From the NCBI RefSeq assembly GCF_964204865.1, contig NC_135252.1:10685383-10749382 (forward strand): a DNA stretch of 64,000 nt, written 5' to 3'. This document shows, piece by piece, positions 1 to 64,000 of the stretch. Both the position numbers and the translations under genes were made by a program. The stretch is from Styela clava. Taxonomy: Eukaryota; Chordata; Ascidiacea; Stolidobranchia; Styelidae. The first letter of the stretch is position 1, and every line of letters starts with the position of its first letter. The notes beneath the pieces were generated by a model. That model was not told the origin of the DNA. It saw nothing but the letters and a program-made list of their open reading frames with translations, and ran no database searches.

Positions 1-1363
1 GATGAAAAATATTCGAGGTCTTCGATGTAAAATTTCAAATTAGCGCCTGTCAAGTTTATCTTTGATTAGCATCGAAAAAAAATTTCTGAAGAGCTAGGTG
101 AAAAGGCTATCGTTCAGACATTTGTTACCAGCAAAATAGCGATTGGACATAGAAATAAGTGACTTGCTTTTTGTTAATAAATGAGTTTGATCTTATACAT
201 GTGAGTTTGTTGCTTAGTTTGATTATTTATTCAATGAAACAAACGTTTCTATCTTACTTGACTTTTAATTTATTTATTCTCATGTATAACGACATCTATA
301 ATATTTTTATCCCCCGAATTATTTTTGAAGTTAGGTATAAGGGGCGGCATTATCAGAAACTCGCCCCGGGCAGCAGAAAAGTTTGGCACGCCTGTGGTTT
401 CAGGATAAAAATATCGAGTGCATTCCATGTTCATCACCCTACAATCCCTATTTTGAGTACCCGGACTTACGTTTGTAACAATATATAGGATGGCGTAATT
501 ATAAATGTAACGTGGCCTAAATACATAATAATCTCTATAAATCTACGTTATATAAGTTTACTGAAGTTGAACAAGACTATTCCCGTTGTATAACTGTTCA
601 CCATTCATCTCATTATCTTTTAAAACGTAGTGACCACAATGACATACTACTACGGCGTAGCTCCACAACGTGAAATTTCAATGATAAAAACACAGCACTT
701 GGAAAATGTCATATATTCATAAGAAAGAAAACCATTTTTAACAATTACTTAGATTCTTGACAAAAAGAAATAGTGGCATATCATTTACTTTATAGAAACG
801 GTAGTCTGCTTTCTTCGACAAAAGCTGGTCCTGTGGTTAAAGAGAAAGGCCCCTTTTCACAACAACAAGAATATACCCCAATTCAATAAAACGACCCATA
901 GGTTCACATCGTGCCAATAATCGTTACTTAGAATTTCAACCCTCTATTGGCATTTCTGTTCATACGTCCCCGACATTGAGTATAATCGCTCCAAGTCTAA
1001 AAGGAAATGATGCGTGGGTTCGACAAGTGGTTTTCGTTAGTTCCTGTTCTTGTGCCTTTTCGGTTCCGCTAACAACCTAATTTACATACTAAATATTGAA
1101 TATTCAGCACGCAGTCTTGCCTGTGAGAGGTTTAGGATATATTATGTTATAAATAAAGTAATATACATTATTTCGTGTAATAAATAAAAAATGGTGCTCA
1201 GAATTTGTAATTTCACACAATAAACTGCTTCGGATTTGAATTTGGTATCGATATGGTTTTATTAATTTGCGTTTTGATCCTTGATATTGTCTTGATAAAA
1301 AAACTTTTACATATAATCAGATATAGCGTGTCGAACCAGAACGATTTAAGTTTAATCCTGGTT
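1..1363. other. No gene recognised; diverged segmental duplicate
   Basis: I see no exon chain or conserved protein. An ATG frame at 159-488 has no recognisable motif and looks like chance. The part from about 940 onward is recognisably similar to 33440-33655 and 36190-36550 (shared phrases such as 'acctaatttacatactaaat' and the AT-rich 'gttataaataaagtaa' stretch). The stretch near 630-660 matches 32285-32315. So this is one arm of an old duplication with the 33-39 kb region. Confidence 0.45.
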
Positions 1364-1838
1364 TTGTAACAAATTAACCAATAATTTGGATAATGGAAGT
1401 CAAATTCTATATAATAATTGACGTAATCGAAATATTGAAGAGATCTTTCTAGTCTTTCTCGTGTATGTGAAAATGGATATTTTCCCATGTCGGGTGACCC
1501 ATAAACAACCGAAATATTGAAGAGATCTTTCTAGATCATTCGAAATATTGAGTCTAGATCTTTCTCGTGTATGAGAAAATGGATATTTCCCATGTCAGGT
1601 AACCTATAAACAAGTGTAATTATTGTAAGAAGGGTACCGAACATTCTAGATATGAGCAAAAATTGCTCCGTGGGAAACGAGATTTTTGGATAATAAAGAA
1701 AGGTACCGTTTTTGGCGAGCGAGATGAAAAAGATGTTACCATTTAAATAAGACATTTGATCGTGGTTTGCCCGGCTTTTCTATTTCAATTCGTTCGATAC
1801 AACAATGCTGATTCATCACCGACTTGGTTTTCACGATT
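1364..1838 (+). repeat. 470-base direct repeat, copy 1
   Basis: This block recurs almost unchanged at 4118-4589 in the same orientation, 2.75 kb away. It begins at 'tgtaacaaattaaccaataa' and ends at 'ggttttcacgattg', after which the copies diverge. Inside it a smaller motif ('cgaaatattgaagagatctt') is itself repeated. A 74-codon minus-strand frame exists in both copies, but it has no motif and its conservation follows from the recent duplication. Confidence 0.8.
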
Positions 1839-2357
1839 GAATGACCGTGTTTTACATGAATAATCAGTGTAAGAACGGTCTCGAATAATCGAGAAAATTG
1901 TGTATCCCTTTAAATGCGATCTCAAACATTTCAAGCGATCGTCATCCTTATCGTCAAATATCAATAATTCTGATGATCGCTACGCTACTGTTATGAATAA
2001 TAACTTGAAATTATTCATCACCAGAAGTCGTCTCACTGATGACGCCGAATATCGAGATTATTATGGATTATACTTAACAACCGTAAGTAAGTCTTTATAT
2101 CTTATTACTTAGTATTGTTTTGTACGTTTTTTAATTTTGTCTTACTGTCATACTTATTGTAATTATGTACCTGTTATTGTTTTGGTGGTTTAATTTTGTT
2201 ATGGTAATTAATTAATGGATAGATTTCGTTATTACTAAAATGCCCTTGAAAGTAAATTCAGTGATTGAATGAGCTCCACGCTCGACTTAACAAAAATTAG
2301 ACGAAATACGTTATATTCTCCGAAAAAGCCCGAAGCTGGCATAACAAAACAAAAAAA

Positions 2358-2538
2358 AATGCGCTACTTCAACCCGACATGGGGCAAATATAGACCAACT
2401 AGGTTGCAAAATTGCATCAATGCGCTATTTCAGCTTGACATGGGGCAAATATAGACCAACTAGGTCGCAAAATTGCAACAATGCGCTATTTCAACCCGAC
2501 ATGGGTAAATACAGACCAACTAGGTCAAAAATTGTAAC
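2358..2538 (+). repeat. 3 x 60-base tandem repeat with open frame
   Basis: Three units of about 60 bases start at 'aatgcgcta' (2358, 2418 and 2479) and share 'gacatggg' and 'agaccaactaggt'. Because the period is a multiple of three, overlapping ATG frames stay open (2269-2454 and 2420-2617) and encode repeats around 'MRYF..TWGKYRPTR'. The third unit has lost a base or two. No function is evident; a coding origin is possible but not shown. Confidence 0.75.
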
Positions 2539-3350
2539 AATGCGCCCAGAGGCACCCATGAGGATGACCAAATGGGGTCTGAAGGATCTTTTTCAGATGA
2601 AAAAGTCAAGCTGGTAACGCGCAAACATTGACACGTAACAGAGAAAGAAGCTCAGTCGAGCAGCCAACTAGGCTTATGATTTGATCTAAACACCAAGAAA
2701 ATATTCAAGTGCCCAATTTCCACCAAATGAAGTGGCAATTTTTCGTCAATTCAACGTCTATTTTTCGCCAGTTTTTCGATTTATTTTTTCGTTGGTTTAC
2801 TGTGTCATACGTAATCAAGAAAATATTGCAGTACTAATTTTCCACCATTTTTATGTCTCATTCTCGCCATTTTTGTTCGACCGACTTTCAGTGTCTTATA
2901 TATTTTTGCCGTAGTTTTCTCGTAATTTTCAGTGTCTTATATATATATTCGCCTAATTTTTAATGTTTCATTCTTGCCCATTTTATTGCAGTGCCCACTT
3001 CCCCGCCACCGTAATTTCTCCATTTTTTGCCTATTTGTTGTTCAAAATACAGTCCGGTTAGTATAAACAAATTTTTCTCACAATCCCTCTAATTGCTCAC
3101 AACGCAACCTTCTGATCTGATCTAAATCTTTCTGCAGTTTATTGAATTTATGAGATTAATAGGAAATATCACGGTACCGATGTCTCAAAATTAATTTTAT
3201 TGTTGCATTCTTTTATTGGTTTTACAACGCTCGTCTATTTGTTGTATTTTTCAAATTTCATGACAAATTATTGTGTTTTACATCTAAATCTTCCCCCCCC
3301 CCATTGCAAATGGTGCAGACAATTAAATGTAGAATGAGTAGTAACAATAC

Positions 3351-3414
3351 TAGTTGCAATCACTGAAACGTAAAGACCTACCTAGTTGCAATCACTGAAA
3401 CGTAACGACCTACC
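3351..3414 (+). repeat. 2 x 32-base tandem repeat
   Basis: Two adjacent units of 'agttgcaatcactgaaacgt' plus a short tail, starting at 3352 and 3384, differing by one base in the tail. Confidence 0.75.
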
Positions 3415-4117
3415 AAAAAGCCTTATGTTTAATAAGGTTTAACACTGATAACGTAAACCTACAATACAGTCATATTGTAAGATTTTTTTTGTTTTTGGGA
3501 ATCAATAAACCATCTTTTCTTCATTTTTTAAAGTCATTATCGCCTAATTTATCTAATAGTAAATCGTACATTAAACAAGTGCTCACAATTTTGAAAGTCG
3601 TGTAGGTGTGAAGAAGGTATAATAATACCATTACTGTTTCACTGAATTGCACAATTCAAATGCCTTTCACAATACAAATGTCTCATCCTTATAATTTGAA
3701 AAGACCCCAAGTCAGAATCATAATAAATGGGGCTACAATGAGTTCTTAAGTTGTATGTTTTTAATTCTTGCATGTATAATTAGTGCTCAAATTTCATGTT
3801 TTTCTTCTTGTATATAAATCTTTCAATTGCCATTTTAAATAACCAAAATTAAGGAATTTGTCTTGTCGTTTCTGAGTCTTATGTCTTATTGATTAATTAC
3901 ACTCGACCATTTTTTCTTGCTCTTCGTAGTGGATGTTTTGCTCTTCATCCGACAGTTTTCAAACAAATTACTTTGACATTTCAAATTGCCATCTTCAAAA
4001 GTTACGAGATTTGATTAATGACATGATAATTTCGATTTCATTCTTATATTTCTACAATTATCGGTTAATTTTTAATATGTGCTTTTAAAATATTTCACTT
4101 GTGGTGCCAGGAATGTG

Positions 4118-4589
4118 TAACAAATTAACCAATAATTTGGATAATGGAAGTCAAATTCTATATAATAATTGACGTAATCGAAATATTGAAGAGATCTTTC
4201 TAGTCTTTCTCGTGTATGAGAAAATGGATATTTTCCCATGTCGGGTGACCCATAAACAACCGAAATATTGAAGAGATCTTTCTAGATCATTCGAAATATT
4301 GAGTCTAGATCTTTCTCGTGTATGAGAAAATGGATATTTCCCATGTCAGGTAACCTATAAACAAGTGTAATTATTGTAAGAAGGGTACCGAACATTCTAG
4401 ATATGAGCAAAAATTGCTCCGTGGGAAACGAGATTTTTGGATAAAAAAGAAAGGTACCGTTTTTGGCGAGCGAGATGAAAAAGATGTTACCATTTAAATA
4501 AGACATTTGATCGTGGTTTGCCCGTCTTTTCTATTTCAATTCGTTCGATACAACAATGCTGATTCATCACCGACTTGGTTTTCACGATT
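4118..4589 (+). repeat. 470-base direct repeat, copy 2
   Basis: Near-identical to 1364-1838, with only a handful of differences (for example a short deletion in the 'ggataa(t)aaagaaaggtacc' stretch). The right edge is sharp: both copies agree through 'ttttcacgattg' and then separate. Confidence 0.8.
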
Positions 4590-4789
4590 GTGAGTGTGTT
4601 TTATTGTAAGTAAATTTATTGTGATATATTATCCGTGGAAATAAAAATCTTTACAGGCAAATTGGTCAGATCCTTACTGTTATATAAAATTAACAGATAT
4701 CTCAATTTGAACACGTAACCTACTATATATTCTGTTTTTGGAGTCAGATACTTGTCTATTTCGCTTAATAAGAAAGCAAAGTCAGTCAG

Positions 4790-5990
4790 AAGTTACAGTT
4801 TATAGCCTTCTTTAGATAGAAGGTGACGAGCGCTCATATTGAATAGGGCAGATGAGACACGTGATTCAAAGAACTGACCTCGTCAGTGAGTAATAATGAA
4901 AAGAAAATGAATTGTCCGAGCTGCGTTAGAACTATTTGTTTTGTCTTGTAATAATTCACGAAAAACTCTAAAAAATATTTCTATCAAATTTTATTTTTAA
5001 ACACACTCTCAATTATTTCTCCATATTCAGTATACGTTACACTATGCGTAGGCGTAATAATCTAATTCTCCGTGCCTGGTTGCAGCGCAAAAGCTGCAAA
5101 CCACTTTCTCGTCGATTCATTTTTGGTGGTTTTGCGATATGCGATACAAAATTCCCAGTTTTAGTTTCTCGTGAACAGTCCAGAAAAGTCGGTTGCTATG
5201 CGAATGCCTTCATCTATATAGCATATGTTCCCAAACTGGGGTTACATTTCAACTTTTTAGTGGGCACACGAGATGGAGTATAACTATCAATTGATCTTAG
5301 CATAACTCCTATTCTGCTTTAAAATATTTAACACCTGATGTTAATGATTTTCAGACCTTAGTTTAGCAACAATTTCTGAGCTGTACTGAAAAAATATTTT
5401 CTTGTCCCTCTTGTCATACGTATTGTCGAATAGTCTCACTTTTTTGTAACAATTGAAAGTAAGCTTGATTGCTTGAAACTGATTATTACTTTCTATTTCC
5501 TTATTAGGCTACTTTATAAAATTTTGACAATATAATTGTTTGCTCGAGTTTCAGTTACGGTTTTTAGTACAACAAAAGTGATATATTGCATGGGCTGAAT
5601 TTCTTTATGGTATTTACATACAGGGGATTTCACAAAATTACAGTTAGCATCCGACGATCCGACGTTGGCTATTCAGTCAGGTGTAAACGTGCTCATTTTT
5701 GTGTTTGCTTTAGCATAAATTTGTCATAATTACTAAAGTATTATCTAAATTACAGTGACATTTATTTATCTGAATTGAACCGCATTAAAGTGTCAAGTAT
5801 TCTGAAAATAAATCGTACATGAAAATTGTGTAATGAAATAAAGTACGTGAAGTCTGGGTAATGAAACAAAACAGACAGGCTATACACATCGTTTTCTGTG
5901 TATGAACATTGGAGAAATTATCACAAAATCATATATGACCATGCATGACTAAAAACTGTTTTGGTAACTTGTATTTGTTTTTATAAAATT
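4790..5990 (+). repeat. Segmental duplicate paralogous to 36.57-38.83 kb
   Basis: From 'agccttctttagat' at about 4803 the sequence parallels 36580 onward, including 'aattgtccgagctgcgtta' and 'acgttacactatgcgtaggc'. A partial third copy of the middle lies at 8473-8790. In all three copies an ATG at the equivalent of 5044 opens a frame starting 'MRR' with 'AWLQ.KSCK'. The copy at 5044-5283 runs 79 codons; the other two stop earlier. I could not relate this frame to a known protein. Confidence 0.6.
5321..5650 (+). repeat. Inverted repeat arm, left
   Basis: This about 320-base arm is the reverse complement of 8167-8472, with high similarity including 'gtttcagttacggttttta' and 'catacaggggatttcacaaa'. 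The arms are separated by about 2.5 kb that contains the hAT-like element at 6488-7931. A related single arm is present near 38080-38455, followed there by the 5650-5985 interior in opposite orientation. Confidence 0.75.
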
Positions 5991-6479
5991 AGGTATTGTG
6001 GTTGACCCTTTTTTTCCGCTGTATACAATCGACTTTTTGTACCATTTTATAATATGTAATGACCAGTTAACCAAACGTACAAGGAACACCCCCAATATCT
6101 CTTTAAAAAGCTTATTTTCGCGTCTTCCTACTAAAACGCGCCCAAATGACGTAGGCGCAAACCGTTCGACCCTACGCCGGTAAGAAGAGAGAAATTTCAA
6201 AAAATTTTGAGAGAACGTTTCACACTCTTATCGCTTCGATGAACACGTGTTACAAAGAAACGAAATTCCAAGCGCTCTTCTGAAAGAGCGTTACGTCACC
6301 TTTGCAGAAAAACCAGACTCAGCTTCGCAAGCGAAGCGAAACGCGATATAATCAATGATATGTGAGAGCATGTCCACGATAGTTGTCTGGAATCTTTGTT
6401 TGTTTATTATGTGCGCGAAATTGTTTCCCGCTCGTTCAAATGACTTATTTTTGAAGTAATGACAAATACTTTCGTGTAT
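5651..6479. other. Intergenic, no gene recognised
   Basis: The first part (5650-5985) is found inverted at about 38470-38830. The rest contains overlapping short frames on both strands (5949-6200 and 5998-6183) that have no motif. Nothing further is supported. Confidence 0.4.
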
Positions 6480-6487
6480 CTCTAAGC

Positions 6488-7931
6488 CAGGGTCACCAAA
6501 CTTTTTTGACCGCGGGCCGGGTATGACTCAAATTGTGTTGAAACGGGCCGGATGAATATTTTTGTCAATGCAATATAATAAATTCACAAATGTTGGGAAT
6601 ATCGCAGAATATAGATCGAGAACATCCTAGGAAAAAAATTAACAAGATTTCTATATCTAGAAAATTATCCTGAGTCTAGCTGTTATCAAAACGTTGCCGT
6701 CATGAATTAGAAATGTTACAAATCCGCGGCAAAAAATGTACGCATCACGTCTGCTCGTAAATATATACTACTACGGTCTGCTAAGTACCGTTACGCCGAG
6801 TTGAAATACCTCTCATAAAAACGACTACCTGCTGTAGCTTGGAATTCTATGAAATTTTGACATAATTTAGATAAAATAAACAACTATTATCTGGTATTTG
6901 ATTTTTTTCATTAGCGCATAAATTTCCCAACATTCGACGCTTTTAAAAATTACGCTCCAGTTATACCTAGTGCAAATTAATGATATTGTCTATGGACACC
7001 AATAAAATGTATGTGGACGTGTGTATTTCTTTCCTAACTTGATACAATTTTTATGAAGTTCCTACAATCAGCACATCGTTAATTATTACCCACAATGAAC
7101 CACTGTCAAACTATCATGCACAACTCCAGCGTTTATTTGCGACGATCTTTCGGCGGTGTCAAAATTCTGAAATAGTCTCAATATACCATAGATGTGACGC
7201 ACAACGAAAGATTAGTGATTGATATGTGTTATTTTTCCATATTTAGTTCAGTTCTTATAAAAAAGGAATACAATCATTATGGAAAAAATTGGCCTGTCGG
7301 GCGGTACTAAAATTCCGATATCTCCGTTATTTCTTGACCGTTTATTATAAACTTGGTATTGTTTTCTATTTTTACTCAGATCTTTCCACTGGAGCAGTTA
7401 TTATTTAAATCGGATGAACTTCAATTTTTTTGTAACATACCTACATGAATATCCGCATTAAAACAGTACAAAAGTTAGTGTGGCGTTTGAAATTGGAGCA
7501 GTACGCGAGGGATCACAGTACTGCACAAAATGCACATTCGACGTTTATTTTAGCACAAAAAACAAACAGTTTCGTCGAAAGCACGCGCCACGAGTGTAGA
7601 AGTGTATCGCAGAAAACGTTACGTACTGGTAGCATTCAAAGTCGCAAAAACGAAGTTTTGTTTACAACCACGACTGAAAATTTGTCAGGGTGACGAAAGT
7701 GTCTGAGCGGACGCGGAAAGGCCTATTATTACGTCACTTTTTGCACCTTGCCGATTGGCCAATGTTACGAAAAAAACAAAGACGACAATGCTCGTGAAAA
7801 TCTCCCTTAGAAAGAAAAAAATTTAGCCATTTTTATGTGTTATTGCGGACCGGATAAAATGACGTCGCGGGCCGGATAAAATGACGTCGCGGGCCGGATC
7901 CGGCCCGCGGGCCGTAGTTTGGTGACCCCTG
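6488..7931. mobile_element. Non-autonomous hAT-like DNA transposon
   Basis: The element is 1444 bases long. It begins 'cagggtcaccaaac' and ends 'gtttggtgacccctg', which are inverted copies of each other with one extra base. It is flanked by a perfect 8-base duplication 'ctctaagc' (6480-6487 and 7932-7939). The terminal form CAGGG..CCCTG with an 8-base target duplication is the hAT signature. GC-rich 'gcgggccgg' motifs lie next to both ends, and the right end carries tandem copies of a 22-base unit containing 'ccggataaaatgacgtc' (about 7851-7898). No frame inside resembles a transposase, so it depends on enzyme from elsewhere. Confidence 0.9.
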
Positions 7932-7939
7932 CTCTAAGC

Positions 7940-8166
7940 TTTGAAATACCTACACAAATAAAATTCACTTAGTAGTAAAATAAAAAATTTACAAAAAAAA
8001 AATGTTGACAGATCAAGCACGGATCATAGTTGGATGCTCAAAATGATTTAGTTAGTGCGGAATACTTCACAAAACATGAACATACACGTGAAATAGTCCG
8101 AAAATAACTATTATGACCAAGGATGGTAGTACGAATATATTCGTCATACGGAACAAAAGAGTTGGT
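7940..8166. other. Short spacer between hAT-like element and inverted repeat arm
   Basis: About 230 AT-rich bases between the hAT-like element and the right inverted repeat arm, with no gene signal. Confidence 0.3.
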
Positions 8167-8472
8167 ATGCCAACTGTAATTTTGTGAAATCCCCTGTATG
8201 TAAATACCATAAAGGAATGCAGCCCATGCAATATATCACTTTTGTTGTACTAAAAACCGTAACTGAAACTCGAGCGAACAATTATATAATGATGGAATAG
8301 AAAGTACTAATCAATTTCAAGCAATCAAGCTTACTTTCAATTGTTACAAAAAAGTGAGACTATTCGATAATACGTAAAAAAAGAGGGACAAGGAAATATT
8401 TTTTTAGTACAGCTCAGAAATTGTTGCTAAACTAAAGTCTGAAAATCATTAACATCAGGTGTTAAATATTTT
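8167..8472 (-). repeat. Inverted repeat arm, right
   Basis: Reverse complement of 5321-5650. The outer end is 'catcaggtgttaaatatttt' and the inner end 'gccaactgtaattttgtgaa'. Immediately outside the arm (8473-8790) the sequence switches to a direct copy of the 4960-5300 segment, so the inverted pair sits inside duplicated DNA rather than at clean transposon ends. Confidence 0.75.
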
Positions 8473-8810
8473 AATTCACGGAAAACTCTAACCAATATTT
8501 TTATCAAATTTTAGTTTTAAACACACTCCCAATTATTTCTCTATATTCAGTATACGTTACACTATGCGTAGGCGTGTTAATCGAATGCTTCACGCCTGGT
8601 TGCAGCACAAAAGCTGCAAACCACATTCCCGTCGTTTCATTTTCGTTGTGGTTTGTGCTATACAACATTCTTAGTTTTAGTTCCTCGTAAACAATATACG
8701 GAGTTTATCTAGTCGAGTTGATTGAATTATTAGGTGGAGTAAAAGAATCAATTGATCTTTGCATAACCCATTTTCTGCTTTTATATAAGACGAAACAAAT
8801 ATGTGTAAAA

Positions 8811-9069
8811 CCAATGCTTTTTAGACGATAGAGAACGGACCGACGTATACAATTCTGTATTAGGATTTAAACAATAGTTTCTTGACCTGTAGTGCACACA
8901 CCACTTAGAACTTCGAGAACTGTTCCTATGCGATTCGAGAATGATGTTGTTATTCAAGCTTGGTTAAAATATATACAATGCCTTTAACGACAGAGCAAAG
9001 TGGAAACGACAGAAAAGTAATTAAGCTTCAACATGCTTTGACAGAGACACAGCAAATACTCATGTAATT
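8811..9069. repeat. Start of duplicated unit U1 (left part)
   Basis: Parallel to 22262-22505 and 39343-39590 ('gaccgacgtatacaattctg', 'ttcgagaatgatgttgttat'). It continues at 12260 after the 3.2-kb insertion. Unit U1 runs with insertions to about 22077 and carries gene P1 on the minus strand. Confidence 0.75.
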
Positions 9070-9222
9070 ACTTATCGATTTTAATCGGTAAGTATGTTGA
9101 TGGTATTTGTCTGTCTGTATGTCTGTTAGATGCACGCGATATCTCACGAAGGCGTGGTTGAACCTTGGAATCATATCTCGGACCAGGAGCCTATTGATTT
9201 TGGATGAATTATGTCGTATAAT

Positions 9223-11551
9223 AGACCTTATTCATTAAAAACCCATCCTACGCGCAAAAAATAAAAGTGATGTAAAAAATTTTTTTTTAACATTAGCTCT
9301 TATGGGAAATGTGATCACCAGAGCAGAAATTTGCATTTTTTGTAATTTTCTAGATATCTTTCATTGTATACGTGAGCAGTTTTGAGGATAGAATATTTTT
9401 TACATCTTTTTTGATATTTTTATCATGATAAACATGGCCAAGATTTCTGATAATCGTTCATTAAAATTTTAATGAGCGCGGTGTTTCCGATGACGTCATT
9501 CTCACTAGACCATGAAATTCTGCCAACGCGCCGTGCTCTGTGGAGTATGCGCTGCAAATGCGGCCCTAATGTCGCTTTGGGTCCGTGTCCGTCCGGTACT
9601 GGAAGCGTTTAACATTGACAATCTATAACCCGTACCATTTCTATCACGTTTGTTTACTGGTTTTACGCATTTATACCTGTACAGCTAGCAATCATTTACT
9701 GAAGGCATGCTGACGTGTTATTTAAACTACCGGTACCGTACCAAGGCTGCAAGAGGTGAAAACTAAATTATTTAGTAAATACTGAAATAGGCCTACGAAC
9801 AAAAATGTTGGCCATCTTGCCAATAGGCAGGACAAGTTGTACGGTACCGATATACAAAAAAGATGAATATCTCCAACCTATAATGGTACAATACCGGTCT
9901 CGTAACTAGGTTAAAAGACATGACTGAATACGAGAGGGAGATTTTGTCAACCAGAATACAAGCATTGAATCAATAAAAATCATATACAAAACACACAGTT
10001 ATTCGGTATAGACTGGGGAGCGATACGACCATCACAGCCAGTGCTTTTTTTTGTAGATTTCCACTTAGTGGACACTTAGCAAGTACGACAGTTAATTTAT
10101 AAAAAAAAATTGTAAATTAATAACAAATCAGTAGAAGTCAGCTCGGGTAGCCTATTCAAACATGTGATGATTGAAGTGAGAAAAAAATTTGAAGTCACGT
10201 TTAGGATATTACAACAATGAAAAAGGTACATTGGAATCAGTCAAGCTTCAAATGCTAAAAAAGAATATGAAATATGAAAAGAATATGCGAAATGAAGATT
10301 GAAGTTTCCATCTGAGACTTTGGAAGACGCTAAAACCTTATAGACTTGATAGTGTAGAAAGCCTTCTCACAATGCAGTAATAATGCGACATATATTTATA
10401 ATATCATTATACAGGCTTTAAGTTGAACTATATGTTTAATCAAAATATCTATCTTTGCTAATAAATGCTGAAAACCATTTATTTCAATCTGCTGAGTGAT
10501 TAGGGCCAGAAATTTGCTGTAGGGACCATCACCAGGGCTGGATTTACCAATAGGCTAGGCAGGCTGAAACCTAGAGCCTCGAAATTCGGTTTCAAAGTTT
10601 GTAATTCATTTGAAAACTTGAAAAGTTTGAACCCTACAAAAAGTATATATATATATCAAGTTTTTCAGAGTAGAAAATTCTGTATACAACAAGTTTCAAC
10701 CACATTGTAAACAACCATTATTGCGTCGTTTGCATCATTATAAGGGAAATTATTATTATGCCCATTCTGCTGGAAGTTTCTATGTTAAAGTATGGCTGTA
10801 GCGGTTGTTTGATCAAAGAAATTGAAATCAAAACTGCCTCAAGTAAATTATCATTCTTTCAATTAAGAATTTACACCCATGAATGGGGAGAATGAAAAGT
10901 TTAATGCTTTCATATTTTCAAATTTTAATCAATTAAATGTAGTGTTGTTTAGAGAGAAATTCTGAGCTCAAAAATATGAAGGGGCCTCTCATGGTCTAAA
11001 TCCAGCCCTGAACATCACCAATTTTGGGATAGGTACCGTACATGGTAGGTACCGTCAACATATGAACTGAGTTAGGCCATTGGATTTTGAAAGGTGTACC
11101 AGAAATGTACATGAAATTCATGAAATATATAACATCCAATTAAAACCAAAATAGGTCTTTCGTTGAACGCCAGTTGTTGTCCCGGTACCGGTATTCCAGT
11201 ATTCTGTTATCACAAGCAGTTGGAGCACATATCCCACAGAGCACGGCGCGTTGGCAGAATCTCATGGTCTAGTGAGAATGACGTCATCGGAAACACCGCG
11301 CTCATTAAAATTTTAATGAACGATTATTAAAAATCTTGACCATGTTTATCATAATAAAAATATCAAAAAAGATGTAAAAAATATTCTATCTTCAAAACTG
11401 CTCACGTATACAATGAAAGATATCTAGAAAATTACATAAAATGCAAATTTCTGCTCTGGTGATCACATTCCCCATAAGAGCTAATGTTAAAAAATATTTT
11501 TTTACATCACTTTTTTTTGCGCGTAGGATGGGTTTTTAATGAATAAGGTCT
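9223..11551. mobile_element. Long-TIR DNA element without transposase
   Basis: The 2329-base element has terminal inverted repeats of about 320 bases (9223-9543 and 11234-11551), starting 'agaccttattcattaaaaac' and very similar to each other. The flanking bases are 'at' on both sides, and related uninterrupted copies of the surrounding repeat read 'gtcgtataattagcg' (for example 45930), so the target duplication is at most about two bases. The interior has no frame longer than 60 codons and contains another transposon. The superfamily is uncertain. Confidence 0.75.
10533..11010. mobile_element. Nested hAT-like MITE
   Basis: The 478-base element begins 'cagggctggattta' and ends with its perfect reverse complement. 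The flanks are 'accatcac' (10525-10532) and 'aacatcac' (11011-11018), an 8-base target duplication with one mismatch. This is the hAT pattern. It lies inside the long-TIR element and carries no coding potential. Confidence 0.85.
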
Positions 11552-12794
11552 ATTAGCGAGTTATTAATTAATTAATGATGAAGAGATCTGGATTTTTACA
11601 AAGCGAGAGATTTTCGAGACGCGCTGAATGTGTGTGTGCGTGTCCGATGCGCAAGTTTTCACGTTAGTAAGTCAGAGCGCAGGATACACACCGCTAGATC
11701 ATATCTCGTGATTAATCTTTGAGCATTGTCCATATCTCTCTTGTAACTTTGACGTCATCCGATGCGCAAGTTTCCTTCGAGAAATTTTCCACGCTATTGA
11801 GTCAGAGCGAAGGATACACGCCGCGGGATCGTATCTCGTTACTTTTAATTACTCTTTAAAGTTTAAGCAATGTCCATATCCCTCTATTAGGTTCGGGGTT
11901 GCAGAATTCCTCACCAAAATATCGCTAGGCTATGTTCGAATAGCCGTCGCAACCCGGGTTAGCGCCGTTGTATTTGACACAAAATATAGGATTGGTAAAT
12001 AGGCTATTGGCTGGAAACTAATCAAAACAATCCAGTTCGGATTTGCAGAATTCTTCATAAAAGTGTTTCCTCGAGTAGTATTTCGACGACGACATGGGGA
12101 GTTGGCTATTGTTTTCTACATTTTTGGTATTGGCTGAAAACTAATCAAAACAATCCAGTTCGGGTTTGCAGAAATTTTCAAATCGAAACGACAGTTTCTG
12201 TTTTGGGGAATCCCCTAACTTTCGATCGATAAGTCATCGGTCTCTGACCGATATTCTCGTTTCATATTTATTTGCTAATATATTTTAGTGTTAGATTCAC
12301 AAAAAATGTGAGAATGGTGATATTTTTAACAATTCTAGAATGGCGGTTGTAATACAAAAGTTGTAATCGGCGGTTGTAAAAATTATCCACCTATACTGAT
12401 GACTCTAACGATGTATCGTTGAAATCTACAAAATGAAATCTTATGATCAATAGGAGAACGACTAAAGAGAACGAGTAAACAAATATAAGCTCCGATTGAA
12501 CGCAAACAGAAGTCAAATGTAAAATCCCGTTTTTCTAAGTTGTTTCTTCGTCGGCGTCGTCGTCGTCGTCGTCGGAGCTATCCTGTATTTCCTGTTTCAT
12601 TGCGTGGAAAATGTATTACATAAATCGTAACCGGTGCAATATCATTTGAAGTTTTTAAAATGACTACAAATGAAGATAGAGTACAGGAGAACTGTGTAAT
12701 TTTTTTTATTTTTTCATCATCATTTTTTTATTTATTCATTTTATACCACCACTATGTGCTCTTCGTTAACACATGTTCCAGCTAGAACCAAATT

Positions 12795-13626
12795 TCAGTG
12801 GAATACGCTAAAGTACCCGACTTCAAACTGATTGGCGGACGAGAAATCCACCCATTTGACAATCTGATGTAGACTTTCCCATCTACCCGAGATAATAATA
12901 AAATCCTGTATAGTTAATCCATATTGATGTATTGATAAATAATCATTCAAATTCCTATTCCAATAAACTATTATTCGAATATTTAAACTAAAAAATAATT
13001 GCTTTAAAAAATTTTCATGCAATTTACTTACCTCAAATTGTATGGCGACCTTTCTTTTATCTCCATCCAATCCAAGCTTAACACTGTAAAATTAATGAAA
13101 TTTTGAGTTGTTGAGTTGTTTGATGTTGCATTGTTGCTAGTACAACTTCACGTTTATCTTTGAAGTGAATATTTTTAGACTGATTCTCTGAATCCGAAAC
13201 ATACATTTTAAAAATCAATAACTTTGCTAAAAAGAAAAATCTTTAATGTAGCGCTATGTCTCGGGTTAGCACGTTTTAACTTGAAAAAGCTAGCAATAGT
13301 AAAAGGATAGCAACCGAAGTGATACTCTGTAAAACATTTGATTGACAAAGCGCCAATGTGATGGCATTGTGGCGATTCCCTCTGAAGAATGTTCTCTATA
13401 GTTTAGCGTTGCTTAATAGTAACAAATACTCACTGCGCATCAATATGAGCATGATACATTTTTATTGCCAAATCTCCCCTTTTTTCAAACATCACTTCTT
13501 TATGGCGATGATTTTCTGCTAAAACTTTGACTTCTTTTCGATTATTTTGTTGATTTATTTTTATTTGGTATTGTCTTTGTTCATTTCGTTCTTTCTGTCT
13601 TCGTTCTTTTTGTTCCCTTTCCCAGT
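12795..13626 (-). CDS. P1: coiled-coil protein gene, three exons, 5' end not found
   Basis: Not a family I can name. Three minus-strand exons join in phase. Exon a is 13626-13434 (acceptor 'cttacag', donor GTGAGT). Exon b is 13083-13032 (donor GTAAGT). Exon c is 12905-12795, ending in TGA. Exon a encodes a highly charged helix rich in E, K, R and Q (starting 'WEREQKERRQKER'), then 'ENHRHKEVMFEKRGDLAIKM'. Exon c encodes a tail with 'GRWESLHQIVKWVDF'. About 117 residues are visible. Exon a needs one base from an upstream exon, which I could not place. P2, P3 and P4 are paralogs. P1 is the only one whose frame stays open into exon c. A soluble coiled-coil protein is the most that can be said. 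Confidence 0.5.
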
Positions 13627-14886
13627 CTGTAAGTATAAGATTAAGGTTTCATGTACTAGACTTAGAGTGAGTGTGATTTGACTTAACCTAAAATCCAGAA
13701 ATAAATAAAATAGATTTTCTTCATGACCATGATTCATACGCCTTCTGCAAAATTATTCGGAATTCCCACGAGGTACAATAATTCTTGTGTCGTTGGTTTG
13801 CATAATCAACCACCTGATTTGAATAGTAAGCGAATGACAAATGTATTTTATGAGATAACGTGCATGGAAATTAGCTAACGAGAGATTCCGACATACGGCA
13901 TTTTTGTAGAGTACAATTGAATACATATAAAGTATATCAATCAGTAAATCGGAGAAAAATAAATTTTTGTTGCCTCGAAATCCCCACGGAACGACTTTTT
14001 CGACGAATAATAATGATTTTTCTGTTGTGCCAACTAATCAATTCATGACCGATACGGCCGTATTTAAAATGTCTTGCTTTATTATAATTTACTTGTCTTC
14101 ATTTTAACCTGCGGTTTCGTCGACAATATAAACGCATCACTCCCTAAAATACCACAGCAATCCGCGGACAAAAAAATGTGGGGTAAACTCACCGGTTATA
14201 TCTATAGTTTCGATCCGTATTTTTGCCATTTTGCGACAAATCTAAGCTGTACTTGCAACAATATCTCCGCTCTATCGCGATGTTGCCACTCACAATTATT
14301 TTTAAGATGAAACGTTAGAAAAATCCCTAAGTCTGCTATAAAATCTCACGGAGTAAACTTTATTTTAGTACAATAAAAATTGATTGAATATATCACCACG
14401 ACTCGGGAAAAAGTAGCGTTTCCAACCTTATAATATGAATCGTATAGAATTTCCGACGACAATTTAAAGTAATGGATAAAAAAAGAAAATCCGCGCTACA
14501 TTTAACCGTGTTTCGATTCTAGTGACAATGATTCTCAACGCCGCTTGAACTTACGTGTGCACTAGGCACACGAATTTTTGCAATTTACAATAGGAGAATA
14601 AACACCAACTTAAAAGTGTTTACAGCCTAAATAAAACGTCACGCTGACAAAAACAATTGGCTATTTTAGCAAAAACTTGTACGAATTGCCCCAAAAGTAG
14701 GAATTGATAAAAATGATATTCAATATTTCACGATTTTTTAAAGGGCAAAAAGTAACCCAACATTAGTATAAAAAGTCGCTATGGTACTTAAACGAGTAGC
14801 CTTATAGTAGCCTAATCTGGCAACGCTACACCGTACATGCTTATCTACACTGATTTTCCTACAGATTTCGGCCTCCGATCCATTGC
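13627..14886. other. U1 upstream flank, no gene recognised
   Basis: The first 250 bases parallel 24697-24860 and 41350-41500. A plus-strand frame at 14074-14310 starts with a hydrophobic, signal-peptide-like segment ('LLVFILTCGFVDNINA') but matches nothing I know and has no splice-consistent continuation. The stretch ends in the LINE target site, 'gcctccgatccattgc' at 14871-14886. Confidence 0.35.
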
Positions 14887-14903
14887 TTTTTTTTTTTTTT
14901 TTT

Positions 14904-15593
14904 ATTAGATTTTCATAAAATAAAATAATATTGAATTAATCAATATTAGAAGATAAATAATACATTCCAAAAAAGTAATATTTCACACTGTTTGAAATTG
15001 TAATATAATAGTATGGTATGAGTAAACAGAAGATTGGAGAAATTTCACATTTTATCTATATACTATACAATCAATTACTAAATAAAATTATATTGAAATA
15101 AACAATATCAGTAATACAGTCATGAAGAGTATCACAATGTTTGCATTCGCAATCTAATTATGTTATTAGAAAACCGAGAAAATCTGACATTATATGTATA
15201 TACCATATAAATATATAAATACATAAATAAATACATAAATAAAAATACATACATAAATACATATATATACCATATATATATATATATACCATATAAATAT
15301 ATAAATACATAAATAAATACATAAATAAAAATACATAAAGGGGCAATCATTTAGCAAAAAAAATCTTACATTTTAGGTATATACCATATAAGGGCAATCA
15401 TATAGCAAATAGAATAATATTGGAATAACAATTTTTAATTCAGCAATACAGTTATAAAAGGTAATTTCTCACAATGTTTGCAATTGTAGTCTAACAATGT
15501 TATAAGAAAACAGCAACATATCACATTTTATGTATTTAAGGAAAGAAAAACAATAATATGTAATTAAATAGCAAAAAGTCACTTGATCGACTA
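14904..15593 (-). repeat. LINE 3' UTR with internal repeats and AT microsatellite
   Basis: Between ORF2 and the poly(A) tail, a motif set ('cacaatgtttgcaattgtag', 'gttataagaaaac', 'atataccatata') recurs at about 14990-15180, 15105-15200 and 15405-15520. A simple AT-rich tract of 'ataaatacataaata' units fills 15195-15340. Frames open through that tract (15132-15350) are compositional artefacts. Confidence 0.7.
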
Positions 15594-18500
15594 TTATATA
15601 AATAAATGCCACTTTCTTTTGTGTATCAGGATTTTACTATTTTTCATTGCTATATATTTCTCGTTGTCACGAATAAATTTATAAAAAACATCAAAAATTG
15701 GTTTTCGTTTCTGGATCCGGCATCTATATATAAAGAAGCGGGCAGCCAATAGTACACAATTGATGAATTGTATTTCAGGAATGTCATCAAAGCCCATAAA
15801 ACATTCTTTGATGGAAAGATCAAAATTCAAGTTATCTGTCTTAAAAACAATCCACTGGTCTATCTCGGACCAAAATTTACTAGTTATCTCACAATAATAA
15901 AATAAATGCAAAAGAGTTTCGATATGTAATTTACAAAATTCACACAAGTTTGATTCTACTATCCCAAATCCATATAAAACATTATTCAGCGTTATAGCTT
16001 TATAAAACAGCTTCATTTGAAAAGATCTCAGCTTTGTCTCAATAGTTGATGAATATGAATTTATGAAATATTTATTCTACTGTACACTAGAAATATTGAA
16101 AGATTCTTGCCAAAAGGACTTGTACATGTTTGGAGAGACAAACTGTTTCATTATTATTATTTTATAGGTATTTTTGCACGAATAATTTTCAGTGGTGGTT
16201 GAAAGAAATTCACTAAAATCAAAGTCACAAATTTCAACATATGATTGCACAATGTCATTCTATTCCTCAGGAATACTACCTATGATTTTGTAATAAGTTC
16301 TATAATCATCAACATTATATTGCATGCTATATTCTTCAAGTAGCTCAAAATAAGTATAGAAAGTATTATGAGAAATTAAATGTCTCAATTCAGAAATGCC
16401 ATGTTCTTTCCATGTAGAAATATAAAAAGGTTTTCTGCTATATTGCAACTTTTTATTGTACCAGATCGATTGATTAAGTATAGGCACATTCAAAACAATA
16501 TTCTTATACCCATACCAGTATAACATCATGTTTCTAATAGTGATAAATGGAATATTTTTCATAAAATGGGAGTTCCAGAATAAATTCCCCTTTAACAAGG
16601 ATGTGAAATCAAGATTCTTCAAATAATTAAGTTCTACAAGCTTCCATTTACAAACTTTGGTATCATCCAATAAAAACCCCACCCACTTAATTTTTTGAGC
16701 TATTATAAAACTATGGACATCAATCATGTCAATACCACCCAACATTTTTGGACCAATTAGTGTTTTTCTTTTGACTCGCTCCCACTTAGAATTCCATAAA
16801 AAATGATATAGTGCAGCGTTTAGTGATTTAATATATCTGTCTGGAATGAAAACAGGTAAATAAGTAAAACTGTAGGTGAAAAGCGAAGCAATTAGTGTCT
16901 TAATTATACACACTTTACCTAGTAATGTAAGATTCCTCATTTTCCACACTTGGATAACATTTTTAGCTTTAATTATGATTTGAGGGAAGTTTACTTCAAA
17001 TAATTTTGACAAGTCAGCAGGGATATTCACTCCAAGAAATTTTAATGAGTCAGTCACTTCAAGTCTAAAATTTGAAATGTAATCCATGTTTATAGGTTTT
17101 CCAATTGGCATTATGTGTGATTTCTCCAGATTAGTTTTACATCCAGAAATATCACCGAAAACATTTAAAATATTAAACAGGTTTTTAGCACTGGTACTTG
17201 ATCCATCTGTAAACACAGTTGTGTCATCAGCCGCCATTGCTATTTTGACAGTCGAATCGCCAATTCGTATTCCCTTGATTCCTTCATCTGCTCTGACCAT
17301 AATTGCCAAAATTTCAATGCAGCTCAAAAAAAGGTATGGAGAAAGTGGATCCCCTTCTTTTAAGCCTCTTTGTAATATAAAGTTGTTGGATATGTAGTTG
17401 TTATTTATAACACAGGATGTGCTGTCTTTGTACATGATCTTGATCCAAGATATAAAATTTCGCTGAAAGCCAAATTTTTCAAGAACGTTGAATAAAAAGG
17501 GCCATTCAACACTATCGAACGCTTTACAAATGTCCAAATTAAAAATTGCACCAGGTATATTATGATGTGACGTATAATTTACCAAATCACATACCAATCT
17601 AATATTTTCTCCCATTTGCCTGCCTTTGAGAAATCCTCTTTGATCTTCATTGATGATATTATTCATTACTTTCTGCATTTGTGTAGTCAATAATTTACTT
17701 AAAATCTTATAGTCCACATTAAGCAATGTAATGGGTCTATAGTTTTTGATATAATTCCTTTCTTTATTCTTCTTCAATATTAAAGAAATCAATCCACTGC
17801 GTTGGCTATCACTAAGTGTTCCTGTAGACCAAGAATAATTATAGGAGTTCAATAGAGGAACCTTGATTTCATCCCAGAACTTTTTGTAAAATTCACAAGG
17901 AATTCCGTCCATGCCCGGGCTTTTATTATCTTTCATCGAAAAGAGTGCTTTCTTACAATCGGCCATTGAAATCGAGCCGTCACATTTTTTAGATGTTTCA
18001 TCTGCCATTTCTGGAATGTTTAAGTAATTTAAAACATTATCAATCTCGTTTTCCTGTGGCATATTTGAACAAAAAAAATGTTCATAGTAATTACATATTT
18101 TGTTTAATATAATCGTTTGATCTGTCTTTGTATGATTGTCGATTGTTAGTCTTGTAATAGATGAATTTGACTTTCTCCTCTTTTCTAATCCGAAAAAATA
18201 TTTGGAGTTCTTTTCACCATTTTCAGCCCAATTAGCCTTACTTCGTATGATGCATCCTCTAGTAATATCTTGATACAAATTGTCATATTCCTTTTGTTTT
18301 AGCAACAGATTGTTGTATGTCTGCTCAGAGTTATCTATTAAGAGTAGTGTCTGCAAATTATTCATGTCGTTTTCTATCTTAGTCATCAGTTTATTTCTTT
18401 GTCTTTTTTTTCTGCATGAGTAAGCAATAGTTTCTCCTCGAATTACGCATTTTAAGGTGTCCCAAAAAAGATGAGGATTGACAGGCTGATGAGAATGATC

Positions 18501-19328
18501 ATATATGGTATTAGATATAACAGTTCTTATTGAATTAACATAATCTTCATCATAGAGTAGGCTGCAATTAAATTTCCAGTATCCACTACCACGTGGTGTT
18601 GGGTTGAGCTGAAGATCCAAAGTGCAAAGGGAATGGTCAGATCTTATACTTGGTACAATATTACAGGCTTTTACTTTTTCCAAAAGAGTATTTGATAATA
18701 AAAAAAAATCAATTCTGGTAAGAATCTTAGCTGGTTTTTGTAGATGTGAATAAGATTTTTCTGTAGGATGAGTTATACGAAATGCATCACATAAATCATA
18801 TTCACTTATAATATTCAGAACAGTTTCTCTAGATTTTTGATTACTATGTATCGTCCTTCCACCATGTTTGTCCAAGTTATTATTCAATACAAGGTTGAAA
18901 TCGCCCCCAATTACTAGGTGATCATATTCAATATTATCTAAAACTTCAATCAATTGTTCGAAAAATTCAGGCTTGTCCACATTGGGACCGTATAGATTTA
19001 GAAGACCAATTTTTTGACCTCCAATAGTTGTTTCCAGAGCAATGTATCTTCCATTTGAGTCTATTAGTGTTTTATGTATACTATAATTGACATTTATGTT
19101 GAACAAAATTGCTACTCCACAGGATTTACTTGTATGATGGCTGAATACACCAGTACCTCCCCATTCTTTTAACCATAGATTTTCATCTTTATCTGTTCCA
19201 TGAGTTTCTTGCAAGAAAATCATGTCTAGTTTTTTTCTTTTGAGGAATGTAAAAATTTGTTTCCTTTTTTCAAAGTTTGCTATTCCCCCTGTATTGAAGG
19301 AACCTATATTTAGTGCTGTACTATCCAT
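15594..19328 (-). pseudogene. LINE ORF2: APE endonuclease plus reverse transcriptase, two in-frame stops
   Basis: The frame is open from 19328 to a TAG at 16262-16260 (1022 codons), continues to a second TAG at 16079-16077, and then runs to 15594. The full product would be about 1244 residues, the usual ORF2 length. The endonuclease occupies residues 1-235, with 'FLQETHG' (E41), 'GGDFN' (141-145) and 'SDH' (230-232). The reverse transcriptase spans about 470-770, with 'NLDICKAFDSV' (D599) and catalytic 'AADD' (699-702) where Y/F-ADD is usual. The C-terminal part after the stops has a 'FC..H..T..HLFYYC' metal-binding motif. The start ATG overlaps the end of the upstream ORF by 8 bases. Both stops are amber; ordinary inactivating mutations are the simplest reading. 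Confidence 0.9.
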
Positions 19329-19776
19329 TAGTTAGAGAATCACAATTATAGTTTGCTTGGTAATTACCACAGGTACATGAAGGACCATTTTCTGCTGCAC
19401 TTATTATACCACAGGAACAAAAAGTTATTATTTGATTGCAATGAACATTATCACATTTTTTAAACATACCTTTTACAGGTGGCATGATTAATGAAGAACA
19501 ATGGCATTTGATGTAGACAGTTGAACAGGTTTTGCACTTCAGTAAATTATTTTCCCATTCACTTATTTCTAAACAGCAAGGTGAATAATTGACTAATTGC
19601 TGGCACAAGTTGCAAGGAATAGGGGTATTGAAATTTGCCACGTCTTTGGGTAGAGCAAAATAACCATCATTCTGACAGCACTGTTTGAGAATCAAATTCG
19701 ATGTGCTACAGTATTCACACATGACCTCTTTTGATTCATCAGAGAGTATTATTTCTGATCCGCATTTAGCACACAT
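19321..19776 (-). CDS. LINE middle ORF: cysteine-rich zinc-ribbon-like protein
   Basis: The product is 151 residues with 21 cysteines, most in CxxC pairs: C2/C5 with C20/C23, C55/C58, C81/C84, then 'CHC', 'CSC' and 'CTC' knots to C145. This suggests two or three zinc ribbons or a RING-like fold, perhaps for nucleic acid or protein binding. It begins 7 bases after the ORF1 stop and its TAG overlaps the ORF2 start. Three different frames are used in succession, which suggests coupled reinitiation. A separate cysteine-rich ORF between ORF1 and ORF2 is not part of the standard two-ORF LINE plan. I do not recognise the family. Confidence 0.75.
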   Translation of the reverse strand: MCAKCGSEIILSDESKEVMCEYCSTSNLILKQCCQNDGYFALPKDVANFNTPIPCNLCQQLVNYSPCCLEISEWENNLLKCKTCSTVYIKCHCSSLIMPPVKGMFKKCDNVHCNQIITFCSCGIISAAENGPSCTCGNYQANYNCDSLTNG

Positions 19777-19783
19777 TAGAAGT

Positions 19784-20734
19784 TTATCTGTCTGAATGAA
19801 GACGCTTTTGTTGTCCGACTAAGAGAATTTGATTTTCTTGCATTTTGGTTGACTGTGACGTCTTGGGTGTTTCGATAATGCTTTTCGAATTGGGTAGTGT
19901 ATGGTTTGATGTTTCTGGTGTTATTTGCAAAGAGGCTTTCTGTTTATTTTCTTCCTGAGTAGATGATGAAACATTAGACAAATTGATAACCTGTTCAGTT
20001 CGATTTTGTTGATGTTGAGACTTTGGAGGAAGCTTATCTATATTTACAATATCTTTTAGTGCAGTGATTTTGCTTTGTTTTTGCATTCTTTGTCTGTTCT
20101 CTTGGTTTTGGATTCTCAGTGGACAGTCAATTTTAAAATGCTCAAACGAACCACACTGCTTACACGTTTTTCTTTGACCATAATATTTAACTGTAAGCAT
20201 GTACCCATCAACATATATATAGCTTGGTATTGGATTTTCATTGAGTAATTTAGGTTGTATTTGAACATTCATGGTTCCTTGTCCTATTCCATCTTTATCT
20301 TTTGATTCAGAAACCTCTGAATCAAATTGAACATGTTTAAGCAAAGCAGTTTTTATCATACTTGTAGTTAGGTGACCTGGCACCCATGATATGTCAACCC
20401 TAACCTTTTCAGGCTCATATAAATACCACTTGCATTCAGGTATAGGGTGAGATTCCAAAAACGTTGATAACTTCAGTACCGCTGCTCTTGAAATACACGT
20501 TACATCGATAGAGTTATATGGTCTGACTGCAATGGTTTTAACATGATTCTTAGTTAAGCATTGTAAAATAATGTTTTTCGCTGCATTTCTGAAGCCGTCT
20601 TCGAATGGTTTTTCTCTCGAAAATTGCATATGCAGACAATGTGGTCGTCGAATTTCCCTTGTTTTAATTTTGTCTCTGAGTGGCGGAATAACGCCAGATT
20701 GACTTTTCAAAACGTCGGAGTAAGAAGCCGCCAT
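19784..20734 (-). CDS. LINE ORF1: Gag-like nucleic-acid-binding protein
   Basis: The product is 316 residues. A mixed alpha/beta region (about 30-185) resembles the RNA-binding part of LINE ORF1/Gag proteins. It is followed by one CCHC zinc knuckle at 191-204 ('CKQCGSFEHFKIDC', spacing 2-4-4) and a polar, low-complexity Q/S/N-rich tail. By family knowledge it would coat the LINE RNA. The start lies about 35 bases from the inferred 5' end of the element. The frame is intact. Confidence 0.85.
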   Translation of the reverse strand: MAASYSDVLKSQSGVIPPLRDKIKTREIRRPHCLHMQFSREKPFEDGFRNAAKNIILQCLTKNHVKTIAVRPYNSIDVTCISRAAVLKLSTFLESHPIPECKWYLYEPEKVRVDISWVPGHLTTSMIKTALLKHVQFDSEVSESKDKDGIGQGTMNVQIQPKLLNENPIPSYIYVDGYMLTVKYYGQRKTCKQCGSFEHFKIDCPLRIQNQENRQRMQKQSKITALKDIVNIDKLPPKSQHQQNRTEQVINLSNVSSSTQEENKQKASLQITPETSNHTLPNSKSIIETPKTSQSTKMQENQILLVGQQKRLHSDR

Positions 20735-20744
20735 GTCTCACGCT

Positions 20745-20898
20745 GCTTGCTGCTCGTCTACTCCGATCTGCCTCCGATCCATTGCATTTCCGAAAGTAGC
20801 AAAATACGGCAACACTGCACCGCTTGCTGCTCGTCTACTCCGATCTGCCTCCGATCCATTGCATTTCCGAAAGTAGCAAAATACGGCAACACTGCACC
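20745..20898 (+). repeat. 2 x 77-base tandem duplication across LINE 5' junction
   Basis: Units 20745-20821 and 20822-20898 are identical or nearly so. Each contains about 25 bases of the LINE 5' end, the 16-base target duplication and about 36 bases of flank. The duplication therefore arose after the LINE inserted and spans its 5' boundary. It is not a promoter monomer array of the kind seen in some L1 families. Confidence 0.75.
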
Positions 20899-22077
20899 GC
20901 ACACGCTGATTCCGCGTACAGATTTCGGCCTCTCGTCGATTGCAGTTAAATATTGCATGTTATTTTTTGTTCGAATGGAGAATGTTTGTCGCACCACTAA
21001 AATAAATATCTGAATCTACTTCAAATCACTTGGCGTGCCATGAGAAATCCTCTCGCGTGCCAGGGGTTGCCGGCCCCTGATGTAGAAGCTCCTACATGTG
21101 ATATGCATGACGTTGAGAGCAATACGGAGGAAATGATTATGAAAAATTACCAAACAGAATGCTGTATTATCGCAGCTTTTTGCTGTACTGGGTAAAGTTA
21201 GCCAAGTGACAACTGACAAGGAAACTTTACCAGTTCTAGTGTTGAAGAATGCGTATATAAGAAATTATTTAGCAATTAATTTATTGTATTATTTTTTTAA
21301 TTCTAATCAAACAATCTAGCAAACTATAGTGGGCTTAGAGGTCGAATAGGCACATTAGAATTAGGATTTTAAAAATGATGCAACAAGCAAGGAATAGAAC
21401 AAGAATTGTAAACATAATATTAGCCAATATTAATATAATATCGTACCACGACTTGAGCCTTCTCCCATGATGACGAGTTTTACCAATGGCGTGTATTATT
21501 TAATATTCGTATGGCACATATGTGGTATGATTACATAAAATATTCAATACACTATAAAATATATAAACTGATTAAAAGGCTTAACAAGGAGGCTTAGTGT
21601 TTCTAATAAAAAGAACTACATTACATTTTTAACAGAGTTCTAACAAATTAGTACAGTACAAAGGGCAGGCTTTAAAGCTGCCAGGTATAGGCTAGAAAAG
21701 CCTTTAAACTCAATGCGGCAAGATATCCAGTTTGTCTTAGACTATAAACCGTTTCTAACTTTTCAGTAATAACCGTAACCGTAAAGTGTCTGTTCTCAGG
21801 GAACAATAAGTGGCAGAGTTTTACTCACTTATTATTTGATGCGAAGTACAATTTAGTGCATCACTATGAGTACATTTTTGAGATCGTTGAAAGTGACAAC
21901 TATCTAATTCAAAAGTCAATATTCTTTATTCACGTCTGTGCTCAGGGCCCACAAAATATTATCAATTCCTTTTTTGCTAATCTAAAATTTAGATATTCTG
22001 GCTTCTGCCTGACAATAGTATCTGTGATTACGTAAAATATTTTTTGGCTTTGCCAGAAAAATGAATTAGATCGAGCA
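20899..22077. repeat. Right part of unit U1, no gene recognised
   Basis: From about 21060 to 22077 this is a diverged copy of the region upstream of P2 (24870-25128) and P3 (41500-42380). Shared landmarks include 'ttagcaattaattta', 'caacaagcaaggaatagaa' and 'aacaataagtggcagagttt'. A LINE-like 3' tail 'aataaatatctgaatct' occurs near 20999, similar to those at 31616 and 34350. Confidence 0.6.
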
Positions 22078-22892
22078 CGCTACACCGTGTAAAATCTTCC
22101 GATCACCATAAATGATATTTACATTCAGTTTTATTGTTTATATGTAACTGTAAAGTTTAGCTCGGGCTTACGTTGACGCCACAAGGACCACTAAGGTATG
22201 TTCGTAAACCCTTTCATCCCATCATATTACTTGATCTATTTTAACAATGGTTAGAGTAGACAATAGAGTGCGGACCGACGTATACAATTCTGTATCAAAC
22301 TTTAAACAATAGTTTCATGACCAGTAATGCACATACCACTAACAATTTCGAGAACTGTTCATTTGCTATTCGAGAATGATGTTGTTATTCAAGCTTAGTT
22401 AAAAAATATACAATGCCATTAACGACATAGCAAAGTGGAAACGACAGAAACGTAACTAGGCGTCAGCATGCTTTGACTGAGAAACAGCAAATACTCATGT
22501 AATTTCATATTTATTTGCTGATGTATTTTAGTGTTAGATTCACTAAAATTATGAGAATGATAATATTTTTTAACAATTCTAGAATAGCGGTTGTAATTTC
22601 AAAAAAGTTGCGAAAGGAATAAAAGGTTAAAAAACACTGATGTAAACGATCCACCTAAACCGACAACTCAATCGATGGATTATAATTACATTCCTATTTG
22701 AATATAACTTGAATCATTGAATTTACAAAACAAAATCAATCATAGTATTTTATTGTAATAACCTTCTCATATAGGAACTATTATAACGTGGTGTGGTGGT
22801 CGCGCCGTTATCGTATGGCTGGGCTTTCCAAAAGTATCTAATTTACATACTAGATCACGAGATATTAAGTACCCAGCCATAAGCGAAAAACA

Positions 22893-23095
22893 CGTTCCAT
22901 TACATTTGAACCCACGTACATTTGAACCCATGACAATTGCACCTGTATGCTATTGCACCTATGGAATTTTTTTTGTTTCACGGATAGTTAAACCCATACT
23001 AACCCTAACCCATGGGTTTTAGCACCCGCATATAGATTGAACCCGTGGATATACGCATGGGTTCAAATGTACATGGGTTCTAATGTACGGTCACC
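22893..23095. mobile_element. Palindromic MITE, copy 1
   Basis: The 203-base element has long imperfect inverted ends built from 'tacatttgaaccca' motifs. It is flanked by 'gaaaaaca' on each side (22885-22892 and 23096-23103). The related locus at about 38010 reads 'aagcgaaaaacaaacatact' with no insert, an empty site. An 8-base target duplication suggests hAT-type mobilisation. The internal 'ctaaccctaaccc' looks telomere-like but belongs to the element; the copy at 37112 carries a related form. Confidence 0.85.
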
Positions 23096-24096
23096 GAAAA
23101 ACACACATACTCGCCTCATTCCAAACAAGTCATGTTAAGACTTGTTCATACTCCCTATTGCTCATTTTTTATGACCGGTATTTAAAAAGTTAGTAATTTT
23201 AGAAAGGATCACAATTTATCGAGCTCGGTACGCCATATATTACATCTTGATGGATGATATGGTGGACATTGGATTAGAATTAGAATTTTACCAATTCTAG
23301 AATAGCGGTTGTGATGTCCAAAAGTTTGTGCATTCCTATTTGACAAACAACTTGCTGTCCATGCTCATTACCAGTACGTGGTACCGAGAAATATTTAAAC
23401 AAATATGAGCAAACGAATTGCAAACGAAAAAAAAATAATAAATTTTTTTAAAGCTCATACTCGGATTTTTTTTAAATATATACATATATTTATGAGGGTA
23501 TATATACATACTCCTAATAAAACGAATCATTGCACAGTATACTGAATATTCAAATGTAAAGATCCCGTTTTTCAAATATTCTTTTGTTTCTTTGTCGAAG
23601 CAGCGATCCTGTAGAAATAATATTTATTCCAATTTAGCCTTTTCATTGCATGGAAAATGTTTTATATAAATCATACCAGCTGAAATATCATAATATCATA
23701 AATAAAACGTGAAAGTTGCTTTTGAAAGTTCTCAAAATGATGGCAAATTAAGATAGAGTACAGGAGAACTGTGTAAATTTCAACACCACTGATGTGCTTT
23801 TCTTAATTAATGTTTCAGCTAGAACCAAATGCCAGTGAAATACGCAACGTACCAGACTTGAACTGATTGCCGAACGAGAAATCCGCCCATTTGACAATCT
23901 GCTGTATATAGACTTCCCCATCTACCCGACATAATATTAAGATCCTTCATAGTTAATCCATATTTATGTGCTGATAAATGATCATTCAAATTCATATTCC
24001 ATTAATCTAGTCCGAATACATAATATTATAGTTATTATTCGAACACTTATATTTAAAAATTAATCGCTTTGAAAGTTTTTCCTGCAATTTACTTAC

Positions 24097-24696
24097 CTAA
24101 TATTGTATAGCGGGCAGTTTTGAATTCCTTATCGCAGTTTCTTTATCAAATCCAAGCTTCATACTGTAAAATTAATGAAATGTTGCAGTTTGAGTAACAA
24201 ACTTGACATGTTGCTATAGTAAAACTATTCTCTAAAACGTATGTTTTTAGACTGATTGTCTGAGCCCGAAACATACATTTTCAGAATCAATAACTTTCAT
24301 AAAAAGAAAATACTAAATGTAGCCGCTATTTCTCGGGTTAGCACGTTTTAAACTAAAATGTCAGCAATAGTACAAAGATAACAACTGAAGTAATACCCAG
24401 TAAAACATGTGATTGACAAAGCGCAAATGTGATGACATTGTGTTAAATTTCCTTTAAAGAATTTTCTATAGTTTAACGTTGCTTAATAATAACAGATACT
24501 CACTGCGCATCAATTTGAGCGTGATACATTTTTACTGCCAAATCTCCCTTTTTTTCAAACATCACTTCTTTATGGCGATGATTTTCTTCTAAAACTTTGA
24601 CTTCTCTTTGATTATTTTGTTCTTTTATTTTTATTTCGTGTTGTCTTTGTTCCCGTCGTTCTTTCCGTTTTCGTTCTTCTTGTTCCCTCTCCCAGT
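24097..24696 (-). pseudogene. P2: coiled-coil gene copy with early stop
   Basis: Exon a is 24696-24504, the same length (193 bases) and splice phase as in P1, encoding 'WEREQEERKRKERREQRQ' and then 'ENHRHKEVMFEKKGDLAVKM'. Exon b is 24163-24097 and encodes 'MKLGFDKETAIRNSKLPAIQ' followed by TAG just before the conserved GTAAGT donor. A decayed version of P1's last exon lies at about 23840-23960 and would no longer be translated. It is either a truncated copy or a shorter functional isoform; I favour truncation. The upstream exon was not found. Confidence 0.45.
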
Positions 24697-25128
24697 CTGT
24701 AAGTAAAAGATTTCATGTATTGGATTCGTGGAGTGAGTGTGATTTGACTTGACCTAAAATTTAGAAATAAATAAAATAGATTCCCTGCATTGCCATGACG
24801 CGTTCTGCAAAATCATACGGAATTCCCACGAGGTTGCAATAGTTTACCCGAAACTATTCTCTCGATTGAGTTTGTAGAAGCTCAGACATGTTACAGGCAT
24901 TGCGGAATTAATGATTATGAAATGAATGCAGAGTAATATCGCAGTATTTTGCTATGTAAAGTTAACCAGGCGACAACTGTCAGAATAACTTTACCAGTTT
25001 TGGGCTAGCTAGAAGGATGCATATATATATAAGATATTATTTAGCAATTAATTTAATGTTTTTCTCTACAGAATTGTTTTTTTTTCAAATACAACAAGCA
25101 AGGAATAGAATAAGCTTTGTAAATATTG

Positions 25129-26426
25129 TATATATCGAAATGTTGCAAAAGGCAAAAGCAATCGCACAGATGTATTTCATAGTTGGCGGGGTCAAACCAC
25201 ACGAGGGCGCTATTGTTGTACGTGATCGATGGGGAGCAATCAACGTAACGAGAATGGATGACACGTACAAGTAAGAGTCCTTGGCATTTGAGACAGCCTT
25301 GCATATTTTGTGGAAATTCGCGATTCGGAAGCTGAACTAAAATAGCCAAAACCGACCTATACCCATGTTAATCCAAAATAAACCACTCAGAAAATTAAAC
25401 CACATTTGAGTAGAATATAAAAATTCTGTGCTGACGGGTTTCAATGTATGATTTTTGTTTATAATTACATGAAGCATATTCGTTCTTTTTATTGTAACAT
25501 CAAAGCAGGTAATTTATATTTCTCATTAAACAAATCACCAAGAATTTTTTTTATTACATCAGATGGTTTGTAGTTGAAACAAATTATGATCCTTGGAATC
25601 CTCCTCCGTCTTCTGATGACAGGCGAGATCCAGCAATAAGGTTAATGGAAGAAATAGGACAAAATCAAATGAATCCTGAAAATCTTTATAAGGTATCCAT
25701 TTATATAAATACATTACGAAATACAGAGATTGCTGTTGGTATAATAACGAGACCTCCACTTAGAGCGATTTTATAGTCATGAAAACTAACAGAATAGATA
25801 ATCCTTATTTAAACACTATGAAAATCTAAAAAAAAAAAACGCTACGTAATACTGGCGTTTTTACATTTGAATGTAAATCGAAGTCCAGACGAGTCTTATA
25901 AAATACTATGAAAATCAATTTATTTAATATGCTAAATAAATTATTCTCAAAGCTATTTGGTTCTCTAATATCGTTGGAAATGGTCGGGAATGGTCAATGT
26001 GTAATAGTTTTGAAGGAGAAAGTGCAACATTCGTTGATACCGGGCTATAGTACACCGTAATTATTATGTTGTTAAAAATATAAAAAACATAATTACATCA
26101 ATATATATTTAATTCGTTTTATTTCATTAGCTTTCACTTTTGCCTTGTGTACCGGTTTAAACGACTGCGAAAGTAGCCAATCCATATTGAATATAATAAG
26201 ATTGAGATTTCGATAGCTCACACAACGTCTATACCAAACTCAATGTTTTGTGCTAGTTGAACAATTTATTAAATATGTAGATTTTCTTCTAAAAACAAAT
26301 CATTTTCAGGTATTATCTACATCTCCCATACTCAATCCCACAACGACATACACTACGGTGGTGAGTGCCAAAAACACGTCTTTGTATCACACCATGGTGA
26401 GATGGGATCATCCTAATGAAAACTGA
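25129..26426 (+). CDS. Acid ceramidase/NAAA-like amidase, C-terminal three exons
   Basis: Exons at about 25129-25270, 25563-25692 and 26310-26426 join in phase with clean GT-AG sites and end in TGA. The product contains 'YFIVGGVKPHEGAIVVRDR', 'WFVVETNYDPW', 'DDRRDPAI', 'NPENLYKVLSTSPILNP' and 'TTYTTVVSA', the typical C-terminal part of N-acylsphingosine/N-acylethanolamine acid amidases. These are lysosomal N-terminal-nucleophile hydrolases that cut fatty-acid amides. The N-terminal part with the nucleophilic cysteine is not visible upstream. The first exon merges at about 25128 with sequence shared by units U1 and U3, so the gene looks cut by a duplication breakpoint. It is probably a fragment unless distant exons exist. 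Confidence 0.8.
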
Positions 26427-27900
26427 GATAAATTTCGATACATTTTGCTTGTAGTATAGAGTGCTTTATTTTGATATACTGGATCAGTATTTTTTGTGCA
26501 ATATGTGTTCTTAGTAATTCATCATCTTAGCCTTTTTGTTCTTATTGTTTTATTATGTTAAACTTGGACTTAAAAAAACAATTGGATTTTGCCCGAAATA
26601 TGCAAGTTTAGGAAATATACTTTCATTCATTTTGAATATTAAAAATAGTTCATCTTCACTTTGAAAATAAAAATGAACGAATTTTAAAATAAAATACCCT
26701 TTTTATTTTTTCTAAAAAAAAGGTCACTTCAAGATTTGGGGGTTAGTATATATTATGTAAAATCATTATACTTATACAATGCAATGTATTGCGCGTGCTA
26801 TATTTGAAGATTTAAAAATAATCACATCATCATACACAATTGTCAATAATCACTAATCGAAGTAAGGATGGAAAGACTTATCTAGCAGAATTTAAGTCAA
26901 CAAAACCTATATCTGTAGTATATCCATAAGTTTTAAGTTAATATTTTAACATCGAGAAAGCTTATAATATAGTTCTGATTCAAACCCCAATACCAACTAA
27001 ATAACGCCATACGTCCAACTCGTCTCCACTGAGTGATGTCGCAAGTGAATCATCTGCTGTAATTTAATCTGTTATATATATTAGTAGTTACCAATTTCAA
27101 CAGTTATTGTAATATTTTCTGGCATTATAAAAAAAAGTTGCCGTTGGAGAGTTGGTAATTGTACAACCAAGGTCAGTTTAACCATCGAGACATAAGAATA
27201 CTTTTCTAGATTCTTTATTGTATATAGCCTGACATCTTTATATTTCTGTCGAAAATAGCAACGTTATATTCGAGTATGGTATATGTTCGAATCATGCTTG
27301 CCACTCACGGAAGAGATTAATTTTCAATTTATGCGGCTTAATGTCAGTCAACCAGCCAGACTTCATCATTGAATAAAAGAGGAAATGCGGTTAATTTGGG
27401 AATTAATCACCAATCTATCGACACACTAGTATCACTGTTGGTATTTCACCGATAGAGCTACAGGGTTTACGACTAGAAAAAGGAATAAATAAAATAAACG
27501 GTAACATTCAACATGCTTTTACTGGCATATAAATTTCTAATACATATAAATTTTACCTCTTGTTTACACATATCCCAACTTTTAAGATGTTGTAAACCGA
27601 ATGTTTTTGTGAGAAATTTTTATGCCTCTAATTCTTCTTCATAATCTGTATGTATATATAGTAAACTACTAAAACGGTATTCTGAACAATATTTCAAATC
27701 AATATAATATTCTATATGAAGCAATCATATAAACTGATTTTAATGAAACAGTAAGATCACCGTAGCCATATGCTATGAGCATTATGAATAATCCCCATTA
27801 GGTCTCTTTGTAGACTTCTTCTGCAGCTTCTTCTATCGACCGCGGCCTCGCAGTTAAAAGGTTTATCTATGCTTATCCGGACGAGTATAAAATCAAAATA
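26427..27900. other. Intergenic, no gene recognised
   Basis: AT-rich sequence downstream of the amidase exons. 'aataaa' motifs at about 26665 and 26686 could serve as its polyadenylation signals. No other coding or repeat structure was recognised. Confidence 0.35.
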
Positions 27901-28029
27901 TATCAGGGTAACTCTGATTCGCCATTTCATTGTGCAGATATGTAACTTTCGTGATAGCGGTTCGTACTAAAAAAATAGAAAAGTTATATCCGCTCAATAA
28001 AAAGGCAAATCAGAGTTAGTATCCTGATA
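27901..28029. mobile_element. Small MITE
   Basis: The element is about 129 bases. The left end 'tatcagggtaactctgattc' is matched in inverse at the right end by 'aatcagagttagtatcctga', an imperfect inverted repeat of about 24 bases. The target duplication is unclear, so the family is not assigned. Confidence 0.55.
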
Positions 28030-28419
28030 ACATGGCATTGCGTCAAATATAAGGTGCCTGATCAGTATGTGAAATGCATGTATGTTTCACGTGTAGCTTG
28101 TGATTCAGTGGCAATATAAAACCGAACTAAACTGAACATCACCGTAACAGAGGATCGTCTTTTTGATATTTATATACTCGACTTCGAAATGGTTTTGGTA
28201 TATAAACCAATAAAAAGTTATGATTTAATAACCTAACTCTAGTTTGAATGTAAACTTCTGTAGATCACATTTTACACCGGTACCAATTAACTTTGTTTTT
28301 CGAACATAAGTTACGCACTAGGCTGCAATAAAATTTGGCTTATCTAGTGTTCCAGAAATGTCAGAAGCATGTCACTCCATGCTGAACTATATACTAATTT
28401 TTTTTTTTATCTTTGTTAC

Positions 28420-29712
28420 CAATATGAGTTTGCTTGCAATTCCCCGTATACCATAATGCCTCAACTTAGAAATCAGGATGTCATGATTCACAGTATCGAA
28501 AGCTTTCTTTAGATCTAGAAAAGTTGCACTGACATACTCCTTTCTTTCCAATTTATCATAGATATATGATACTGTATCTAAAATGGCATGTGATGTAGAA
28601 TAATTGCTCTGAAAACCGAATTGATATTTATTTATTACATCATATTTTGTTTAAAAAAATTTGCGAGTCTTTTATGTAACAAACGCTCAAACATTTTATC
28701 AATTGCTGAGAGGATTGATATTGGTCTATAATTTGAAATTAATTTCTTATTTCCAGATTTGAAAAGAGGAATAACCCGGGCGGTTTTGAGAGATGAAGGA
28801 AAGATTCCAAGTAACAGCGAGGAATTGAAGAATCTTGAGAGACAAGGGGCAATTATATCTGCAACTAATTTGATGAAGCGCGCTGGGATGTTGTCTGGTC
28901 CTACAGCCTTCCTGTCGTTAAGATTTTGTATTTCGATTAAAATTTCATTCGCGGTGGATGAGCTCAAAAAGATGGATTGGCTCACACGATTGCGGAGAAA
29001 AGGTTCGAAGTTAGCTGTATCATTGGAAAACTTATCAGCCAGGCTGGACCCAATTGTTGAGAAGTATTTGTTAAATTCTGTTGCGATTAAAAGTTCATCT
29101 CTAGTTATACAACCGTTTTCAGTATTAATTTCATCAATTTTATGCTTCAATTTCTTTTTTGCATTTGTGATTTGGCCAACTATTTGCCATGTTGACCTGG
29201 GATTACCTTTGGTTGTAGCAATAAGATTTTGATAATAGATTTGTTTAGCTTTATCTATGGTTCTTGCCAAAATATTTCTATATTGTTTAAAGTAAGAGCT
29301 CTGGGAACTGTTACCTTTCAAGAAGTGAGTTTTAAACATTTTATTTTTGTGTCGAATACAAGCGTTTAGCCCTTTGGTTAACCATGGTTTTGATTGTAAC
29401 CTTTTCTGACGCCGAGAAAGTGGTCGAAGTGGGGCATGGCGATCAATTAGGTGAACAAATGACTTTATAAAGTCGTTAAAAACACTATTAAAATTTTGGA
29501 TATTTAAATTAATTCCAGCAAATTGATTAGCAAAAATTACCTCTGCATCACTACGAAAGCAATCGATTGAGAATGTTGACATGTCCCTTGACATTCTGCG
29601 ATTGTATGTGTATGATGGTTTGATGCCTCTCAGACAGCACATGATCGGAAAATGGTCTGTGATGTCTGACAGAACTATGTGGGAATCTATTTTTAGGTTC
29701 CTGATATTTGTA
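28420..29712 (-). pseudogene. LINE fragment: endonuclease end and reverse transcriptase first half
   Basis: Reading leftward, the frame contains 'LSDITDHFPI' (last endonuclease motif), 'KPWLTKGL', 'KAVGPDNIPARF', 'ARVIPLFKSG' and 'NYRPISILS'. After a frameshift in the T/A run near 28655 it continues with 'YQFGFQSNYSTSHAI' and 'DLKKAFDTVNHDIL', and it ends near 'HYGIRGIASKLI'. The open part is 29642-28635. It is non-functional because of the frameshift and because the catalytic FADD half lies in the opposite orientation. Confidence 0.85.
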
Positions 29713-29714
29713 TA

Positions 29715-30751
29715 TACATTTGAATAATTTATTATTCAATAATAGTTATTTGAATAATAGATCTCAATATGTTCAAGTGGGATCATACTGTTCTTCTCCC
29801 TTACTGGTGACGCACGGAGTTCCTCAAGGTAGCTGTTTGGGCCCTCTCCTTTTTCTCGTATATATTAACGACATAACTTATTGCTCTTCATTATTTTCCA
29901 AATTGTTCGCTGACGATACTAATCTCCTTGACAGCGACAAATCTTGTGCAGTTCTTCAGTTGAGAGTAAATACTGAAATTGCAAAAGTGTCAAGTTGGAT
30001 GAAAGCCAATAAATTAACACTAAACATTGAAAAATCAAAATCTATGTTAATATCTCCATACCAATGCAAATCGAAAAATGTTTTGGAAATCCAAATTGAT
30101 AATAAAAAATTGGATAATGTCCATTCCTTTAAATATCTTGGTATATACATTGATAGTAAAATGAAGTGGGATATTCACTTGTCCAACCTGGCCGTTAAAT
30201 TATCCAAGTCTGTTGGAATGCTATACAAGCTTAGAAGATACACATCGCTTACCACCTTACGCATGATTTACTATTCTTTATTTCAAAGCCATATCCAGTA
30301 TGGCATAATTGCTTGGGGTTCAGCTGATAAAACCTTATTACACCGCATTGAAATTATTCAGAACCGAGCAATTCGTGCAATTTCTGCTTCCAGTTATATT
30401 TCACGACTTAGTCCTATTTATCATAGTCTTAAAATTATTAAATTAGCAGATATTTATGAAATTGAGGTATTGAAAATAATGCACCAACATCACTGCAAAA
30501 AACTCCCTTCTGCTTTCACCAACTATTTTTTAAAACAGAGCAACGTTCACTCTTATGAAACGCGTTCCTCTGTCGGGTGCTCATATTATGTAAATCGCTT
30601 CAGCACCAAACGAACTCAAAACTCGATCAAATTCGTTGGTGTTAAATTGTGGAATAACCTCCCTAATAACATTCGATCCAGTAGTTATAATTCTTACAAA
30701 CATGCACTAAAAAGCCTATATCTTGATGCCTATAGGCCTAGTTGTCATTGA
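29715..30751 (+). pseudogene. LINE fragment: reverse transcriptase second half and C-terminus
   Basis: The frame is open from 29708 to 30751. It contains 'SYLNNRSQYVQVGSYCS', 'GVPQGSCLGPLLFLVYIND' and catalytic 'LFADD' within the first 70 codons, then the thumb and C-terminal region ending with 'KLWNNLPNNIRS'. There is no ATG at the start because the upstream half is inverted next to it. The frame itself has no stops, so the insertion is not very old. Confidence 0.9.
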
Positions 30752-30926
30752 TCTGAAAACATTACCTTCTGTTGTTTTCTATATCCATCCATCTTTTTGA
30801 AACTTGCCATTTTCTTCTGTCTGCATATTGTGTCCTGGTATTTCCTTACTATTTTCAGCCCAGTGCAATCGACACGAAGTATGCAGATCTCATAATTCAT
30901 TCTGCACTAATCTGTAGAGCCAATAA

Positions 30927-33655
30927 TTTACTAGCAATCGCTTTAACAGGAAATAGCCACAAATTCAACCCTAGCAGCAAACTCCCGTTGCTGGGTACGC
31001 CATCTTGGTGTAGACTGAACGCTGAGTCATAACGCTATTTCGCTGTGCTCCGTACTCAACGAGGCATAACCATTTTATAGATGTCGCTGTTGCGTCCGTC
31101 ATGACACTCCGTGGTGTATTTTCGATTTGTTGATGTTTTTTATCTGTCTTGTGTTTTATTTAAAAGTAATCTTTTTTTATTCCAAAGTCATTGTGGCATT
31201 CCGTGGTTTATTTCGCATGTTTTGCCGCTCTTTTTCTTGTATGATTATAGCCTATTTCATGTTTGTTAATCATTCCACAGGGATTGTGGCATCCCGTAGT
31301 TACTCAGGTTTTTTTTTGTTGTTTTTCATTTTTCGAATGATTGTGTCCAATTAAGCCAATGTGTAATATTGAGTTCTATTTATTTTTTTGTCTTTTTGTA
31401 TGATCGTGTTAATTTATTAAGTTAATGTGTAATATTGAGTGTCCCGTTTCTTATATTTGCTGCTTAATTTCAGCTACAAGGTGTCGCTGACTAGATGACT
31501 CTATGAGTCTTTTCGCGACTCCGCGTCAACTGCAACAAGCCGATATCCATTTGACATTTTGTTACATTATATTATTTATTCATTTTTCATATCGCGCATT
31601 GTTTTTTGCATGACGAAAATAAATATCTGAATCTGAATCTATGATCTATGTAACCCGCGAGTGCTTTTCGACAGGTTTATTCAATATGTATGTATTTATA
31701 TATAACGCAATTATGATAGTATGTGTTTTTTAACAGTATACCGGATGTAATTTAACTACGATTGTATGAACTTTCAGATAAACACGCACTATTACTAATA
31801 GTGGCTTGAATTGCAATTATTGTGCAAGATTTCTCTTTTGGGAGATTCTCCAGTTGATCCAAAATATCTAATACATTCATGGATACAACAAAAACAAGAG
31901 AAGCATTGTTTATATAATACATACAATATATAATTACAATTTTTAACGGAACATTCCATTTGAAAAGTCCATATGAATACATTTGGGGACCTACCTAACT
32001 TCAGATTCATCTCCATGTTCACCACCTCCTCCAATGTGTAATAAATTGGATAGGGTGCTGTCGGTTCGATGCCAAACCTTAATGTGTGGAAAACGAACCA
32101 TGAGAATCCCTTTTTTTTTGACTATATATTTAGGAATATACTCACCAGGCAGGAGTTTGTTGGTCTTGTCCTCAAATGTTGCATTCAATTTTGATGTATC
32201 ATCTACGTTGGTATACACTATTATTTTTTTTATGATATCACTGTTACCAATTTGTCCTAGTAGTTTTCGTGAATAGAAAATTCAGTGACTACAATGTCAT
32301 ACTACTACAGCGTTGGCGTTGGCCATGAGGCATAACATTTGAAATATTTTGTTAGGAGAGGCATTCGCCTCTGCTATCTTATTACAGTGTTTGGATATTC
32401 ACATGAGCGTAAAATAAAAATAAGTTACACGCTAGGCAACAATAAAAATTTGGCATTTCGTGTGTACCAGAATTGTCAAAATTCAGAAGCATGCCACTTC
32501 ATACTGAATTATGATATTAAATAAGTGTTTGAATTCGATTTTCATTATAATACATGTAACCAGGGAGTGCTTTTTGACAAGTTTATACAATATAAATAAA
32601 ACGCAGGTTTGATAACATGGGTTTTTCAATAGTAGTCATTCACCTGACGTTATTTACCTATATAAGCGCATGGATCTCAAAGTTAAACAAACTATTACCA
32701 CGTAGCTCAAATTGCAAGTATTGCATAGATTTGTCTTTCATTTTTTGGTCGAACACACGGGGATTCCCATGGTTTACAACCAAGGTTGACCGAGGTGAAG
32801 CCGCCATAAAATTCCCGTTTATATTACTGGGGACTACATAAATTCAATCATTGCCACTCCCTTGTTTATAAAAAAAAACAGAGCTAGGATTCATTAAACG
32901 AGATAGCGATCGGAGAATGCCGACTTATCGATCTAGCGGCGTGTATCCCTCGCTCTGACTCAATAGCGACTCCTCGTGTCACATCACTGAATAATTATTA
33001 ACTCGCTGATTATACGACATAATTCATCCAAATTAGGCTTCTGGCCCGAGATATGATGAATGCACATGCTAAATTTGAAACAGATTCAACCTCGCTTTCG
33101 TGAGATATCGCGTAACTTACAAAAGTGTCTAACAGACAAACAGACAGACAGACAGACAAATACCCATCAACATACTTACCGATCGAGATCGATAATTAAT
33201 AAAATATTTGTTACGTGCGTAGATAAAAAAATACATTATCTCACTCTTCGCTGATAACGATAATCAAATATCTTGTGATTGAACACGATTTAAATAATTG
33301 CAATTCATAACGAAACATCCCATCTGAAAAGTTCGCGTGAATACATTGGGAATCGAGTAAACCAATTTGGAGTTGTTAGTTGGAATTTCGAATTCTATTT
33401 ATAATCTTGTTTACATGCCGACATTACGTGATCGCTCAAAAAGGCTAATACAGAGTGAAATATTGCGTGGGTTCGGCAAGTGGTTACTTTAGTTTCTGTT
33501 ATTACGGCTTTTCGGTCTAGTTTCGAGGTCGTTTGCCGAAGGGCTAAAACAACCTAATTTACATACTAAATACTCGATATTCACACAGTCTTGCCTGCGA
33601 AAGATATAGGATACATTCTGTTATAAATAAAGTAAAATATACATAACTTCGTGGT
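30927..33655. repeat. 2.73-kb tandem duplication, copy 1
   Basis: Starts at 'aatttactagcaatcgcttt' inside the LINE 3' part and ends where the same phrase begins again at 33656. It contains the LINE 3' tail, paralogous sequence of the 0.6-1.3 kb region and a Helentron-like element. Frames of 60-97 codons appear in both copies (for example 31983-32276) without any recognisable motif. I see no gene. Confidence 0.9.
32899..33194 (-). mobile_element. Helentron-like element (HINE), reverse orientation
   Basis: Minus-strand copy of the family described at 9070-12259. The 5' end 'atcgatctcgatcggtaag' is near 33190, followed by the 'gtctgtctgtctgtctg' microsatellite. The conserved middle includes 'cgatatctcacgaaagcgag', and a degraded 3' hairpin ends near 32899 in 'cgag'. 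It is not autonomous. Confidence 0.7.
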
Positions 33656-36384
33656 AATTTACTAGCAATCGCTTTAACAGGAAATAGCCACAAATTCAAC
33701 CCTAGCAGCAAACTCCCGTTGCTGGGTACGCCATCTTGGTGTAGACTGAACGCTGAGTCATAACGCTATTTCGCTGTGCTCCGTACTCAACGAGGCATAA
33801 CCATTTTATAGATGTCGCTGTTGCGTCCGTCATGACACTCCGTGGTGTATTTTCGATTTGTTGATGTTTTTTATCTGTCTTGTGTTTTATTTAAAAGTAA
33901 TCTTTTTTTATTCCAAAGTCATTGTGGCATTCCGTGGTTTATTTCGCATGTTTTGCCGCTCTTTTTCTTGTATGATTATAGCCTATTTCATGTTTGTTAA
34001 TCATTCCACAGGGATTGTGGCATCCCGTAGTTACTCAGATTTTTTTTTGTTGTTTTTCATTTTTCGAATGATTGTGTCCAATTAAGCCAATGTGTAATAT
34101 TGAGTTCTATTTATTTTTTTGTCTTTTTGTATGATCGTGTTAATTTATTAAGTTAATGTGTAATATTGAGTGTCCCGTTTCTTATATTTGCTGCTTAATT
34201 TCAGCTACAAGGTGTCGCTGACTAGATGACTCTATGAGTCTTTTCGCGACTCCGCGTCAACTGCAACAAGCCGATATCCATTTGACATTTTGTTACATTA
34301 TATTATTTATTCATTTTTCATATCGCGCATTGTTTTTTGCATGACGAAAATAAATATCTGAATCTATGATCTATGTAACCCGCGAGTGCTTTTCGACAGG
34401 TTTATTCAATATGTATGTATTTATATGTAACGCAATTATGATAGTATGTGTTTTTTAACAGTATACCGGATGTAATTTAACTACGATTGTATGAACTTTC
34501 AGATAAACACGCACTATTACTAATAGTGGCTTGAATTGCAATTATTGTGCAAGATTTCTCCAGTTGATCCAAAATATCTAATTCATTCATGGATACAACA
34601 AAAACAAGAGAAGCATTGTTTATATAATACATACAATATATAATTACAATTTTTAACGGAACATTCCATTTGAAAAGTCCATATGAATACATTTGGGGAT
34701 CTACCTAACTTCAGATTCATCTCCATGTTCACCACCTCCTCCAATGTGTAATAAATTGGATAGGGTGCTGTCGGTTCGATGCCGAACCTTAATGTGTGGA
34801 AAACGAACCATGAGAATCCCCTTTTTTTTGACTATATATTTAGGAATATACTCACCAGGCAGGAGTTTGTTGGTCTTGTCCTCAAATGTTGCATTCAATT
34901 TTGATGTATCATCTACGTTGGTATACAATATTATTTTTTTTATGATATCACTGTTACCAATTTGTCCTAGTAGTTTTCGTGAATAGAAAATTCAGTGACT
35001 ACAATGTCATACTACTACAGCGTTGGCGTTGGCCATGAGGCATAACATTTGAAATATTTTGTTAGGAGAGGCATTCGCCTCTGCTATCTTATTACAGTGT
35101 TTGGATATTCACATGAGCGTAAAATAAAAATAAGTTACACGCTAGGCAACAATGAAAATTTGGCTTTTCGTGTGTACCAGAATTGTCAAAATTCAGAAGC
35201 ATGCCACTTCATACTGAATGATATGATATTAAATAAGTGTTTGAATTCGATTTTCATTATAATACATGTAACCAGGGAGTGCTTTTTGACAAGTTTATAC
35301 AATATAAATAAAACGCAGGTTTGATAACATGGGTTTTTCAATAGTAGTTATTCACCTGACGTTATTTACCTATATAAGCGCATGGATCTCAAAGTTAAAC
35401 AAACTATTACCAAGTAGCTCAAATTGCAAGTATTGCATAGATTTGTCTTTCATTTTTTGGTCGAACACACGGGGATTCCCATGGTTTACAACCAAGGTTG
35501 ACCGAGGTGAAGCCGCCATAAAATTCCCGTTTATACTACTGGGGACTACATAAATTCAATCATTGCAACTCATTTATTTATAAAAAAAAACAGAGCTAGG
35601 ATTCATTAAACGAGATAGCGATCGGAGACTGCCGACTTATCGATCTAGCGGCGTGTATCCCTCGCTCTGACTCAATAGCGACTCCTCGTGTCACATCACT
35701 GAATAATTATTAACTCGCTGATTATACGACATAATTCATCCAAATTAGGCTTCTGGCCCGAGATATGATGAATGCACATGCTAAATTTGAAACAGATTCA
35801 ACCTCGCTTTCGTGAGATATCGCGTAACATACAAAAGTGTCTAACAGACAAACAGACAGACAGACAAATACCCATCAACATACTTACCGATCGAGATCGA
35901 TAATTAATAAAATATTTGTTACGTGCGTAGATAAAAAAAAAACATTATCTCACTCTTCGCTGATAACGATAATCAAATATCTTGTGATTGAACACGATTT
36001 AAATAATTGCAATTCATAACAAAACATCCCATCTGAAAAGTTCGCGTGAAAACATTGGGAATCGAGTAAACCAATTTGGAGTTGTTAGTTGGAATTTCGA
36101 ATTCTATTTATAATCTTGTTTACATGTTTACATACACATTCTTGTTTACATGTTTACATACACATTACGTGATCGCTCGGAAAGGCTAATACAGAGTGAA
36201 ATATTGCGTGGGCTCGGCAAGTGGTTACTTTAGTTCCTGTTATTTCGGTCTAGTTTCGAGGTCGTTTGCCGAAGGGCTAAAACAACTTAATTTACATACT
36301 AAATACTCGATATTCACACAGTCTTTCCTGCGGAAGATATAGGATACATTCTGTTATAAATAAAGTAAAATATACATAACTTCG
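33656..36384. repeat. 2.73-kb tandem duplication, copy 2
   Basis: Near-identical to 30927-33655 with scattered substitutions and small indels. One 18-base block is missing near 34558, one 'tgaatc' unit is lost from the LINE tail near 34360, and a 'cttgtttacatgtttacata' duplication was gained near 36115. After 36384 the sequence matches the 1.18-kb region rather than the unit start. Confidence 0.9.
35611..35903 (-). mobile_element. Helentron-like element (HINE), duplicated copy
   Basis: The same insertion as 32899-33194, carried along by the tandem duplication. It differs mainly by one fewer 'gaca' microsatellite unit. Confidence 0.7.
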
Positions 36385-39157
36385 TGGTAAATGAAAATAG
36401 TGCTCAAAATTTTCGATTCACGCGGTAAATTGCTTCGAATATGAATTTGGTATCAACATAGATTTATTTAATTTGCGTTTTGATCCTTGATCTTGTTTTA
36501 ATAAAAAAACTTTTACATATGATGATATAGCTTGTCGAACCAGAATGATTCCAGCGCTGCATTTAAAAAAATTCTGGCTTAGAGCCTTCTTTAGAGCGAA
36601 GGTGGTGAGCGCTTATATTGAAAAGGACGCGTGAAAGACATGGAAAAAAACTGGACTCGTCAGTAATAAATGATGAAAAGAAAAGGAATTGTCCGAGCTG
36701 CGTTATAATTTACGGAAAACTCTAATAAACATTCTTATTAAATTTCATTTTTAACACACACTTCAAATTATTTTTCCTTTATACGTTACACTATGCGTAG
36801 GCCTAGTAATCCAATGATCATTGCCTGGTTGCAACGTAAAAGCTGCAAATCACTTCCTCGTCAATTCATTTTCGGTGTAGTTTCGCGAAAAGCGATACAA
36901 CATTCTCAGTTTTAGTTCCCCGGAAATAATATGCGGAGTTTATCGAATAGCTTGGATTATGATTTGCATAGCTGCCGAATTACCAGAATAACAATATATA
37001 TCTTGATTTGCATACTAAAATTGTTTGTAAACATAATTGTGGTGCCATGCGACTTTTCAATTAAGTCAGGTACAAATGGTTGTGTACATGTAAATTGGCA
37101 ATGTTTAAATTGGTGACTGTACATTTAAATCCACGTACATTTGAACCCATGTGTATATCCTCGGGCTCAATCTATATGCGGGTGCTAAATCCCATGGGTT
37201 AGGGTTTGTATGGGTTCAAATATCCGTAAAACAAAAAAAATTTCATAAGTGCAATAGTATGCAGGTGCAATTGTCATGGGTTCAAATGTAATGGAACCTT
37301 TAAATTTGATATTCGTGACATTATCTTCGTGGATTGTGATATTTCAGTGAAAATTCTCACTCACTCAATATTGTCACCTTTAAATTTCTTGAATGTATCT
37401 GTTCTTTATAGTTCACGTTTAGCCAATTAGCAGATCTTTTTGCAATATTGTAGCAAACCAGCTGCTCCAAGAACGCAGCGCTGAGCTTCCAAAAAAGTCG
37501 ATTATCATGCGAATGCCTTCGTCTACAGGAGCTGTTTCCCAAACTGAGGTTACATTTTGATATTTCAGTGGGTATATATATTAGATGAGTATAAGAATTA
37601 ATTAATCTTCGCATAACTTCTGATCTGCCTTGAAATATTTTATCACCTGATGTTAATAATCCGAAGACCTTAGTTTAGCAACTCTTAAAAAAGTCAAATT
37701 GTCACCTCAGTAGAAGCTTTAACAACAGTGTCTACATTCGCAGTTCACCTGACTTTTTTGTCCAATCAAGCACGTGCTATCTATGTTTTTCTATTTGAAG
37801 ATGACGACAAACCATCAAAATCCATCTACTTAAGTTTAATATGTGTCAATTGCTAAATGTAACACAATTATAGTTCTTTATAGCAATAACCGTTTGATAA
37901 AGGAACTATTAGAACGTGGTGTGGTGGTGGCACCGTTATCGTATACGACTGGGTTTTCCAAAACTATCTAATTTACATACTTAGATTACGAGAAATTAAG
38001 TACCAATCCTTAAGCGAAAAACAAACATACTCGATTCATTCCAAACAAAAAAGCTCTGCTTATTTACAACCGCGTTTTTTAGTTGTCCTGAAAAAATATT
38101 TTCTTGTCTCCCACGACGTATTATCCAATATTCTCGTTTTTATTGTAACAATTAAAAGTAGGTTTGAGCTGGTGCTCTCTATTCCACTATTACTTCATAA
38201 TATTTTGATAATATAACTGTTCGCTCGAGTTTCAGTGACGGTTTTTAGTGCGAGCTTGATTATGTTGAATATGTAGTGTGATCTCATACAATGTATTTAG
38301 ATTTATGGAACTTGTTTGCCGGTTAAACAGCAAAAGTAGCGTCATCCAAACATATTGCGTGGGCTGAATTCCTTATTTTAGTTCTTCATTTCGTAAATTA
38401 CTGATAAGCTGACCCATTAAGTGAAGGTATTTACATACTGGGGATTTCACAAAACGGCAGTTTGTATACTTTTAACTATAATACCGAATTTTATAAAAAC
38501 AAATACAAGTCATTAAAGCAGTTTTTTAGTCATGCATGGTCATATATGATTTGATGATAATTTCCCCAATGTTTGTTTATACACAGAAAACGATGTATAT
38601 AGCCTGTCTGTTTTGTTTCATTACCCAGCCTTCACGTACTTTATTTTCTGACACAATTCACATGCACGATTTATTTTCAGAATTCTAGTCATTTTAATGA
38701 AGTCAAATTCAAATATATAAATTTTACTACAATTTAGATAATACTTTAGTACTTATGACAAATTTATGCTGAAGCAAACAAAAAATAGCACGTTTACACC
38801 TGACTGAATAATCAACGTTAAATTAGAATGTTTAATGACATAAATCTGATTCAAGGTGCCTAAAATAGGAGTCGAATTTAATATTTTGAAAGTAGCAATC
38901 GGAATTCCAGACAACTTGAAAGTTCGGGCCTAAATTCACAACTGATTTATCAAGTTTGCCGATGGCAACATTTGCCAAAATATTCTCTCGTAATCAGGGC
39001 TTGGACCTGTGCATTTTTGGACGTGAAGTCGTGGGTCGGAATCGAATTTTTCTATATACGGTAGCTAGAATTTATATCAACAATACAACTTACTTTGAAA
39101 CTGTATTAGGGATATTAGCAGCTATACTCAAAACCAAATCACTGGAAAATCTATTAC
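36385..39157. repeat. Segmental duplicate of the 1.18-6.0 kb region, no gene recognised
   Basis: Parallel to 1180-1350, then 4800-5990, with the 470-base repeat region absent. The sequence at 38470-38830 is the reverse complement of about 5650-5985, so part was inverted in one copy. A frame starting 'MRRPSNPMIIAWLQRKSCK' at about 36794 corresponds to the one at 5044 but stops after about 41 codons. A U2-like stretch ('aacgtggtgtggtggt') at 37915-38040 provides the MITE empty site. Confidence 0.6.
37112..37298. mobile_element. Palindromic MITE, copy 2
   Basis: Same family as 22893-23095, in opposite orientation. It runs from 'ggtgactgtacattt' to 'aaatgtaatggaacc' and is flanked by a perfect 8-base duplication 'tttaaatt' (37104-37111 and 37299-37306). 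Two copies with independent target duplications fix the element ends. Confidence 0.88.
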
Positions 39158-42100
39158 GCTACACCGTGTAAAATCTTCCGATCACCATAAATGATATTTA
39201 CATTCAGTTTTATTGTTTATATGTAACTGTAAAGTTTAGCTCGGGCTTACGTTGACGCCACAAGGACCACTAAGGTATGTTCGTAAACCCTTTCATCCCA
39301 TCATATTACTTGATCTATTTTAACAATGGTTAGAGTAGACAATAGAGTGCGGACCGACGTATACAATTCTGTATCAAACTTTAAACAATAGTTTCATGAC
39401 CAGTAATGCACATATCACTAACAATTTCGAGAACTGTTCATTTGCGATTCGAGAATGATGTTGTTATTCAAGCTTAGTTAAAAAATATACAATGCCATTA
39501 ACGACATAGCAAAGTGGAAACGACAGAAACGTAACTAGGCGTCAGCATGCTTTGACTGAGAAACAGCAAATACTCATGTAATTTCATATTTATTTGCTAA
39601 TGTATTTTAGTGTTAGATTCACTAACATATTTTTAACAATTCTAGAATAGCGGTTGTAATTTCAAAAAAGTTGCGAAAGGGATAAAAGGTTAAAAAACAC
39701 TGATGTGAACAATCCACCTAAACCGACAACTCAATCGATGGATTATAAATACATTCCTATTTGAATATAATTTGAATCGTTGAATTTACAAAACGAAATC
39801 AATCATAGTATTTTATTGTGATAACCTTCTCATATAGGAACTATTATAACGTGGTGTGGTGGTCGCGCCGTTATCGTATGATTGGGCTTTCCAAAAGTAT
39901 CTAATTTACATACCAGATCACGAGAAATTAATTTTAGAAAGGATCACAATTTATCGAGCTCGGTACGCCATATATAACATCTTAATGGGTGATATGGTGG
40001 ACATTGGATTAGAATTAGAATTTTACCAATTCTAGAATAGCGGTTGTGATGTCCAAAAGTTCGTGCATTCCTATTTGACAAACAACTTGCTGTCCATGCT
40101 CATTACCAGTCCGTGGTACCGAGAAATAATTAAACAAATATAAGCAAACGAATTGCAAACGAAAAAAAAAATAATAAACTTTTCCATGATTCATACTCGG
40201 AAATTTTTTAAAATATATACATATATTTATTAGGGTATATCTACATACTCCTAATAAAACGAACCAATTCACAGTATACTGAATATTCAAATGTGTATAT
40301 CCCGTCTTTCAAATATTCTTTTGTTTCTTTTTCGAAGCAGCGATCCTGTAGAAATAATATTTATTCCAATTTAGCCTTTTCATTGCATGGAAAATGTTTC
40401 ATATAAATCATACCAGCTGAAATATCATAATATCATAAATAAAACGTGAAAGTTGCTTTTGAAAGTTCTCAAAATGATGGCAAATTAAGATAGAGTACAG
40501 GAGAACTGTGTAAATTTCAACACCACTGATGTGCTTTTCTTAATTAATGTTTCAGCTAGAACCAAATGCCAGTGAAATACGCAACGTACCAGACTTGAAC
40601 TGATTGCCGAACGAGAAATCCGATAGATAAATGATCATTCAAATTCATATTCCATTAATCTAGTCCGAATACATAATATTATAGTTATTATTCGAACACT
40701 TATATTTAAAAATTGATCGCTTTGAAAGTTTTTCCTGCAATTTACTTACCTAATATTGTATAGCGGGCAGTTTTGAATTCCTTATCGCAGTTTCTTTATC
40801 AAATCCAAGCTTCATACTGTAAAATTAATGAAATTTTGCAGTTTGAGTAACAAACTTGATATGTTGCTATAGTAAAACTATTCTCTGAAACGTATGTTTT
40901 AAGACTGATTGACTGAGCCCGAAACATGCATTTTTAAAATCAATAACTTTCATAAAAAGAAAATACTAAATGTAGCTGCTATTTCTCGGGTTAGCACGTT
41001 TTAACCTAAAAATTCAGCAATAGTACAAAGATAACAACTGAAGTAATACCCAGTAAAACATGTGATTGACAAAGCGCAAATGTGATGACATTGTGTTAAA
41101 TTTCCTTTAAAGAAATTTCTATAGTTTAACGTTGCTTAATAATAACAGATACTCACTGCGCATCAATTTGAGCGTGATACATTTTTACTGCCAAATCTCC
41201 CTTTTTTTCAAACATCACTTCTTTATGGCGATGATTTTCTTCTAAAACTTTGACTTCTCTCTGATTATTTTGTTCTTTTATTTTTATTTCGTGTTGTCTT
41301 TGTTCCCGTCGTTCTTTCTGTTTTCGTTCTTCTTGTTCCCTCTCCCAGTCTGTAAGTAAAGGTTTTCATGTATTGGATTCGTGGAGTGAGTGTGATTTGA
41401 CTTAACCTAAAATTTAGAAATAAATAAAATAGATTCCCTGCATTGCCATGACGCGTTCTACAAAATCATACGGAATTCCCTCGAGGTTGCAATAGTTTAC
41501 CCGAAACTATTCTCTCGATTGAGTTTGTAGAAGCTCAGACATGTTACAGGCATTGCGGAATTAATGATTATGAAATGAATGCAGAGTAATATCGCAGCAT
41601 TTTGCTAGGTAAAGTTAACCAGGCGACAACTGTCAGGATAACTTTACCAGTTTTGGGCTAGCTAGAAGGATGCATATATATATATAAGATATTTTTTAGC
41701 AATTAATTTAATGTTTTTCTCTACAGAATTGTTTTTTTTCAAATACAACAAGCAAGGAATAGAATAAGCTTTGTAAATATTAATATATATCATACCATGA
41801 CTTGGGCCTCCTCCCATGGCGACGAGTTTTACCAATGGTATTTTATTCAGAGCACTGTAAAATATATATACACTGATTAAAAGGCTTAACATCAAGGCAT
41901 AGATAGTGTTTCTACTACAGTACAAGGCAGTACAAAAGGCAATAAGTACAATAGTACAAAATGAAGGCTGTGAAGTTGCCAGGTTTAGGCTCTAAAAGCC
42001 TTTCAACATAATGCGACAAGATATTCACTTCGTCTTATTAGACTATAAACTGTTTCTAACTTTCAGTAATAACCGTAACCATAAAGTGTCTGTTCTCGAG

Positions 42101-42380
42101 AAACAATAAGTGGCAGAGTTTTACTTAATATTTGTAAAGAAGTAAAATATGAGTACATTTTTTGAGATCGTCAATCGGGTAAATAAAGTGACAGCTATCT
42201 AGTTTAAAAGACAATATTCTTTATTCACATCTGTACCCAGGATACATATATTATCAATTGCCTTTTTTGCTCATTTACTCACCCTTTGTCTACTGATCTA
42301 ATATCACGCCACTGTGGCGCTTTTGCCTTACAATATTATCTGTGAGTACGTGAAAACGACGAATTAGATCGAGCATGCGC
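39158..42380. repeat. Duplicated unit U3 (carries P3)
   Basis: Near-identical to 22078-25128 up to about 41785, then parallel to U1's right part (21440-22077) up to 'gaattagatcgagca' at about 42376. U3 therefore preserves the complete unit, whereas U2 is cut at its right side. It lacks the MITE region and 83 bases of the last P-gene exon. Confidence 0.85.
40750..41349 (-). pseudogene. P3: coiled-coil gene copy with early stop
   Basis: Exon a is 41349-41157 and exon b is 40816-40750, encoding almost the same product as P2 and ending at the same TAG next to the GTAAGT donor. The remnant of the third exon seen at 23.9 kb is deleted here, so this copy could only make the short form. The preserved splice sites and frame show it is recent or still transcribed; expression cannot be judged. 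Confidence 0.45.
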
Positions 42381-42901
42381 TATATAGATAACTTTACTTT
42401 AAAATGCCCAGTTCTCAATGGAGATGGCATGGTAACTTAAAACCTTTTATCTGATGTATGTTAGATAGAAAAAGGTTCCCCATGTTGAGAAAACAGTTTT
42501 TCGGTTTATTAACTTTATTCAAAGCATAAGGAAAAATGTGCTCATACCAGCTCTTCTCTTTCTTACCAATCTCTTGACACACCCTGAATTTTTCAAATCC
42601 TATTTCTAGTGTGGCAAGTTATTGCGAACATGTTTTTCAGAAACAAAGAATCACTTCATCAAACACTTTTTTTTTTCTATATGTACGGTATTTCTAACAT
42701 AGTTCCTCTTTTACTCGGCCGTTTTTCGTCTCTTCATATTCGACATCGCGACTTCACTCGACGAGTCTTACTTCTTTTCATGGCGATGAGAAGCCTACAT
42801 AACACTGTACAAAAAATTTTTTGCTTCATATGAGATTCGTTCTCGCCTGGCTTCGCAACATTTTCGCGGTGTTCTACTATAAGATTATTCTCCTTGTGAA
42901 T

Positions 42902-45299
42902 ATGGCCGACTTTGTGAAAACTGTTGGAAATGTTTACCACAGAGACGGAGGTAATATATATGTTTCATTTATACAGGCAGAAATTTTCTTTTTGTTTTAG
43001 TAGCTTTTACTTTTTACCAGTTACCGGTACCGATGTGCATTTTATCATAGGCTAAAATGCTGCTAGCACAAGATTTTAGGCACCAAATAAATATCTCATT
43101 GAGAAAATAAGACGTCACGTGGATCAGATAAATGTCCCACTGCAGTACGTCATTTAACAATCGTGTTCGTGCTATCATGAGTTACCATCAATTTGAGATA
43201 GAATAAAAATGTTGAAATTAAATCGAAAAGAATAAAATACAACATTTGATATACTCAAGGTGTTAGCGATAAAGTTTGGATACCGTTTCATTGGCCATAC
43301 CTGTAAAACGATCGATACAAATGAACGAATGTTGTTTTGTGTGATGCTGCAGCGACACTCAATGCTCAAAGCTGGTGAAGTCCCTTATTCGATACTCGAT
43401 TTATAAATAATATTTCGTATCCAAAGCGTATGTACGGAATTCAATTCCTTAATGTGAAACATTAAATAAACAGTTACCAAAATATTAAAAACACTTTTTG
43501 TGGAAGCACTTATAAATATACGACATGTGAGATATACAAGCATTATTGAACACGAAATGTACAATGTTTTGTTGTCGTTGTGTGAAACCGTTTTTTTTCG
43601 CATCAATTACCTCAAAATAAAATAAAATTGCTTGAAAGGTATCACAATCTTATATTTTTTTATTGTTATTTTTTGTGAGTTTCATGGGACCCGGATGCTT
43701 CATCCAGAATTTCTCTAATTTAGTCTGATCAAGCACGACAACACCTTTTTATTCCTCCATACTTGACCACCTCCGTCACGCTTGACCGCCCATTGTTTCA
43801 ACAGACTTGCTAATCCAAGCTCTGCCGTATTGATACTGATGCGCTATATTCGTGCATATATATATGTTTGATCATTTCACTCTGGTTTTGTCAACAATAC
43901 AGGGTTTCTCAAGATAGTTACATAAGTAATAAGAAGTCAAGTGAAAGAAATGTGGCGTTGAAAATATTTCCTAATAAAATCTACCTACACACATTAATAT
44001 TAGTGACTTAATTTAGCGTGATTACCTATCGATCTTAAGATCGGTAAGTATATTGATAGGTATTTGTCTGTCTGTGTGTCTGTTAGATGCACGCGATATC
44101 TCACGAAAGCGAGATTGAATCTGCTCCAGATTTTGCATGTGCATTCATCTTATCTCGGACCAGAAGCCTATTGATTCTGGGCGAATTATGTCGTATAATT
44201 ACCGAGTTATCAATCAATTATTGATATAGTGATCTAGATTTTTGTAAAGCAAGAGAATTTTGAAACCCGCCGAGTGTGTGTGTGCCATGCGCAGTGCGCA
44301 AGTTACAAGAGCGGATGAATCGAAACTGCAGTTTCTGTTTTGGGGGATCCCCTAACTATCGATCGATAAGTCTTCGGTTTCCAACCGATATTCTCGTTTT
44401 TGTATTGAGATCGAAAGCATGAGCTGGAAATGAAGAAAGAAGAAGATGGATTCCGTCTATCAGTGCAGCGTATTGACAATGAAAATGAACTTAATAAAGT
44501 AAAAGCAGGCCATGATCACGAATACAAATGCTTGAAAGAAGGTCACAAACATAGTGAAGAAATGTTTGATAAAAAAGGAGATTTGGCATTGCGGTTTCAT
44601 AAACAACAAATTCAACAATAGTAAGTAACCATCGACTTCTAATTTTCAGTATTCAAGGATGGAAGAACCCACTAAAAAACTACTACCTTTATTTTATTTC
44701 AATATATTTTTAAACTTTTATCAGGCTATACTTCACTTCAAATTCAACTTGTGTTGCACCACTACGTGACATTTCGAAACACTTGTCAGTTGAATTTTTC
44801 AGTTAAAACCTCAGTTAAAAACCTCCTCTCAGTTAAAACCTTGCCGCAACTGATGCTCTACTTTTTACTTAATATATTTTAACGTTGCTCTATTTTACTT
44901 ATAAGTAAACGTCCGATAAAACATTTGTACAATATCTCTTTCCAGTCAAGAATTGGGATGTTCTCCTGAAGCAATAATGAACACCGTTTCACAAAATCTA
45001 CCAGCAATAAAGTTTGAGTAAGATTCTTGTTCTGTAACTTTATTTTGTATATTTTGTATTCAATTCTCGTGTCAGAATCTAACACGAAAGAAGACCTAAT
45101 CAAAAGTCCTGGTTCGTTGTTGAATTTACACTTGTCAAGCAAACACCCAATGGGGATGAATCAATCTGATATAGAAAATAGCTAAAATCAGAAAAACATC
45201 ATTTTTTCGGCTTTGCAAAACTTTTTCTTGTTTCTTTCACCTTGAACAGAATAGAATGCAAAGATATAAATTCAATAAAATTATTTTCATTTCAGCTAA
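42902..45299 (+). CDS. P4: small charged coiled-coil protein
   Basis: Three exons join in phase: 42902-42950 (ATG, donor GTAATA), 44410-44620 (donor GTAAGT) and 45296-45299 (stop). The 87-residue product begins 'MADFVKTVGNVYHRDG' and is mostly charged helix, with 'HEYKCLKEGHKHSEEMFDKK' and 'GDLALRFHKQQ'. The latter corresponds to 'NHRHKEVMFEKRGDLAIKM' in P1-P3, so it is a paralog on the opposite strand with the same phase-1 intron. The first intron ends 13 bases after a Helentron-like element. It lies 1.3 kb upstream of the pseudo-caspase gene on the same strand. Function is unknown. The first exon assignment rests on the phase match and a plausible donor. Confidence 0.55.
43660..44023. other. 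Intron sequence of P4, nothing further seen
   Basis: AT-rich intron DNA upstream of the Helentron-like element. There is no alternative exon or repeat that I can support. Confidence 0.3.
44024..44396 (+). mobile_element. Helentron-like element (HINE) in P4 intron 1
   Basis: The best preserved short copy in the window. The 5' end 'ctatcgatcttaagatcgg' is followed by the 'tctgtctgtgtgtctg' microsatellite and the conserved middle. An inverted copy of the 5' motif ('ctatcgatcgataag') then precedes the hairpin 'tcggtttccaaccga' and the terminus 'tattctcg', which is followed by T residues. It ends 13 bases before the splice acceptor of P4 exon 2. Confidence 0.75.
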
Positions 45300-45758
45300 A
45301 TATGTCAGAAAAAGGATGGCTGAACTGAGAAGAAAACATTGAAAATTATTTTTAAATACTTTTTTTTTTATAAATTTTAATGTAATTTTATTATACTACA
45401 GTAGTTGCCAATATGCTTGTAATACAAAATATCTAAATTTGTATACAACATTGGTTATACAATTAAAAACTCCGAAAGCACTCAAAATTCGAGACCTATA
45501 ATAAACGATTCATTAATCGAGAAACGATCAATGACACACTGCTCAATGAAATTTGACTTTAGGCTTACTTTTTAAAACATTTATTGTTTTAAATTGTATT
45601 TTAATTAAATGGGGTTTAATCGGTTTAACATTAATAATGATAAATAAATATTCGCAATATATGGAATGTTATTCAAAAATTGGTAAATATAGAATTTTAT
45701 TTAATTTTTCTGATGAATGTTGTTAGACGTAATTATGGACAATATAACATCTTTATTA

Positions 45759-46038
45759 CTTATCGATCTTTAGATCGGTTAGTATGTTGATAGGTATTTG
45801 TCTGTTTGTTTGTTTGTTTGTCTGTTAGATACACGCGATATCTCACGAAAGCGAGGTTGAATCTGCTCCAAACTTGGCATGTGCATTCATCGTAGTTCGG
45901 AACAGAAGCCTATTGATTTTCGATGAATTATGTCCTATAATTAGCGAAATATTTTTTAATTAGTGATGGGACACACGGTGTCACTATGGAGTAAGAGCGC
46001 TGTTTTGGGGGATCCCCTAACCTCGATCGATATTCTCG
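45759..46038 (+). mobile_element. Helentron-like element (HINE), internally deleted
   Basis: The 5' end 'cttatcgatctttagatcgg' and the 'tctgtttgtttgtttgtctg' core are present, but the 3' part is shortened and the terminal hairpin is lost ('cctcgatcgatattctcg'). It lies between P4 and the pseudo-caspase gene. Confidence 0.7.
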
Positions 46039-46567
46039 TTCAATCGTTAATCGTATTATTTCATTAGTGTTATCATGCATGTCTAGTGTGTACAATGCTC
46101 TACAATGTTTCAACCAAATTAATCTGTGAGCTTTAGCTGTATCTAAGGATTCAACTTCCTTCATATTTCTAACTTTACTGCAACATGATTTACCACTATG
46201 TTAATATTTCATTTGTGTAATTGTTTTTCTTATGTTCTCCCAAGCTTGCTGGGATGTAGGTAATTCGGGTTTTTAGAATTTAGAATTTTAGAATGTACTA
46301 ATCAAAATTTATTGCAAAACTCATGTTATATTACCCAATTTAAGAAGGATACTGAAATACGTATAGAGTATGAAATATATTCGTTTTGGACTATGTTATA
46401 TTAACAGATAAATTGATGAAATTTTACTTCGTAAATTTCAGAAATGTATTTTACGTATTGTATATTCTTAAGTTTCGGTGAATGTTATAATCTTTATCTT
46501 CCTTTAAACATTAGTTACACAGATTTAAAAACTACTATATATTAGATGAAAAGCTGAATATTTATAG

Positions 46568-49500
46568 ATGTCATTTTCATCCAATATGGGGAAATACAAT
46601 TCAAAAATGGGTAAGTAAGACTATCTATTAATTTGTTTTTGTGCTTTTTAGATAAGTGACAAAGATAAGATAATACTAAAGCATGAAGAGATCTATATAT
46701 TTTGTCCGTTAATATTCAATGTGTAAAATAGTGAATCTGGAATTAACTGATCCCACTAACTAATACTTGTGCTATTTATTTGAAGATCCACCGGAAGGTC
46801 GCTATCCATCACATACCAAAGAATATCAAGCACATCCTACGTCTAACAGTGCAAAATATAAAACAAATGGCAAACACATGAGGCCAAATAATCACAACGG
46901 AGGGGAATGGGGATCCGTCGAATCCAATGATTACGAGCATATACAGGGCCATGGTTATCGTCCTGAGGAGAGCAGGTATTATAGCCCGAATTATTCCTAA
47001 CATAATAAAATTACCATATCTAATCTAAACATTTTGACAATTAGAAAATAAATATAAGAATATTTTGATAATCGACCATTGTCATTGTGTAACATTTTTT
47101 AAGACACGAAAAACCATCGCGACCACATTACCAGGAAAAAGGAGAAAATGATCCATTTAAAGACATGCAATTCGATGATGAAGAGCTTCGTAAAGAGGAG
47201 CTCAGGCACCAACAAAACTTGAAAGCATTGGACCAAGATTATGAACGCAGAATGAGGGCTCTTGAAACTGTTCGAAAGCGTAAAATGGAGGAAACTCTAG
47301 AGTGAGTGAAAACGTATATGCAAAGGTTGAATGTTAGGATTACTTAAGATGTGGTTATTGCATGAATTAATATTTATTTTTTTTTGTTTCAGTGAGTACA
47401 ACACGCATCCTAATTTTACAAAAAACAGGTCGGCGTTTGCAGATTCGTACAAGTACGTCCAAGTATATTACACTTTTGGTTTTTAATATACAGTATATAT
47501 ATATATATACAGGGTGACCCAAAAGTAGGTATACAGTTATTAAAATTATTATACAGTAAAATAGTTTAATAACTGTAGACCTACTTTTGGGCCACCCTGT
47601 TTCTATAGCTTGCATAATTGTAACTGAATCAACTTTTAGTTTACACGGATGGCATGGATGTTCGTGATGCAGCAAAAAGCAGGGATCTCATCTTAAAAAA
47701 GCTCAAACTTTCTCCGAAGTTTTGATGACTACATTTTACAAATTTTACTAAGAAAACTGAAGTACAACCCTTGTATTTTCAACGACTCCTCATATTAGCC
47801 CCACAAAAATAATTTGCAACTTTGATTATCTCAGAACCACAAAAACATAGTGACTTTCAGCAGATCTTCGAAGTCACGTTCCTGAAACCATATTAGCTTA
47901 ACGAATAGACTCATAGAACCTCTACGCCAAAATTTCAAATCACATCAACATAGATGAGCCAATACGACGGTGTGACTTCACTGCATTACTGCAACTCATC
48001 TAAAAATTCGAAATATATTTTAGCTTCAGCGGTTTTAAAAATCGTGGACTGTGTCTGATTGTTCAAAACTCAGATCGATATGAAAAAAGTACAGGTGAAA
48101 TTTTACTTTCAGTTTTTGTATCATTCTGAGATATTTTCAGCAAACGAATTGAATATATATATAGCAAAATTCTGAGATCAGAATAGATCACTAACTTCAC
48201 AAACAAAACGAAGGTAATAAACATTACCTTTGAAGAATTAATTTGGAATAAATCGATTATTGAACTCTTGTTCCCGAAATGAATTGGTACATGAAATAAT
48301 TTATCATATGCCAGCGCATTCCACTGCTAATAGATGTGTATGGAATTGATTCACTCGAATTCAGTGATTAGTTTTTCTTCCGACCTTTTGTTTTACTATT
48401 TTTAACTTAACTTACAGAAATTCTGAAGGGCATTTTTACGCAACTTGGGTATGAAGTGAACATGAAGAAAAATTTGAATGAAATGAAAATGTTGAATTTA
48501 CTACAGTATGCGAGTTACCAAGATTTCGGAGATTATGGAAGTTTTGTTACTTTCATTTTGGGAAAAGGTAATCAATTCGAAAACAACATATTCGAAACTA
48601 ATCCTATTTGAAAAAGAAAACGATTGATTTATCTGTTTTAGTTAATTCATGACTTTCAATTGTTTTATAGTTCATATTTGTGTAATAATTTTGACAGCTG
48701 CTCCTTATGTGCAGGTACAGATAAGTATGTGGAGACAGTTGACAAACAGCCATTTGAAATCCGAACAATTGTTAATTTTTTCAAACCCACAGAGGTTCCA
48801 AGTCTTGCGGGAAAACCAAAACTCTTTTTCATCCAGGTATAACAGTAAAATGTAAATTTCATATTTATGTCGGTGGTAAAATATTTTTATATGTAAAATA
48901 ATTTATATATAAAAATAAACCAGCATGAAGTGAAAACTGAATGAAGTTGTAACATTGGTGCAAGATGAATCCGTCAAAAGTTACGCAGACTACCTCCTGA
49001 AAATTGGACTATTTTCGTATACAAAAATATTGCAACGGTGTTATATCGTGGTTCATTATTCAACTGTTTATGAATCTAGCAAACAATTCTACATTTCAAA
49101 CATTTTGTTTTGGTGGTTTGAAGTTTCTATCACACTCAAGATATTTGTTTGTTAGAAATTTTATCTTACCTAACCAAATTTAACAATTTGCTCTAGAATG
49201 ACATCGACATCTTGAAAGACAAAGGTCTTTGGAAAGAAAGTCAGCATGACAAACCAGTTGTAGATTACATGGATGCGTTTGTTGTTCGTTCTACTCACAG
49301 AGATTTTATGAAAAATTTTACAAATATCATCAAACAAGACAGCAGGTTGAATTTGAGTGGTTTTATCCTTGAGACGTGCCTCTCCAACGTTTTTACCCCG
49401 AATGTAAATTATATATATATGATAAATGATCCGCGACTTTTAGGTTGATTTATATGTATTCATTATATCTTTCAACACCGTGGTTTTTCAAAGTTTTTGT

Positions 49501-50105
49501 TTTTATCATTTTAGATGGATTTATACCGTGAAGTGTCTGGAACTATGATTCTCTTTATACTACCGAGAGTTTGCATGAACGTTCAATGTTGTCATACTAT
49601 GAATTTGGTGTACATTTGCAAATAAATATGAAAAACTAAACATTCAGAATGACTTTTTATATTTAAAATTAATTTTGCTACGTGAATGAATACCCAAATC
49701 AATACGTTTTCCCTAACAAAGAAATTCCTCAAACTCAATAAATATATACATGTATTTATTATTTTAGCAGAATGCCATTGACCAGAATAATTGATAGTGT
49801 GTCAAGACACACCATGCCACTGGCGAGTAATAAAGAGAAGTACGAAGTGGTGTCAACTCTTTTGAAGGAGGTAAATTCAATCTATTCATTAAGATTGCTT
49901 GCTTTAAGTTCAATTCTTAATGTGGTTCTAGAACTAATTTTTTAGTCTAGTCTTTTATCTCCTAGTACGTCATGCTTCTATACGCCATCAGTACCTAGCT
50001 CTTCTTAGATATAAAGTATAAAAACTTGTATATATATACCCAACTGACTAATATTGAAATGTTTGTTTTCAGGTTTACTTCGGTCAGAACGAGTCGTCAC
50101 TGTAG
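46568..50105 (+). CDS. Caspase-fold protein lacking catalytic residues (pseudo-caspase)
   Basis: Ten exons join in perfect phase: 46568-46610, 46786-46975, 47104-47301, 47393-47428, 48024-48094, 48418-48567, 48715-48836, 49197-49345, 49768-49870 and 50073-50105. They encode 364 residues. Residues 1-155 are charged, with a probable coiled coil around 'RRMRALETVRKRKMEE'. The caspase fold starts at 'NRGLCLIVQN' (162-171) and continues with 'QLGYEV', 'GTDKYVETVDKQ' and 'FFKPTEVPSLAGKPKLFFIQ'. It then covers 'PVVDYMDAFVVRST' and 'LLKEVYFGQ' at the end. In active caspases the histidine sits in 'SHG' and the cysteine in 'QACxG'; here these read 'GKG' (K229) and 'QNDID' (D272). The loop carrying the substrate-binding arginine is also shortened. 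A proteolytically dead regulator is inferred. The second ATG at 46586 would give an N-terminal 'MGKYNS'. Confidence 0.82.
47510..47599. mobile_element. Mariner-like MITE in pseudo-caspase intron 4
   Basis: The element is 90 bases and almost entirely palindromic. It starts 'cagggtgacccaaaagtagg' and ends with the inverse form 'cctacttttgggccaccctg', with about 37-base inverted repeats and a short centre. The terminal motif resembles Tc1/mariner ends. A 'ta' precedes the left end, but the right flank is 'tt', so the TA duplication is not intact. Confidence 0.75.
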
Positions 50106-52684
50106 TTTATTATTAAAGACATCCATACTTACGGAGGCGATTATATAGATCTGTAAACAGTATTTGATTTATTGCGAAGCTTTCTTTGTCACAAACCATT
50201 TTGCAATAGGGATGTAGATTATATTTGAATATTGCCTCGACTTGTTAACTTTAAACATAACATTGAAAATTATAAAGTCCTATAATTATAAACAAATGAA
50301 ATCCTGCAAATTGATTGTTTCACGAACAGCAGTCGTCGCATGTTTTTTATCAACTTGTCTCTCTACTTTTGTAGTGTAACTTTTCTCTGACTCAATGTGC
50401 TGTTTTGTTTATGTATATTCGCATTTCGGGATTATTGTCTGCTCTTTATTCCGTGATAGTTTAATGTGAAAAGTACTTTCTGGTGATATTAGTTATCCAT
50501 ATTTTATTCATATGAAACAAGTAGTTATTGAGTGTTCATATTTTTTAAATAGCTAACAGCAACTGGCTTTCACTTTTATGAACGCGTTGAATTATAACAT
50601 GTTCGAAGATTTTTGTAATTAGCCTATATGAGTATATGACAAAAACTATAAAGCGGACTTGTCAATCTTATATACTTGTTTGTAATGTAAATATATCTTG
50701 TGGAAGAAATGTGTTCACTAATAAAAGGCCTCTCGCATGTAAAGTTTTCTACGTTCAGATTGGGATATTAAATTAAAAACCAAAGTGCAGTGTAAATTCA
50801 CAAAATTGAAGGCTACCAAAATTAGCCAGCCGCTCAACCCAAGGCCAAGCTTAACACGAACAGATCAATAGCCAGTGACAGATTAATGGACATATTATAT
50901 ATAGTTTGTTGCTACTTCAAGTATCCAGTTTCATACTTTCTAACCGGTTGAAACCTGTGCAGACAAAAGAGTTAACAACCTAGCATTGAGAAACCTTCAG
51001 GACTTTTTCACACTCTCATAATTTCAAGTTGAGAATTTTATGTACCCTTCTTATGCATTGTATGCGAATGGCAGTCGGTGAAAATATTTAAGAATCTATG
51101 AATGACGTGTAATAGATTGATGACTTGGGTTCATTCAGTTCACTTATATAATCTCCGATTGTCTTGGAGATATTAGTAGCGCCCAAGCAGGAGAAGTACG
51201 TTGATAGACTCAAAATGTCTAGCTTCGTAACCATGTGAGTTCTGTTGCTATTGTTGTTGAGGCAATTTTGGGGGCAGAAAGAATAGCTTTTCTCCGTAAC
51301 TAATGAACCAATCGCTTTCAAATTTTGCCGTTCAAAGATGAAAGTTCTAGCCAGAATCTAACACTTTTATTTTATTTTCTTCGACTCTTTTTTGAGTTCC
51401 TTGATATCCGATATTTAGCCTAAAATGTTGCTGTTTTATTTGAGCACTATTTTTGAACAGGTAAACATGACAGTCAGGCACAGTCGCCCCATCTGGCTAA
51501 TCGAGAATTCACCGTTTTTTACGTTGGTCGTTCCTTGCTCACCGAAACAAAGCATTGAACAAGGTAGGTGGTTTGGTTTCGAAAATTGAATCTAATATGT
51601 CCAGGATTTATTGTTAGAAACTAGGTAGGGTACAATCTTAGAATAAGTTCTGAAGTTTGTATTCACAAAATTTCGCGCAATTCCACCCAATCTCGTCCTA
51701 GCGGCAGCGGTATCTGTAGGTATACATACTGTACTTGTACAATACCAAATGGACCTATAATCAGGGCTGTCGTCGATGTGAACCCAAAAACAAGACATCA
51801 GAGAAAAGAAATAATAAGATAACAAAGAACTAAATGTAATAAGCAAAATGTATTCGTACCAGTGCGACGAACCGTGTCTAATTCTACTTCGCACTAGGAA
51901 AGATTAGCTCCAGCACTTCTTTATTCTTAGAAGCTATCTGTTTCATATCACCGCAGCTCACTTTCACTTGTAGAATAAACTTGACTTTTTGTTTAGAAAG
52001 ACTGATTCCCTCTATGATTCACTGTGCTGGCATGGATAACACGGCATGGATAACACAATGCTTATTAGCTTGTAGAGAAGCGCAAAAGAGTCGTTAGTGG
52101 AAAAGATTCAGCCACTTGTGCTCGATTCTTTTTTTCGGAAAACGTCAATCGGAATTTTCTTACAAAGAATATTGCCATTAACGGATCAATTTGCTAGCAA
52201 AGTCCATATTCGTGTTTTTGGACACGTTAGTGGACATAACGATCGTTTTGGTATTTTTGTTGTTCTTGTTCTTATTTGTCTTCTTCTTGGTATCGTTATG
52301 AAAAAATCGCTTTTCTCGTTGATTACTGGACCAATTGCTTTGAAATTTTCAGTGAGTAAAGATTATATTTTTCCCCAGAAGGCTATTACTTTTATTTATT
52401 CTTAAATTTTATATGAATCCTATGAGATATGATATTTCATACAAAATTTCGCGGTATTTATTTTTACTCATGGGAACACTGTTTTACACTTATTTCAAGC
52501 GGTTTCGCGATCGATTGTCTTTCTCAGTACTACAGCTACTGTAGGTCGGTACTGGTAAGTTGCCATACCAGTACCGTAACGCAGTGAAATTGACTTATTC
52601 CTTCCGCGGTATTACTAATGCTGCAATGCAAGTTTTATAGCCTATCGTATGCGGAACGGAATATCAGACCTACAGGTTCGGTAC
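50106..52684. other. Intergenic, no gene recognised; fragments of a dispersed repeat
   Basis: An 'aataaa' at 50720-50725 is a candidate polyadenylation signal for the pseudo-caspase gene. At about 52230-52400 a dispersed repeat ('agtggacataacgatcgttt', 'actggaccaattgctttgaa') opens a 102-codon frame (52097-52405). Fragments of the same repeat occur at about 51280-51345 and 53735-53900. I regard this frame as repeat-derived. Confidence 0.45.
50720..50725 (+). terminator. Candidate polyadenylation signal for pseudo-caspase
   Basis: AATAAA about 615 bases after the stop codon. It is the first canonical hexamer noticed downstream; position only, with no transcript evidence. Confidence 0.3.
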
Positions 52685-53668
52685 CGGCACTGGTAGCTCA
52701 GTACGTAAGTACGATACTGGTACTGGTGCCGGTACCGGTGTATTACCACAATGAAATTACCGTAACTTATTCTTTCACGGTCCTACCAGTGCAGTAATGC
52801 AAGCGTTGTAGCACTTGTAGCCTACTATATTTGTTTATTTTGATGAGAGTCTACTGGAAACAACATAAAATTTGAAAGGGAAGAATTGTTCTGTGATCAA
52901 TTATCTGTCCTAAAGTGTAAACAACATAAAATTTGCAAGGGTACAACTGTTCTGTGATCAATTACCGTATATGGCCTACAGTGTACAGGTAAGATGCTGG
53001 CTGACTGCTAACCGGTACTGGTTGCTCAGTACGTAAGTACGATACTGGTACTGGTGCCGGTACCGGTGTCTTACCACAATGAAATTACCGTAACTTATTC
53101 TTTCACGGTCCTACCAGTGCAGTAATGCAAGCGTTGTAGCACTTGTAGCCTACTATATTTGTTTATTTTGATGAGAGTCTACTGGAAACAACATAAAATT
53201 TGAAAGGGAAGAATTGTTCTGTGATCAATTATCTGTCCTAAAGTGTAAACAACATAAAATTTGCAAGGGAACAACTGTTCTGTGATCAATTACCGTATAT
53301 GGCCTACAGTGTACAGGTAAGATGCTGGCTGACTGCTAACCGGTACTGGTAGCTCAGTACGTAAGTACGATACTGGTACTGGTGCCGGTACCGGTGTCTT
53401 ACCACAATGAAATTACCGTAACTTATTCTTTCACGGTCCTACCAGTGCAGTAATGCAAGCGTTGTAGCACTTGTAGCCTACTATATTTGTTTATTTTGAT
53501 GAGAGTCTACTGGAAACAACATAAAATTTGAAAGGGAAGAATTGTTCTGTGATCAATTATCTGTCCTAAAGTGTAAACAACATAAAATTTGCAAGGGAAC
53601 AACTGTTCTGTGATCAATTACCGTATATGGCCTACAGTGTACAGGTAAGATGCTGGCTGACTGCTAAC
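52685..53668 (+). repeat. Tandem array, 3 x 328 bases
   Basis: Units start at 52685, 53013 and 53341, each with 'ttaccacaat' 58 bases in (52743, 53071, 53399). They differ by only a few bases. Each unit opens with palindrome-rich 'tactggtgccggtaccggtg' and contains its own internal 62-base duplication ('aacaacataaaatttg' twice, each followed by 'tgttctgtgatcaatta'). A diverged partial unit lies just upstream at about 52540-52684. The array is bordered on both sides by copies of the dispersed repeat described at 52230 and 53735. It is not coding. Confidence 0.9.
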
Positions 53669-56344
53669 TCAGTACCGCACCTACGTTAGGTACCGGTACC
53701 GCCGTGAATTCAGCTCTCATCTCTTTGTTGAACACGTAGTGGACATAACGATCGTTTCAATATTATGTTGTTGTTCTTGTTCTTTGACACGTTTTTAAAA
53801 AGTCGCTTTTCTCTTCGAATACTGGACCAATTGCTTTGAAATTTTCAGTGGTTAAAGATAAAAATTTTCTCCAGAAGGCTATTACTTTTTTTTTGCTATG
53901 ACGTCATCAAAATTATGTGACTCTACGTGTCCAAAGCACTGATTCTCGACTATCTATAAAGTCGAAATTAACACGTGCTGAAATGCTCGGGGAGAAGACG
54001 ATTGACCAGAACGTCAGAAAACTAAACCAGTAGGCTACTGCTACACTTATCAATTCTATCAGATCTAAATAATTCTACTAGTCAACTGCAAAGATCTCAT
54101 TCACTACTGTATTTTGATTCAAGTTACACGATCTGATCTTTGCTTTGCTATTGTTTTGTCATCAAAATCTACCATCAAAATAAGGACAAATCTCAGAAAT
54201 AAAGGACGTTATGACAGCCATGCCTATTATATTCAAGACACATTTTGAGCACAAAATGGACCTATGTATCGTTTGTTAAACTATGAATCGCGAAGTTTGA
54301 ACATTCTTTGACGGTACCGGTGTTTGATTTTTTAAATAAGTTAAACGTCACTATACGAGTCCCTAGGACAGAAAATTAGTCAACCATTCAAATATAATCA
54401 TCATATTCGGTGTTGCATTTACCAATTATAGCTGTCGCTTTTTCGTAATTCGCAATTGCAACGCGCGATGCGCTCAATAAAAATCAATTTAAAATTGCGT
54501 ATCATTTTTGAAAAAGATATATATTAAACTTATAATATTTTTAATTACTCCACGCTAAAGCAATAGCTTGGAAAGCATTTCTCTTAGTGTTGGCCACAAC
54601 AACACTGCGGTGACAACTAAAAAAGAAAAAAAAAGTAAAGTAATTTAATTGAAATGATTGAAAAGTTAGGACTTTAAAATTTCTTTTGTTCTGAGTGAAG
54701 CTGTTAAAAACTATATAAATAACGGCCGGAGGAATATAGCATTCCTTAAAATTACCCAAATGTACTCTATGCTATTCGTTCAAGCGTTAATGAATTAAAA
54801 TGAAGTTGACTGACTTTACTTGTAAATCGCATAAATAATGTATGGTATGTTACAGCTTGAGCACAGACGTTTGCGTACGGCGAAATGTCAATTACAGTAC
54901 AGTGCATTATTGGGTGTTTGAGTTGAAATAATGTATCATTTATTGGTAATTTTATGTAAAATGTATAAATCCCGGTTAGAATTTCAGCGAGTTGCATGGG
55001 TAATCTCTTATATATCATGTTGTAAATATATTTCAGAAGCTTTCATTTACAACGCTATGAATTTCTGTAATAGCTGTAAAGCCATCATCTTTGTCCGCGA
55101 AAAGATAGAGATCAAAATTTCCACTATAACTATATAAATATTTTGATGTAACAATTAGATGATCCTAACCTAAGCTCATGACTTCAAAGTTCATTTTTAA
55201 ACAACTCATTACTTATTTACAAGCAATCGCAAGGGGCGACGACATTAATTATTCATTAGTGCAAAATAGATCCTCCAATATGGTGAAGATCAGCAGACTT
55301 CTGTTAGCTCAATTATATAGTACTCAGATAACTGGAATTATTAGGTATCTGGTGTAGCACTAATTAGTTATCGTTACTAAATAGACATAATCCGGACTAA
55401 ATCAATAAGGTATTACGAACTAGGTAATTAACTGTTTGTGAATTATGCCAGAATTTGAGACAATGAAGCAAGAAGGTTGAAATTACTTGTGGTACGAGTA
55501 GTCTCGTAGACATTATTTCATTTTTCAGATAAGGTGTTTTATGGGTGGTGGGGCCAAGTCTTCAGGATATTATGTTTCTTTTTGTAATAGGATGTATAAT
55601 CCTGACTAATGATTGAGTTACTACTACATTTGAAATACATGGTTGCGAACGGGTCAAACGAGCTCAATTTACAGAAAGCACTACAGCTTTAACGTCAACA
55701 ATTACCCATTTAAAGCTAGACCTAAGTATTGAACAAATGCTGAATCTCGGAACCTCGGAAAATTTCGTAATTACTGAGAATAATTCAGCCAAATCGAAGC
55801 ATGACGGTGACAATCGATCTGCCGTTACTCATAAATCGCAATATGCCAAAAATCTCAATATTCTAGGTATGTGTATTGTATGCTCGACATTGTCGATTGA
55901 ACAAATTCAACGCCGTAAACAACCATCGATTTTTATGATGATTAATATTAATAACGTTGGAATAAATAGGGTGCCATCTGACATAAAATCGTAAATATAT
56001 AATTCTGAAATATTAATCAACAAATCTTTGTTTCTCAAGATTTTCGGACGATATAAATTGCGAGTGAACTGTATGGCAGAACTTAAAGAGATAACAAGAA
56101 ACCAAGTCAGTCACTAAGGCAGTCTGAGCTATTTATTGAATATATTACTGGTATGCTAGGCCCTAGTTTATAGCTAGGTCATAATATTTGCAGTTCAGTC
56201 AGTGTTTTCTCTTCCCAGTCACAAAATGTTTGTACTCTGCAACAAACTAAATTATCAATGTTGTTTATATATATCTATTATCAAATTAAGCTAATCAGCA
56301 TAAGTGTATAATTTTCCCCAAAATAGACACTTATCTGGCGCATT
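53669..56344. other. Intergenic, no gene recognised
   Basis: Contains the dispersed repeat fragment at about 53735-53900 and otherwise unremarkable AT-rich DNA. Short frames (54541-54759, 54931-55137, 55737-55994) have no motif and no splice-consistent partners. Confidence 0.4.
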
Positions 56345-59300
56345 ATGGAAAGCGACAGGAAAACGACAGAAGAAGCAGTGTCCGGAAACACTGAATCAGG
56401 TATTTGTTTACTAAAATTCTACCTTTTTTTTTTATTTTTTATTGTTACGATACGACATTTATACGGAAGACAATACATACAAACTGGTGTGGATTTAGGG
56501 GCAAATAGGGGTGCACGTTTAGCTTAGTGGGTGGATAACCTTCAATGCGTATAGCCCTAACATTAAGCTACATAAGCACGAGATGTCGCAAGGGATAAAA
56601 ATGTGCAAATATCACTTCGCTAATTTGAAGGACTGAGCTATTTTTTCTTTTTCTTCGGAGTAATTAAAATCCTATCCTATTCACATTACATTCTACCGCA
56701 AATGTATGTATCCGTTGATTGTGTATCCCAAACATACATGACAAAGCAAATTTTTGAAGGAATCGCTGTTTTGCTGAAATAAGGATACAGCAAAAATGAC
56801 AAACAGCAGCGCAAAAATAACAAGCAAATCGATACCTGTTTTGTCTTTCCAGAACCATCGCCAGAGTCGATAACGGCTTCGTCATCTGACAGCTGGGAAA
56901 AGGTTGATAGACATGTTGTTTCAGGCGAATGTTGCGATGAATATGTACATTTGGCGAGTAAGAAAGACAATGTAATAGAATCTGAATCTCAAAAGTTGAG
57001 ATGTGATGAAATGCTGGAATATACTTCTAATGAATCTGGCACCGAAAGGAAAGTTTCGTTACCTGAAACTCACAGTGCGGAAAAGCGTCGAAAGTATGCT
57101 AGTAGAAGTTTTAATCGACTCAGCAATGATGGTAATAATTATTGTGTTTTTATGACTTTATATTATCATTTTACATTCCATCTTCTTGAGTTTGAACTCA
57201 ATTCATTCCCCACCTTTCAAAATAAGGCTCCGATGGACCTTCTACCACTATAACAACTTTATCTCAAAATATATTACGCACAATAGCGCTAACTACCAAA
57301 ATATCGCAAACCCAAGAACCATATTTTTTCTTTGGATCAACACATTGGCATTTGTAGTCTGTAACATTGCAGAAGCTATTTAAGCAAGCGCTCTCTTTAA
57401 AAACAATAGACTCTATAGCGAAATATATTCAAAAGAATGGTGGGGCTGATGTGACTCAACGACCCCGTTACATTTTGCGAGTTTCGTTCTCACTTTACGT
57501 AAATCATGACCATACAGGACCTTAGGGTCGCGTCTGGCGAATATGGCTCAGGATCAAATGACAATCATTTTTCGAAACAATCGATCGTATTGAAATTAAA
57601 TTATAATAATAAACGAAAGCACTAAAAACTCGTCATTTTTTCAACAATTTAATTCAACAGGTCATAGTAATGACGCAGAAGAGTCATTTTTGTCTTCTTC
57701 GACAAAGAAAAATGGTTTCGGTGTCATTGAAAACAACATATTTCGGTAAGGCAATCAATTCTTTTCAAAGACAATTATATTCTGAAGAGATTCAAGTTTG
57801 AAAGCATGCAATTAAACATCAATAACACAAAATGGTGTTTTTAAACTAGACAGCAGTTAAAGTATTTTTCTGTTATACATGATCTATCAAGAAGCAAATA
57901 GCACAGAAACCAACACTCTCAATACATGTAAGATTCCTTCTCGGGATGTATATTATTATATTCCTGATTTCGTTTCTTCGTGTTAAAAGAATGCATATCT
58001 GCCTGATAAGAATAAGATGATTTTACATGTTGGTATTCACATTTAAGCAGTTGCAGAAAGTTGTAGTAGATGACCAATGTTTTAAATTTTGATATAGTAT
58101 AGCATATAGTATAGCATAAAATCAGTGTTATAAACGAGACATCATTATTTCAAACCACGGTTAACTTAAATTATTGTTATTTATGAATTAGTGATTACTT
58201 TTTAGGGATTATATATGAAACAACGATGTAGGCTACGTAACGAATCTGATCTGTACTTTCATTTATTTTACCTGCATAAAAGCCATAAATTCTTAGCCAC
58301 GTGATTCAGTTATGATGCTGTTCTCGGGGTTGCTTATTAATATCATGTATACTAATGTGGAATAATTCATTATTTCATTCATCGTTGTTTACTGTTTAGT
58401 CCCTTGCAACGAATATTCTACCGAAAAACAACTATCAACGAAAAATCTTCATTGGTAAATAGAGATTCTAGAATCGAAGATGATGATGACGAAGTCATAA
58501 TGCCTCAACTACCAATTCCAATGTCCCCATCTTATAATGAAAAATATGGAAGTAAGTTCGAAAATGTTCCTTATTTGATCTCTCCAAATCAGCAATTGAT
58601 AATTCAAACCTGACGCTCGCTTAACTATGAATTATTTCACTATCTCCGCATCGTAGCGAATATATTGCTGAACCAATACAGCAGACAGCAGATATGCCAA
58701 TCACGCCTGTGACAGTTTCTTTAATTAGTCTTATTTTTATGCATGTCAAAGAATTACCAGAAGGCATCGGAACAGGAAGAGGAGTAGAAAAGTGTAGACT
58801 GGATGAACTTAAAGCAGAAGAAGGTTCAACGAAAAAATATCAAAACACGTCATATTATCGAGATGCGTCGAAAGGATTAGTAATGGCATTCCTTGGCGCA
58901 GGAGTAATGTATGGCCTGACAGCGGTATTTGTTCGTTTGGCTGGTGAAAATGGAGTAGATGCCATTGAAGCATTGTTTGGCAGAAGCATGTTCCAGGTAT
59001 ATATATTTCCCAACATCAGAATTAGCATCTCATTATTTAACTTTTACCTGAACAAGCTTTGAATTCTGGTTTTATAATTTAACTGCTTTCTAATGAGAAA
59101 ATCATTAATAAATTACTTGGACACGGGAAGAAGGAAATTGAATAATCTCATCAAAAGTGTTCCATGCACTACTACGACAACTAATATTAGTAAATACTCG
59201 TAAATATTATTGAAACCTAATTTATTAGTATAATACAATTACAATTTTTTTTCACGTATAGACGATATTATTTGGCTCGGTGCTACTCTGTAAACGCGTT

Positions 59301-61590
59301 GGATGGAAGCCACCACCTGGAAGAGCAGTACGATGCCTATTAATTTCTATAGCATACTGCATCGGAACGATTGGGTCATATGAAGCATTTGAGTAAGAAA
59401 TATATGAATTCATGCTATTAGCAACGCTCATTATATCTTCTATAGTCTCTCTATACAATTCTCTTGAAGTTTAGGTAAGAGGAAATATTTTGTGCTAATC
59501 AGTGAGCTAATGTTCCAATTTTATTACGGCTACTACTGCCCTGGGTATGAAAAAAAACAGTGATTACGCATAAACAATAATAAAATTCAAGGGTACAAGC
59601 CATCTTGTTTATCCAACCAATTAAGCTATTTATTCTTCAATGGCTCAAAGTTTATATATTGTTAAATATTCGACATTAAACAAATTGAAATCTAAAATCG
59701 ATGACCCTTGATGGCGTGCTAGTTCAAGGATCGGTCAAGATACGAATAAATTTAATTTACGGGTCCCGATAACGCAAATATTCCACTACCAATTTTAAAA
59801 AGCTAAAAATGATTCGCAATATAATAATAATTGTTTGATAATTATTATAGAGTATAATTCCATATTTGACCATAACATACAAAATATTCCCCTTTTTACT
59901 TAATTATACTCCCAGCTCACTGTCGACAGAATAGCAATTCACATTGATTTATCAGATATTTAATATTGAACAACAATGTTGCAATCCTCAAAACTATGCT
60001 GTATTGTTTTTCTACAGTAATATTCTATTCTATGACTTTTCATTTATTTTAATTTCAGCGTCATACCACCTGGAGCAGCCGTAGCAACAAGGGGAGCAGC
60101 TCGCACAATATTTTCTATCATATTTGCATATCTTGTATTGAGAGAAAAGGTTTCCAGTGGAGATATTGTTGGGCTGTTTTGTTGCTTTATTGGAATCGCC
60201 CTGATTATTAGTGAGTGCAAATACCTGATTTATTTACTTTTAATGAATGCAAGAAAATCGCGCACTGTTTGTAGCACATGAGGGTTGGCACAACTTAATT
60301 TATATATACACCTTATGTTCATACAAATGCAAATTTATTTATACTTATATTTCATAAAACTAAAAAACTTGCAGTTGCAGTTCTGCCATCTCAAAGAATT
60401 GTAGGCCTACGACACACATTCGTCCATGAGAAATCAGTTTATATTTTAATGCATGTAAATGTATCAAATTTTAAACTTCCACTCAACTATCATCAGATAT
60501 GGGGGGATACATCTGCCTCAAAATGGAAATGAATTTATCATTATGAAACGTATGAATAATTTACGATTTTCTAAAGTAAACTCTCATCACCAATTTTTTG
60601 TCATCACAGCATCTGGGATGACATCTGGAGATAAAGATTATATCACCCCACCTGGTATAGGAGATAATGCAACTATAATAAGAATCTACGGATACTCTTT
60701 GATTCTTGCAAGTGCTATTGGAAGAAGTCTTGGCCATGTGGCCGTTAGGGGAGCTAGAGGTATAATATTTGTTGTTTTTTGTTTCATTGCCCTTAGTTGA
60801 AAATGTCAGGTCGATCAAACAAGAAAAGAGATGTACAATGTATACAAAAAAATAACCGGCAACTCATTTTATATTTTGAGATTACATTTGTGAAACCCAT
60901 TGGACTTTTTTTAGGTCTAGGATGACTATTCTAAACTATCCAATTTACTTTAAGACGATCTCAACATTTTCAGTGTAGTATTCTACCATTCAGCACTAAC
61001 GTTTGTTTTTGCCGGCATTTTACTCGCAACTGTGAGAAAACCTACATGGCCGCCGTCTTGGACGGGAGCCGGATATGTAGCAGGAACTTGCTTGGCTTCG
61101 TCTGTAGGAACATTTTGCAGTAATCTGTGAGTATTTCATGAAGTGTAATAATTACGTTAGGGGGGAATAGATTAGGGATCTAATCCTGTGAATCCAATTC
61201 CAATTATCTTTTTTACACACTCTTTTATCTCATTACATGCATTTTCTTGAGAAAATTCCATGCTGTTGAATAATACTATTTAAAAAATATTATCAAAGGT
61301 AAATATAATTGTTTTATGTCAATAGGAATATCAGAAAATTATATTCGTCAACAAAACATGTTTTTTTTTCTATCAGGGCATTGAAGTATGCACACCCAGC
61401 ACTCGTAAGTTTTGGACAAAACGCCGACGTTGTGGTTAGTCTAACTTTGCAACATTTGATATTACAAATGGCACCAAAGCCAATGGAGTTGTGCGGAGTT
61501 TTAACAATTTTCTTCGGACTGGCCGGATTGACTTTTTTCAAATGGTTCCAAAGTAGAAGATACAATGGAGAACATGAAAGGTTGAAATGA
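56345..61590 (+). CDS. EamA/DMT-superfamily transporter (SLC35-like), ten exons
   Basis: Exons 56345-56399, 56853-57131, 57661-57745, 58400-58551, 58692-58996, 59262-59392, 60059-60210, 60610-60759, 60979-61126 and 61377-61590 join in phase to about 556 residues. Exon 5 could instead start at 58752, shortening the product by 20 residues. The first half is hydrophilic and acidic ('IEDDDDEV'), probably cytosolic. About ten hydrophobic segments follow, starting with 'GLVMAFLGAGVMYGLTAVFV'. Family-like features are the internal duplication of a five-helix unit and 'PPGAAVATRGAARTIFSIIF' with 'LREKVSSGDIVGL', which matches the 'P.....................EP....' helix pair of EamA proteins. The substrate cannot be told from sequence. 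Exon 9 uses the second of two AGs, because the first would read into a stop. Confidence 0.8.
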
Positions 61591-63914
61591 TTCAGTTTCT
61601 GTTGTGCTCAGAAATTATTGCAAAGATCAAGCTAGCCATCGGAACAACGTTGTTTATTATAAACAAAAAATAAAAACTTCTCAATATTAAATAAATTTTT
61701 TGTTGTTCTAAAAAGTGTGTTTTGTTTTGTATCTGGAGGTTAAATAAGAGGTAGGAGGTGAAGTTAGTTGGAATGAACCTGGCAAGCAAAGCTCAAATTT
61801 GAATTTTTTTGAAATTTGTTGTATACAATCATGATGCTCACATATAATTTCTAGTCTGCTTCTTAGACGCCAAATAATTGCTTTAAAAAATATATCAATT
61901 TTGAAAATCATATTTTTTGATACTAAAAATGTTGATGTTGAATAAACGAACGAAATATGCATAACAGCTTACAAACGTCTTTATGAAAGAAAACACTTCA
62001 TTGTAGTCAATATATATGTACGCGGTATATATTTTACATAAGTTATGAGAAATCGGAATGCAGCGCTTCCCAATCCGTCGTTATTTTGTCTACTGTATAA
62101 ACAAATTATCTCACATCGGAGAAAAAGAGTTCACGGGTGACCACCATAAGCGATCCTTAAAACTACTAATGCGCTCAAATCAATCTTCCTGAAAAATAAC
62201 CCAGTGTATTTCCTGATTTTATTGTAATATTGAACTGTGGTCCACGATTGACGATGTGCAATTTTTAGCTATTCGGCTTTGAACGTGTTATCAGACCTCA
62301 GATTTCGGGAGTGATAGCAATATTTGAGCTCCTTATGAACTCGCGTATCAATAAGACAAAGTCTGAGTTTTCACAAGATGTTTGTTTAAATATTTCTGAA
62401 ACGATAGTGGTTTGCCCTCCAGTACAAAGTTAAATGAACTGTGAAGATTGTAGTTTTAATTCAGAAGGCATAAAAAGCTCACGAATACAAAAGTAGAATA
62501 TTATCATCGCAGAGAACTGAATATATCCACCTATAGGAGAAATGCACAAAACTACACCAGTTAGAAGCACAATTAAATAATGAATAATAATAATCGCATA
62601 GCATGCACCAAAATGCCATAGTTAGTGAGGAACGAAGCCAATCCTGCTACAGCAGATAAATATTCACAAGCAGCGTTGCTTCTTAATGAAATAGAATAGG
62701 AAACCGATAATAGAATTTCCTTTGAATACATTCCAGCGTCTATCATAAGTTATATCGAGGTTAAAACCCTCGAATGAAATATATATAGATAAGAATTCAC
62801 TTGTACTATTCAACCAGAAACACATGCAAATGCACGATTTGTTGTAGAAATGTGACTTAAGCCCGGAAACCTCTGCCTTCTATAAACCAACATATGATTT
62901 CAGTAATCGACAACTAACCTTTCAGAAGATCACTTCAATTAGTCATTTGAATAAATCTAAATATTATCGTGCTTTATGGTTACATGAAATCGTTTTATCG
63001 AAATGATAGGTTGTTTCCGGTCTTGTACTAATGACGCAACTGCCTCTGCAGCCGTTCAGACACCCTAACTATTAATTAAATTCAGTAAAATTAACTAAAT
63101 TAGGCAATAACTCTAATACCAACGACATTGACTACAATATGATATCGTGCTGATTTAGTGTGATGCTACGATATTCGAAACAGTACTTAAAAATTGACAT
63201 TTAGACCGGGATTTTTTAAGTCATATTTGTGGCCTACCAGTTGTGTGGCCTGTTAAATCGTGTAATTTTCACATTTTTATCAAAGTGATCCGATTTTTCT
63301 AAAAAATTCTTGAATTGCTTTACTCAAGTGAAATCGTGGGTAAAATATTGAAACAAAATCATGATTTGACCATATTCAATTTTAATTTTTATATTTAAGA
63401 TACCGATTTTACGTGAACGACATGCTGATAGAGTGCAATAATATCAACGTAATTCGGAGGCATACAAATTAATGGTATTAATAAATTAGATTAAGGAAAT
63501 ACAATAGGCCCTCTGTCCTAAGTCCAAAAGATCGAAAGGGAATCTGATAGAACCGATCCCTACGATTTTCCATGTTAATCATTTGTAATCGTATATGCTT
63601 TCAATAAAAGTACCTAATAAGTTGTTTTTTCCATGTAGAGCAGATTTTATTATAACAAACTAAACCGAAAACTTTTAAAATGATATCCTACCAATCAGAA
63701 ACCTTTATTATATTCCACACCCTCACTGGTTATGTAAAAACAACATGCTTAACGTTGAATAATAGAGCATAACATTATAAGACACGTAGGGTGGATTTGT
63801 ATGAAACGGATTCGCCCAAAGTCAATATTTGTTATATTTGTCATTGTCAAGTACACTCCTCGTCTCGTTTTTACGCCTTGAGAGGCTCAGAAATACGGTG
63901 CTGGGGTGCTAAAT
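61591..63914. other. Intergenic, no gene recognised
   Basis: An 'aataaa' at 61690-61695, 100 bases after the transporter stop codon, is its likely polyadenylation signal. No coding exon, tRNA or repeat was recognised in the rest. Confidence 0.4.
61690..61695 (+). terminator. Likely polyadenylation signal of the transporter gene
   Basis: AATAAA 100 bases after the TGA, followed by a T-rich stretch, a typical arrangement for an animal 3' end. Confidence 0.5.
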
Positions 63915-64000
63915 CAGGGTGGTCCATAGTTGTCGGCTCTGCAGGTCACAAAATTATTTTTGCATTGTTGGCGGGCCACAACAGTGCCAAGAATAGGGAA
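63915..64000. mobile_element. Possible hAT-like element end, cut by window edge
   Basis: Begins 'cagggtggtccatagttg' and contains 'ggcgggccacaaca' soon after. It resembles the left end of the element at 6488 (CAGGG terminus followed by a GC-rich 'gcgggcc' motif). The other end and the target duplication are outside the window. Confidence 0.4.

Follow-up and report, generated by a model that had tools for sequence, protein, structure and literature searches.

The gene at positions 46568-50105 on the plus strand of the window (the whole 64,000-nucleotide stretch of Styela clava DNA analysed here, which is 10685383-10749382 of contig C3 in the 376.6 Mb genome that was searched) encodes a caspase fold in which both catalytic residues are replaced, and it belongs to a dead-caspase family of at least four genes that seems to be kept by natural selection, the selection value coming from two paralogues of the window gene (L054 and L056). 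We regard this pseudocaspase family as maintained because its members share dead sites and introns, form one clade and show purifying selection between L054 and L056, and because 33/34 of the other caspases compared are intact. The interpretation that we favour, and to which we give an even chance, is that the window protein counts among at least four maintained pseudocaspases and combines a coiled coil at its N-terminus with a non-cutting fold that would regulate an intact caspase by pairing with it, much as reported for cFLIP-L.

Gene structure

The ten exons join without a stop into a protein of 371 aa, with GT/AG borders and agreeing phases throughout, and the DNA of the window is of animal type, with GT/AG introns (Table 1). 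The sequence-only reading had likewise seen ten exons, agreeing splice phases and no stops, all of which stands, but its length of 364 residues does not, since two splice sites have been moved. The exon 4 donor at 47452 (CAA/GTACGT) looks stronger than the one at 47428 chosen earlier (CAG/GTCGGC) and adds 8 aa, and the exon 9 acceptor lies 3 nt downstream of the earlier choice, which removes 1 aa; K229 and D272 of the 364-aa model are K237 and D280 of the 371-aa model. Exons 1-4 are less certain than exons 5-10, and a further exon upstream of exon 1 is possible, as an AG-like acceptor precedes exon 1.

Table 1. Exons of the pseudocaspase gene, in window coordinates.
Exon	Positions	Strand	Feature	Support
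1	46568..46610	+	Start codon ATG; weakest exon	GT donor, phase; coding signal of its own absent
2	46786..46975	+	Low-complexity charged region	Splice borders, phase; coding score best in true frame
3	47104..47301	+	Coiled-coil-like helix (DDEELRKEELRHQQNLKALDQDYERRMRALETVRKRKMEETL)	Predicted helix; similar open frames in L056 and L054
4	47393..47452	+	Linker; weaker alternative end 47428	Splice borders, phase
5	48024..48094	+	First caspase strand RGLCLIVQN	Homology; phase-1 end common to three paralogues
6	48418..48567	+	Ends FILGK(G)	Alignment; borders and phase identical in L054, L055, L056
7	48715..48836	+	Core strand SLAGKPKLFFIQ	10/12 residues as in caspase-3; borders common to three paralogues
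8	49197..49345	+	Starts NDIDI; family motif YMDAFVVRSTHRD; without substrate loop L3	Alignment
9	49771..49870	+	Small-subunit helix and start of dimer strand VVSTLLKE	Alignment
10	50073..50105	+	VYFGQNESSL and stop	KE/VYF continuation by pattern in L054 and L055

The N-terminal half is predicted to be a coiled coil rather than a death-fold domain. A Pfam search of its 170 aa, with E allowed up to 10, matched nothing, and no DED was found in them, in line with the sequence-only reading, which had recognised no death-fold domain here; a Pfam search with exon 2 gave no match either. In exon 3, a helix is predicted over residues 25-64 of 65, and the block folded from a single sequence has a pLDDT of 91-98 from residue 31. 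A comparable open frame lies upstream of the caspase exons in two paralogues (0/5000 shuffles for L056, 24/5000 for L054), and no exon 3-like frame was recognised in L055.

The caspase fold and its dead catalytic site

The caspase part of the gene, exons 5-10 (48024-50105, plus strand), matches Pfam Peptidase_C14 (PF00656) with an E of 4.6e-15 and 56.4 bits (cut-off 21.4), so that the caspase domain read from these exons by eye is borne out. The best PDB matches are ancestral caspase-3/6/7 (3.5e-13), followed by cFLIP-L (4.3e-12) and by caspase-3 chains (from 4.1e-11). A profile of the four dead members finds the active-caspase profile with 99.4% probability and an E of 1.9e-21 over 158 columns (exons 5-9) and, with exon 10 added where known, with 99.5% probability over 196 columns reaching the small-subunit end (joints a few residues off). 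Among the paralogues, Peptidase_C14 scores are 50.3 bits for L056 and 26.6 for L055, in models with joints a few residues off. On these sequence comparisons, the window gene belongs, as a fold, to peptidase family C14. By sequence alone, the match of the small-subunit half is weaker: its score was reached by 10/3000 shuffles for caspase-3, 482/3000 for cFLIP and 2603/3000 for caspase-8. When the 49 residues of exon 8 were folded alone from a single sequence, helices took the place of a caspase strand (mean pLDDT 73), which, for a lone fragment modelled without an alignment, is weak evidence either way.

Both catalytic residues are replaced, as had been proposed. FILGKG aligns with LLSHG, which puts Lys (codon 48564-48566, exon 6) at the His site, and FFIQ-ND aligns with FIIQ-AC, which puts Asp (codon 49200-49202, exon 8) at the Cys site. 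A search for an alternative exon carrying QACxG, suggested earlier for intron 7, came back empty: in the three forward frames of introns 5-8, none of the peptides G[TS]D, [ST]HG, [QH]AC or SW[RK] occurs, and a scan of all six frames of the window for [QH][AST]C[RQKSA]G was negative. A tblastn search of the window, at E up to 10, gave no further caspase. In 5/5 executioner-type split loci, QACRG is interrupted exactly between its Q and its A by a phase-0 intron (L031-L035, of which L033 and L034 are near copies), although this border is not universal, the intron of split locus L037 lying five codons earlier. The exon 7/8 border of the window gene falls at that very position, and exon 8 opens with ND, not AC. 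A missed catalytic exon is unlikely because the motif searches were empty and this border coincides with the executioner intron. The catalytic His, the Cys of QACxG, the substrate-binding Arg residues and the loops L1 and L3 that mark an active caspase are all lost or altered in the window gene, and cutting by its product is very unlikely.

The losses are concentrated around the substrate groove. With segment borders as given in the literature, the domain has 193 aa vs 231 in caspase-3, and 36/38 missing residues fall within L1, L2, strand 5, L3 and L4; L1, in exon 5, has lost the equivalent of caspase-3 Arg64. The strand 4 core in exon 7 is nearly intact (Table 1) and the last strand, which in caspases is the dimer interface, retains 7/12 caspase-3 residues. 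The motif YMDAFVVRSTHRD aligns with strand ADFLLAFSTVPG, and the 12 residues that follow it in active L032, YYAWRNQACGSW, have no counterpart when the paralogues are included in the alignment. The earlier claim that the loop carrying the substrate-binding arginine is shortened can thus be put more sharply, as a loss of these 12 residues. An intron lies at the border by the missing loop in 3/3 active paralogues checked (L032, L033, L035) and in none of the dead genes, and a single deletion could have taken both the loop and the intron. In the region that forms strand 5 and L3 in active caspases, the four dead members share the cluster YxDxFVxRSTxRD, part of their 43 invariant columns. The dead family also suggests that selection can maintain a caspase fold whose substrate groove is gone.

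A family of dead paralogues among intact caspases

Searching the genome with the window protein found at least three related genes on contig C10 (L054, L055 and L056), with 38-46% identity per matched exon. Across exons 5-9, 4/4 of these genes, the window gene included, have five GT/AG borders with phases 1,1,0,2,0. In the order window gene, L054, L055 and L056, the His position reads K/T/T/T and the Cys position D/R/D/G. Exon 10 (VYF) was recognised by pattern in L054 and L055; the same pattern search did not find it in L056. In L054, read as the reverse complement, exon 9 is present twice in tandem (6994-7098 and 7671-7775).

Over 186 codons of L054 and L056, dN is 0.18 and dS 0.77, giving a dN/dS of 0.24; bootstrap pN/pS ranges from 0.24 to 0.47, and 0/2000 replicates reach 1 or more. 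Between the window gene and all three paralogues, synonymous sites are saturated (pS 0.76-0.86, pN 0.41-0.43) and yield no ratio, a pattern that agrees with constraint. The view that this is a maintained rather than a decayed gene therefore gains support from three dead paralogues of the same structure and from the dN/dS between two of them.

The family search gave at least 54 matching places, with exons counted apart and the window gene included, from which 30 loci with a single-frame match and ten further regions were fetched. Among 34 other caspases compared, the catalytic His is kept in 34/34, the Cys in 33/34 and both in 33/34, the exception being L005, which has Ser. These 34 are L001-L030 plus L031, L032, L033 and L035, and leave out L034 because it nearly duplicates L033, L036 because it is dead and L037-L040 because they are split or broken; the His of L022 falls in a gap in one alignment, yet its sequence reads STHGGYV, and L031 covers three exons only. 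Some carry further domains: a CARD in L001, a death domain in L004 and a sub-threshold DED match in L002 (33.3 vs 35.9 bits). The genome thus offers the dead family several kinds of intact caspase as possible partners: executioners and those with a CARD, a death domain or the sub-threshold DED match.

The single-exon caspases (among L003-L030) form a large clustered expansion, at 18.78-20.09 Mb of C6 and at 24.2 and 29.2 Mb of C1, which includes at least one death-domain caspase (L004) as well as L005, with Ser for the catalytic Cys. A second, separate dead caspase, L036 (C9:3417000-3423000, minus strand, with its ORF from about locus position 3368), has a 333-aa open frame that matches Peptidase_C14 with 31.4 bits (cut-off 21.4), reads SSQSD at the His site and has FMLRV replacing QACRG; upstream of it, the same strand carries open frames rich in coiled coils. 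No relatives were confirmed in the viral contig set (6 pattern stretches) or the genome contig set (55).

Possible mode of action

The window protein probably acts through binding and not through cleavage. In the mechanism that we favour, (i) the coiled coil would cluster the protein, (ii) the caspase fold would use its last strand to pair with an intact caspase, whose activity it would set, (iii) a low dose would raise the activity of the partner and a high dose would block productive pairs, as reported for cFLIP-L with caspase-8, and (iv) the conserved YxDxFVxRSTxRD surface, which replaces the substrate groove, would be a contact or docking site. This partner role is our best guess because the core and last strand are kept, a coiled coil is present, the genome holds intact caspases, and cFLIP-L and dipteran homologues provide an analogy. 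By that analogy, the protein could plausibly act in the manner of cFLIP and may have a role in cell death or inflammation.

Nearly as likely as the partner role, although we would lean against it if asked to choose, is that the caspase fold has become a scaffold for a task unrelated to caspases, with YxDxFVxRSTxRD binding another partner and the coiled coil building an assembly. This would fit the 43 invariant columns with their cluster at the place of strand 5 and L3, and a family stem that is long in the trees (2.19 changes per column, from models with joints a few residues off). cFLIP lacks YxDxFVxRSTxRD, the most conserved new motif, whose purpose could lie outside caspase biology, and the kept dimer strand may reflect folding only. 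Yet dimer strand and core are still caspase-like, and pseudoenzyme functions are often tied to the active enzyme (PMC7586951, in excerpt), both of which speak against an unrelated task.

Relationship to cFLIP and other pseudocaspases

The partner role borrows its logic from cFLIP, to which the sequence-only reading had likened the gene. In human cFLIP-L, the catalytic residues are replaced by R315 and Y360, the protein forms a heterodimer with caspase-8, and cFLIP has two DEDs (excerpts of PMC7586951 and, for the DEDs, also of PMC2779465). What cFLIP-L and the window protein have in common is a caspase fold in which neither catalytic residue is kept, a shortened L1 and IQN at the Cys site; in cFLIP-L, however, there are two DEDs and the linker and L3 region are longer, whereas the window protein has a coiled coil and no DED that we could find. 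The analogy holds for the kind of change (a basic residue replacing the His, IQN where the Cys motif lies, a shortened L1) and fails for membership, the DEDs being missing.

That the gene is nevertheless a true cFLIP orthologue, with its DEDs lost or exchanged, strikes us as improbable. These common features at the active site, the second place of cFLIP-L among the PDB matches and the p-AU of 0.30 for a clade of cFLIP with the four members (0.32 with the window gene alone) would suit an orthologue, but the best trees keep the two apart, the N-terminal half has no DED found by Pfam at E up to 10, and the small-subunit half is nearer caspase-3 (10/3000 shuffles) than cFLIP (482/3000). A published hypothesis also dates the duplications that gave cflar after the ascidian-vertebrate split (PMC2779465, in excerpt). 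In the trees, the four dead genes group together (100/100) within a 12-row group with caspase-3, caspase-8 and cFLIP types (100/98), apart from the single-exon expansion; near copies were dropped (5 in the window-gene-only tree, 12 in the paralogue trees), and L034 and L036-L040 were never included. Four groupings were tried, and the tests reject none of them (p 0.30-0.41): with cFLIP; with cFLIP and caspase-8; with caspase-3, L032, L033 and L035; and with the same plus L031. An executioner placement found in the window-gene-only tree (87/84) fell away with the paralogues added. The executioners (caspase-3/7; L031, L032, L033, L035) share with the window gene the core, the end VSTLLKEVYF and the phase-0 intron after the active-site Gln, and differ from it in that the window gene has lost active site and substrate loops.

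Two further readings fare worse. A decaying pseudogene or mis-joined model would suit the long branch of the window gene when it is alone in the tree (3.3), but is very hard to reconcile with ten exons free of stops or frame breaks and with three paralogues whose exon borders agree with its own, two of which show purifying selection. We give least credence of all to an enzyme that is still a protease, via other residues or an unseen alternative exon, since both positions vary within the family (K/T; D/R/G), the substrate loops are gone and the motif searches of the window saw no such exon.

Regulatory dead caspases are well described for vertebrate cFLIP and have been proposed for a few invertebrates. 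For mosquito caspase-like decoys, judging by the title of Bryant et al. 2010, the activity of a paralogue is enhanced. Likened by description only, these decoys resemble the dead family in being inactive caspase homologues duplicated beside intact paralogues, and differ in being described in Diptera, where an excerpt of PMC3141678 presents inactive caspase homologues as possible regulators of other caspases. Pseudocaspases are already known, including an invertebrate one without both residues: mussel Mg2-like lacks both catalytic residues, and an oyster 3/7-like group is also without catalytic residues (PMC7836458, in excerpt). These bivalve homologues, likened by description only, parallel the dead family in the double loss in an invertebrate, but they are placed with caspase-2 or in a 3/7-like group whose members mostly have p20 only, and the excerpted text of that paper makes no mention of a coiled coil. 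Searches of open-licence papers brought up no description of pseudocaspases with a coiled coil as a family, which is not proof of absence.

A broader and more tentative proposal is that the four genes represent an undescribed animal family of coiled-coil pseudocaspases, with an origin apart from that of cFLIP, that lack both the substrate loop and its intron and have YxDxFVxRSTxRD instead, and that a self-clustering, non-cutting partner sets caspase activity without a death-fold domain. If true, a duplicated and selected family with a coiled coil in place of DEDs would have reached the same solution another way, and pseudocaspase mechanisms would become comparable by test.

Surroundings in the window

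An NCBIfam search and Rfam and tRNA scans of the window gave no match, and a bacterial promoter scan is unsuited to its animal DNA. A short charged exon (KEGHKHSEEMFDKKGDLALRF) at 44409-45018 (+) has three relatives in the window, at 41165-41257, 24512-24604 and 13442-13534 (-), with 48-55% identity and in duplicated segments; as a source of exon 3, this upstream coiled-coil exon was rejected, there being no significant match (E 4.4). Long open frames resembling retrotransposon endonuclease/reverse transcriptase and zinc knuckles were seen by eye at 16260-19331 (-), 19321-20737 (-), 28635-29735 (-) and 29705-30751 (+). Downstream of the caspase gene, 58631-61590 (+) holds open frames for a membrane protein that is likely SLC35G-like and whose EamA match stays below threshold (22.5 bits, cut-off 28.2). 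Three tandem copies at 52683-53638, spaced by 328 bp, are 99% alike over the 300 nt compared.
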